This document shows positions 1-41,789 of a DNA stretch of 41,789 nucleotides, piece after piece. Source of the stretch: Candidatus Thermoplasmatota archaeon. GTDB lineage: Archaea; Thermoplasmatota; E2; DHVEG-1. The stretch's first letter is position 1, and every line of letters begins with the position of its first letter. The notes beneath the pieces are model-generated. The model had not been told where the DNA came from, did not search any database, and worked only from the letters and a program-made list of their open reading frames with translations. Location of the stretch: the NCBI GenBank assembly GCA_038884455.1, contig JAWABU010000014.1:1-41789 (forward strand), given 5' to 3'. The position numbers were made by a program, and so were the translations under genes.

Positions 1-2
1 AT

Positions 3-527
3 ATTACGGTATTGCGTCTTGCAGGAAGCAATGGGACCAACGCTGCACTGAAACTGCATTTTGGTGGTAATTTTAGCGCAGGGTATAACAAAACATATAC
101 TGCTGCGTTTGCGATTGTCAATGAAGAATTATTTAGAGTTAATATAACACGGATTAATGTATCAACATCAACTGGTGATGCATGTCTTCAGATATGGTTG
201 CATAAGAATCGAACAAAAACTGTTGAGCAGGATTCAGGAAGTGTTTTTATGTGGGATAAAACTGTGAGTAAAGCACCGACTGCATCTGCAGCATGGGTTC
301 TTGGTCCAGGTAATGCAAATCCAACAGACATCAATGGAAATAAAGGTACTACTCCATGGAATAATAACCAAGTTCGTTTTACCAAGTATAATAATGATGC
401 AATAAATGGTACTACTGATTTTGTCTGGGTTCAAGTATCAATTGATGTTCCGTTTTCTCCAACAGGAGGAGCACACACTGGATTGATCTGGATTCACTTC
501 CAAGCAAACACAAAAGACGTAACATAA
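3..527 (+). CDS. Secreted beta-rich protein, 5'-truncated (TasA/camelysin-like)
   Basis: The reading frame is open to the left edge, so the N-terminus, including any signal peptide, lies outside the window. The visible ~174 residues are rich in Asn, Thr, Gly and aromatic residues, with alternating hydrophobic strands (for example FVWVQVSIDVPF and GLIWIHFQAN) and no membrane span or coiled coil. That pattern suits an extracellular beta-sandwich. A SipW/ER-type signal peptidase starts 185 bases downstream, and such peptidases are often encoded beside TasA/camelysin-like secreted proteins. The family assignment rests on this context and general composition, not on a diagnostic motif. A TTG at 12 is in frame but has no ribosome site and should not be taken as the start. 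Confidence 0.6.
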   Translation: MTVLRLAGSNGTNAALKLHFGGNFSAGYNKTYTAAFAIVNEELFRVNITRINVSTSTGDACLQIWLHKNRTKTVEQDSGSVFMWDKTVSKAPTASAAWVLGPGNANPTDINGNKGTTPWNNNQVRFTKYNNDAINGTTDFVWVQVSIDVPFSPTGGAHTGLIWIHFQANTKDVT

Positions 528-609
528 AACAATGTGATAGTTCAATACATCTTAAGTATTTCTTTTTATAAATTCTCTTTCCCAAGATACAGGAAAAAGG
601 AACATAATG

Positions 610-617
610 TATAAATA
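610..617 (+). promoter_or_regulatory. TATA box for the signal peptidase gene
   Basis: TATAAATA lies in the 185-base gap after the first gene. Transcription about 25 bases downstream would leave a leader of roughly 70 bases that contains the strong ribosome site at 699-706. Motif and position only. Confidence 0.45.
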
Positions 618-712
618 ATTCTAGTTCTATTCATGATTAGTAAGGATGGATGCAAAATAATATACAGATGAGTGTTCAGTTTATTTATTAAAAACGTGAG
701 GAGGGGAAAACG

Positions 713-2431
713 ATAAAACAGCAATTAACAATAAAATTGTTAATTGGAAATCTTCTTTTTCTATCAATTCTTATTATCATTGCATCACGTTCATTATCTG
801 TTATCTCAGGAACACCATTTCCGTTAGCAATTATTACTTCAAATTCTATGAGTCCTTCACTTTTCGAAGGGGATCTCGTCGCGTGGACACCAACAAACAT
901 CGATGATGTCAAAATAGGAGATGTCATCGTTTTTAAAAGTTGGTTAAGCTGGCCTGATGAAAAGCTGGTTGTTCACCGTGTTGTTGGAATAAAAACTATG
1001 TGGGGTCGACCAGCGCTAGAAACCAAAGGAGATGCAAACGAATATACCGATCAATCTGGACCACATATCCCTGAACCATACATCCAAGAAAAACGATTTA
1101 TCGGAAAAGTTTTATCAGTTGGATCGCAACCATTGAAAATACCGTTTGTTGGGTATATTGGAATCCTTATTACCCAAGGATTTAATGCTTTATCACAACC
1201 ATCTGCAGCAAAAGGGACCCTGACGTATGTTGGCGTTTTCACTCCTTTAACCATATCGGTCGTCTTACTTGTAATATCCCTGTTTATATTACCTGACCGA
1301 GCAAAAACATATAAAGAAAAAATCAGACTCAATATTTTTGAAACACAACCGCTCAACATCAAAAACTTATTTTCATTCTTTTTAACCATCTTTGTGTTAT
1401 TATTAGTATTAGTTCATTTTTTTGCTTTTGACTCAACACCTGCAACAGTTGGTGTTGGTGAATTCCCTGAAAAGAGTGGGTTTGAACTTGGATCTATACC
1501 CTCGGGAAAAACAGGACCAATGCGATATTTACCTGTGATCAACCCTGGGATAATGCCTGTGAAGGGTATCGTATTTGGTTCCGGTGAACTGAAAGATTTT
1601 GTAAACCGAACACTATTTACTATCGATCCTGGAGAAATAAGAAATCTTGGCATTACGGCAACAATACCGAATGGAACTCAGAACGGTTCATTTCTTGGGG
1701 AAATTAAACTATATTCATCTCCAATCTGGTTTATTTTTCCTGATGAATTTATTAGAGAATGTTTACATCATGATGGTCAATCTACTGTACTCATTCTTGA
1801 TGTTCTCGCAGCAGGTATCCTCACCGTCTGCACAATAACCTTAATTGTCACGTCAGCATACATAAGTATGAAATATAGAATTTTCGAAATTGACATATCA
1901 TGGAGACGAGTATCGAAATTCTTAATCAACAGAAGAGTTATTCAGAGAATATCGACAGTAAAACATAAAACGAAAGTAACCTTCAATCAGCATGTTGGAT
2001 GGATTTTACGAACAAATATAGTACACCTTGATGTAAAACCATTGATTCTTGCATCAACCATTTTAGTACCTTTTTTATTATTGTTAACTAGCGAATTATT
2101 AGCAATGGTTGTGGCATCGATTGCAGCTGGACTTTGTGCATATTTTATCCATTGCAGAACGAGAGCAAAAATTATCTTAACATCAAGTTTTGCGTTGATT
2201 TTTGGCTGTATTTATATTATTGTGAAAACACAGTACAATCTTATGACCAGTGATCGAACACTACTTGAATCAACAGCACTTGGTCTTGGAGCAATCGGCA
2301 TTTATCTCTTAGTTCTCGCTTTCTTTTTGATTCCTTTATCTCTTGTTACATGGTATATGACTTATCAAATCCGAAATGTTAAAGAACAAAAAGATCCATT
2401 ACTTATACTAGAAGGGAGCTGCGACCTGTGA
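713..2431 (+). CDS. Signal peptidase I, SipW/ER type, with large membrane extension
   Basis: A membrane serine protease that removes signal peptides from exported preproteins. The N-terminal ~130 residues carry the family motifs: an N-terminal membrane span, the catalytic serine in SNSMSP (S45), a VVHRVVG box whose histidine (H88) replaces the bacterial lysine, and TKGDAN (about 104-109). These mark the archaeal/ER class. The whole protein is ~572 residues, far longer than the usual 150-250. The extra ~400 residues hold several hydrophobic spans around an outside domain with beta-strand character (nt ~1430-1740). Start: GAGGAGGGG at 698-706 is followed six bases later by an in-frame ATA at 713. 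The first conventional codon, TTG 737, is about 30 bases from that site. The adjacent secreted protein is a plausible substrate. Peptidase identity is firm; the role of the extension is unknown. Confidence 0.85.
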   Translation: MKQQLTIKLLIGNLLFLSILIIIASRSLSVISGTPFPLAIITSNSMSPSLFEGDLVAWTPTNIDDVKIGDVIVFKSWLSWPDEKLVVHRVVGIKTMWGRPALETKGDANEYTDQSGPHIPEPYIQEKRFIGKVLSVGSQPLKIPFVGYIGILITQGFNALSQPSAAKGTLTYVGVFTPLTISVVLLVISLFILPDRAKTYKEKIRLNIFETQPLNIKNLFSFFLTIFVLLLVLVHFFAFDSTPATVGVGEFPEKSGFELGSIPSGKTGPMRYLPVINPGIMPVKGIVFGSGELKDFVNRTLFTIDPGEIRNLGITATIPNGTQNGSFLGEIKLYSSPIWFIFPDEFIRECLHHDGQSTVLILDVLAAGILTVCTITLIVTSAYISMKYRIFEIDISWRRVSKFLINRRVIQRISTVKHKTKVTFNQHVGWILRTNIVHLDVKPLILASTILVPFLLLLTSELLAMVVASIAAGLCAYFIHCRTRAKIILTSSFALIFGCIYIIVKTQYNLMTSDRTLLESTALGLGAIGIYLLVLAFFLIPLSLVTWYMTYQIRNVKEQKDPLLILEGSCDL

Positions 2432-2451
2432 TGGAGAGGGAGATGCACTAA

Positions 2452-3717
2452 ATGGGGTTGTTTAAAAAAAATAAAAAAGATACCCAGATACGTGGTGATA
2501 CCTCACAAATTCTTCAAGAGCAACCTAGTGATAAAATAAAAAAGAAAAAACGTATTGGTTTTGGTCATAAACAAAAGAAAGACAAGATCCAACACAACCA
2601 ATCTCAAGAGACACCTCAAACAGATCAGTTAATTATGAATATTCATCAGCAAACTAATCTTTATCCCCATAAAAACAGTCAACCAGGTAAACAGGAAGTT
2701 AATACCGTTCAAGAACCAGATATTTTTCTTGAAGATACTCTTGCTGATCATGATTTATCAAAACAATCAAAAGATTGGAACCAAGTTCAAAAACGGAATG
2801 CCCTCCTACAGAAGGACGCAAAAGGAAAACCGGTGTTCCTTGAAGATACCGGTGAACAACTTGGAGTTGTATTTGATACAATCAAGGATTCCGACAATAA
2901 GATAATTGGATATAAAATTAAGGACAGTAAATCTGATGCAATTCTCAGTTTTCCCCTTGACCAATTCGACGAAGATAAAAATGGCCTTATTTTTGTCCCG
3001 AGTTGGTATACCAAAGGATTAAAAACTATAGAAAAACTTGAGTTTAAAGATCGTATTTCTCCTGAACTTGCATGGCTATTAAAGGATCAAACGATCTCCG
3101 ACGAAGAACTCTACAATATTTTTGTTAAACATGATGATGTGATTGCAAACTATATGCAAGAATCCATAGCACTTCGGGAGTTGTTAGAAAACAGATTGAA
3201 AGCTCTTGAAAAAGAGCGGTTAAAATTAAAAGAAGATCTTATGGATTTAACCGAAAAACGCCTGATTAAAGACATTGACCGAAGGACATTTTCAGAAATA
3301 GTTCTAGAACATCGCCGAAAGGTTAATGTTATAGATGTAAACATAAAAAAATGTAAAGAGCTGTTCAATCGTCTCGAAAAGACCTCATTTGGTATGCTTG
3401 GAAAAACTATTCAATCTCGAATTGTACAAAAACAAAAAAATGAACCCAGCACCGAACAGCGATACAAAACGCAGATTCAACAAGAGATATTTTCTTCTGA
3501 AGATAACAAGTATAAAGAGAAATATGAAAAAATAAAAGTGTTATATGATGAACTTGAAGAGGAATACAAAAATCTTAAAAATATGTTGAATGCAAAACTT
3601 GATGATGGTTTTGAAAATAAGTATCATGAGCTAAAAAATAACTATGATGAGCTACTTGCGGAATACGATGAATTAAAATTAGCGGTAGAAAAACTCTTAC
3701 AAAAGAATAACGTCTAA
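2452..3717 (+). CDS. PRC-barrel domain protein with C-terminal coiled coil
   Basis: 421 residues, starting at ATG 2452 nine bases after a GGAGAGGGAG ribosome site and 20 bases after the signal peptidase stop, so probably co-transcribed. Order of parts: a basic Lys/Gln-rich disordered tail (about 1-110); a small beta-rich segment (about 123-185: GKPVFLEDTGEQLGVVFDTI then IIGYKIKD) that reads as a PRC-barrel; a helical region; and long coiled coils (about 230-300 and 340-420). Soluble, with no signal peptide. PRC-barrel proteins in archaea serve as adaptors, including in cell division and organisation. An adaptor or scaffold role beside the giant coiled-coil gene is inference. Confidence 0.65.
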   Translation: MGLFKKNKKDTQIRGDTSQILQEQPSDKIKKKKRIGFGHKQKKDKIQHNQSQETPQTDQLIMNIHQQTNLYPHKNSQPGKQEVNTVQEPDIFLEDTLADHDLSKQSKDWNQVQKRNALLQKDAKGKPVFLEDTGEQLGVVFDTIKDSDNKIIGYKIKDSKSDAILSFPLDQFDEDKNGLIFVPSWYTKGLKTIEKLEFKDRISPELAWLLKDQTISDEELYNIFVKHDDVIANYMQESIALRELLENRLKALEKERLKLKEDLMDLTEKRLIKDIDRRTFSEIVLEHRRKVNVIDVNIKKCKELFNRLEKTSFGMLGKTIQSRIVQKQKNEPSTEQRYKTQIQQEIFSSEDNKYKEKYEKIKVLYDELEEEYKNLKNMLNAKLDDGFENKYHELKNNYDELLAEYDELKLAVEKLLQKNNV

Positions 3718-3836
3718 TTTTTCCTTTTGGCGAGGAGGTTTTATTAAAAATAAAAAAACATTAATATTAGGCTAGTCATTATATGCTTTAAGAACTCTAA
3801 CAGTAGGTTGTATGTCAACCTGGGTGAGGCTACATC

Positions 3837-6800
3837 ATGTCAGAGGATTTCATACGAGGGGAAAAACAATCGATTCATAACCAGAGTGCTTCAGAAAATA
3901 TCTTTTTTCTTGATGATAGAACTCCTGGTTTCATTCTCAATAAAAAGGGTGTAATCGTAGCAACAAATGAAGCTTTCTGCTATCTCATTGGTTATTCTCA
4001 AGAAGATATCCTCGGCTGTAACATTGAAAATACGAATTTTCTGACTGAAGAATCACGACAACAGATGATGTTTCGAAATGTTTCCCGTTTAGTTGGTAAA
4101 GAAAAACCGTCATTTATGCTTCATGTTAAAACAAAGAAAGGAGATCTTCTTGATTTAGAGATAAATGCCCAACCATATATGAAAAATGGTAAAAATGAAG
4201 GAGAAATCAACATCGTTGTCAACAGGAAAGGAATAGACGTTTTTAAAAATACAGGTATTACTGAGGAAAAGAACATTCAAAACAGTATGTTTACTCATAA
4301 ATCAGATGAACATATCCTCAGGAGAGAGAATGAAGAAATCATGAGATTAAAATCAGATTTAAAAGAAAAGATTATTGAATTAAATAACCAAGAACGGGAT
4401 GTATCAAAGATGACTGAACAATTAAGAATAAGTAAGCTTGAATTAGAAGAAAAAAACCATGAAATTCGACAATTACAACTCGAAGTAACAAGCAGAGATC
4501 AAAAAATTGAAAACAAAAACAGGCAAATCGAAGAAATACAAAAAAATCTTCAACAGAAAGAAACTGAACTCGAAGAAAAAAACTATGAGATTACTCGATT
4601 AAAAAACGATATTGATAAGTACATGAGACGTTTCTCAGTAAAAGAAGAAGAATTTCAAAAATTATTTAATTCCTATGAAAAAATACAACAAGAGGCAATC
4701 AAGCAAGAACAAGAACTACGACAGAAAAAACAAGAAGTTGAGCAATTACAACAGTTAGCAGATAAAACACAAGAAAAACTCAAAGTACTCTCCGATGAAG
4801 TAACTGAAAGAAACGAGATTATTGAAGATTTTAAAAAGCAATTAGAAAATTATGAACAAAAACTTATAGAAAATACAAAACTCATTGAGAAACTTCAACA
4901 AGAAGTAAACACCAGAGAAACAGAAAGTACAATGCGAAACAATGAAATACAACGTTTAAACGAAGAATTACTCAGATTACAACAGATGCTCAACGAAAAA
5001 AATAATGAAATTCGTCAGATACAAGAAATCTGCCAAAAACAAGAACAAGAAAAACTTCAATTACAATCTGAAGTAAATAGAAGTTATCAATCATTAAAAA
5101 CTAAAGAAGATGAACTAAAAACCAAAAACGAAGAGATTATCCAGAAACACAACGAGCTCAAAGAAAAAGAACAAGAGATCAACGAAATTATTTCAAAGCT
5201 TGAAAACAGAGACAGATATACTATTTATCAAAGTGATCTTATCGAAGATCAAGAGAAAGAAATCTCTAATTTAAAAAGAAATTTAGAAGAAGCAAATAAG
5301 ATCATTGAACTGACAAAGCAGGATTGTGAAGAATTAAATGCGAAGATAAAAGAAAAAGAAAAAGAACTATGTACCAAAAATACCGAATTACAAATGCTCA
5401 AACAAGAGCAGGAAAAAAACCAAAAAAAGAATGTAGAGATACATACCGAATTACAACAGATACAACAACAATGTATCTTGCTACAAAATCAACTTCACGA
5501 AACAACTGACGAAAATAATCGATTAAAACAAGAAATTGTACAATTAACTAAAACCTCAAAAAATCTAGAAAATCAAATATCCCAAATGCAGACTATTTTT
5601 AATCAGACAAACGAAGAAGTAAAATCCCGGGAGCAAGAATTACAAAAAATTCAAGAGTTATTGCTTAAAAAAGACCAGGAATGTGAAGAATTAAAATTGA
5701 AATTAGAAAATAAAAACAAATATATCCTCCGCCAAAATACTTTATTTGAAGAACAAGAACGTACAATTCAACAACTAACAACAGATATAGAAGTAAACAA
5801 AAAAGAATTATCTCAAGCAAAACAAGAGTTAGAACAGAAAAAACAACAACTTGCTCTTTCATGTTCACAAATTTCCCAAGTACAACAGGATCTTGAAAGC
5901 GAACGGCGAACGCTTGAAACAACAGGATTTGAGCTCGAAGAAACAAGAACCGAGCTTATGAAAACTCAAAATATATTAGAGATGCGTACAAAAGAACTCG
6001 AGGAAAAACAACAATCATTACTACAACTTACTGAAGAATTAAGAAGAAAAGAAGAAAATACTGTGAAACTAATAGATGAAGTACAAAAAAATAAACATAC
6101 CTTAGAACATCAATCAAAAGAAATAACTGCTTTGCATACTAAAATTCAAAATATGGAACAATTCGCTCTCCATCAAGAAGAAATACTTAAAAATAAGGAT
6201 AACGAAATCATTGGCTTGAAAATCGAATTAGACCAAATATCACGAGAATTAAAAAATAAACAGAAAGATTTTGAAACAGTTAATCATCAACTGAATTTTG
6301 AAAGATCTCAGGTAGAACTTCAGAAGATAGAGATAAACCGCTTACAAACACTATTAGATAGTCAAGAATCAACCCTTATTTCAGTTCAAAATGAACTCAA
6401 AAATACAAGAGATGAACTGATAAACAGCAATAACTGTATTGAAGAAAAACAAAAAGAACTTGATCAAACAAAATTTGAACTTGAAAACGTACAAAGAGAA
6501 CTTGCACAAGAAAAAAATGACCCAAAAAGAAAAGAATTAAAAGAAACACGGAAGGAACTTGAAACATTACGTATCATATTTGAAAAAAATAAAGCAGAAC
6601 TAGAAGAAAAAAATCATCTCCTTGAATTATTAAAATCAGACCTAAAAATAAAAAATGATGCAGTAGATGAACTACAAAAACAAATAATCGATCAAAAAAC
6701 AGCTATTACTCATAAAGATGCAGTGATCTGTCAAATACAAACTGATTTAAGGCAGTTAGAAACAGAGATAGTTACAAAAGATAATATCATTGAAAATCTT

Positions 6801-9800
6801 GAAAAACAACTTTCAGAACAACAAACGACTTTGACGAAGAAAAATGACCAAATACATCAACTTCTCGAAGAAAATCAGAAAATTCAAAGAGATTTAGACG
6901 ATACTAAAAAATTAATCAATGAGAAACTGTGGGAAGTTAACGAAAAGGATCAGGAGATCCACTTTTTAAAAACAGATGTTGAAAACAAAATAAAAGAAAT
7001 CGCGCAATTAAAAAAAGAGTCATTGGATACTCAAGAGTTATTAAACTCAACACAACTCAACCTTCAACAACTTACTGAAGATTTAAAACTAAAAGAAAGC
7101 GACTTACAGATAAGAACAGCAACTCTTGAACAAATGCAAAATGAAATAATACATCTCCAGAATGAACTGAAAATAAGAAATGACATCATTGGTAATCTAG
7201 ACGGTCAACTTTCAGAACAACAAACAAAAATTATACTACAATCAAACACGATTGAGCAGTTGCAACAAAAGATACAGATCTCTTCAGAAAAAATAAATAG
7301 TATCTATGAAGAACTAGAAGAAAAAAAGAGAAATGTAAACGAACTTGGAGAAAAACTACATAAAACAGAATTGCAACAAAAAATTCTTGAGGAGCAATTG
7401 GTAACAAAAGATTCACATATCAATAGTTTGTCTTCAGAATTAAATCTGATGCATAACCAGCTATCTGCATTAAAAAATGTTATGACATCTGCTCTTTTGA
7501 TTTTGGATTCTGAAAATAGAATCGTATCGTGGAATGAATCCGCATCAAAATTACTGAATTTATCAAATGAAAATTCTCGGGAGAAAACAGTTTTTTCGCT
7601 CTCCTTTATGTCTGATCCACGGATTCAAACTGGTTTACATCATTCGATAAAAGATAAAAAAATGGTAGTTGAAAAATCTATCTTTTTAGCAACTGGCAAT
7701 GGCAAGAATATCTTAACCGATATTATCAACATGCCGATTCAAGATCCGCATGGAGTGATACAGGGAACAATGATAGTTATTGACGATGTAACAGATAAGG
7801 TGGCTTTACAATCTGAAATACAGTTGAAACAAGAGGAGATCACAGCATTGAAGAATGATAATCACACTCTTTTGAAAAAAGTGTCCTGTATTGAGAAAGA
7901 ATTAAAAACAACCGAAGAAAGATTAAAAGAAAGCATGCAGAGTCTTGATCAAAAACAAAACATAGTGAGTACGTTATATACTGAGATACAACAGAAAGAC
8001 GAGGCAATCTCTCTTCTCAATCAAGAGTTGGACCATAAGAACCGTGATTTATTAGAAACAAAAAACGCACTGAGTAACAAAGAGCATGATCTTGCTAATC
8101 TGCAAAACAAATGTGTTTTCTTACAAAATGAAATTACAGCGATAAAAGAAAATTTATCTAAAAGTATGGCAGAAAAAGAAGCAATTGAACAATCAGCAAA
8201 AGAGATTGAGCAAAAACTCAAAGAAAAAGAAAACAGTATCACAGAATTACAAAAGATATGTGATCAGCATAAATATGTAGTACAACAGAAAGAAACAGAA
8301 CTTGTTTTTGTATCAACAGCGTTAGATAATCTTAAAAAAGAATTGGCCCAAAGAAATGATCAGATAATTGAATTAAAAAGTGAACTAGCGCAAAAGGAAT
8401 TACTATTGCAATCAAAAGAAATAGAAATTGAAAAACAGCAGGTAGTAGTATGTCAGATGAAAAACGAAAATGAACAATTGAGAAGTGAGACTGATGCAAC
8501 AAAACAAGCAATACAACAATTTACAGAAGAATTGAAACAATTACAACTCCTCAGTACTCAGTTAAAACAGGATGTCGAAGAAAAAGACAAATCTATCAAA
8601 GTACTTTCTGAAGAAAAAAATATGCTCAATAGTCAAATCATTGAAAAACAAAATGAGATGACAGAATTGCAAAACACAATTCAACAAACGCAGCAAGAAC
8701 TCGAAATAGTAAGAAAACAATTAACAGCAACTGAGTGTGAAGTAGTACAACTGAAAAATGAACTGGCAAAAAATCAGACAATACTTGAAATGACAAATAA
8801 AAATCTTCAAGAGAAAAAACAAGAACTTGAAACTGCCCGAAATGAGCAACGAGATGTGCTGATACAACTTGAGAACGTTTTACATGAAAAAAACAGCATA
8901 CAAAAAGAACTAGAGCATCTAAAGGATACTAGTGAAACACTTGAGCACGACCTCAGAATACGAAACGAAATAATTGAACAGATGCAAAACGAATTTATGA
9001 AAAATCAAACACGGATTACAGAAAAAGAAGCGAAAATTAACCTTCTTCAAACTAAAGTATCTGAACAGGAAAAAAACTTAACGATAAAAAACGCAGAACT
9101 TCAAGAATTACAGGTTACCTACGAAAGACAAAAAGCAATGATTCAACAATTAGAACGAGAAAAAGAACAAATTAACAGTTTATTTATCGGGATGCAGGAC
9201 TCCTGTACCTATCCGATAATCACCTTAGACAAAAACAATAAAATTTTAAATGTAAATAAAAATGCAGAGGAATTCTTTGGATTGTCCAAATCTGAAATGT
9301 ATGGACAACAAATCAATTCCATCGGTCTCGGCATACAAGAACGAGTTTCCGAAATGTTTAAGCTAGTTAAAGAACAGAAAAAACCGAGTACAATCCAATC
9401 TGTAAGTATAGAAACAAAACAGGGAGCACGCTATTTAACTGATATCTCAAACATCCCGATTATCGATGCCCAAGGAACCGCCATCGGATCAATAATGCTA
9501 CTGCAAGATAAAACATGGCTGATCAATGCACAAGCAGATATACGACGAAAAGAAAAAGAATACAAAGAGTTACTTATTCGAAATGAAGAACTATCGAAAA
9601 AACTCACGATAGCTGATGAAGAACTGAGGGCTACAAATACCATACTTGAACAAAAAAATAAAGATATCGTTGAAAAACAAAACAAGATTGAAAATTTACT
9701 CTCCATTATTCAAAATCAAAAGAAATCTAACGAATATAAAGATTCAGAAATTCAAAAATTACGATCAATGCTTGAATCAAAAGAAACGACGTTTAAAAAA

Positions 9801-12299
9801 ATTGAATCTGAATTTGAAAAGATTACAAAAGAATTACAAGAAAAAAATAACGATATTATTCAAATGAAAGATAAGCTGTTTTCGACAGAACAGCAGCTAG
9901 AAGAAAAAAATAAAGAATATACACACCTAAGTAATGAGTTTGAATCACTTCAAAAACAACTACAAGTAATCACAATGGAGAAAAATCAAATCCTTGAACA
10001 AATGAGAAATCAAGCAGAAAGACTATTGAAAAAAGAACAGGAAAACAAGCATCTTTTAGAAGATGTGTTAAAAAAGGAAAAAGATTGTGACTGGAAAACA
10101 TCAGAACTTGAAGAAACGCGATGGCTTTTAAACAAAACACAACTGAAAGTTGAAGAATTACAACACACCATTCTATTTAAAGAAAAAGAATTACAACAAA
10201 AACAAGAACAGCTTCAGGAGCTTAAAATATTCCTTGAGCAAAACAGAGATCAATTTAATCAAAGCATTGTAGAAAAAAATAATCAACTAAACCAACTAGA
10301 ATCAAAATTAAAAGAAAAAGAAAAAGAAATATGTCTACTGAATCGAGAGATTGAAAATAAAAATAGAGAAATTACCCTGTTGAATGAAAAAAAGACTCAA
10401 GAAGATGCCATGAAAAATTCTTTGCTACTGCAACAAGAAGAATTAAATAAAAAACAAAATGAGATTAGCCGATTACAGGCTGAAATACAACAAATTACAA
10501 CAGCCGAAGAAAAACTCCAAAACGAATTAGCTGAGCGAAATAAGATTATTGAAGTATTGAAAGATCAATTGACGGAGAGACAGTTGGTCTTAACTCAGAA
10601 AAGTAGCCTTTTTGATCATATCCAAGAACAATTAAATGTCCAAGAAAACAGGATCACAGAAAAAACAAATGAAGTAATCGAATTACAAACAAAGTTACAG
10701 CAAGCAAATTCAGAGTGCCAAAAAGTACAAAAAGAGTGCGATCTGCTGAAGGGTACAGTAAAGCATCTTGAAAAAGAACTCAGTACAAAGACAAAAGATC
10801 TTGATGAAAGTAGAACCAGGCTGTCTTTTGTTGAACAGGAGTTGCAAACAATAAAAAACAACTTTGATGCTCAACTTGCGCATATAACATCACTTGAAAA
10901 AAATCTTGAAAGAAAAAACCAAGAACTGACACAACTTAACAAAGAAAAAATAGACCTTGAAACCATGCTCATTAATGTTCAAAACGAAGGAGCAAAACTT
11001 AGACAACAGCTCATGGAAAATCAAAAACATATAACCTTGTTAAATGACATAAAGGAGGAGAACCAACGATTAAAGCAAGAAGTATTACGTCATCAAAAAG
11101 ATATGAATTTTTTGAAAAAACAGTTTGAAGAAAAACACTTAGTCCGGGAGAAAGATGCAGTACAGAAAACTTTAAAAGAGAAAGAAAAAGAACTCGAAAA
11201 AAAACAAATCGAAATCGAAGAGTTATCTCGAGAATTGAGAGCTAATCAATCAGCGATTAACTGGTTTAAAACAGCTATCGAAAAGCATCAAGCAGAGCTT
11301 TTATCACTTCAACAGAAAAACCGCGAATATGAACTTTCCATCCGGGAATATCAAGAACTTAAATCAACTCTAGAAGAAAAAACAAAAAATATTGAGCAAT
11401 TGCAAAAACAGATCGAATGGTATCAAAATGAAAGACATCAAACACAGAAAAAATTCGAAGAATTGCAACAACAATTTGAGCAGATTTTAGCTGAAAAGAA
11501 CAGGATCGCTCATTCGTTTAATACGGTTACGAATGCGATTCCTTCACCAGTTATTATGACCGATAGAAATCATGCAATTGTTATGATGAACAAACAAGCG
11601 GAATACTATCTTGGAATCCCTACTGAGAAGCTCATGGGACATACGATCTTTGAAGTTGATTCATTAAATAAGGAACGAATCCGATCAGGATTAAAACAAT
11701 CAGAAACTGAGAAAAAACCAGTTAATATTAAATCGATATCGGTTGAAGATACACGGGGTGACATGCACTTGATTGATATTGTGAATATGCCTCTGTTTGA
11801 CAGTTCTGGTGATATCAATGGGTCGCTAATGGTGTTAAACGATGTTACAAATATTAATGAATTACAGGTAGAACTTCAAAAAAAGCAAGAAGAGGTATCG
11901 TCATTGTTAGTAAAATGTGATGAGATATATACTAAATACAAACTTGCTGATGAAGAGCGAACTGCGGTATTAAATGCGCTATCTAACCATCTGAAACCCG
12001 CTGAAGAGAGCACATCAAAGATTGTTAATACTGGTGTAGATCCTACAGAAAAAAACAATATGAGTATCGACGTACAAGAAAATGCTAAATTAGATACGTC
12101 TCATGATGTTGTATCTAGTGGTACCCCAAAAGAATCAGCAGCGATGAATATCTCTATTCAATCGGCAAAACATTCTCCTGCTGAAATGGATCATCTGTTA
12201 CGTGAAAAATTAAAAATCTATGCTGAGATTGATAAGTATCTAGAATCACGGGGGCTTGAGCTAAAAACAAAGAAATTAAAAGATGAAGAAGGTAAATAA
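3837..12299 (+). CDS. Giant PAS/coiled-coil protein (2820 residues)
   Basis: ATG 3837 follows GGTGAGG by seven bases. Four PAS-type sensor domains are visible at about residues 22-135, 1208-1320, 1778-1900 and 2556-2675. The last three share a closing pattern, (L/I)xDIxNxP(I/L)xDxxGxxxGxxxxxxD. Nearly everything between them is uninterrupted coiled coil rich in Glu, Gln, Lys and Leu, with recurring phrases such as ELEEKNHEI. There is no membrane span, histidine kinase, receiver, HAMP or methyl-accepting domain. PAS domains bind ligands or cofactors and mediate dimerisation, so the protein looks like a very long, probably parallel-dimeric scaffold with sensors along its length. It sits upstream of an archaellum locus, so a polar-organising or motility-signalling role is possible but unproven. 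The frame is intact throughout, which argues against a pseudogene. Confidence 0.85.
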   Translation: MSEDFIRGEKQSIHNQSASENIFFLDDRTPGFILNKKGVIVATNEAFCYLIGYSQEDILGCNIENTNFLTEESRQQMMFRNVSRLVGKEKPSFMLHVKTKKGDLLDLEINAQPYMKNGKNEGEINIVVNRKGIDVFKNTGITEEKNIQNSMFTHKSDEHILRRENEEIMRLKSDLKEKIIELNNQERDVSKMTEQLRISKLELEEKNHEIRQLQLEVTSRDQKIENKNRQIEEIQKNLQQKETELEEKNYEITRLKNDIDKYMRRFSVKEEEFQKLFNSYEKIQQEAIKQEQELRQKKQEVEQLQQLADKTQEKLKVLSDEVTERNEIIEDFKKQLENYEQKLIENTKLIEKLQQEVNTRETESTMRNNEIQRLNEELLRLQQMLNEKNNEIRQIQEICQKQEQEKLQLQSEVNRSYQSLKTKEDELKTKNEEIIQKHNELKEKEQEINEIISKLENRDRYTIYQSDLIEDQEKEISNLKRNLEEANKIIELTKQDCEELNAKIKEKEKELCTKNTELQMLKQEQEKNQKKNVEIHTELQQIQQQCILLQNQLHETTDENNRLKQEIVQLTKTSKNLENQISQMQTIFNQTNEEVKSREQELQKIQELLLKKDQECEELKLKLENKNKYILRQNTLFEEQERTIQQLTTDIEVNKKELSQAKQELEQKKQQLALSCSQISQVQQDLESERRTLETTGFELEETRTELMKTQNILEMRTKELEEKQQSLLQLTEELRRKEENTVKLIDEVQKNKHTLEHQSKEITALHTKIQNMEQFALHQEEILKNKDNEIIGLKIELDQISRELKNKQKDFETVNHQLNFERSQVELQKIEINRLQTLLDSQESTLISVQNELKNTRDELINSNNCIEEKQKELDQTKFELENVQRELAQEKNDPKRKELKETRKELETLRIIFEKNKAELEEKNHLLELLKSDLKIKNDAVDELQKQIIDQKTAITHKDAVICQIQTDLRQLETEIVTKDNIIENLEKQLSEQQTTLTKKNDQIHQLLEENQKIQRDLDDTKKLINEKLWEVNEKDQEIHFLKTDVENKIKEIAQLKKESLDTQELLNSTQLNLQQLTEDLKLKESDLQIRTATLEQMQNEIIHLQNELKIRNDIIGNLDGQLSEQQTKIILQSNTIEQLQQKIQISSEKINSIYEELEEKKRNVNELGEKLHKTELQQKILEEQLVTKDSHINSLSSELNLMHNQLSALKNVMTSALLILDSENRIVSWNESASKLLNLSNENSREKTVFSLSFMSDPRIQTGLHHSIKDKKMVVEKSIFLATGNGKNILTDIINMPIQDPHGVIQGTMIVIDDVTDKVALQSEIQLKQEEITALKNDNHTLLKKVSCIEKELKTTEERLKESMQSLDQKQNIVSTLYTEIQQKDEAISLLNQELDHKNRDLLETKNALSNKEHDLANLQNKCVFLQNEITAIKENLSKSMAEKEAIEQSAKEIEQKLKEKENSITELQKICDQHKYVVQQKETELVFVSTALDNLKKELAQRNDQIIELKSELAQKELLLQSKEIEIEKQQVVVCQMKNENEQLRSETDATKQAIQQFTEELKQLQLLSTQLKQDVEEKDKSIKVLSEEKNMLNSQIIEKQNEMTELQNTIQQTQQELEIVRKQLTATECEVVQLKNELAKNQTILEMTNKNLQEKKQELETARNEQRDVLIQLENVLHEKNSIQKELEHLKDTSETLEHDLRIRNEIIEQMQNEFMKNQTRITEKEAKINLLQTKVSEQEKNLTIKNAELQELQVTYERQKAMIQQLEREKEQINSLFIGMQDSCTYPIITLDKNNKILNVNKNAEEFFGLSKSEMYGQQINSIGLGIQERVSEMFKLVKEQKKPSTIQSVSIETKQGARYLTDISNIPIIDAQGTAIGSIMLLQDKTWLINAQADIRRKEKEYKELLIRNEELSKKLTIADEELRATNTILEQKNKDIVEKQNKIENLLSIIQNQKKSNEYKDSEIQKLRSMLESKETTFKKIESEFEKITKELQEKNNDIIQMKDKLFSTEQQLEEKNKEYTHLSNEFESLQKQLQVITMEKNQILEQMRNQAERLLKKEQENKHLLEDVLKKEKDCDWKTSELEETRWLLNKTQLKVEELQHTILFKEKELQQKQEQLQELKIFLEQNRDQFNQSIVEKNNQLNQLESKLKEKEKEICLLNREIENKNREITLLNEKKTQEDAMKNSLLLQQEELNKKQNEISRLQAEIQQITTAEEKLQNELAERNKIIEVLKDQLTERQLVLTQKSSLFDHIQEQLNVQENRITEKTNEVIELQTKLQQANSECQKVQKECDLLKGTVKHLEKELSTKTKDLDESRTRLSFVEQELQTIKNNFDAQLAHITSLEKNLERKNQELTQLNKEKIDLETMLINVQNEGAKLRQQLMENQKHITLLNDIKEENQRLKQEVLRHQKDMNFLKKQFEEKHLVREKDAVQKTLKEKEKELEKKQIEIEELSRELRANQSAINWFKTAIEKHQAELLSLQQKNREYELSIREYQELKSTLEEKTKNIEQLQKQIEWYQNERHQTQKKFEELQQQFEQILAEKNRIAHSFNTVTNAIPSPVIMTDRNHAIVMMNKQAEYYLGIPTEKLMGHTIFEVDSLNKERIRSGLKQSETEKKPVNIKSISVEDTRGDMHLIDIVNMPLFDSSGDINGSLMVLNDVTNINELQVELQKKQEEVSSLLVKCDEIYTKYKLADEERTAVLNALSNHLKPAEESTSKIVNTGVDPTEKNNMSIDVQENAKLDTSHDVVSSGTPKESAAMNISIQSAKHSPAEMDHLLREKLKIYAEIDKYLESRGLELKTKKLKDEEGK

Positions 12300-12315
12300 T
12301 AGGAAAAATTTCTTC

Positions 12316-12942
12316 TTACAAGAGAGAAACAACGTTTTTTGTCGAAAAGGGAATGTCGAGGGTTATCGTTCGTATAATACCATTTGGTATCAAGAACGTT
12401 ATACTGAGTTGATCACCATTTTTTATATGAATTTCTTCGGGTGTTTTTATAATAAGGTAGGTTAAATCAGTATGATCATTCAATATATTATGGGCAACAA
12501 GCGAGTTATCGAGGTCATGAATCGAAAGAGCGCTGTAGGTGTTGTTAGAAAGAGTTTCCCATTGAGGATGGGAAAATAAACTATGATGTGTTTGTAGTAG
12601 TTTGGCATTCCCATTGTAGCGAAGTATTTGTACGGTATCACCAGTATTTAGCGTAATCACCATGCTTGAAAGATCAATATTTGCTGTTACAAGTGGTTCG
12701 ATGAGGATTGCAATGTTCCCAATTTGTCGATGAGTATCTATCATTGAATACTGACCTAGTATCCCTTCTATTTGCAGATACGTTGAATATTTCGTTGCTA
12801 CCGTATCAATAATTTGGGTGAGGTTTTCTTTTGTTACACTGTTTGACTGATTGAGTAGTACTGAGGTAGCTGTTGCACCGACGAACAGAATTGTAACGAG
12901 AATGAGGATAGCTGTTAATCCAAGAGCGCCGTGAGTGTTCAT
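12316..12942 (-). CDS. Divergent archaellin-like protein with minimal signal peptide
   Basis: 208 residues. The start MNTHG followed by ALGLTAILILVT is a class III (prepilin/archaellin) signal with a leader of only five residues, Gly at -1 and Gly at +3. It then has the ~25-residue hydrophobic helix expected of an archaellin, and a beta-rich domain with archaellin-like phrases (MVITLNTGDTVQILRYN). It lacks the VGIG(T/A)[11 protein letters not shown] core shared by the other archaellins here, so it may be a minor filament protein, a basal or hook-like subunit, or another type IV pilin. Its 3' end lies 16 bases from the end of the giant PAS gene, and its promoter region is divergent from the LSm-archaellin gene. 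Confidence 0.65.
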   Translation of the reverse strand: MNTHGALGLTAILILVTILFVGATATSVLLNQSNSVTKENLTQIIDTVATKYSTYLQIEGILGQYSMIDTHRQIGNIAILIEPLVTANIDLSSMVITLNTGDTVQILRYNGNAKLLQTHHSLFSHPQWETLSNNTYSALSIHDLDNSLVAHNILNDHTDLTYLIIKTPEEIHIKNGDQLSITFLIPNGIIRTITLDIPFSTKNVVSLL

Positions 12943-12976
12943 GGTTCCACGTTTATTCTGATGTTAAATAAATTTG

Positions 12977-12990
12977 TTTTATATATAAAT
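12977..12990 (-). promoter_or_regulatory. TATA box for the divergent archaellin-like gene
   Basis: On the minus strand this reads ATTTATATATAAAA, about 35-48 bases before the ATG at 12942. The 307-base gap up to 13249 holds this element, a facing TATA box at 13158 and otherwise only AT-rich sequence. Confidence 0.45.
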
Positions 12991-13157
12991 ATTGTTATAC
13001 AAATATATCCTATTTTATGCAAATAATCCCATGAATCTAAGATGAAACAATCGAGCTGTATCGAGTCATCCAGTTAGTGTTTATAGAGAGAAAGAACAAC
13101 CTCAGTGACATTCTATCACACTGTCATTTTTACATTTTGTACTTCAACCGGCAAATC

Positions 13158-13167
13158 CTTATATATT
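13158..13167 (+). promoter_or_regulatory. TATA box for the LSm-archaellin gene
   Basis: CTTATATATT, preceded by an A-rich stretch that could act as a BRE. It lies about 85 bases before the start codon, leaving a leader of about 55-60 bases that includes the AAGGTGA ribosome site at 13229-13245. Confidence 0.45.
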
Positions 13168-13249
13168 GTTAGTTGAGAACATTGTACATGTTAAAATTTA
13201 CCATGCCGTTAAAAAGCATGGGCAATGAAAGAAAACGAAGGTGAAACGT

Positions 13250-14155
13250 ATGGAAAAGAAATATATGGAAAGGCTGGTTGGAAAGTACTGTAAAATAGTC
13301 ACAAAAGAACCTGGAGAAGAACGAGCAAGTGTCGTAACCGGAATATTAGAAGATGTCGACTACAAAGACGGTTTTATTTTAGTTGACTCAAATCAAGGCT
13401 TAGGCTGTCTACGAATTAATACAATCGTCGCCATCAAACCGGGAAATAAAAAACGACAAGAAAAAAGAAATATTAAATCACACACCGATGCCGATGTAGG
13501 TATTGGTACGCTCATCGTCTTCATTGCGATGGTTCTCGTCGCAGCAGTCGCAGCAAGTGTTATTATACAAACAAGTGAAACTTTGCAGCAACGAGCACAA
13601 AGCGTCGGTACACAAACCATCAGAGAAGTATCATCCGGTATAGTCATTGATGATGTTATTGGATATACCAATGCAAATAAAACACGAATTAACTATATGC
13701 TTATCTCAATACGACCTCGCGCAGGATCACAAGATATCGATTTAAAGCTCTGTGAGTTACTAATTTTATACAACAAACTCTCCGTACTAACATTGAATAC
13801 CTCATTAATTTCTCCAGTGAATACAGGATACAGAACTGTATTTGAAACACCGATAGCAACAAATCATTCAATATGGCTCATGAACAAAACAACCAATGCA
13901 ACCTTCGCAGCAATCGCATTACATGATCCTGATGCCTCCATTTCAAACACCCAGGGTATCAACAGTGGAGACCGAGTATATATTCTTGTGAATCTCAGTG
14001 CAGTGCTGAATACAAATCAAAACGATTGGACATATTCAGGACTAGAAGCCCGTGGTTCGATATCTGGATCGATAAAGCCTGAGATTGGTGCAAAAGGTGT
14101 CTTTGAAATCACTGCACCTGCAGTATTTAGCAAAAGAATCGTCCAAATGTGGTAA
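13250..14155 (+). CDS. Archaellin with N-terminal LSm-like domain
   Basis: 301 residues from ATG 13250, which sits just after AAGGTGAAACGT; a GTG at 13241 overlaps that ribosome site. Residues ~5-65 look like an Sm/LSm fold: LVGKYCKIV, then VTGILEDVDYKDGFILVDS, then CLRINTIVAIKP, matching the strand-turn order of Sm1 and Sm2. A basic linker (GNKKRQEKRN) leads to a normal archaellin signal and core, [17 protein letters not shown], starting near residue 82, and a ~200-residue archaellin domain. Ordinary archaellin leaders are about 5-20 residues; this one is ~81. No in-frame ATG, GTG or TTG lies between the LSm part and the signal, so the fusion is real in this sequence. Cleavage by ArlK would free the LSm-like part in the cytoplasm. 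Archaellin identity is firm; the LSm call rests on pattern reading. Confidence 0.8.
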   Translation: MEKKYMERLVGKYCKIVTKEPGEERASVVTGILEDVDYKDGFILVDSNQGLGCLRINTIVAIKPGNKKRQEKRNIKSHTDADVGIGTLIVFIAMVLVAAVAASVIIQTSETLQQRAQSVGTQTIREVSSGIVIDDVIGYTNANKTRINYMLISIRPRAGSQDIDLKLCELLILYNKLSVLTLNTSLISPVNTGYRTVFETPIATNHSIWLMNKTTNATFAAIALHDPDASISNTQGINSGDRVYILVNLSAVLNTNQNDWTYSGLEARGSISGSIKPEIGAKGVFEITAPAVFSKRIVQMW

Positions 14156-14159
14156 AAAG

Positions 14160-14186
14160 AGAAGAAGCTACAATTTTCCTTCTTCT
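14160..14186. terminator. Bidirectional terminator hairpin
   Basis: AGAAGAAG at 14160-14167 pairs with CTTCTTCT at 14179-14186 around an 11-base loop, with A and T runs on the two sides. It lies in the 37-base gap between two convergent genes and can serve both. Confidence 0.55.
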
Positions 14187-14192
14187 TTTTTA

Positions 14193-15716
14193 TTATTTTT
14201 CTGGTTTTTCAGAGTTGGGTTCTTTCTTAATTTGTTTAATAACTGTAATCTCTGCTTTTTCACCTTTGTAAATTGCTGGTTTTAGATAGACTTCTGCAGA
14301 TTTCTTTTCATTATTTTTTGTTGAAAAAATCGTACAGTAATTGGAAACATCATTTCCCTTCAATCGATTAAGATAATATCGTTCGACATCAGATAATCCT
14401 TCAGGAGCAATAAAATCAAAAAGGCTTTTTTCAAGAAGTTCTTCAGATGAAAAACCAATAAAATCAGTAAACAATGCATTGACTTGTTTTAAAATGCCAC
14501 GTTGGACGACAGCCGCACATTCTGAAAGATCACTAACAAGATCTTGAGGTTCAGATATCTCTTGACTCTTTTCTTGACGTAGAGATTGGACCGGTTCATT
14601 CGCTGGAGATAGGTGCTCTAATTGTTGCTGTAACAGCCGTTCTTCTTCAAATAAAGCATTCCTTCGTTTTTCAATTTCTGCTTCAGCCTCTATTAATTTT
14701 TCTTTCCAACTGCTAAATTCAGCGATTTTCTGATCAATTTCTTTCCGTTCTCTAAGCAGATCTGATTCTTTTTTAAGCAGCTCTTGTCTCTGCTGATCCA
14801 ACTGCTGTAAGCCGAATGCTATCTCTTCTTTTTTTCGTTTAAACCCAAAAGGATCAAAAATATCAAATCTACCTTTCTTGGGAGCGCGTTTTGAAAGTTG
14901 TTTTTTTCTTAAATGGAAAATTTTATTATTTGACACATCTGCCGAATTGAGAGATGGCTGATTTTTTTTCACGTGTTGTAAATTTTGTTCGAGTTGAATA
15001 TTCTTTCGCTCTAAGGATCTATTTTTTTTATCAAGATCTTTTAGTTTTTGATTTAAAATAGAATATTTTTTTGATAAATCACGAATCTTTTTTTCCATAG
15101 CGTCCTGGTCTTTCATCTTTTTTAAAGTGCCATCAGCCTTTTCCTGATGAGTATCATATGTATCAAGAAATCTACTATTAAATATATCTCTACTGTTTGA
15201 TGGTGATTTTTTGTCTATGGATGCATCAGCAGTAATTGTCTGATCGTTTAGTTCAAAAGACGTTTGAATTGTATCCTGGAATGTATTCTGTAGACAATCA
15301 TTTTCATGCAGAATCGAATTGCCATGTTGGAGATAGGGGAGACTTTGTGTAGAATGTCCCTGACTATCCGGTATAGTCCCAATGAAGCAAAAGATTGGAT
15401 CTGACGATTTTGTGTTTAAAGGAAAACCATCCCATAAAATAGTAATTTCAGCACCATTCTTCTTTTTAATTGGGAGTTCAACACCTTGAATAAATCCCTG
15501 AGTTTCTATTTTTTCTAGTTGTTCATACCATCTTTTGATAAAGCGCAAAGGAACTAAAAAATCAAGTGTTTTTTGCCGTATAATATCTCCACGATGATAC
15601 TCCGTAATTTTTTGACATTCATGATCAAATTGAACAATAGTTTTATCTCTAGAAATACCAAAAATAAGTATTCTTGCTGTATGCTTTTCTAGATTTGTTG
15701 AATCGATACTATCCAT
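14193..15716 (-). CDS. PAS/coiled-coil protein, cytoplasmic
   Basis: 507 residues from ATG 15716. A PAS-like domain at about 10-130 (RDKTIVQFDHECQKITEYHR onward, ending GFPLNT...IFCFIGTIP) is followed by a spacer, a long coiled coil (about 200-400), and a second PAS-like domain (about 405-490: ILKQVNALFTDFIGFSSEEL). There is no kinase, receiver or membrane segment. It resembles a small version of the giant PAS protein upstream and is divergent from the archaellum operon. Start: GAGGAG abuts the ATG with no spacing, so leaderless use or the in-frame ATC nine bases beyond the site should be considered. The open frame extends to 16034, but that part is antisense to arlC and its promoter. A sensory role in motility is inference. 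Confidence 0.75.
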   Translation of the reverse strand: MDSIDSTNLEKHTARILIFGISRDKTIVQFDHECQKITEYHRGDIIRQKTLDFLVPLRFIKRWYEQLEKIETQGFIQGVELPIKKKNGAEITILWDGFPLNTKSSDPIFCFIGTIPDSQGHSTQSLPYLQHGNSILHENDCLQNTFQDTIQTSFELNDQTITADASIDKKSPSNSRDIFNSRFLDTYDTHQEKADGTLKKMKDQDAMEKKIRDLSKKYSILNQKLKDLDKKNRSLERKNIQLEQNLQHVKKNQPSLNSADVSNNKIFHLRKKQLSKRAPKKGRFDIFDPFGFKRKKEEIAFGLQQLDQQRQELLKKESDLLRERKEIDQKIAEFSSWKEKLIEAEAEIEKRRNALFEEERLLQQQLEHLSPANEPVQSLRQEKSQEISEPQDLVSDLSECAAVVQRGILKQVNALFTDFIGFSSEELLEKSLFDFIAPEGLSDVERYYLNRLKGNDVSNYCTIFSTKNNEKKSAEVYLKPAIYKGEKAEITVIKQIKKEPNSEKPEK

Positions 15717-15775
15717 CTCCTCAACCCAATACGTTCTAGTGTATCTAGATAGATTAACTCGACAATGACAAAACG

Positions 15776-15788
15776 AATATATTTTAAT
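15776..15788 (-). promoter_or_regulatory. TATA-like element for the PAS/coiled-coil gene
   Basis: On the minus strand an A/T-rich TTAAAATATATTC-like box lies about 60 bases before the ATG at 15716. It shares the ~200-base divergent region with the archaellum operon promoter. Confidence 0.35.
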
Positions 15789-15850
15789 ATATTTTGATTT
15801 TTTCGATAAACCGCTTCTTGGATAAAAGACTCGGAAAAAGTAAGTAAAAG

Positions 15851-15858
15851 TATAAATA
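15851..15858 (+). promoter_or_regulatory. TATA box of the archaellum core operon
   Basis: TATAAATA, 65 bases before the probable arlC start at 15923. A second candidate, GTTTATATC at 15869-15877, would give a leader of about 25 bases. Either places the GAGGAGGGG ribosome site (15908-15917) within the transcript. Confidence 0.45.
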
Positions 15859-15922
15859 CCTGAATACGGTTTATATCTAGTAAGAGCAAGTAATAATGTG
15901 AATACAATGAGGAGGGGTTGCA

Positions 15923-16861
15923 ATAAAACTAAAACTGGGAAAAGAGGAGACTGTTGAGAAGCCGATACCAAGCGGAGGGGGAACACAAGAGATAAAGCCT
16001 GCAGAAACACCGAAACCAAAAGAACAAGCAACACAAGAGCAAAAACAAACTGTAGATGCGCTACGAACCGTTATAAAAGTTGATCAAAAAACACCCTCTG
16101 CTGAAGAAGCAAAAAAACCAGAACAGAAAAAAGAGCAAAAACCTCAAACTCCAGATACAAAAGAAAAAGCACCACCAACAATTCCAACGATACCAAAAAT
16201 ACCTCAGCCGCAAGCTGCAGCAGCACCTGCTGGAGGTTCTCGAGAAGATTTAGAACAGCGGCGAAATATCCTCCAAAGTATTAAGGACTTTGATTTTCAG
16301 ATAAAGAAAAACCAGGAGGATATCGGAAAATTAACAGAAAAGATTGATAGTCTTACCAAGGATCTTGATGACTTAGTCAGCCTCTATGAAATTGTCTCAG
16401 AACAGATGAATCCTTTTGTTGGCCTGTCAAAAGTTACAAAAAAACGACTTGATGCACTTGAAAATTTTACTAAAGAAATTGAAACATTAAATACACGAAT
16501 TGGAGAAATAGAATCGGTTCTCGAAAAGAATAAAATGATTTTAGATGGTAAGATACCACAACCTCAAGTAAAACCAGCTGTACAAAACAAGCCTGAATTA
16601 AAACCAACGGAAGCGGTATCAAGCAGTAGCGACAAACAAAGTATACCTGTTCAAGGAGAAACAGATGAAAAGAAATTGAGCCAAGAAATACCAAACTCTT
16701 CTGTCGTCGAACCTCAAATTAATTCTTCGTCAGATTCAGATGTATGGAGTAATTTTACCGATGAGGATCTTGATCGAATCCTAGCAGAATCTCTTTCATC
16801 ACTTATGATTGATCAAAACATTGATTCATTGATAAATGATTTTTTACTAAATTTAAAATAA
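15923..16861 (+). CDS. arlC: Archaellum protein ArlC (FlaC/FlaCE-like)
   Basis: About 312 residues. ArlC, ArlD and ArlE form the euryarchaeal archaellar cytoplasmic switch complex, which links the motor to chemotaxis signals. Seen here: a Pro/Lys/Gln-rich disordered N-terminus (about 1-105), a coiled coil, and the diagnostic LVSLYEIVSEQMNPFVG segment of FlaC-type proteins (about 150-168), then more coiled coil and an acidic tail. Start: GAGGAGGGG at 15908-15917 is followed by in-frame ATA at 15923. No ATG, GTG or TTG occurs in frame before 16406, and starting at 16406 would cut the diagnostic segment in half. It is the first gene of the core operon. Motif identity is strong; the ATA start is an inference. 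Confidence 0.85.
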   Translation: MKLKLGKEETVEKPIPSGGGTQEIKPAETPKPKEQATQEQKQTVDALRTVIKVDQKTPSAEEAKKPEQKKEQKPQTPDTKEKAPPTIPTIPKIPQPQAAAAPAGGSREDLEQRRNILQSIKDFDFQIKKNQEDIGKLTEKIDSLTKDLDDLVSLYEIVSEQMNPFVGLSKVTKKRLDALENFTKEIETLNTRIGEIESVLEKNKMILDGKIPQPQVKPAVQNKPELKPTEAVSSSSDKQSIPVQGETDEKKLSQEIPNSSVVEPQINSSSDSDVWSNFTDEDLDRILAESLSSLMIDQNIDSLINDFLLNLK

Positions 16862-16937
16862 CTGTAATGCGTTTACTGTTTACGGAAAATATTTAAAAAG
16901 AATAAAAATACAACTAACCTTGAGGAGAAGAAAGACT

Positions 16938-17708
16938 GTGCCTGAAAAGTTCGATATAGATCTTGAATTAAAGTCTATACTCGAAAAAAATTTATTACCT
17001 GCACGAATTGTTGACCGAATTGGAAAAAAAATCAAAGAAAACAATATTTCAATTTCAAAAGAACAGTTGTATGAATTGGTAAATAAGATCCAAGGTATTC
17101 TCCAAAACTATAGCAAGAATAAACAAACAATAACCGTTGAAAAGAGAAACGGACAAAAAACACCGGTTCAATCTCCTGAAGAAGTCCAAGACATGAAGAA
17201 ACTCGTTGAAACCGTCGAAGAATTAAAGGAAAGGATAAAATCTATTGAAGAACAACGTCTTGAAGGTGTTAAAGGCGTTTCAGGACGAATTATCAAAACA
17301 AAAGATATGATGAATCAACAGCAGGAGATTGTTGAATCTGATGAACCGATGCAGCCTTTAGAACTGATTCCTAATGACCCTGAAAGTATTGTTGTCTTAA
17401 TGAAATGGCTCCAATATCTTGTTGATAAAATTGGTAAAAATAATCTCCCAGACATTCTGAGCTATTATGTTGATATCGACTGGATTACTGACGATGTCCG
17501 ACTTGATCTTATTGAATATGCAAAAGGAATCAGCGACAGTACCGCAGAAATAAAAGAACCACCAAAACTGGTAACGAAAGACCATATTCAATCATTACTC
17601 TTTATCCAGAAATTAAAAGGTAAAAATCTTAACGAACGTTTTATCTGGAAGATAGATCGCGAAATGGAAAAGATGGCAAAAAGTATCGAAGAATATCAAT
17701 TAAAATAA
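16938..17708 (+). CDS. arlD: Archaellum protein ArlD/E (FlaD/FlaE)
   Basis: 256 residues from GTG 16938, ten bases after GAGGAG at 16922-16927; the in-frame TTG at 16920 overlaps that site and is rejected. The N-terminal half is helical and charged with a coiled coil (about 75-105). The C-terminal half has the FlaD/E domain signature: LELIPNDPESIVVLMKWLQ, then a LVDKIGKNNLPDILSYYVDI segment ending in DWITDDVRLDLIEYAKG. It is part of the cytoplasmic switch complex that receives chemotaxis input through CheF in other euryarchaea. No separate ArlE gene is present, so this and ArlC probably cover the whole set. It lies 76 bases after arlC. Confidence 0.88.
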   Translation: MPEKFDIDLELKSILEKNLLPARIVDRIGKKIKENNISISKEQLYELVNKIQGILQNYSKNKQTITVEKRNGQKTPVQSPEEVQDMKKLVETVEELKERIKSIEEQRLEGVKGVSGRIIKTKDMMNQQQEIVESDEPMQPLELIPNDPESIVVLMKWLQYLVDKIGKNNLPDILSYYVDIDWITDDVRLDLIEYAKGISDSTAEIKEPPKLVTKDHIQSLLFIQKLKGKNLNERFIWKIDREMEKMAKSIEEYQLK

Positions 17709-17807
17709 ACTTTTTTAAGTCGAAAGACATTACGTATTGCACCATAAACTAACCATGAAGGGGATTTTGGAGCACATACAATGTATCAAAATCTGGAGGG
17801 ATATTAG

Positions 17808-18236
17808 ATGGGATTTTCACTCGTTGCTGCATTCGGCATCATTAGTATTTCAGTGATTATTGGGCTGCAGATTTTTACAGCAACAGTGATCCCAAGCATC
17901 TCGGAAACTCATACATCTTTTATTCACTGTGTTAATCGAGGTATGAACAAAATTCAAACAGATATAAGCATTTCCAACGTCGTGATTGTAGAAAATGGTC
18001 CAAACTACAATCATATTGTATCAGTAAAAAATATCGGTAGTACTACGCTTTCAACAGCTCAGTGTAGTATTGTTCTTAATGGTGTTGTATATCCTCATTC
18101 CTGTCCAGAAGCGTATTTGTATCCACAACAAACTGTAGAGTTTACTCTTGAAGATATACCTGGTGCTGGTATTCAACGCTTGAAAGTAATTACCGATTAT
18201 GGGATAGCTGATTATTATGAATATACTATCGTATGA
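17808..18236 (+). CDS. arlF: Archaellum stator protein ArlF
   Basis: 142 residues with one N-terminal membrane helix (about 5-30) and a beta-sandwich outside domain with two cysteines near Cys87 and Cys99. This is the ArlF/ArlG layout: an archaellin-like fold anchored in the membrane, binding the S-layer and forming the stator around the rotating filament. ATG 17808 has a good GGAGGGAT site. It is 12 bases before arlG. Assigned to ArlF from its position before arlG and arlH; the two proteins share the opening MGFSL and the same plan. Confidence 0.85.
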   Translation: MGFSLVAAFGIISISVIIGLQIFTATVIPSISETHTSFIHCVNRGMNKIQTDISISNVVIVENGPNYNHIVSVKNIGSTTLSTAQCSIVLNGVVYPHSCPEAYLYPQQTVEFTLEDIPGAGIQRLKVITDYGIADYYEYTIV

Positions 18237-18248
18237 AGGTGAAACATA

Positions 18249-18698
18249 ATGGGATTTAGTTTAACCGGTGCGCATGTAATCTTTTTTGTTGCAGCAATTA
18301 TCGTTGCAGGAGCAGTATCCGGTGTTTTTATTGGAGTAACAATGAATATCAGCAACTCTTTAGCAGATCAAGGAAAACGACTCCAAGACCAATTAGATAC
18401 TGATTTTACCATTATTAACGATCCCCAAAGAATACCACTTTCTGGAGATGGAAATTACCGCATTTTTTATTTGAAAAATATTGGAGGAAAAGAATTAATT
18501 ACAAACAATCAAACTATGCATATTTTTATCGACGGTGAGATTGTACCGCAGAGATACTATAATTTCTCAGATGCTTCAATCCATCAATCAGAATATACGA
18601 ATCTGTATATAGTTCAAACGTTACTTAGCGCAGGCAATCATGTACTACGGATTGTTGGGCCGCAAGCTGTTGAAGATGACTTCATATTTACAATATAA
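18249..18698 (+). CDS. arlG: Archaellum stator protein ArlG
   Basis: 149 residues: membrane helix at about 8-30 (IFFVAAIIVAGAVSGVFIGV) followed by a beta-rich extracytoplasmic domain with the typical YRIFYLKNIGGKEL phrase. ArlG forms a filament capped by ArlF that ties the archaellum motor to the cell envelope. ATG 18249 follows AAGGTGA. It is eight bases before arlH, in the conserved F-G-H order. Confidence 0.88.
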   Translation: MGFSLTGAHVIFFVAAIIVAGAVSGVFIGVTMNISNSLADQGKRLQDQLDTDFTIINDPQRIPLSGDGNYRIFYLKNIGGKELITNNQTMHIFIDGEIVPQRYYNFSDASIHQSEYTNLYIVQTLLSAGNHVLRIVGPQAVEDDFIFTI

Positions 18699-18706
18699 AA
18701 AGGATT

Positions 18707-19426
18707 ATGGCTATGCAAGAAGCAAAATCTCTGATGTTAAAGAGAAAAGGCGAAACCGACGGTTTTGCTGAACGATTTGGTGTTGAAATACCAAATGGTT
18801 CACTAATATTCATGGAGGGAAAAGAAGGTACTGGAAAAAGTATTTTTTGCCAGAGATTTTGTTATAGCTTCCTATTGAATGGTCATACTTGTTCATATGT
18901 TTCCACCCAATTTACCATTAAAAGTTTTCTTAGACAAACTGCTTCAGTCGGCTATGATATGAGACAATACCTGATGTCAGGGAAACTGTTTTTTATTTCC
19001 ACAGAGGTAACGCTTGCTGAAACAAAACCAAAAAAGACATTTCTCGAAGCGTTGATGACTGGAAAAAAATTATTTGATCCTGAGATTATTTTTATTGATT
19101 CTATTTCTACATTGCTCAATGAAAGTCTTAATAAAGAAAATCTTATTGATCTTACCAGTTTTTTAAACCGTTTAAAAGGTTCAGGAAAGATCATTGTACT
19201 AACTGCGAATCCAAATGACTGGCCCGCAGAAATCCATAATGCGTTCAAAATGTTTACCGACATTCATTATCGCATTAGCCGCGAGGCAATGCCCGGTGTC
19301 GGCGTTGTTCACAATCTCTATATTGAAAAGTTTAATGGTGCACGAAGAAAATATGAACCTATGACAACCTTTTCAGTGAAGCCAAACGTTGGTTTAAGTA
19401 TCGAATCAAGTGGTGTAGCCTTCTAA
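18707..19426 (+). CDS. arlH: Archaellum ATP-binding regulator ArlH
   Basis: 239 residues of the RecA/KaiC-like family. Walker A is GKEGTGKS (38-45) and Walker B ends in IIFID (D131). ArlH binds ATP, interacts with ArlI and is thought to set the assembly or rotation state of the motor inside the ArlC/D/E ring. Length and order (between arlG and arlI) match the family. Start ATG 18707 follows AAAAAGGATT; MAM gives a second ATG six bases later. All recognised ATP-binding residues are present. Confidence 0.93.
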   Translation: MAMQEAKSLMLKRKGETDGFAERFGVEIPNGSLIFMEGKEGTGKSIFCQRFCYSFLLNGHTCSYVSTQFTIKSFLRQTASVGYDMRQYLMSGKLFFISTEVTLAETKPKKTFLEALMTGKKLFDPEIIFIDSISTLLNESLNKENLIDLTSFLNRLKGSGKIIVLTANPNDWPAEIHNAFKMFTDIHYRISREAMPGVGVVHNLYIEKFNGARRKYEPMTTFSVKPNVGLSIESSGVAF

Positions 19427-19444
19427 ATAGGAGGGGATAGGATT

Positions 19445-21073
19445 ATGACAAAGATGGAAAAAGATGAAGAAGAAAAACTGATTCGTGATAATCCTCATTT
19501 GAAACGATATCTTGATGAAATCAGCAGTAAAATGCCCCGTCCTGTTTTTTATAGCAAAGTACCTCGCGATTTAAAAGGAGAAAAAAATCCAAATATCATC
19601 TATCCAACAAAAGGTGTTGTCTTCATCCATATTTATACTCCTGAAGGCGCCGAATTTAAAGAATATCATTCTGTTGAGCCAGTATTAAACGAGGTTGAAG
19701 AAAAAAAGCGAGATTATATCCTTGAAAAGATTTACGAACGTGCACCCTACCGAGAGCGCGTGAAAACTGATGAAGAGATTAAAAATGCGGTGAAAAAGTT
19801 TCTCGATGAAATAACAATCCTTGATGAAAACGCTGGGAGCGAATTTAAACTATCAAAAGGGAAAGTCCGCATCTCGTCTGTAGAACGGATGGATATTGAA
19901 TACGATATTTTAAAAAATATTGTTGGTGGTGGACCACTGGAATGCTTTATGCGTGATCCGTACATTGAAGATATCCATATCATAACTGGAGAAAATGTCC
20001 ATCTGATCCATAAGGTCTTTGAGATGGTTAGAACCAATATTCATATCGATAAGAAATGGGCGAGTCGTTTTTCACAGGAGTTCGCAGAAAAAATTGGAAG
20101 CCCGGTAAGCGAAGGACAACCAATTGCCGATGGTACATTACCTGATGGAAGTCGAGTGAATATTATCCATAGTAAAGATGTGAGTTTAAAGGGGCCGACG
20201 ATGACCGTTCGAAAATTCAGCGAAGTTCCAATTAGTATCACACAACTGATTAGTTGGGGAACTCTGTCAACAGCAGTCGCTGCCTATTTATGGCTCTGCT
20301 TGAATTACGGCCGAAGTATCTTTGTCTGCGGTGAAACCGCGTCTGGAAAAACAACAACATCAAATGCAATGTTTGTATTTATTCCTCCTGAGAAGAAAAT
20401 TTTTTCTGTCGAAAACACTCCTGAAGTTCAAGTTCCCCATGCTGTTTGGCAACAACTCCTGACACGAACAACTGGTCCGAAAGAAGGACATATCCTTGAA
20501 GGTGATCTCCTAAGAGCAGGTCTCCGTTCCCGTCCTGATTATATTATCCCTGGAGAAACTCGAGGTATTGAAGGTCGCGTCGTTTTTCAAGCTATGCAAA
20601 CTGGTCATCCTGTAGTAACAACGTTTCATGCAGGATCAGTTACCAAAGTTATTCAACGGTTCACAGGTCATCCAATTAACATTCCAAAAACATTTATGGA
20701 TAACCTTGACGTCGTATTAATTCAGATGGCCGTTGAAAGAAAAGGAAAAAGGCTTCGCCGGGTACTCTCAGTCGATGAGATCGAAGGATACAACAAAGAA
20801 GTCGATGGTATTATGTCAAGAAAAGCATTCGAATGGAACCCGGTTGATGATTCTCATATATTTAAAGCATATCGGAACAGCTATGTACTCGAGCAACGCA
20901 TAGCAAAAAACGCAGGATATACCGATGTCAACCAGATTTATGATGAATTCGATCGCAGAAAACATATTCTTGATCGTATGATTGAGGAAAAGATTTTCGA
21001 TTATTACGAAGTCGTACAATTTATTTGGACATTCTATCGCGAGGGAGAAAAAGGTCTACCGATAGCACTCTAG
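19445..21073 (+). CDS. arlI: Archaellum motor ATPase ArlI (copy 1)
   Basis: 542 residues, the usual length for ArlI, the hexameric ATPase that powers both filament assembly and rotation. An N-terminal domain (about 1-190) leads to GGGPLECFMRDPYIEDI, then the RecA-like core with a standard Walker A, GETASGKTT (about 296-304), Walker B region PDYIIPGE (about 364-371) and His box TTFHAG. Walker B reads IIPGE where many secretion ATPases have IIVGE. ATG 19445 follows GGAGGGGATAGGATT. An ArlI paralogue follows 13 bases after its stop. As this copy keeps the canonical P-loop, it is the more likely principal motor. Confidence 0.93.
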   Translation: MTKMEKDEEEKLIRDNPHLKRYLDEISSKMPRPVFYSKVPRDLKGEKNPNIIYPTKGVVFIHIYTPEGAEFKEYHSVEPVLNEVEEKKRDYILEKIYERAPYRERVKTDEEIKNAVKKFLDEITILDENAGSEFKLSKGKVRISSVERMDIEYDILKNIVGGGPLECFMRDPYIEDIHIITGENVHLIHKVFEMVRTNIHIDKKWASRFSQEFAEKIGSPVSEGQPIADGTLPDGSRVNIIHSKDVSLKGPTMTVRKFSEVPISITQLISWGTLSTAVAAYLWLCLNYGRSIFVCGETASGKTTTSNAMFVFIPPEKKIFSVENTPEVQVPHAVWQQLLTRTTGPKEGHILEGDLLRAGLRSRPDYIIPGETRGIEGRVVFQAMQTGHPVVTTFHAGSVTKVIQRFTGHPINIPKTFMDNLDVVLIQMAVERKGKRLRRVLSVDEIEGYNKEVDGIMSRKAFEWNPVDDSHIFKAYRNSYVLEQRIAKNAGYTDVNQIYDEFDRRKHILDRMIEEKIFDYYEVVQFIWTFYREGEKGLPIAL

Positions 21074-21086
21074 GTGGTGATAGTGT

Positions 21087-22739
21087 ATGGTGAAGATGGG
21101 AAAAGAGGAAATCCAGAATTTATACAATAAAAACCCTCATCTGAAAAAATATGTTGACAGCATTCGCGATAAAATAGGTGAACCTGATTTTTACAGTCCT
21201 GTTCCCCGTGAAGTACGAAACGAGTCACTACCAAATATCATTTATCCAACAAAAGGGATGGTTTTTGTCCATATCTATAAAACTGCTGATATGGATGCTG
21301 TTGAGTATAGAGCAATTGAACCTATACTTAGTGAAAGTGAAAAGATAAAACACGATCAGTTGTTAAAATTAATTTTAAAAAAAATACCTGAGAAACGGAG
21401 CGTTATCGAAGACGAAGATCTGAAAAATGTTATTATTGAATTACTTGACGAATTAACTATTGTCGACGAACAAGCTGTAGATGCAGATGTTCAAAAATCA
21501 AAGAAAAAACCATTAAAACTTTCAAAGGTACGTTTAACTTCAGAGCAGAAAACAAATATCCAATATTATATCATTAAAAATCTCATTGGTGGAGGAAAAA
21601 TCGAGTGTTTTATGCGTGATCCGTACATCGAAGATATCAATATCGTCTCAGGTTACAATGTGTATTTATTCCATAAAATTTTTGAAATGATTAAAACAAA
21701 TGTGATCATTGAATCAAAAGAAGGCCCAGAATTTGCAAAAGCACTCAGCGAAAAGATGGGGACACCAGTCAGTGAAGGACGTCCGATCGTTGATGGTGTA
21801 TTGCCTGATGGTAGTCGAGGAAATATCATCTACAGCTCAGCAATCAGTATCAAAGGACCAAGTATGAGCATTCGACGGTTTACAGAAACACCGATCAGCA
21901 TCACCCAACTGATCCATTGGGGAACACTGAACGCTGGTATCGCTTCATATCTCTGGATTTGTCTTCAATACGGGAGAAGTTTTTTTCTCTGTGGTGGGAC
22001 TGCTTGCGGAAAAACAACAACTATGAATGCGATTATTCCTTTTATACCACCTGAACGAAAAATTTATACCGCTGAGGGAACCCCAGAGTTGCAGGTCCCG
22101 CATACGGTTTGGCAACGTCTTCTGACGAAAACAACAGGACCTGAAGAAGGACAAGTTGATCTTTTCGACCTTCTTCGAGCAGCATTACGATCACGTCCAG
22201 ATTATATAATTCCAGGAGAAGTTCGAGGTGCTGAAGGAAGTATTGTTTTCCAAGCTATGCAAACTGGTCATCCATGTATGACAACGTTTCATGCCGGAAC
22301 TGTCACCAAGGTTATTCAACGGTTCACCGGTGATCCTATTAACGTTCCAAAAACATTTATGGATAACTTGGATTTCGTCGTTATTCAACTTGCGTTAGAA
22401 CGAGATGGACGGCTGATTCGACGGGTGACCTCAATTGATGAAATTGAAGGTTACAACCGGGCGGTTGATGGTATTATGGCTCGGAAGGCCTTTGAATGGA
22501 AGCCTGAAGAAGATCGACATGTTTTTACCGGAAACAAAAACAGCTATATTCTTGAGCAAAAAATTGCAAAAAACGCTGGATATGCTGATACAGCAGGCAT
22601 TTATGACGAATATGAAAAACGAAAACGTATTCTTGAACGGATGGTTGAAGAAAAGATTTTTGATTATTATGAAGTTGTACAGTGTATCTGGGGTTTCTAT
22701 CGCGAGGGAGAAAAAGGTTTACCATTTTCGATAACGTGA
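21087..22739 (+). CDS. Second archaellum motor ATPase paralogue (ArlI2)
   Basis: 550 residues, collinear with the preceding ArlI and strongly similar throughout the ATPase core (ECFMRDPYIEDI, PISITQLI, TKVIQRFTG and the IFDYYEVVQ C-terminal stretch are shared). It differs at the P-loop: GGTACGKTT instead of GETASGKTT. The lysine and threonine remain, but Glu and Ser are replaced. Walker B is PDYIIPGE and the His box is TTFHAG. ATG 21087 follows GGTGGTGATAGTGT. Described archaellum loci normally have one arlI. This copy could form mixed hexamers, act in a separate step such as assembly versus rotation, or be a degenerate regulatory partner. It seems to be under constraint, since the frame and catalytic motifs are intact. 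Confidence 0.9.
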   Translation: MVKMGKEEIQNLYNKNPHLKKYVDSIRDKIGEPDFYSPVPREVRNESLPNIIYPTKGMVFVHIYKTADMDAVEYRAIEPILSESEKIKHDQLLKLILKKIPEKRSVIEDEDLKNVIIELLDELTIVDEQAVDADVQKSKKKPLKLSKVRLTSEQKTNIQYYIIKNLIGGGKIECFMRDPYIEDINIVSGYNVYLFHKIFEMIKTNVIIESKEGPEFAKALSEKMGTPVSEGRPIVDGVLPDGSRGNIIYSSAISIKGPSMSIRRFTETPISITQLIHWGTLNAGIASYLWICLQYGRSFFLCGGTACGKTTTMNAIIPFIPPERKIYTAEGTPELQVPHTVWQRLLTKTTGPEEGQVDLFDLLRAALRSRPDYIIPGEVRGAEGSIVFQAMQTGHPCMTTFHAGTVTKVIQRFTGDPINVPKTFMDNLDFVVIQLALERDGRLIRRVTSIDEIEGYNRAVDGIMARKAFEWKPEEDRHVFTGNKNSYILEQKIAKNAGYADTAGIYDEYEKRKRILERMVEEKIFDYYEVVQCIWGFYREGEKGLPFSIT

Positions 22740-22746
22740 ATATCTT

Positions 22747-24531
22747 ATGCCTGAAGAAACAGAAAAAAAAGAGGAGAAAAAATCTCGGAAAGAAAGAAAG
22801 GAAAAAAAACAAAAAGAAGATTTTTTAAAACAATTAAAAATAGCGTATAACGCCCTTGAAGATCCAAAAAAATTTCAACGAACCGTACTTTTTCCACTCA
22901 TAGGATTAGGTGTTTTGGTTTTTTGTTTACCATTTATTCTCCAAATGATGATTCCGGTCCCACTTGATTTAAATCCCACAACGTTTATCATCGGTGGTAT
23001 CGTTCCCATCATGCTTGGATTTTTTTACCCTTTTATCACATGGAAGAACAAAGAGGCAGATATTAACAGTAAAATGCATTTTTTTATAACCCATCTACGG
23101 GTTCTTGCCATTTCAGATACATCGCTTAAGGATATTATCGGGATGCTTGGCGGAAACAAAGCATATGGAAGTCTTGGTGAGGAACTAAGAAAAATTAGCG
23201 TCTTGAGCGAACAATGGCGGGTGCCTCTGGCAAAATGTTTCACGTTTATTGCACAGCGGACGCCAAGTAAGATCCTGGGCGACTTTCTAGATCGATTTGC
23301 TCAAGGATTAGACAGTGGTGTTGATCATCGAGAGTTCATTGAAACAGAACAAGGTGCTGTGCTTCAAGAATATAAGACCATGTATGAATCATCAAATGAA
23401 AATATTGTAATATTAAGCGAGGTTTACGTCAGCCTGTTAATTTCTATTATTTTTATCATGGCACTTGGCATTGTATTACCAATGATTATTGGTACCGAAG
23501 ATATGAATACCTTCATATTTCTTTCATCTTTTCTCCTAATAGTTTCTGAAGGAATGCTCTTATATTTGATTCGATCCATGGTTCCTGCCGATGAGATTTG
23601 GCATCGAACCGGTGAAGCCGGAGACACTGAACTCCAATTAAAAAAATTGTTCAAAATTTCAATAATTTCGTCAGTTATTCTTGGATGTTGTTTATTTCTT
23701 AGTAAATATCTTCTTATATTACCATTGATCAGCAGCATTCCTTTTGAGATTCTTGTTGCATTATCTCTGACGCCATTAATCATCGTTGGAATTAAAACAT
23801 TTCAAGCTGAAAACATGATCAATCGAAAAGAACGGAATTTTCTCAGTTTTTTACCATCTCTTGGTTCGATTGCAACGATGCGCGGCGGCCGAATTACTGC
23901 ATCAGTGTACTATCTCAGTGAAAAGGATTATGGTGTGCTCACGAAACATATCCGTGATTTATACCGACGGCTTCGAACACGGATCAACGATGATGAATCT
24001 TGGGAATGGTTTGGCATTGATACGGGAAGTAACCATATTCAGCGTTCCTGTGAAATGTTCCGTCAGGCAACCGCAGCAGCAGCAAATCCTCGAACTGTTA
24101 GTCGTATGATTACTGAAAACATTCGAAAAATTCGAGATCTTCGGGTTAAAAAATTGACTGTTATTAATACAACTGCTGCATTATTCGGCGGCATAACCTT
24201 TGGACTAGCGTTCTGTATCTATACCTCACTCGTCATCGCTCGCCATATGAATACGATTATGCGGGAAAGCATGGGTGGAAATCCTTTCCGCGGGACAACT
24301 ATTGATGTCGGTGCAATTCTAAAAACGGTTCCACCGGAGGTTTTTACCTATAATTTTATAATTATTTTTATTGTGCTTACCATTCATTGTTGCATGCTTG
24401 CATTAACCTTACGAACACTTCGAGGAAGCCATCTCTACCTCACACTGCTATATTTTGTTCCTTTTGTATGGGTAGTCGCGGTTACAGGAGCATTTATTGA
24501 CATCGGTTTAGGGACGTATCTTGGTATGTAA
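22747..24531 (+). CDS. arlJ: Archaellum platform membrane protein ArlJ
   Basis: 594 residues, the polytopic membrane platform on which ArlI works. A highly basic N-terminus (about 1-45) is followed by hydrophobic spans at about 50-75 and 80-97, a cytoplasmic domain (about 100-220), further spans at about 225-275, 300-345, a second cytoplasmic domain (about 360-470) and C-terminal spans (about 480-590). This double-repeat layout is that of the FlaJ/TadC/GspF family. It is seven bases after arlI2 with only a weak ribosome site, suggesting translation coupled to the ATPase genes. It is the last gene of the core operon. Confidence 0.92.
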   Translation: MPEETEKKEEKKSRKERKEKKQKEDFLKQLKIAYNALEDPKKFQRTVLFPLIGLGVLVFCLPFILQMMIPVPLDLNPTTFIIGGIVPIMLGFFYPFITWKNKEADINSKMHFFITHLRVLAISDTSLKDIIGMLGGNKAYGSLGEELRKISVLSEQWRVPLAKCFTFIAQRTPSKILGDFLDRFAQGLDSGVDHREFIETEQGAVLQEYKTMYESSNENIVILSEVYVSLLISIIFIMALGIVLPMIIGTEDMNTFIFLSSFLLIVSEGMLLYLIRSMVPADEIWHRTGEAGDTELQLKKLFKISIISSVILGCCLFLSKYLLILPLISSIPFEILVALSLTPLIIVGIKTFQAENMINRKERNFLSFLPSLGSIATMRGGRITASVYYLSEKDYGVLTKHIRDLYRRLRTRINDDESWEWFGIDTGSNHIQRSCEMFRQATAAAANPRTVSRMITENIRKIRDLRVKKLTVINTTAALFGGITFGLAFCIYTSLVIARHMNTIMRESMGGNPFRGTTIDVGAILKTVPPEVFTYNFIIIFIVLTIHCCMLALTLRTLRGSHLYLTLLYFVPFVWVVAVTGAFIDIGLGTYLGM

Positions 24532-24599
24532 AAAAAAGCAAACCATAAGTTATTAGAAGTTAAAATCAATACAGAGCTGGAATTAATCAAGGTGGTGGT

Positions 24600-25673
24600 A
24601 TGAAAAAAATTGGGATATTAACCGGTGGTGGCGACTGTCCCGGTTTAAATGCAGTCATTCGAGCAGTAGTTCGAAAGGCGTCTCGGTACGGATGGGTTAC
24701 TATCGGTATTAAAAACGGTTGGAAAGGGCTCATTGAAGGTGATATGTTTCCCTTGACCGATCGTGTCGTCTCAGGTATTCTCCCCAAAGGAGGAACAATT
24801 CTTGGAACCTCTCGAACAAATCCTTTCAAAGAAACAGGCAATGTTGAAAAAGTTCAACAAAATATCAGAAAATTCAAACTGGATGCTCTGGTTGCAATCG
24901 GTGGAGAAGACACCTTGGGAGTTGCATTAAAGTTATATCAGCTTGGTATTCCTGTAGTCGGCGTTCCAAAAACAATCGACAACGATCTATCAGGCACTGA
25001 TTTTACCTTTGGTTTCGACACCGCAGTATCGATTGTCACCGAAGCAATTGATCGATTACATACTACTGCTGAATCCCACCATCGAGTCATGGTGTTAGAA
25101 GTCATGGGGCGTCATGCAGGATGGATTGCAACAATAGCTGGTATTGCAGGCGGTGCTGATGAGATACTTATTCCTGAACAGCCCTTTGATCTTGATGTGG
25201 TATGTCGAAATCTTAAAGCTCGGTATGAAAGTGGAAAAACATTTAGTATCGTCGTAGTTTCCGAAGGAGCAAAACCAAAAGATATTGATAAATTTGCAAC
25301 AGTATCAGATGAACGAGACGAATTTGGCCATGTGCGCCTTGGAGGCATTGGTAACTTTTTAGGAAAAGAGATTGAAAAAAGGCTCGGTGTCGAAACTCGT
25401 GTGACTGTTCTTGGCCACGTCCAACGAGGTGGTACTCCAACAGCGTATGATCGTGTACTTGCAACACGATTTGGCGTTGCAGCTGTCGAGGTTATTAAAA
25501 ATCAGCAATATGGAAAAATGGTAGCGTTACGAGGAAATAAAATCATCCCTGTTGATCTAGAAGAAGCTGTTCAAAAGCTAAAAACTGTGGATATGGAGTT
25601 ATACGATATTGCAAAAATCTTTTTTGGAAGAATTGCTCCAACTGAAGAAATCATGCAGCAAGATTTGACCTAA
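24600..25673 (+). CDS. pfp: 6-phosphofructokinase, PPi-dependent type likely
   Basis: 357 residues of the PfkA family, which phosphorylate fructose 6-phosphate to fructose 1,6-bisphosphate. The nucleotide/PPi loop is GGGDCPG (9-15). The donor-selectivity site reads GGED (101-104), with Asp where ATP-dependent enzymes have Gly; PKTIDND (123-129) keeps the lysine found in PPi enzymes, and MGRHAGW (169-175) binds substrate. In known members Asp104 with Lys124 goes with pyrophosphate use and reversibility, so PPi dependence is likely but not certain. ATG 24600 follows AAGGTGGTGGT. It is not obviously linked to motility. Its stop overlaps by four bases the stop of the convergent archaellin. Confidence 0.88.
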   Translation: MKKIGILTGGGDCPGLNAVIRAVVRKASRYGWVTIGIKNGWKGLIEGDMFPLTDRVVSGILPKGGTILGTSRTNPFKETGNVEKVQQNIRKFKLDALVAIGGEDTLGVALKLYQLGIPVVGVPKTIDNDLSGTDFTFGFDTAVSIVTEAIDRLHTTAESHHRVMVLEVMGRHAGWIATIAGIAGGADEILIPEQPFDLDVVCRNLKARYESGKTFSIVVVSEGAKPKDIDKFATVSDERDEFGHVRLGGIGNFLGKEIEKRLGVETRVTVLGHVQRGGTPTAYDRVLATRFGVAAVEVIKNQQYGKMVALRGNKIIPVDLEEAVQKLKTVDMELYDIAKIFFGRIAPTEEIMQQDLT

Positions 25674-26320
25674 GGCCACAACTCAACAATATTTTTTAAA
25701 TAGGTATTCGGCGTTGTAAACTCAATAAGACCCGCGATCCCAAATTCTGGATTAATCGAACCTTGTACTTTTATACGTGTTCCAAGACCCGAAAAACATT
25801 TCGAAGTATTTATCAGCAGAACAACAAGGTCCTCTTGATTAATAATAGGTAGCGATGCATTACAGGAACCGTCGATGTCACGAATGACTACAATTCCAAA
25901 GGTTGATGCAGAAAGACGACTGGCGTTTAATGTATTAAATAAACCATTTGTTACATTTCTACTAAAACAGGTTTTCGAATAATTAAGGATTGCCTGTTTT
26001 TTTGAATCAGAGATACTAATATGTGTATAGGTTAGATCAATTGCTTCAGAACCGGTAACTGGCGTGATAAAAATTGCGAGTTGAGAAATAGTTGCATTGT
26101 GTTGATACCCGCTGATATGGGTTACTTTCAAACCGCTTGATATTTCTCGTATCGTCTCCATTCCTGTTTTGAGCGCCTGTTGTTCTAAACTATTCATGGT
26201 TTGTATCAGAACCGATGCAGTGATGCCTGCGACAAGAATCATTGCGATAAAAATAATTAAGGAACCAACCCCAATTGATGCTTGACTTTCTTTCTGAAGT
26301 GTATACCAACGTAGTTGTAT
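25670..26320 (-). CDS. Archaellin, divergent paralogue with ATA start
   Basis: About 216 residues. The open frame upstream of the first ATG (26242) encodes the essential signal: QASIGVGSLIIFIAMILVAG, which matches the archaellin core, so the ATG cannot be the start. The only initiator near the ribosome site GAGGGG is ATA at 26320, three bases downstream. The same arrangement, GAGGGG-ATT-ATG, begins the oxidoreductase gene at 38410. The mature part has a conserved archaellin N-terminal helix and a beta domain with three Cys (KTCFSR, GSCNAS, SKCFSG). It is more distant from the six cassette archaellins and sits downstream of cassette A on the same strand, with its own candidate promoter. Confidence 0.8.
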   Translation of the reverse strand: MQLRWYTLQKESQASIGVGSLIIFIAMILVAGITASVLIQTMNSLEQQALKTGMETIREISSGLKVTHISGYQHNATISQLAIFITPVTGSEAIDLTYTHISISDSKKQAILNYSKTCFSRNVTNGLFNTLNASRLSASTFGIVVIRDIDGSCNASLPIINQEDLVVLLINTSKCFSGLGTRIKVQGSINPEFGIAGLIEFTTPNTYLKNIVELWP

Positions 26321-26370
26321 AATCCCCTCGCCTCCCTCGATTAATCACTAAGTTTAGTAGTACCTGAGAA

Positions 26371-26379
26371 GGATATATC
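26371..26379 (-). promoter_or_regulatory. TATA-like box for the ATA-start archaellin
   Basis: GATATATCC on the minus strand, about 50 bases before the ATA at 26320. The rest of the 278-base gap (26321-26598) holds the cassette A terminator and otherwise nothing recognisable; a 22-codon ORF at 26430 is not convincing. Confidence 0.35.
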
Positions 26380-26559
26380 TCCCAACTACTTAACGATAAT
26401 TAAAAACGAGAATAAAAAGGTATTGTTTTATGTCAGAAGAAAATGAAAAAATCAGAGATTTGAGAAATATCAATAAAAACAAGTATTGTACGAGCTGACA
26501 AAAATCCTAAATTAGAATTAGATAATCGTCTTTTTTCCAGTATAAAAAAAATCTAAAAA

Positions 26560-26583
26560 ATGATGAGAACTGAATCTCATCAT
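26560..26583 (-). terminator. Terminator of archaellin cassette A
   Basis: A perfect 9-bp stem, ATGATGAGA pairing with TCTCATCAT around a six-base loop, 16 bases after the last archaellin stop. On the minus strand it is followed by two T runs. Confidence 0.65.
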
Positions 26584-26598
26584 GTAGAGTATCACTAT

Positions 26599-27315
26599 TT
26601 ATTGTAACGTCATGACTCGAGCGTTAAACGCAGCTGGCGTTGTAAATGAAATAATACCTGGTGAACCCTGCTCAGGTATGACTGCACCCCATATTGGTTT
26701 TCTTTCTGTGAAGCCATTGGTACCACTGAAATTAAAGCAGTGGTAAGTATAGACCGTCAGCATGACTTTATCTCCTCGATTGATAACAGGATTTGTTTGT
26801 GACACTGAATTATCAGCATCTTCAATAACTAAGATCCCGTAATCATCAACAGTATTATACTGTAATTGCTGAGTATGATTCAAACCTTCTCCGGGAAATA
26901 CAGGAAGGTTGAAAAGATCATCAAAGCCTGCTCCGACTCTTTTTGCATAATTATTCTGCGAACTATTGTATTTCAGAATAATTTTTGTATCAGTATCTGA
27001 TAACTCGAGAAAGACTTGACTTAAATCGATATCGGTAGAGCCAGAACGAGGGCGAACGGTGATTGCAAGTTTACTGATGTTTGCACCAGCAGCAGCATAC
27101 CCATGAATTCCAAAAACCGCTAAGCCAGTTGCAACCTCGCCGATGGTTTGCTGTCCTGTTGCCATTGCTTGAGATTCAAGTCGTCCAGCAGTCTGAATCA
27201 GCACCGATGCAGCAATGCCTGCGACGAGAACCATCGCAATGAAGACGATGAGCGTACCAATACCAACATCTGCAACATCCTTCTCCTTAAGAACTTGTAA
27301 TATCTTATGATTCAT
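26599..27315 (-). CDS. arlB: Archaellin, cassette A third gene
   Basis: 238 residues from MNHKILQ (ATG 27315), placed nine bases after GAGGAGG; the upstream in-frame ATG 27333 overlaps the previous stop and this ribosome site. The leader ends KEKDVA with cleavage before [18 protein letters not shown], giving Ala at -1. This is a filament subunit. The beta domain carries several N-x-S/T sequons (NSSQ, NHTQ, NFSG). It is the counterpart of 38706-39419, sharing the endings SQ(or SG)[13 protein letters not shown] and the ERK(P/A)IWGAV phrase. Third gene of the operon. Confidence 0.93.
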
Positions 27316-27329
27316 GGTTTTCATCCTCC

Positions 27330-28007
27330 TCATTGTAAATCATATACCACATCGTTGTATGCAGCCGGAGTGGTAAATGAAATAATACCGGGAGAACCAA
27401 TTTCTGGGACGATCAAACCAAAAATTTGAACACGTTCTGGAACCTCTCGACCAAAACATGCAGCTGCTGCACATCGAACTGTTAATATAACTTTGTCCCC
27501 TTGATTGATAATGGGGTTAAGTTCTTTACAAGAACCATCTTGATCTTGAACAACAATCAAACCAAAGGTCTCGCTATTCAATTCATCCCAATTTCCTGTG
27601 TCAAAAATCTGAGCGTTAGAGATATTAACTGTTGCATTATAATGTCCTGGATTTTTCCAACCATTATACAGGAGAACAACTTTTTTAACTCCATCGCTTA
27701 AAATAAGCCGTGTTTGGTTGATATCAATGTCTGGTGCACCAGCGCGTGCTCGAACCGTAATTCCAAGATAGTTGAGCTTTGTGTTTTTCATACCGACAAT
27801 ATCAATAACGGCGATACCGCTGGATACTTCAGCAATGGTTTGCTGTCCTGAACTCATCGCTTGTGTTTCAAGTTTTCCAGCAGTCTGAATCAGCACCGAT
27901 GCAGCAATGCCTGCGACGAGAACCATCGCAATGAACACAATCATTGCACCAATACCAACATCTGCAACATCCTTCTCCTTAAGAACTTGTAATATCTTAT
28001 GATTCAT
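27330..28007 (-). CDS. arlB: Archaellin, cassette A second gene
   Basis: 225 residues from ATG 28007 ([15 protein letters not shown]), with the same GAGGAGG site as its neighbour. Signal core [18 protein letters not shown]. The mature domain has three cysteines ([16 protein letters not shown]) kept in its counterpart at 39434-40114, suggesting a structural disulphide. Sequons NQT, NAT and NIS are present. Its stop TGA lies inside the ribosome site of the next gene, so translation of the cassette is coupled. Confidence 0.93.
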
Positions 28008-28021
28008 GGTTTTCATCCTCC

Positions 28022-28675
28022 TCATTGTAAATTAACCACTGCAACTGCGTATGCTGCAGGGGTGGTAAATGAAATAATTCCTGGAGATCCTTCTTCCACG
28101 ATTACTTGACCAAAAATATTTCTCCGAGTTCCTAAACCACTGAAAGCCGCAGTGGTATTAATCGTGAGAATAACATGATCCCCGGTGTTTATAACAGGAT
28201 TAGATGAGGAACATGATTCATCTGCATCCTCCATGACGATGACACCAAAAGTCGTTCCATTGAGATGTGGAAAACAAGACGAGCTTAAGAGATCTCCGTT
28301 AATATTTGCGGTAATGGTAAAACAGCTTTTATTGTAAGTAAATATATTTTTTGTATCCGAATCTGAAAGTTCAATAACTGTTGTTGATAAATCAATATCT
28401 TTGGTACCTGCCCGCGGTCTAATAAAAATCGCTAAACGTACAATTTTACCGTTTTCGTGCTGTCCTACGATCTTTTCAACAGCTGCTCCAGTAGCAACCT
28501 CCGCAATGGTCTGTTGACCTGAACTCATCGCTTGTGTTTCAAGTTTTCCAGCAGTCTGAATCAAAACCGATGCAGCAATACCAGCAACAAGAACCATCGC
28601 AATAAAAACAATCATCGCTCCGATACCAACATCGCCGATATCGGTTTTTTGCAACAATTTTACCGTTTTTTCCAT
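28022..28675 (-). CDS. arlB: Archaellin, cassette A first gene
   Basis: 217 residues from ATG 28675 ([14 protein letters not shown]); the frame extends to GTG 28693, but that overlaps the GTGAGG ribosome site. Cleavage is predicted after Gly before [18 protein letters not shown], the canonical Gly at -1 that the other cassette members have changed to Ala. Sequons NKS, NGT and NTT and three Cys are in the mature domain. Counterpart of 40129-40782. First gene of the operon, with the stop overlapping the next ribosome site. Confidence 0.93.
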
Positions 28676-28739
28676 TTTACATCCCATCCTCACAACTCGT
28701 TATCTTGTTGTGATTCCGCAATAAATGAAAATCATGGAT

Positions 28740-28748
28740 AATTTATTA
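28740..28748 (-). promoter_or_regulatory. Possible TATA element for cassette A
   Basis: On the minus strand a GGTTAATAAATT stretch lies about 65-75 bases before the ATG at 28675, similar in distance to the clearer TATA box of cassette B. The 436-base gap 28676-29111 also holds AT-rich sequence and the + strand promoter at 28978; I see no gene in it. Confidence 0.3.
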
Positions 28749-28977
28749 ACCTTGTTTGCATATGAGCATATAACTAGAAATATACGTATATATGCAGGTG
28801 CCAAATTATTCGATGAATAACTGCATTATTAAAGAAGAAATCACCAAGTAGAGTATCTAGTGTGCTACCTTGATATCTTTCTATTTTGAGAACAAATATA
28901 GAGAGTTACGAAGATATAAGGGAACGAAGTGAAATGAATAAACATATTTTTATAAAACATTGAACGAAAGAGGCAAG

Positions 28978-28985
28978 TTTATATA
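28978..28985 (+). promoter_or_regulatory. TATA box of the glycosylation island
   Basis: TTTATATA, about 125 bases before the first island gene. The leader would be around 100 bases. Confidence 0.4.
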
Positions 28986-29111
28986 GAATTGTTAAACTTA
29001 CGGTCACGTTACAGAAAATGATCAGAAATAGATATAATCAAATTGGGAAGATAAATGACTTCTTCTCGATGATAAACGGATAAATTTACTTGGGTTTATC
29101 TGAGGTGGTAT

Positions 29112-29690
29112 ATGAAAAAAATAGTCGATTATGCATATATGAAGTCGATGAACGTTGTATTCCTCTTAAACATGTTAGGAACAAGGCAAAGTATTTATGT
29201 GATGAAAAACCATTTTAATAAAAAAAAAGTTATTGGCGCAGAGATAGGGGTTCTGCGCGGTTATAACACACGGAATATACTCCGACATCTCAACATTGAC
29301 AAAATATATCTTATCGATCCGTACATGATGTATGAAGGAATCGATGAGAAACAAGATCCAAAAGTTCCACATAGTAAAGCTTTTTTGTATGCACAAAAGG
29401 TTTTAAAAAAATATAAGGAAAAAATTATTTGGATTAGAAAAATGTCTTCAGAAGCAATCAATGATGTCCCAGAAAACTTAGATTTTGTGTATATTGATGG
29501 AAATCATTTATATGATTATGTACTAAAGGATTTAGAATTATATTATCCAAAGGTAAAACCTGGCGGTGTTTTATGTGGTCATGATTTTAATCATCCTGAT
29601 GTTGCTCGCGCAGTTGCTGAATTTTCACAAAAGAAAAAGGTAAGTTTTCAGACTCACGGCTATCCTACTGATTGGTGGATAAAAAAATAA
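29112..29690 (+). CDS. Class I SAM-dependent methyltransferase (Methyltransf_24-like)
   Basis: 192 residues from ATG 29112 after GAGGTGGTAT. A Rossmann-type SAM domain shows GAEIGVLRGYNTRNIL (motif I), YLIDPY (acidic residue for the ribose) and LDFVYIDGNHLYDYVLKDL followed by LKPGGVL-like VKPGGVLCGHDF. This pattern is typical of the small family of methyltransferases found in polysaccharide and glycan clusters. First gene of the island on the + strand; methylation of an archaellin sugar is plausible from context only. Confidence 0.8.
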   Translation: MKKIVDYAYMKSMNVVFLLNMLGTRQSIYVMKNHFNKKKVIGAEIGVLRGYNTRNILRHLNIDKIYLIDPYMMYEGIDEKQDPKVPHSKAFLYAQKVLKKYKEKIIWIRKMSSEAINDVPENLDFVYIDGNHLYDYVLKDLELYYPKVKPGGVLCGHDFNHPDVARAVAEFSQKKKVSFQTHGYPTDWWIKK

Positions 29691-29796
29691 AAAGCATAAC
29701 AAAGGAATATTCACCATTTTTTATTATTTAGTTTGATGGGCAGTATGATTAGTAACGATTCTACATAAACAAGTTTTACAAGAGCTATCAGTAATA

Positions 29797-29804
29797 TTTA
29801 TATA
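29797..29804 (+). promoter_or_regulatory. TATA box upstream of the transferase gene
   Basis: TTTATATA with A/T flanks. The expected transcription start falls about 25 bases on, close to the ATG of the mini-ORF at 29827, which would make that ORF leaderless. Confidence 0.4.
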
Positions 29805-29826
29805 TGCATGTAGGAGTTACTTCATT

Positions 29827-29922
29827 ATGCGAAATATTTTTTTAAAAATTCAGTTGATAAATTGGTTAAAAAAAGATAATATCCAAGTAAATCGCTATGT
29901 GCTAACAAAACAATTTCCGTGA
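29827..29922 (+). CDS. Possible 31-residue mini-protein
   Basis: ATG to TGA encoding a basic, hydrophobic peptide (MRNIFLKIQLINWLKKDNIQ then VNRYVLTKQFP), ending nine bases before the next gene. It could be a leader peptide, the degraded remnant of a larger gene, or chance. No family recognised. Confidence 0.25.
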   Translation: MRNIFLKIQLINWLKKDNIQVNRYVLTKQFP

Positions 29923-29931
29923 TGTGACTTT

Positions 29932-30933
29932 ATGCCAATACTTTTTATTAATGCACCCGTGCAGATTTATTCAAGAGCTGTTCCGTTAATTGAGAACAAG
30001 AAATTTAAAAAATATTCAGTAGTGATACCTGAAGAGCTTGTACCATTTTTTAAGGAAAATACCAATGCAGATATTATTGTTCCTAATGTTCATCCAAATC
30101 TCATAACTGCTCAAACAAAGTGGAAACTTTTTTATAATGTTTTGAAAGCACGAAAAGAATATAAGCGATTGTTTAAAAATATTAACAACGATGAGATATA
30201 TCTTTTTTTTACTTCATGGTCTGTCGTTTTTCTTAGTTATGTTAAAAAACTTTCTAAAAAAAATAAGGTTTTTCTGGTTTTATCTGAAAAAAATCCGCAT
30301 AAATTCTCTTTCCAAAAACAAAAAGGTGTTATTCCCTTCTTTATGATCTTGGTCGCAAAAATATTCCTTGGTGTTGATGTTTACATTTTGAATAAAGCAG
30401 GACGTTTCGCTTGGGAGTTAAACAGGGAAAAAATTAATTTTGAAATTATCATGCCTTCCCCATTAGATACGCAACCTGCGAAAACAGGAAAATACCAGCA
30501 TCTTCTCAAAGGTAAAACAGTGTTATTTCTTGGTGATGATCTTGTCTCTGAAGGTGCTATTGAAGAAAGCGTTGTTAATATAACCAATACACTTATGGAC
30601 ATTCTTGATGAAAGATTCAAGGATAAATATGTTATTAAACCACATCCACGAGAGCATACACTCTACGGAAGAATGGCTCATTCAGACCATGTTATTTCCC
30701 CATATATCCTTGCAGAAACACTCATGAATCATGATTGGAAATACATCATTGGATACTATACTGAGGCGTTATTTGCTGCTAAACGAACTACAAAAGCAAC
30801 GGTCATTTCATTACTTCATCTCTGGACTTGGACCAATCCAGTTTTAAAGGAATATTGGCAGAAAGAATTTGAACAGAATAACATCATTATGCCACGAACG
30901 GTTGAGGAGCTCAAAGAAATTTTGAAGGGGTGA
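29932..30933 (+). CDS. Putative polysialyltransferase-like glycosyltransferase
   Basis: 333 residues from ATG 29932. Two Rossmann-like halves, with VLFLGDDLVSEGAI in the second and the motif VIKPHPRE (about 233-240) followed by YYTEALFAAK (about 282-291). KPHPRE with a downstream Ser/Tyr-x-x-LF segment is the hallmark of bacterial GT52/polysialyltransferase-like (GT-B) enzymes that use CMP-sialic-acid-type donors. No membrane span. The CMP-sugar synthetase two genes on would supply the donor. The stop overlaps the ribosome site of the next gene. Fold class is reasonably sure; donor and acceptor are inferred. Confidence 0.6.
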   Translation: MPILFINAPVQIYSRAVPLIENKKFKKYSVVIPEELVPFFKENTNADIIVPNVHPNLITAQTKWKLFYNVLKARKEYKRLFKNINNDEIYLFFTSWSVVFLSYVKKLSKKNKVFLVLSEKNPHKFSFQKQKGVIPFFMILVAKIFLGVDVYILNKAGRFAWELNREKINFEIIMPSPLDTQPAKTGKYQHLLKGKTVLFLGDDLVSEGAIEESVVNITNTLMDILDERFKDKYVIKPHPREHTLYGRMAHSDHVISPYILAETLMNHDWKYIIGYYTEALFAAKRTTKATVISLLHLWTWTNPVLKEYWQKEFEQNNIIMPRTVEELKEILKG

Positions 30934-30935
30934 CG

Positions 30936-31742
30936 ATGGCTCAAAATCTCGAAGAAATAATCGGTATGAAAATATCGATTCCAAAACATTTTGCAAAGGT
31001 AGCAAACACCGCAAACATGATACTTGACTACCGATTTAACAAAAAACTTGAAAAATTGAACAGCACGCTTTCATCGTTACATAATATCCATAAAGGAAAA
31101 CGAGGATTCTTAATAGGATCTGGCCCATCTCTAAATAAAACGAATCTAGCATTACTTCAAAACGAACACGTTATCGGCGTCAATACGTTATATCGAGGGT
31201 TGAATCGATTCAAGCTTTCACCAGAATATTGGGTTGTAGCAGATGGCAAATTATTTCAGGAGAATTACAAAGAGCTTTTTGCTTTGAAAAATGTACAGAT
31301 GTTTCTAACTGAAAATGCGGCTCGAAAATATCTAACAAAGTATCATTTTTACCATCTCTATGAGACAACACAGCCATATGTACTCCGGAATCTTGGTTCT
31401 ATGAATGTCTACAATACCTTTAGCACAGATATTACGAAAGGTATCTACAGCGGTGGCTCCTCAGTAATTAACGCATTACAAATAGCGTTCTTTTTAGGAT
31501 TTCAGGAAATGTATTTAGTAGGATGTGATTGTGGAATAACTGATAATCAGTACCGTTTTGAAGATACGCCGGTAGAAAACCGTATTGGTAAAGGAATACG
31601 TGGAGAATGGCAGTATCTTTTTGATGCGTATAAAGTATGTAAAAAAGCATATGAGGATCATGGGAGAAAAATTTTTAATGCAACTGTGGGCGGATATTTG
31701 GAAGTTTTTGAACGAAAAAAAATAGAAGACGTTGTTCTTTAA
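30936..31742 (+). CDS. Maf-like/DUF115 protein (motility-associated glycosyltransferase family)
   Basis: 268 residues from ATG 30936, which follows AAGGGGTGACG; the GTG at 30930 is part of that site. The N-terminal region is followed by KRGFLIGSGPSLNKT (GSGPSL at 61-66) and, near the C-terminus, GGSSVINALQIAFFLGFQEM with VGCDCG. This is the DUF115/6-hydroxymethylpterin-pyrophosphokinase-like fold shared by the bacterial Maf flagellin-glycosylation proteins and sialic-acid-related transferases. Its position between a KPHPRE transferase and a CMP-sugar synthetase fits transfer of a nonulosonic acid to filament subunits. Confidence 0.7.
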   Translation: MAQNLEEIIGMKISIPKHFAKVANTANMILDYRFNKKLEKLNSTLSSLHNIHKGKRGFLIGSGPSLNKTNLALLQNEHVIGVNTLYRGLNRFKLSPEYWVVADGKLFQENYKELFALKNVQMFLTENAARKYLTKYHFYHLYETTQPYVLRNLGSMNVYNTFSTDITKGIYSGGSSVINALQIAFFLGFQEMYLVGCDCGITDNQYRFEDTPVENRIGKGIRGEWQYLFDAYKVCKKAYEDHGRKIFNATVGGYLEVFERKKIEDVVL

Positions 31743-31804
31743 TAATAAATAATGTATTACAAGGCAAAACAAAGAAGGATATCAAAATAGTACATGGTGA
31801 ACGT

Positions 31805-32497
31805 ATGAGACAAAAAAATAAGATAGTTATTATGATTCCGGCTCGATTGGGAAGCCAGCGAATTTTATTAAAAGCATTACAACCAGTCCATAATCGTTTC
31901 CTTACCTGCTATATCATCGATGTTTGTAAAGAGGTTGTCTCCGATTGGAAGAATATCTATCTGAACGCCTCTGAATCAGTTTTTGAATCTATAGCAAAAC
32001 AAGAGAAAATAAATTATTATAAACGACCCGATCACCTCTCCTCATCATCTGTGACGAACAATGAGTATATTTATGACTTCTTGAAAAACATACCATGTGA
32101 TTATGTCATTCAAGCGAATCTTACTTCACCATTCTTAACGAAAAAAGACATCAGTGGATTTATAAAAAAGTTGACGACAGAGCAGTATGACCTTCTTTTT
32201 TCAGTAAAGGAAATACGCTCCGAAGCGCTCTATGATAACAAACCGCTTACATTTTCATATGGTGGTTCAAAACAGAATTCACAGAATATCAAACCACTGC
32301 ATATCATATGTTGGGGTTTGACTGGTATACGATCTAAGACGTTTATAAAAAATTACGAACAGGATGGCAAAGCAATATTTGGCCACAAAGGAGATAAAAT
32401 TGGTTATTATCTACTATCAGGCCTTTCAACAATTGACATTGATTATCCTGATGATTTAGAGTTAACACGGTTGCTTATGAAGGAAAAAAAACAATGA
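31805..32497 (+). CDS. CMP-sugar synthetase (acylneuraminate cytidylyltransferase family)
   Basis: 230 residues. The N-terminus IPARLGSQRILLKAL is the nucleotide-binding signature of the NeuA/KdsB family, followed by NLTSPFL and the closing DIDYPDDLELTRLL, all in their usual places. These enzymes couple CTP to sialic, legionaminic, pseudaminic or ulosonic acids. ATG 31805 follows GGTGAACGT. The stop overlaps the start of the radical SAM gene by four bases. The exact sugar cannot be read from sequence, and no NeuB-type synthase is in the window, so the sugar must be made elsewhere or be of another type. Confidence 0.8.
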   Translation: MRQKNKIVIMIPARLGSQRILLKALQPVHNRFLTCYIIDVCKEVVSDWKNIYLNASESVFESIAKQEKINYYKRPDHLSSSSVTNNEYIYDFLKNIPCDYVIQANLTSPFLTKKDISGFIKKLTTEQYDLLFSVKEIRSEALYDNKPLTFSYGGSKQNSQNIKPLHIICWGLTGIRSKTFIKNYEQDGKAIFGHKGDKIGYYLLSGLSTIDIDYPDDLELTRLLMKEKKQ

Positions 32498-33966
32498 AGG
32501 TATTATTTATTTATCCAAATCTAATGCTTCAAGCAACAATACCTAATAGTATCGCAATTTTATCAGCATGTCTGAAAAAAGAAGGGCACATAGTTAAATT
32601 GTTTGATACCACCTATTATAAGACTGAAGAGATATCAAATGAGGAAAAACGGATACAACGATTTCAGATTAAACCGTTTGAGATAAAAAAGTTAATTGAA
32701 ACTCCTGTTGAAGATGATTTGATAAAAACCGTTGAGCTGTACAAACCTGAGCTCATCGCGATTACTTTTGTTGATAATACCTTACAACTTGGGATGAAAT
32801 TACTACGTAAAATTCGGCATACAAACATTCCGGTGATTGCTGGTGGTGTGACTGCAATTTTACGACCTGAAGAACTTGCAAATAAAGAAGAAATTGATTA
32901 TGTATGTTATGGAGAAGGAGAAAACGCAATTGTAAAAATCATTGAGTACCTCGAAGGAAAAATTCCAATTCAGGATGTCCCAAATATCTGTTATCGAAGC
33001 ACAAAGGGGAAAAAAACTACCATAATGTACAATAAACCAGATGATCTTGTCGACATCAACATAATACCTTTTGAAGATTATACAATTTTTGATCAAGAGC
33101 GGCTGATGCGGCCGATGTCAGGAAAAATTATCAAAACTGTAACGATTAATATGGATCGAGGCTGTCCGTATTCATGTACGTATTGTTGTGCTCCATCGCT
33201 GCGGAAACATTACGGTAAAGGATATTACCGACGCAAAACAATAGAAAGAATACAAGCTGAATTAGAGTATCAAATCAAGCTACATCAACCAAAGTATATT
33301 TACTTCAATTCTGAAACATTTCTTGCGGTATCTGACGAAGAATTCAAACGATTTGCAGAAATGTATAAAAACTATCAAATTCCTTTTTGGTGTCAAACAC
33401 ATATTAAAACAATAACAGATGTTAAAATAAGATTATTAAAAGAGATAGGATGCGATAAGATCGGAATTGGCATTGAATCGGGAAATGAAAACTATCGAAA
33501 AAACCGGCTTAAAAAAACATTTACAAATAACGAGGCAATTGAAGCGTTTAAAATTTTAAAAAAATATAATGTAGAGGTCGGTGTTAACAATATTATTGGA
33601 TTACCTGAAGAAAACCGTAAATTAATTTTTGACACAATCCGATTAAACCGAAGATTAAATAAGATTTTACACGGTAGAATGTCAACGAGTGGTTTTATAT
33701 TTCAACCATATAAGGGAACAGAGCTATACACCTATTGTATTAACAACAAATATCTGTCTCCCGACCAAGAACCTGATACGTTGATTGGCGATCCTGTAAT
33801 CGAAAATCCGTATCTCTCAAAACAAGAATTATCAGGTTTATTGAGAACATTTTCATTGTATGTTAAAATGCCGATATGGTACTATCCATTAATTCGTATT
33901 GCAGAAAAAAACGATACCATGTTAGCATTTGTAGGAAAAATTTTTTGGAAAAAATATGCAGGTTAA
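32494..33966 (+). CDS. B12-binding radical SAM protein
   Basis: 490 residues, overlapping the previous stop by four bases. The N-terminal ~180 residues are a cobalamin-binding-type Rossmann domain (VLFIYPN, then DTTYYKTEE, IAITFVDN, IPVIAGGVTAI, DYVCYGEGE). The radical SAM core has GCPYSCTYC (C224, C228, C231), which holds the 4Fe-4S cluster, and a downstream GIGIESGNE. Such enzymes methylate or rearrange unactivated carbons, and many act on sugars and lipids. In this island a sugar C-methylation or similar is plausible, but not shown. Confidence 0.85.
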   Translation: MKVLFIYPNLMLQATIPNSIAILSACLKKEGHIVKLFDTTYYKTEEISNEEKRIQRFQIKPFEIKKLIETPVEDDLIKTVELYKPELIAITFVDNTLQLGMKLLRKIRHTNIPVIAGGVTAILRPEELANKEEIDYVCYGEGENAIVKIIEYLEGKIPIQDVPNICYRSTKGKKTTIMYNKPDDLVDINIIPFEDYTIFDQERLMRPMSGKIIKTVTINMDRGCPYSCTYCCAPSLRKHYGKGYYRRKTIERIQAELEYQIKLHQPKYIYFNSETFLAVSDEEFKRFAEMYKNYQIPFWCQTHIKTITDVKIRLLKEIGCDKIGIGIESGNENYRKNRLKKTFTNNEAIEAFKILKKYNVEVGVNNIIGLPEENRKLIFDTIRLNRRLNKILHGRMSTSGFIFQPYKGTELYTYCINNKYLSPDQEPDTLIGDPVIENPYLSKQELSGLLRTFSLYVKMPIWYYPLIRIAEKNDTMLAFVGKIFWKKYAG

Positions 33967-33974
33967 ATTGATCA

Positions 33975-34649
33975 TCATAAGACACCGACAACGGTACAGG
34001 GAGAACTATCTAGATTAGCGATGAATAAAGGACAAACGAAGACCTGCCGTAACCTTGTTAATTTTTTACTTGATAGGTCCATGTCTTCGAGTAATAAAAT
34101 CGGATTACTTGCATAATCTTTATCCTGAAGAAAAATAGTATGCGCCTTTCGCCCTGATTCACGATGGATGAAACTTGATATCGAAATCGAATCAATACCA
34201 ACACATTTAATGTTTGGATATTCAGTACGAAGATAATGTGCAATCTCGGGAGAGATTCCAGGGTTTTTTAATCGATACACAGCTTCATTTCTATATTTCC
34301 AAAAACCAGTTCGAAATATGATCATATCACATGAGCTCAACGAAGACGAATACGACAGTAGTTCATCAACCATTACTAATTCTCCAGGATTTTTTGGTAT
34401 ATCTAGAACTATCGGATGAGAAAAAATGAATTCTTCTATAGTATAGTCAGTGATTTTTTTACCAGTATCTATGAAATGATATGGTGCATCAATATGTGTT
34501 CCGAGATGGTTATGGATATGGATGAGTGATGTATTACAGGAATTTCCTTGGGTGATCTGTTGGTATGGTTCAATTTGAAGTGGTGGGGTATTTCCATAAC
34601 TGGGAGTAGCCGTGTTTATTGGATATGACAGTAAGATATATCGAGACAT
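33975..34649 (-). CDS. Cyclase family (kynurenine formamidase-like) hydrolase
   Basis: 224 residues from ATG 34649 after GGTGACT; ATG 34667 is an alternative. The metal-binding motif HLGTHIDAPYHF (about 47-58) and later GIDSISIS and the usual acidic/histidine positions mark the cyclase/KynB family of Mn/Zn amidohydrolases, which open cyclic or formyl amides. The substrate is unknown; no tryptophan-degradation genes are near, so a role in island sugar or polyketide-like chemistry is only a guess. It converges with the radical SAM gene, nine bases away. Confidence 0.75.
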   Translation of the reverse strand: MSRYILLSYPINTATPSYGNTPPLQIEPYQQITQGNSCNTSLIHIHNHLGTHIDAPYHFIDTGKKITDYTIEEFIFSHPIVLDIPKNPGELVMVDELLSYSSSLSSCDMIIFRTGFWKYRNEAVYRLKNPGISPEIAHYLRTEYPNIKCVGIDSISISSFIHRESGRKAHTIFLQDKDYASNPILLLEDMDLSSKKLTRLRQVFVCPLFIANLDSSPCTVVGVL

Positions 34650-34668
34650 AGTCACCAGAGCTCTCATA

Positions 34669-35316
34669 TTATTTTTCTTTAATATCCCTCACAATCCATT
34701 CTTTGATGTCGAGGAGATTCGGGAAATTTGGGACGCAAAAGTCATCAAAAGATTCAATATTTTTTCTTCCTATGAACTTGACTCCTGTTTTTCGTGCAAC
34801 GTTATAATCTTCCCGCATATCCCCAATATAAATTGCTTGCTGGGGCTGTGCGTGTTCAGCAGTAAGAGCAGTGTGAATAAATTCAATTTTATTACCTGGC
34901 GGACTTCCAAAAACACGTTTAAAATATTGTTGTATCTTTCGTTCTGCGACAATACGTTCTAACTCTTGTTGAGGTGTGTTCGATGCAAGATAAATGGGAT
35001 ATCGTGGTGCAAAGAATTTTAAAAATTCGAGTGCACCAGGAACATATGGGCAGGTAACGACTTTTTGATAAACGATATATGAAAACCGTTGTCCAAGATC
35101 ACGTTCAACTTCAGGAGTATACGGTTTTTTTAAAATATTTTCATAGATATATTTAAATTTTACATATCGTGAAAATGCATGATGCCGTACGTGATAATCG
35201 ATAATGTCATCGATATATTCATGATACTCTTGAAATAATTCGCGAAATGCCTCTGTTTTTAGATCAACAGATTCAATGATGACTCCGTCGAAATCCATAA
35301 TAATAAGTTTAAGCAT
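34669..35316 (-). CDS. HAD-superfamily phosphatase
   Basis: 215 residues from ATG 35316 (MLKLIIMDFDG); ATG 35334 further upstream is less well placed. The four HAD motifs are seen: DFDGV (D8, D10), ASNTP, the lysine in GNKIEF, and IYIGDMRED. The helical cap between motifs I and II resembles phosphoglycolate-phosphatase/beta-PGM-like members. Likely dephosphorylates a sugar phosphate, which suits the island. It is upstream of, and nearly abuts, the cyclase gene. Confidence 0.8.
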   Translation of the reverse strand: MLKLIIMDFDGVIIESVDLKTEAFRELFQEYHEYIDDIIDYHVRHHAFSRYVKFKYIYENILKKPYTPEVERDLGQRFSYIVYQKVVTCPYVPGALEFLKFFAPRYPIYLASNTPQQELERIVAERKIQQYFKRVFGSPPGNKIEFIHTALTAEHAQPQQAIYIGDMREDYNVARKTGVKFIGRKNIESFDDFCVPNFPNLLDIKEWIVRDIKEK

Positions 35317-35387
35317 AGAGTTCACGAAATCCATTCATATTTCTTTCACACGTGTTGTATTTTTGAGATTCTCTGCAAAGGTCGAAA

Positions 35388-36323
35388 TCACTGCTTACTG
35401 AATACCTCAAGAAGATTTTTCACCGCCTGAATCTCCATATCAAGCCGAGATTCCTTCGCATATGATCCTATATGAGGTGTTAGAATAATATTTCCAAGTT
35501 CGGTGAGAGGACCTGCATAGGGTTCCTGAGTATAAACATCCAGTGCTGCACCTGCCAGTGATTGTGTTTTTAATGCTTCGTACAAGGCATGTTCGTCAAG
35601 GATCTCCCCTCTCGAAAGATTTAAGAGAAACGCCTGTTTTTTCATCAATGCTAGCTCAGATTTACCGAGCAGTGGTTTACCTTCAGGTGATTTTGAAACA
35701 TGGACACTGACAATATCGCTTTTTTGAAGCAGATCAGATAAAGATAACAGATGAATGTTTCTTTGTTTGCACCAGTCATGATCTGGATGAATGTCATGCC
35801 CGACAACAGTAACTCCGAGCAGTTGGAGCATTTCTGCAACCTTTTTACCAATACGTCCGAGACCAATAATTCCGACAGTTTTACCATACAATAGAAAGCC
35901 CATATCTTTGTTCCAAATACCCTGACGGATTAAACGATCACGATATGAAATCATCCGCAACAAATCAAAAATGAGTCCAACGGTTAATTCTGCAACAGCC
36001 CGTGTCGGACCATCTGGTGTGTTTTTAATGATAATGCCATGTCTACGTGCATATTCGATATCGATATTGTCGATACCAACACCAACACGACTGATACATC
36101 GTACCAAAGGGAGCGCAGAAAGTACCTGCTGATTTAAAGTTTCAACGCCTGCAATGATTCCCTGACACTCCTTCCCAAGTTCTATAACTTCCTCTGGTTT
36201 CATCTTTCGATGATACGGATTAAGAATCACGTCAATATGCGCTTGCCGAAGTAATTCTAATGGTTCATCTCCGCACTCTCCAAATGAGGAAGGAGTGATA
36301 ATTACCTTTTTTTTTGATACCAT
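35388..36323 (-). CDS. D-2-hydroxyacid dehydrogenase (SerA-like)
   Basis: 311 residues from ATG 36323 nine bases after GAGGCG; the open frame back to TTG 36350 overlaps that site. Motifs: SRVGVGIDNID, NAD-binding GIIGLGRIGK, LNLSRGE with catalytic Arg, and LTPHIGSYAKES with the catalytic His. Family members oxidise or reduce D-2-hydroxyacids with NAD(P). It lacks the C-terminal ACT or ASB regulatory domains of long SerA forms, so it may act on an island intermediate and not on serine synthesis. Confidence 0.85.
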   Translation of the reverse strand: MVSKKKVIITPSSFGECGDEPLELLRQAHIDVILNPYHRKMKPEEVIELGKECQGIIAGVETLNQQVLSALPLVRCISRVGVGIDNIDIEYARRHGIIIKNTPDGPTRAVAELTVGLIFDLLRMISYRDRLIRQGIWNKDMGFLLYGKTVGIIGLGRIGKKVAEMLQLLGVTVVGHDIHPDHDWCKQRNIHLLSLSDLLQKSDIVSVHVSKSPEGKPLLGKSELALMKKQAFLLNLSRGEILDEHALYEALKTQSLAGAALDVYTQEPYAGPLTELGNIILTPHIGSYAKESRLDMEIQAVKNLLEVFSKQ

Positions 36324-36356
36324 AAAAACAACGCCTCGTTTTTCTATCAAGTTTTT

Positions 36357-37370
36357 TTATTTCTTCTGTGCAACTATCCGAAGTGGTGAACTTAAATTGT
36401 ATTGTTGTAAGAAATCTTGAAAAGCTCGATGTGCTCGCTCGTCTCGATTCTCAAGTAGATACGTAACAAACCGTGGTACCTGAATACTGGGATCATTGTT
36501 AACAGCATTTCGCACAATTTCTAGATCTAGTTGGCCAATGGTACTTAATTCAATGATTTCGAATCCACAATCAGTAAGCAGTTTTGTAATTCCTTCCGTT
36601 GAAAAGAGATTCATATGGTCCAAAGGATGAATACTCTTGGAATGCTGCCAGAGGATTTGAAGATCAAAACCGCTAATGGTTGTTGTGGTTAAAAATAAAA
36701 GACCATTCGGTTCGAGTAAAGAATGAGCTTTTTGAATTATTTCTTTTGGGTTGGAAACACGATCAATAACCTCCAAAGCACTAAACACCGCCGTCCGTGA
36801 CCCCTCAGAAACAACAGAATCTAATGAATCATACATATGTATATTCTTAGAAGAGACTGTATCACGAATAGATCTGTAAGGTTCAACAAGAGTTATACGG
36901 TCAAAAAATTTGAATGACCGTAATGCTTGAACAAATTCGTTATATTTGGTCCGAAAATCAATTAAGGTAACCGGTTTTTTAAGATACGTTTCAGTGACAT
37001 CAACGATCCAGAAGGCACGAGGATGCACAATTACCCGCTTTCTCGAGGAAAGAGTCGCTTTATAAACCTTATTTAACCAAAATGTCATTGATTTTGATTT
37101 CTGATAATATTGTGTAATATTGAATTCTGAGGGGCGAGGTGTAACAAAGACTGTTTTACAGTTCTGACACTCGACATATGTCATACCAAATTTTTTAAAA
37201 AGTTGCTCGTTTTTTTGAGAATTACATCCTGGACAATTTATATCAAAAAGATCCCATTTCTTTAAGAGTAGGCCAAGTTCTTGTTCAATCATCTGGAGAT
37301 AAACATCAAATAACTTTGCTGGCTGTACCTCAAAGATCCTAATATCTTCATTAACAACAACATGTTTCAT
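36357..37370 (-). CDS. SAM methyltransferase with N-terminal zinc ribbon
   Basis: 337 residues from ATG 37370 (MKHVVVNE) after GAGTTGAAAACT; ATG 37409 would overlap the preceding gene by 34 bases. A four-cysteine knuckle (CPGC 46-49, CQNC 68-71) is followed by a class I methyltransferase domain with a degenerate motif I (PVTLIDFRTKYNEF) and clear later motifs (SALEVIDRVSNP, LLEPNGLLFLTT, DHMNLFS). This layout is that of sugar C-methyltransferase-like proteins in glycan clusters. The SAM-binding glycines are poor, so activity is uncertain. Confidence 0.7.
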   Translation of the reverse strand: MKHVVVNEDIRIFEVQPAKLFDVYLQMIEQELGLLLKKWDLFDINCPGCNSQKNEQLFKKFGMTYVECQNCKTVFVTPRPSEFNITQYYQKSKSMTFWLNKVYKATLSSRKRVIVHPRAFWIVDVTETYLKKPVTLIDFRTKYNEFVQALRSFKFFDRITLVEPYRSIRDTVSSKNIHMYDSLDSVVSEGSRTAVFSALEVIDRVSNPKEIIQKAHSLLEPNGLLFLTTTTISGFDLQILWQHSKSIHPLDHMNLFSTEGITKLLTDCGFEIIELSTIGQLDLEIVRNAVNNDPSIQVPRFVTYLLENRDERAHRAFQDFLQQYNLSSPLRIVAQKK

Positions 37371-37375
37371 AGTTT

Positions 37376-38410
37376 TCAACTCGATTGTTTTTTCATTTTT
37401 TTTCTCCATTGTGTATCAGCATTATAAATCTTATACACCAGTTCCATCGCCTTTAATGCATCGGTAGATGTTCCATGTCTAATAGGCTTATTGTTGAGAA
37501 TACAATCAACAAATTCATCGATTTCTAATTTCCAGGAGTTATCTTCGCTGAAATAGATAATTTCCTCTCGAGGGTTTCCTAAGGCAAATGCTTCATTTTC
37601 AAACTGTCGACGGGCTATAATCAAACTTTCTTGGCCATAACTATGGGTTGAGGATAAGATGCCATTAATAATAACGTATCCATCACGGAGAAATATATCA
37701 AGTTTAAACATATGTTTCCATTGGGTTGACGAAGAATGAATCATTGCGGTTTGATTACTGTTATTTCGTAATATGGCAAAGACGTTGTCCTCAACATCAA
37801 TATTCCAGTATGCATTAGTGACAAAACTTTTAATCTCACTGAAATCCCCGCAAAAAAATCGAAATAGATCTAACATATGGATGCCTTGATCAAGAAGTAT
37901 TCCTCCTCCAGCAATGCCCCGATCGCTCCGCCAATTCTTTTCGAAATCGATACCTCCTGATTTTCCATAGATCCCTCGAAGCCAGAGAATTGAACCAAGA
38001 CGACCACTATCGATAATTGCCTTTGCTTCACGGACGCCATCGTGGTATCGATGATTAAAACCAAATTTCACTTTTACATCTTTATGTTTTTGTTCTGCTT
38101 TAATAATCTTTTTGATATCACCAACAGTACGACCCGGTGGTTTTTCACAAAAAACATGAATGTTTTTTTTTAATGCAGCAACTGCAATATCTGAAGAATA
38201 TCGATTTGGAGTACAGATGAAGACAGCATCAAGATTTTCTTTAAGTAAGGTTTTATAGTCAGTATAAAAAGAATATTTCGATGAAATATTTTTCGGCTTT
38301 ATAACATCACATATGCCGATAAGAGATAAATTCGTATGATTTTCTATAATCCTCTGTCGTATTCGTCCAACTTTACCGTATCCAATGATGCCAACCTTTA
38401 GTGTATCCAT
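37376..38410 (-). CDS. Gfo/Idh/MocA-type sugar oxidoreductase
   Basis: 344 residues from ATG 38410, in the GAGGGG-ATT-ATG context. The N-terminal NAD(P) fold has VGIIGYGKVG and AVFICTPN, then the family lysine in HVFCEKPPGR (K about 93), and the C-terminal domain has a LDQGIHMLDLFRFF segment with the conserved His. Members oxidise or reduce hydroxyl groups on nucleotide sugars, inositols or amino sugars. First gene of the minus-strand half of the island, probably co-transcribed with the methyltransferase, dehydrogenase, phosphatase and cyclase genes downstream. Confidence 0.87.
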   Translation of the reverse strand: MDTLKVGIIGYGKVGRIRQRIIENHTNLSLIGICDVIKPKNISSKYSFYTDYKTLLKENLDAVFICTPNRYSSDIAVAALKKNIHVFCEKPPGRTVGDIKKIIKAEQKHKDVKVKFGFNHRYHDGVREAKAIIDSGRLGSILWLRGIYGKSGGIDFEKNWRSDRGIAGGGILLDQGIHMLDLFRFFCGDFSEIKSFVTNAYWNIDVEDNVFAILRNNSNQTAMIHSSSTQWKHMFKLDIFLRDGYVIINGILSSTHSYGQESLIIARRQFENEAFALGNPREEIIYFSEDNSWKLEIDEFVDCILNNKPIRHGTSTDALKAMELVYKIYNADTQWRKKMKKQSS

Positions 38411-38666
38411 AATCCCCTCGAAAATATTTCTTTTTTGATGAAAAACTTATTATCAAGTATTATACGTCTCTTCAAGATAGTATGAATGTTGATATACTTT
38501 GATTTATCAGGGTATCCACGATAATTTTTGAGCATACAAAAAGGCAAAATGCATCTTCGTGGTATAAATTCTACGGTTTAGGTTTATTATGGATTCTTCT
38601 TTTAAAAAATTATACAGGAACTTTTTTAGTTGGAAAAATTCTCAAAAAATGAAAAAAATAAGATGA

Positions 38667-38685
38667 TGTGCAGATTTTCTGCACA
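38667..38685 (-). terminator. Terminator of archaellin cassette B
   Basis: TGTGCAGA pairs with TCTGCACA around a three-base loop, about 20 bases past the last archaellin stop, followed on the minus strand by T-rich sequence. The rest of the 295-base gap 38411-38705 is AT-rich with no gene seen. Confidence 0.6.
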
Positions 38686-38705
38686 GAGTGCTTTTTTTAC
38701 CGGAC

Positions 38706-39419
38706 TCACTGTAGATCCATGACTTTGCTGTTGTATGCCGCAGGAGTTACAAAGGAGATAATACCCGGAGATCCGAGTTCAGGAACAACAGCACCCCAGA
38801 TCGCTTTTCGCTCCCGGAGACCTTGTGAACCACTCTCATTAAAGCAATGGTAGGTATATACCGCGAGCATGACTTTATCTCCTCGATTGATAACAGGATT
38901 TGTTCCTGAAATCGACCTATCTGCATCCTCAACGACTAGAATTCCAAAGTCATCGATTACTCCACTTTCTTGCGCTGCTGAATAATTCATACCCTCTCCA
39001 GGGAATATCGCTTGATTGAAGATGTCATCAAACCCGGCATTTAACCTTTTTGCGAAAAAGGTATTATTGTATCTGAGAACAACCTTCATTGTTGGATCTG
39101 CTAGTTCAACGAATACCTGATTAAGATCAATGTCAGTTGAACCTGCACGAGGTCTAACACAGATGAGTAACTTACTGATATTTGCGGATACCGAAGAGGA
39201 ATATCCTTCGATATCGAAAACTGCGAGACCGGTTGCAACCTCGCCGATGGTTTCTTGCCCTGTCGCCATAGCCTGCGATTCCAATTTCGTCGCTGTTTGA
39301 ATCAGCACCGATGCAGCAATTCCTGCGACAAGAACCATCGCAATGAACACAATCATTGCACCAATACCAACATCTGCAACATCCTTCTCTTTAAGTATCC
39401 TTAATATTTTATGATTCAT
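38706..39419 (-). CDS. arlB: Archaellin, cassette B third gene
   Basis: 237 residues from ATG 39419 ([15 protein letters not shown]), nine bases after GAGGAGG. Signal core [18 protein letters not shown] with Ala at -1. The mature domain is closely related to 26599-27315 ([27 protein letters not shown]). Sequons NIS, NNT, NYS and NES. Third gene of the operon. Confidence 0.93.
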
Positions 39420-39433
39420 GGCTTTCATCCTCC

Positions 39434-40114
39434 TCATTGTAAATCATATACCACATCGTTGTATGCAGCTGGGGTGGTAAATGCTATCACACCAGGTGAT
39501 CCAATTTCAGGTATGACTCTTCCATAGACTTGAGTTCGAGTTGGAATCTCTCGGCCAAAGCAACCACTTGCTGAACAAAGCAAAGTAAGTACAACTTTAT
39601 CTCCTTTGTTGATAACTGGCGTTGCTCGTTGACAGGATCCATCTTGATCTTGGAGGACAATAATCCCAAATTTCTCAAAGGTTAACGAATCCCAGTTTCC
39701 AGTGTCGAAGAGTTGAGCATTGGATGAGTTTACTGTTGCATTATAATGCTGTGGATCAATCCAGCCGTCATAGAGCAGAACTGTCTTTTTTGTTCCATCG
39801 CTAATTACAATACGTGTTTGGTTGATATCAATGTCTGGTGCACCAGCGCGCGCGCGTACTGTTATTGCAAGATATTTCAGATCACTTGTGCCAGTTTTTC
39901 CTACCACATCAATAACGGCGATACCGCTGGATACTTCAGCAATAGTTTGCTGTCCTGAACTCATCGCTTGTGTTTCAAGTTTTCCAGCAGTCTGAATCAA
40001 AACCGATGCAGCAACACCTGCGACAAGAACCATCGCAATGAACACAATCATTGCACCAATACCAACATCTGCAACATCCTTCTCCTTAAGAACTTGTAAT
40101 ATCTTATGATTCAT
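39434..40114 (-). CDS. arlB: Archaellin, cassette B second gene
   Basis: 226 residues from ATG 40114. The first ~20 codons are identical in DNA to those of 27330-28007. It has the same three-cysteine pattern ([16 protein letters not shown]) and the VYDLQ C-terminus of its cassette A partner. Sequons NQT and NAT are shared. The stop lies in the ribosome site of the next gene. Confidence 0.93.
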
Positions 40115-40128
40115 GGTTTTCATCCTCC

Positions 40129-40782
40129 TCATTGGAGCTCCACCACCACATCGTTATATGCAGCAGGAGTGGTAAATGATATAATACCAGGTGATCCTTC
40201 TTCAGGTATGATCATACCAAAGACATTGACTCTTGTTGCAAGACCACCAAATGCAGCAGTGGCATTCACAGTAAGAATCACATGATCTCCTGTGTTGATA
40301 ACCGGGTTAGATGCTGAGCATGATTCATCTGCGTCTTCGAGAACGATAACACCAAAGACTGTGTTGTTATTGACTGGATAACTGGCAGCCTTGAAGCTAT
40401 CTCCATTTATGTTTGCTGTTACAGTAAAGTAGGTTGGACTGTACGTAAATAGGTTTTTTGTCTGAGAATCAGAGATCTCAACAACAACTGTTGATAAATC
40501 AACATCTTTTGTCCCAGCACGAGGTCGTATTTCAATCGCCAGTCGAACAATTTTCGATCCCTCGTTTTTTCCAGAGACTTTTTCAACAGCTATTCCAGTG
40601 GCAACTTCTGCTATGGTTTGTTGCCCTGTCGACATCGCCTGCGTTTCTAATTTGCCGCTTGTTTGAATAAGAACAGAAGCAGCAATACCAGCAACGAGGA
40701 CCATCGCGATAAAAACAATCATCGCTCCGATACCAACATCGCCGATATCATTTTCCTTTAATTTCTTATATATCTTTCCCAT
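40129..40782 (-). CDS. arlB: Archaellin, cassette B first gene
   Basis: 217 residues from ATG 40782 ([14 protein letters not shown]); GTG 40791, three bases after AGGAGGGAA, is also possible. Predicted cleavage after Gly before [18 protein letters not shown]. Partner of 28022-28675 but with only one of that protein's three Cys; sequons include NNT and NAT. First gene of the operon. Confidence 0.93.
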
Positions 40783-40855
40783 CGCTTCCACTTCCCTCCT
40801 ATAGTTGTTCTATAACAACTTTTTTAGAGTGCTAAACATTGAAACATCTGGTTTG

Positions 40856-40868
40856 TTTATATATTTTA
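40856..40868 (-). promoter_or_regulatory. TATA box of archaellin cassette B
   Basis: On the minus strand TAAAATATATAAA, preceded by GCAAA as a possible BRE, about 75 bases before ATG 40782. The remainder of the gap 40783-41139 contains AT-rich sequence and a T-run terminator for the next gene. Confidence 0.5.
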
Positions 40869-41008
40869 TTTGCAGATGAATACGTATCTGAATATGCAGG
40901 TATGTATGCAGTTATACTGCGAATTGTTTTTACAGATATATTAGTAGATTATTAGTCACCTGGACTACTTGGTATGTATGAAGATATATCTAGTAGAAGG
41001 TGACTTTT

Positions 41009-41018
41009 AAAAAAAAAA
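41009..41018 (-). terminator. T-run terminator of the small minus-strand gene
   Basis: A run of ten A on the + strand (T on the transcribed minus-strand message) about 120 bases after the stop of 41140-41586. Archaeal terminators are often simple T runs; no hairpin seen. Confidence 0.3.
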
Positions 41019-41139
41019 GGTTCATACAAACATAAAATGTAATTGACTATGACTGAATGTAATGTTTTACTTGATTGGAATTGTTGAACTATAACGACCG
41101 CCAATGTAAAAAATCATGCTGTGTCGTATCTTTTCTGTA

Positions 41140-41586
41140 TCATGCTTTTTGTTGAGAGTTGAGAAGACGTCGTTCAAGTTCGTTGACCTCATGTTCAAGT
41201 TGCATAAGATTCAAATCAACACCCATTGAACGAATCGCATTATTATATTCTTCAGTTAGATTTCTTGAGATTTCTTTAATAAAAAAATGACCTGCATCTT
41301 CTCCTAAGTTTTTATTCATCGTTGTAATAATATCATGGAGTGCTTTGCCAATCTCTTCAGATGAAACAACATTAACATTAGAGAGGACAGTAATCGGCGT
41401 TCGTTCTTCTACGAATTGAGTGTCTTTGACATCGATATATTTTAAAAAATCATATCGACTACTCAGTTGTTTCAGTAATGTTTCTAGAACCGATGTTGCA
41501 TATCCTTCGGTTGTTTTTCTACCTGAGATAGTAATCATTGTTGTCAGTACCTTTTTCATGATATCATCGTTTTGTATTTTTTGCAT
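41140..41586 (-). CDS. Conserved-looking small helical protein, function unknown
   Basis: 148 residues from ATG 41586 with a GAGGT site. Mixed alpha/beta, soluble, with a C-terminal coiled coil (LNLMQLEHEVNELERRLLNS). No motif I recognise. It has its own promoter region and a separate terminator, so it is probably not part of the archaellin operon. The 203 bases from 41587 to the window end hold only AT-rich sequence with no gene seen. Confidence 0.6.
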   Translation of the reverse strand: MQKIQNDDIMKKVLTTMITISGRKTTEGYATSVLETLLKQLSSRYDFLKYIDVKDTQFVEERTPITVLSNVNVVSSEEIGKALHDIITTMNKNLGEDAGHFFIKEISRNLTEEYNNAIRSMGVDLNLMQLEHEVNELERRLLNSQQKA

Positions 41587-41789
41587 ATGGTACTACCTCT
41601 TATTTTTAGAAAGGATCAATAAATACATCTATTAATCGTAAAAATAGATTAAAACTTTTCTTTTCTATAGTAGAGCTCAGTTGAAATTTATAGGCTGTTG
41701 AAAAATTCTTGTGTTAATACAATTTGAAGAGTGATTGGAAGAATGCAGTGTATTTTGAATGAAAATTAAATCAAAGTAATCTGCCTTTC

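Follow-up and report, generated by a model that had tools for sequence, protein, structure and literature searches.

A coiled-coil protein family with optional PAS modules at the archaellum locus of Candidatus Thermoplasmatota: a putative scaffold or tether

What might a protein of 2820 residues, built of PAS domains and coiled coil, be doing next to an archaellum operon? The question is raised by the window, a stretch of 41,789 nucleotides that is the entire source contig (JAWABU010000014.1) of a Candidatus Thermoplasmatota MAG of 1.70 Mb, estimated to be 97.9% complete; the relatives of its archaellum ATPases are found in Ca. Thermoplasmatota MAGs. The open reading frame in question, here called the giant, occupies positions 3837 to 12299 of the plus strand, exactly the extent and length given in an earlier sequence-only reading. 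That reading had also pointed out the nearby archaellum genes, and the full set arlC-DE-F-G-H-I1-I2-J does start at 16406, 4 kb downstream of the giant, and runs to 24531 on the plus strand, according to gene calls and homology. Between the giant and arlC lie two archaellin-like genes and a second PAS-coil-PAS protein. Our literature search found no published account of PAS-bearing archaellum proteins in Thermoplasmatota.

The two tandem ArlI ATPases of this operon (19445-21073 and 21087-22739, plus strand) are ~61% identical, and both carry an apparent Walker A motif. Most of the family's arl loci have such a pair, G026 showing only one, and the operon described for Thermoplasmatales archaella has a single ATPase (PMC12448462). 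A phosphofructokinase gene (pfkA, 24600-25673) follows arlJ, as it does in many family genomes.

Modules of the giant

From end to end the giant reads PAS-coiled coil-PAS-coiled coil-PAS-coiled coil-PAS-tail, and no transmembrane segment is predicted in it. Pfam PF00989 matches four stretches (E 2.7e-34, 118 bits vs a cut-off of 22.6), which a local HMM places at residues 18-138 (positions 3888..4250), 1205-1326 (7449..7814), 1779-1900 (9171..9536) and 2557-2678 (11505..11870), all on the plus strand and in keeping with the centres near 80, 1265, 1840 and 2615 proposed before. By heptad analysis the three coils between them, at residues ~150-1204 (4287..7448), ~1327-1778 (7815..9170) and ~1901-2556 (9537..11504), again on the plus strand, sum to about 2160 residues and have a computed contour length of ~0.32 µm, close to the earlier estimate of ~2300 residues and ~0.3 micrometre.

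These coils contain a single proline in 2155 residues. Their hydrophobic period is 3.50, with a peak power ~10 times the median, and 63-66% of 42-residue windows are strongly heptad-phased, compared with 4% in shuffles. One heptad register extends from ~140 to 865; breaks occur only near 870-900, close to Pro896 and the one break of the first coil, and at ~2400. One of the core positions is 77-93% LIVMF, the other 39-51% with 21-27% lysine. Its 3.5-residue period and long, nearly proline-free stretches place the giant among long heptad coiled coils, and we infer that the coil is a parallel dimer. Pfam matches to crescentin (PF19220), Fez1 and ATG16 reflect generic coil, fall mostly below or barely above cut-off, and were discarded.

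The four PAS domains are of two types. The last three are 24-32% identical to one another and 18-21% identical to the first, and a PAS tree across genomes sets the N-terminal type (type A) apart from the internal type (type B). The sequence-only reading, which had found the last three more alike and suspected duplication of a PAS plus coiled-coil unit, is borne out to this extent: identities and tree support an origin common to the internal PAS-coil units and separate from that of the N-terminal PAS. Only 13 family genomes have a type-A PAS match at E<1e-48, the next match being at 5e-23, and none was found outside the family among 80 genomes of the class. Type B varies between 0 and 3 copies per orthologue, and many orthologues are devoid of PAS. 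Across the internal domains the heptad register is preserved, with a shift of 0.01 residue at the second PAS and -0.14 at the third; in the giant and its orthologues the shift is ≤0.21 residue across 14 of 16 internal PAS, which do not represent 16 independent events because they are homologous to one another.

Sensors of the histidine kinase type that combine PAS and coiled coil resemble the giant in their PAS fold and in-register helical linkers, and the solved structures nearest to the giant's PAS are sensor kinases. The giant differs in having no kinase, HAMP, GGDEF or receiver domain, and in coil segments of 450-1050 residues. In line with the previous claim that an output domain is absent, Pfam finds only PAS and generic coil matches in the giant, and the same holds for 8 homologues. 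Lacking a catalytic or output domain by Pfam, the giant falls outside the histidine kinase/PAS signal-transducer class.

An intact 1935-residue version in a related genome, with an overall dN/dS of 0.25 against its sister species (pair G067/G035), speaks against the giant being an assembly artefact. The coils of this pair have a dN/dS of 0.22-0.27; in this one sister pair, coils and PAS domains are under purifying selection.

A conserved slot and an upstream CdvA-like gene

The giant ends in a conserved C-terminal motif, EKLKIYAEIDKYLESRGLELKTKKL (12156..12296, plus strand), whose pattern EIDKxL...LKTKKL is kept from 92- to 2820-residue forms. A profile of the 50 C-terminal residues of the giant gave a single match in each of 25 of the 45 family genomes searched; a PDB sequence search with the motif returned no meaningful match. 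In 20/20 genomes with a readable flank, the coil protein adjoins the equivalent of the gene at 12316..12942 (minus strand), a convergent neighbour coding for a minor archaellin-like protein, and beyond it, wherever the contig continues, lies the equivalent of 13241-14155. Core arl genes are on the same contig in at least 10 of these 20 genomes; elsewhere the contig ends.

The proteins in this slot include short forms of 92 (G026), 274, 415, 453 (three genomes), 467, 487 and 533 residues, and longer forms of 955, 976, 996, 1001, 1016, 1194, 1422, at least 1856, 1935 and 2820 residues, a roughly 30-fold range of which the giant is the upper end. Since one and the same slot holds 92 to 2820 residues, coil length as a conserved ruler is ruled out. 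The sequence-only reading had asked whether length and linkage to arl genes are conserved among homologues: linkage of the slot is, in all 20 resolvable genomes, and length is not. As far as these sequences tell, what is kept of the coil protein is its two ends. A 1023-residue form in G032 has no recognisable C-terminal motif, and genus g7, which holds the nearest relatives, has a diverged short coil form ~17 kb from arlC.

The neighbour at 13241..14155 (plus strand) codes for an archaellin with a 75-residue Hfq/Sm-like barrel ahead of its class III signal, according to Pfam and a structural model. The barrel is modelled at pLDDT 81, has Hfq among its best fold matches (E about 0.03) and is ~70-89% identical across most genera; cleavage of the signal peptide would free it into the cytosol. 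Where the archaellin portion has decayed, the barrel still exists as an ORF of its own, and there are stand-alone paralogues too. An obligate partnership between the Sm-like domain and the giant was rejected, given these paralogues and the retention of the domain in genomes without the coil protein.

Upstream, 119 bp from the giant and on the same strand, the gene at 2452..3717 codes for a PRC-barrel and coiled-coil protein. CdvA consists of a PRC domain and a three-helix coiled coil, and polymerises (PMC12818579). PF05239 (PRC barrel) is detected in 9 of 10 members of the CdvA-like protein (best 1.4e-6), and the best PDB matches of the model are to the Sulfolobus islandicus CdvA filament (9s9g; E 3e-9, TM 0.71 over about 187 residues). 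The product thus combines a PRC barrel, by PF05239, with a CdvA-type coiled-coil domain, by the 9s9g fold, and the best matches of the model point to the CdvA filament fold. The link to CdvA is weakened because the match is structural, the mean pLDDT of the model is 66 (71-92 in the barrel and following helices), and the Pfam CdvA family, PF18822, is matched weakly in two members and below its curated cut-off (best 24.5 bits vs 30, in G008 only). Like Sulfolobales CdvA, the protein places a helical coiled-coil domain after a PRC barrel; it differs in a disordered N-terminal stretch of 118 residues, in a C terminus formed by a long helix, and in having its gene beside arl rather than cdvBC.

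The CdvA-like gene is intact in exactly those 10 arl-bearing genomes that have a giant with type-A PAS, and absent from the other 19 arl-bearing genomes (Fisher p 5e-8, the tree not being corrected for). A switch within one genus (g13) follows the same pattern: G035 and G067 have both the CdvA-like gene and type-A PAS, and G012, G029, G064 and G066 have neither. In every such locus the upstream neighbour of the CdvA-like gene is one for a signal-peptidase S26-like multi-pass membrane protein (here 737..2431, plus strand, 564 residues, with a Pfam match just below cut-off). Larger sequence relatives of 541 and 601 residues (29-31% identity) occur in two genomes, as paralogues elsewhere in the genome (L118:4858-6483 and L119:5417-7222). 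A search for ESCRT-III (Snf7) in 45 genomes gave no match, at a weak sensitivity that left the positive control itself below cut-off; membership of the CdvA-like gene in an ESCRT division set was provisionally set aside on this result. The C-terminal motif, the upstream CdvA-fold gene and the Hfq/Sm-like archaellin next door had all escaped the sequence-only reading.

Archaellum loss and the possible role of the coil protein

The giant may act in the cytoplasm as a parallel coiled-coil scaffold or tether for the archaellum region, a reading that we regard as about evenly poised. It fits a protein whose ends are conserved while its length drifts, whose register is protected, and which is cytoplasmic and fixed in its locus; further support comes from the slot shared by all 20 resolvable genomes, co-occurrence with arl, the C-terminal motif, purifying selection, a partner of CdvA fold and the precedent of FrzS (below). 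The family as a whole would then presumably be an archaellum-locus scaffold or tether with optional in-register PAS modules. The co-occurrence is incomplete: among 45 genomes, 23 have both coil protein and arl, 6 arl only, 6 the coil protein only and 10 neither (Fisher p 0.009, again without correction for the tree). The six arl-bearing genomes without a detected copy weaken the scaffold reading, single absences being soft because the genomes are mostly draft MAGs of partial completeness.

In five genomes (G001, G004, G007, G010 and G068) arl is gone from its place, but the coil ORF stays open with its C-terminal motif intact. A single contig of G001 carries, between coil protein and pfkA, a scrap of arlJ and pieces of both archaellin-like genes riddled with stops; the coil ORF there has 0 stops in 1031 codons, where ~92 would be expected in random sequence of the same composition, and the archaellin fragments beside it carry several. 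G004 retains an arlJ scrap as well, and the loss is clean in G010 and G068. In G007 an archaellin remnant (L090:1233-2240) begins as a 13241-type gene and ends as a downstream-type archaellin, which suggests that the arl operon was deleted when archaellins recombined. After arl loss pfkA remains as a landmark. The giant is seemingly split in G001 into two distant ORFs (L053:7618-10713 and L054:8819-10900), the N-terminal PAS half near CBS-domain genes and the C-terminal half near pfkA; in G010 the CBS genes, the giant and pfkA are all on one contig.

The coil protein therefore lacks the strict co-occurrence with archaella that would be expected of a polar cap component, and since all five arl-lost genomes keep it, part of its function may lie outside archaella. 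It is neither a fixed-length ruler nor strictly archaella-dependent. Much shorter homologues, and homologues in non-motile relatives unlinked from arl, had been named by the sequence-only reading as evidence against itself; each is borne out in part, since the former exist and the five archaellum-less genomes retain the protein. Could it be a general cytoskeletal fibre, or one for cell shape or polarity, that sits beside the arl operon by chance and serves the archaellum secondarily? The open coil ORFs and intact motifs of these five genomes, the stop-free frame of G001 next to decayed archaellins, and the filament fold of the CdvA-like partner all agree with this. However, 10 of 16 arl-less genomes lack the coil protein, as against 6 of 29 arl-bearing ones, and where the type-A PAS form persists without arl, the CdvA-like gene is absent or decayed. 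We hold a general fibre to be rather improbable.

In an extension of the scaffold reading, the PAS-coil giant and the upstream CdvA-fold filament protein would co-assemble into an archaellum-associated cytoskeleton, polar-cap-like and responsive to cell state through its PAS domains, in which a division-type fold is reused for motility; this we put forward as tentative and consider unlikely as it stands.

The PAS domains might instead read a ligand or redox state and use the coil to signal to the ArlCDE switch, as a motor input other than Che. PAS held in register within a continuous coil is what signalling helices require. A second PAS-coil-PAS protein (PAScc2, 14193..15716, minus strand) adjoins arlC in most arl loci, and CheF and CheW are found in only 3 and 5, respectively, of 45 genomes. 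Against a sensory fibre stand the many orthologues without PAS, the missing output domain of the giant, and the CheF, CheW and CheW-domain protein of CheA size in the window's own genome; we judge it decidedly unlikely. The giant as a stand-in for a missing chemotaxis system follows no simple rule either, because this genome has Che genes and its giant-bearing relatives are mostly without them. As for PAScc2, the mechanical ORF (14193-16034) probably starts too early, the Met at 15716 fitting homologues better, and in the PAS tree the C-terminal PAS of two PAScc2 homologues clusters with the one at the giant's N terminus (96/86).

That a short docking protein has gained coil and PAS units by duplication, with no function of their own, would suit the 30-fold length range in one slot and a C-terminal end conserved in all, but is very unlikely given the purifying selection on coils and PAS in the sister pair, the register kept across PAS inserts and the N-terminal PAS that tracks the CdvA-like gene.

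Precedents and significance

For the scaffold or tether reading, the closest layout is that of FrzS and AglZ of Myxococcus xanthus, which share with the giant an N-terminal signalling-type domain, a long coil and a functional extreme C-terminal tail. In type IV pilus motility, polar placement depends on each of these three parts of FrzS (PMC1974792), and the archaellum is a relative of that motility system. The likeness is one of layout, homology not being shown: FrzS has a receiver-like N-terminal domain where the giant has PAS, and a coil of 258 residues vs ~2160.

The euryarchaeal polar cap is a cytoplasmic structure beside the archaellum motors, 200-600 nm across and ~3 nm thick, of unknown composition (PMC5517150; PMC8978795). 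It has been described in Pyrococcus, Thermococcus and Halobacterium; the Thermoplasmatales member Oxyplasma meridianum showed no typical one (PMC12448462), and none is known in the uncultured archaea of the giant's group. The coil contour of ~320 nm falls within its dimensions, a weak match in size because relatives of the giant are far shorter. The coil protein is a possible polar cap component, tied to archaella here by genomic linkage. Of the fibre, spacer or organiser for motility first envisaged, a motility-linked, PAS-bearing scaffold or tether survives, and a spacer matched in length to the cell pole does not, with forms of 92 to 2820 residues and many without PAS.

We suggest a model in which the C-terminal motif attaches the protein to a fixed partner close to the archaellum, such as the motor, ArlCDE or an envelope protein, and the coil either bridges a distance that varies or forms bundled fibres. 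A partner or ligand would be bound by the N-terminal PAS, which in the long forms may also link to the CdvA-like filament protein of the upstream gene. PAS occupancy could alter how the helices of the coil pack, and thereby tune the placement or anchoring of archaella. Coil length would be free to drift, with the two ends conserved.

For the polar cap, the uncharacterised protein structure by which archaella are anchored and positioned, the coil family provides named candidate genes with a predicted docking motif in one conserved archaellum-locus slot. The long PAS-bearing form travels with a CdvA-fold protein where a weakly sensitive search found no ESCRT-III, which suggests a CdvA-type filament outside ESCRT-based division. 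With 92 to 2820 residues, 0 to 4 PAS domains, and archaella present or recently lost, the family forms a natural series for the effects of coil length and PAS number, and the giant is a testable candidate for a scaffold that holds archaella in place.

Follow-up and report, generated by a model that had tools for sequence, protein, structure and literature searches.

A single reading frame encodes a predicted small-barrel leader and a complete archaellin

We analyzed a 41,789-nucleotide stretch of DNA, hereafter the window, from a Thermoplasmatota genome of 1.70 Mb that is 98% complete and distributed over 61 contigs. Positions 13250-14155 on the forward strand form one open reading frame that begins with ATG, encodes 301 amino acids and has zero internal stops. 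It is preceded by a Shine-Dalgarno-like AAGGTGA (13238-13244, +), which was read from the sequence and is conserved in the upstream alignment. Residues 1-64 (13250-13441) constitute a leader domain with a predicted Sm/Hfq fold, based on an AlphaFold2 model, Foldseek and alignments. Residues 65-81 (13442-13492) form a basic, variable linker that corresponds to the n-region of a class-III signal, with a predicted cut between A81 and D82. Residues 82-301 and the stop codon (13493-14155) correspond to a complete mature archaellin. The Arch_flagellin profile (PF01917) matches residues 82-286 with E 3.1e-30 and 106 bits, against a curated cut-off of 29.5, and the NCBIfam flagellin model covers residues 79-300 (E 1.2e-56, just below the family cut-off). 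In the PDB, the best structural counterpart of the body by Foldseek is the archaellum of Methanocaldococcus villosus (7ofq, E 8e-21). The layout proposed in the first-pass annotation, a segment of about 65 residues, a basic linker and an archaellin in one frame, is thus borne out by the reading frame and the profiles.

We considered two trivial explanations for this arrangement. An assembly, sequencing or frameshift artefact, which the first-pass annotation had named as grounds for refutation, is excluded because we recovered 32 distinct full-length fusions, the window's own included, from many genomes. An internal start that yields a short-leader archaellin was rejected, as the window's linker has no in-frame ATG, GTG or TTG. 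Across the loci no start codon is kept in the linker, and where one is present it is mostly the residue directly past the cut. Both halves are therefore made as one chain.

Upstream of the fusion lies a gene for a giant coiled-coil protein of 2820 amino acids (3837-12299, +), with a conserved C-terminus, EIDKxL...LKTKKLKDEE, that was identified by C-terminal BLAST between loci. The length of this neighbor ranges from ~415 to 2820 residues among relatives, yet the C-terminal motif is kept; it is unique within the window's genome. Between the two genes is a divergent minor archaellin-like gene of 208 amino acids (12316-12942, -; PF01917 E 2.9e-9). It has an archaellin-like N-terminus and occurs beside nearly all fused loci that reach far enough upstream. 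Downstream, a convergent gene encodes a PAS/coiled-coil protein (14193-16034, -; PAS E 2.5e-8; start codon uncertain). The archaellum cluster follows (16406-21073, +) and comprises an arlD/E-type protein, ArlF/G-like proteins, an ArlH-like protein and an ArlI-like ATPase. These assignments are based on PF04659 (E 7e-26), PF01917-type stator genes and a KaiC-family match (E 1.9e-17), and ArlI was assigned by reading the sequence of the ORF at 19445. The order is conserved between loci: coiled-coil gene, divergent 208-aa gene, fusion, PAS or other genes, and arl cluster.

The window's genome has 11 Arch_flagellin matches, 10 of them inside the window, and a single copy of the leader. The other window archaellins that we inspected have ordinary short leaders (for example, ending DIG|DVGIGA), so the long leader is specific to the fused gene. 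The genome encodes one Peptidase_A24 protein and two canonical LSM-family proteins, neither of which is the fused leader.

The leader is predicted to adopt a small-barrel fold

The first-pass annotation had described the leader as Sm/LSm-like from its strand pattern. We built an AlphaFold2 model from 39 homologues, with a mean pLDDT of 87.6 and block means of 94-95 over residues 11-60. The model comprises an N-terminal helix (residues 3-9) and five strands (13-18, 27-37, 42-47, 50-55 and 59-64). The full-length model reproduces these elements, places residues 71-83 below 50, indicating a disordered linker, and continues into the archaellin helix (85-128). A Foldseek search of the PDB returned 971 matches at E ≤ 10, none of them at E ≤ 0.001 and the best at 0.011. 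The top match is GerQ (8zra; TM 0.71, 14% identity), a Bacillus spore-coat filament protein that has a small Sm-like barrel, as predicted for the leader, although no sequence relation between them is apparent. The further matches are dominated by Hfq (M. jannaschii, Listeria, Caulobacter and Staphylococcus) and LSm/Sm proteins; GatD and tudor domains are among the few SH3-like barrels of other kinds. The prediction and the fold search thus uphold the Sm/LSm-like claim at the level of architecture.

The predicted helix and five strands are shared with known Sm/LSm/Hfq proteins (M. jannaschii Hfq, 2qtx and 5dy9; Mth649, 1jbm), and the Foldseek TM score to M. jannaschii Hfq, normalized by target length, is 0.75-0.84. 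However, the leader has no match to the LSM profile (PF01423) at E ≤ 1. By alignment inspection, it lacks the Sm1 Asn and Sm2 Arg-Gly of the pocket and has D37-x-x-D40-G41 and RINT instead. It further differs by an insert, VTKEPGEE, that separates strands 1 and 2, and by ending in a conserved AIKP; CKxVTKEP and AIKP are its own invariant features. The net charge of residues 1-64 is about 0. A profile search with the leader alone retrieved only the RimP C-terminal SH3 domain (E 0.003, below its cut-off), and a PDB sequence search with the leader profile gave zero matches. The assignment to the small-barrel class is well supported by the model and the fold search. An Sm barrel, as opposed to another small barrel, is likely but not proven, because the Foldseek E-values are modest (0.01-0.09) and the top match is GerQ.

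The fusion is a trait of a whole order

A scan of species genomes for the leader identified 45 loci, all in Thermoplasmatota-type MAGs. Combining these with the loci of a whole-genome search gave the 32 full-length fusions, all distinct, and a further one that is cut by a contig start; all of them belong to one archaeal order. The domain is present in 44 of 52 genomes within the order and in none of 28 from the rest of the class. The first-pass annotation had proposed to look for further archaellins with LSm-like leaders; they prove to be characteristic of the order and not a one-off.

Thirty-two genomes encode ArlD/E (PF04659). The fusion was found in 29 of these, including G008, where it is cut at the contig start. 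For the other three, the contig ends before the expected place, ~3.9 kb from ArlD/E: in G010, ArlD/E lies at 3392 of contig C5, and the contigs of G026 and G044 are 3178 and 6304 bases long. Every reachable site is fused, and therefore no archaellum-bearing genome in the set is demonstrably without the fusion. It is single copy in nearly all genomes. At one locus (L037) there is a tandem pair of fusions (4001-4870 and 5128-5997), the second with GIET, not GIGT.

The predicted cut site is fixed within a drifting linker

The first-pass annotation had placed the cut just before the hydrophobic archaellin core, and the alignments corroborate a conserved class-III site at this place. Ala or Gly immediately precedes the predicted cut (-1), and Gly occupies +3, in 32/32 fusions; a hydrophobic core follows. 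Both positions are ones on which FlaK-type processing depends (PMC4307647). The linker between fusions has an average identity of 33%, despite these fixed residues. The basic residues usual at -2/-3 are not conserved and are often acidic or neutral. The ordinary archaellins of the window's genome have the same -1 residues as the fusion.

The archaellin body resembles known ArlB/FlaB proteins (M. villosus 7ofq; Oxiplasma meridianum ArlB, 8rh5) in its core helix and beta-rich head, and also in its class-III cleavage site and its place in the arl cluster. The leader is what sets it apart: 81 residues up to the predicted cut, with a folded domain, whereas archaellin leaders typically have 6-12 residues (PMC4307647) and the 26 residues of Oxiplasma were called unusually long (PMC12448462). 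A survey of archaeal Lsm proteins (PMC10221803) makes no mention of flagellin, archaellin or such a fusion. Our literature search found no paper linking archaellin and Sm-like proteins, nor any archaellin whose cleaved leader is a folded cytoplasmic domain. The fused leader is a new architecture within the archaellin family.

The leader is retained where the archaellin is lost

Over 496 pairs of fusions, the median identity is 76% for the leader and 51% for the archaellin body, with the linker lowest, at the 33% given above. At about equal pS, pN is 0.13 in the leader and 0.34 in the archaellin. Purifying selection acts more strongly on the leader than on the archaellin to which it is joined.

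Fifteen genomes have no PF04659 or PF01917 matches, and 11 of these still carry the leader family, as free proteins only. The free leaders found after archaellum loss are 67-83 amino acids long. In a phylogeny, type A (32 fused sequences and 8 free ones) is split from type B (16 free paralogues) with support of 99/96. Free type-A sequences sit among fused ones at several places in the tree; since the tree is built on 66 columns, the number of independent losses cannot be firmly counted. Free type-A leaders, too, are under purifying selection, with a pN/pS of 0.05-0.18.

Two genomes preserve remnants of the fusion. The G038 chromosome, assembled as a single contig, has no other archaellum genes; its leader is intact for 83 codons and 89% identical to that of the window, and the archaellin body in the same frame carries four in-frame stops and is a pseudogene. 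In G031 the leader is likewise intact, with the downstream archaellin disrupted by frameshifts and one stop. A coiled-coil gene with the conserved C-terminus adjoins the free leader in L030, L032, L036, G038 and G031. The 208-aa archaellin-like gene is absent beside the free leaders of L030, L032 and L036.

The survival of the leader beyond the archaellin is our main reason for believing that selection maintains the free form and not the precursor. The earlier idea of the leader as a separable protein gains support from this retention. The free leader probably has a function of its own, which fits release by processing.

The type-B family (L040-L057) consists of free Sm-like proteins of ~70 amino acids from the same order. 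Several of their genes lie near secreted proteins, integrases or, at three loci, a gene for an EarA-like regulator. Some have different conserved upstream sequences in common.

A covarying hairpin precedes the leader gene

The region upstream of the fusion is conserved as a continuous block from the TATA box through the Shine-Dalgarno site. The TATA-box region ATCCTTATATATTG (13155-13171, +) is gapless in 32 loci and was assigned by consensus only. A conserved block follows, TTGAGAACA-N4-ACATG (13173-13190, +; alignment consensus TTGnGAACA-N4-ACATG), probably at or just past the transcription start; it is the only 0-mismatch match in the window. Covariation then identifies a putative 5' UTR hairpin, CCATGC(CGTTAAAAA... 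loop 9)GCATGG (13201-13221, +; arms 13201-13206 and 13216-13221), followed by GNAATGAA (consensus GnAAYG).

Of the 37 UTRs, 26 contain a perfect stem of ≥ 6 bp, where shuffling would give 2.8. In a gapless alignment of 24 sequences, 24 cells changed on both sides, compared with 7.8 in shuffles (0/500), a count that is not a probability because the sequences are related; the safer control is to slide the partner, which reduced pairing from 85% to 23-40%. With 11 secreted-protein loci added, there were 46 covarying cells versus 16.4 shuffled, and sliding lowered the paired fraction from 84% to 23-42%. Covariation thus exceeds both the column make-up and the register controls, as expected of a structured leader RNA. 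Variants of the stem keep complementarity (CGTGTTA/TAACACG, CGTGGTA/TACCACG and TATCACGTTA/TAACGTGATA). Folding of the window's UTR as a single sequence was uninformative (z -0.33), and the support for the hairpin comes from covariation, not folding energy.

A covariance model recovered the leader gene from most of the order's genomes; the element is present on the leader gene, fused or free, in nearly every genome. Matches beyond this gene (E 3e-9 to 1e-3) lie upstream of genes for secreted or surface proteins, comprising a C25 protease, a 240-aa family, a ~390-aa 'WYDLQT' family and NosD/PKD beta-helix proteins. The second-best match in the window's genome (E 0.07, C54:2376) precedes a gene whose 241-aa product belongs to the same family of secreted proteins. 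We did not find the element upstream of the window's other archaellin genes, and upstream of the type-B stand-alone genes there were only weak, chance-level matches. The hairpin is newly found and is a candidate RNA target of the leader. Rfam models gave no match at E ≤ 1 over 12900-14300; the element (13155-13221) and its relatives (L132-L147 and L156-L163) may represent an undescribed leader-RNA family and a surface-protein regulon.

A proposed free regulator linked to archaellin processing

To our knowledge, no prepilin peptidase releases a large folded leader, and we know of no answer to how archaea match archaellin synthesis to assembly. The best explanation of our observations, to which we assign a probability of about 0.5, is that the leader acts as a free regulator with an Sm fold, coupled to the processing of archaellin. 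The precursor has two parts, a predicted Sm/Hfq-like barrel joined in frame to a complete archaellin, with a conserved class-III signal at the joint. We infer that the prepilin peptidase cleaves the A81|D82 bond. Every subunit processed in this way would add its archaellin to the filament and leave behind, in the cytoplasm, an Sm-fold protein of 81 residues. The freed protein would be the working form, a regulator whose amount tracks archaellin processing. As there are about ten archaellin-family genes here, it would report on the fused subunit only. The weakest step is the target: the most likely one, though weakly supported, is the hairpin RNA of the leader's own gene and of a few secreted-protein genes, which would provide feedback on that gene and link archaellum production to other surface proteins. 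The coiled-coil protein encoded next door is an alternative partner. The most far-reaching version, in which archaellin export acts as a signal and each peptidase cut frees a protein that binds its own and surface-gene hairpin RNAs, setting a post-transcriptional programme, strikes us as rather improbable. The first-pass annotation had suggested that each exported subunit frees an LSm-like protein that could bind RNA and report filament assembly, or that the domain could hold back or template the precursor; of this, the barrel fold, the conserved site and the retention of the leader after archaellin loss are supported, and cleavage itself, a cytoplasmic pool of free leader and RNA binding are plausible proposals. 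For its example of archaellin mRNAs as targets, the hairpin in this gene's own 5' UTR is a concrete candidate.

Other readings differ in whether the barrel acts attached or free. It could be a prodomain that works only in cis, holding the precursor in the cytoplasm or membrane, or docking it on the coiled-coil protein or an ArlC/D/E ring, before being discarded. Its fixed position before the cut and its fixed place beside a coiled-coil gene with a conserved C-terminal motif would suit this role; however, genomes that lack the archaellum keep the domain intact and free-standing, and additional free relatives (type B) are encoded elsewhere in the same genomes; we regard a purely cis role as unlikely. 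Less likely still is a special subunit that is never cut and whose retained leader ties the filament base to a cytoplasmic structure. Each genome has one copy, which heads the archaellum cluster and stands away from the tandem archaellin genes; this and the missing basic residues at -2/-3 typical of FlaK substrates point that way, but an anchor of this kind is hard to reconcile with the invariant -1 and +3 residues in an otherwise drifting linker, or with the same kind of site in ordinary archaellins of the window's genome.

A free leader could also be a regulator that never contacts the hairpin. The barrel would bind a protein, such as the coiled-coil neighbor, and the hairpin would be an mRNA-stability or translation element of highly expressed surface genes. 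The absent Sm pocket residues, the neutral charge, the hairpins upstream of unrelated secreted proteins and the coiled-coil gene beside the free leader at the five loci named above all fit, and we consider this a genuine possibility, if short of an even chance. It leaves aside the presence of the element on the leader gene in nearly every genome, which an autoregulatory target would explain. A separate doubt concerns the element itself, which might be a DNA operator and promoter read by a transcription factor. It is contiguous with the TATA box and contains CATG/CACG repeats at ~15-16 bp spacing, but the stem sequence varies freely while complementarity is kept, and the slid controls fall from 84% to 23-42% paired; we find the operator doubtful.

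The logic proposed for a freed regulator resembles bacterial FliW-CsrA-flagellin homeostasis (PMC6529632), in which free versus exported subunit sets an RNA-directed regulator. We claim no homology, and here the candidate regulator would be joined covalently to the subunit within one precursor. Release of the leader, if it occurs, would mean that a type III signal peptidase makes two functional proteins out of a single precursor and that archaea possess a built-in counter of exported subunits. Whether this is a new kind of regulation hangs on cleavage and RNA binding.

Other archaellin genes

Two similar arrays of 3-4 overlapping archaellin genes lie ~10 kb apart in the window (25670-28693 and 38706-40791). 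Archaellin 'polyproteins' suggested by long open frames did not survive reading of the frames. At another locus (L169, G047:C18), an archaellin ORF continues into an apparent repeat, a beta-propeller-like C-terminal extension.
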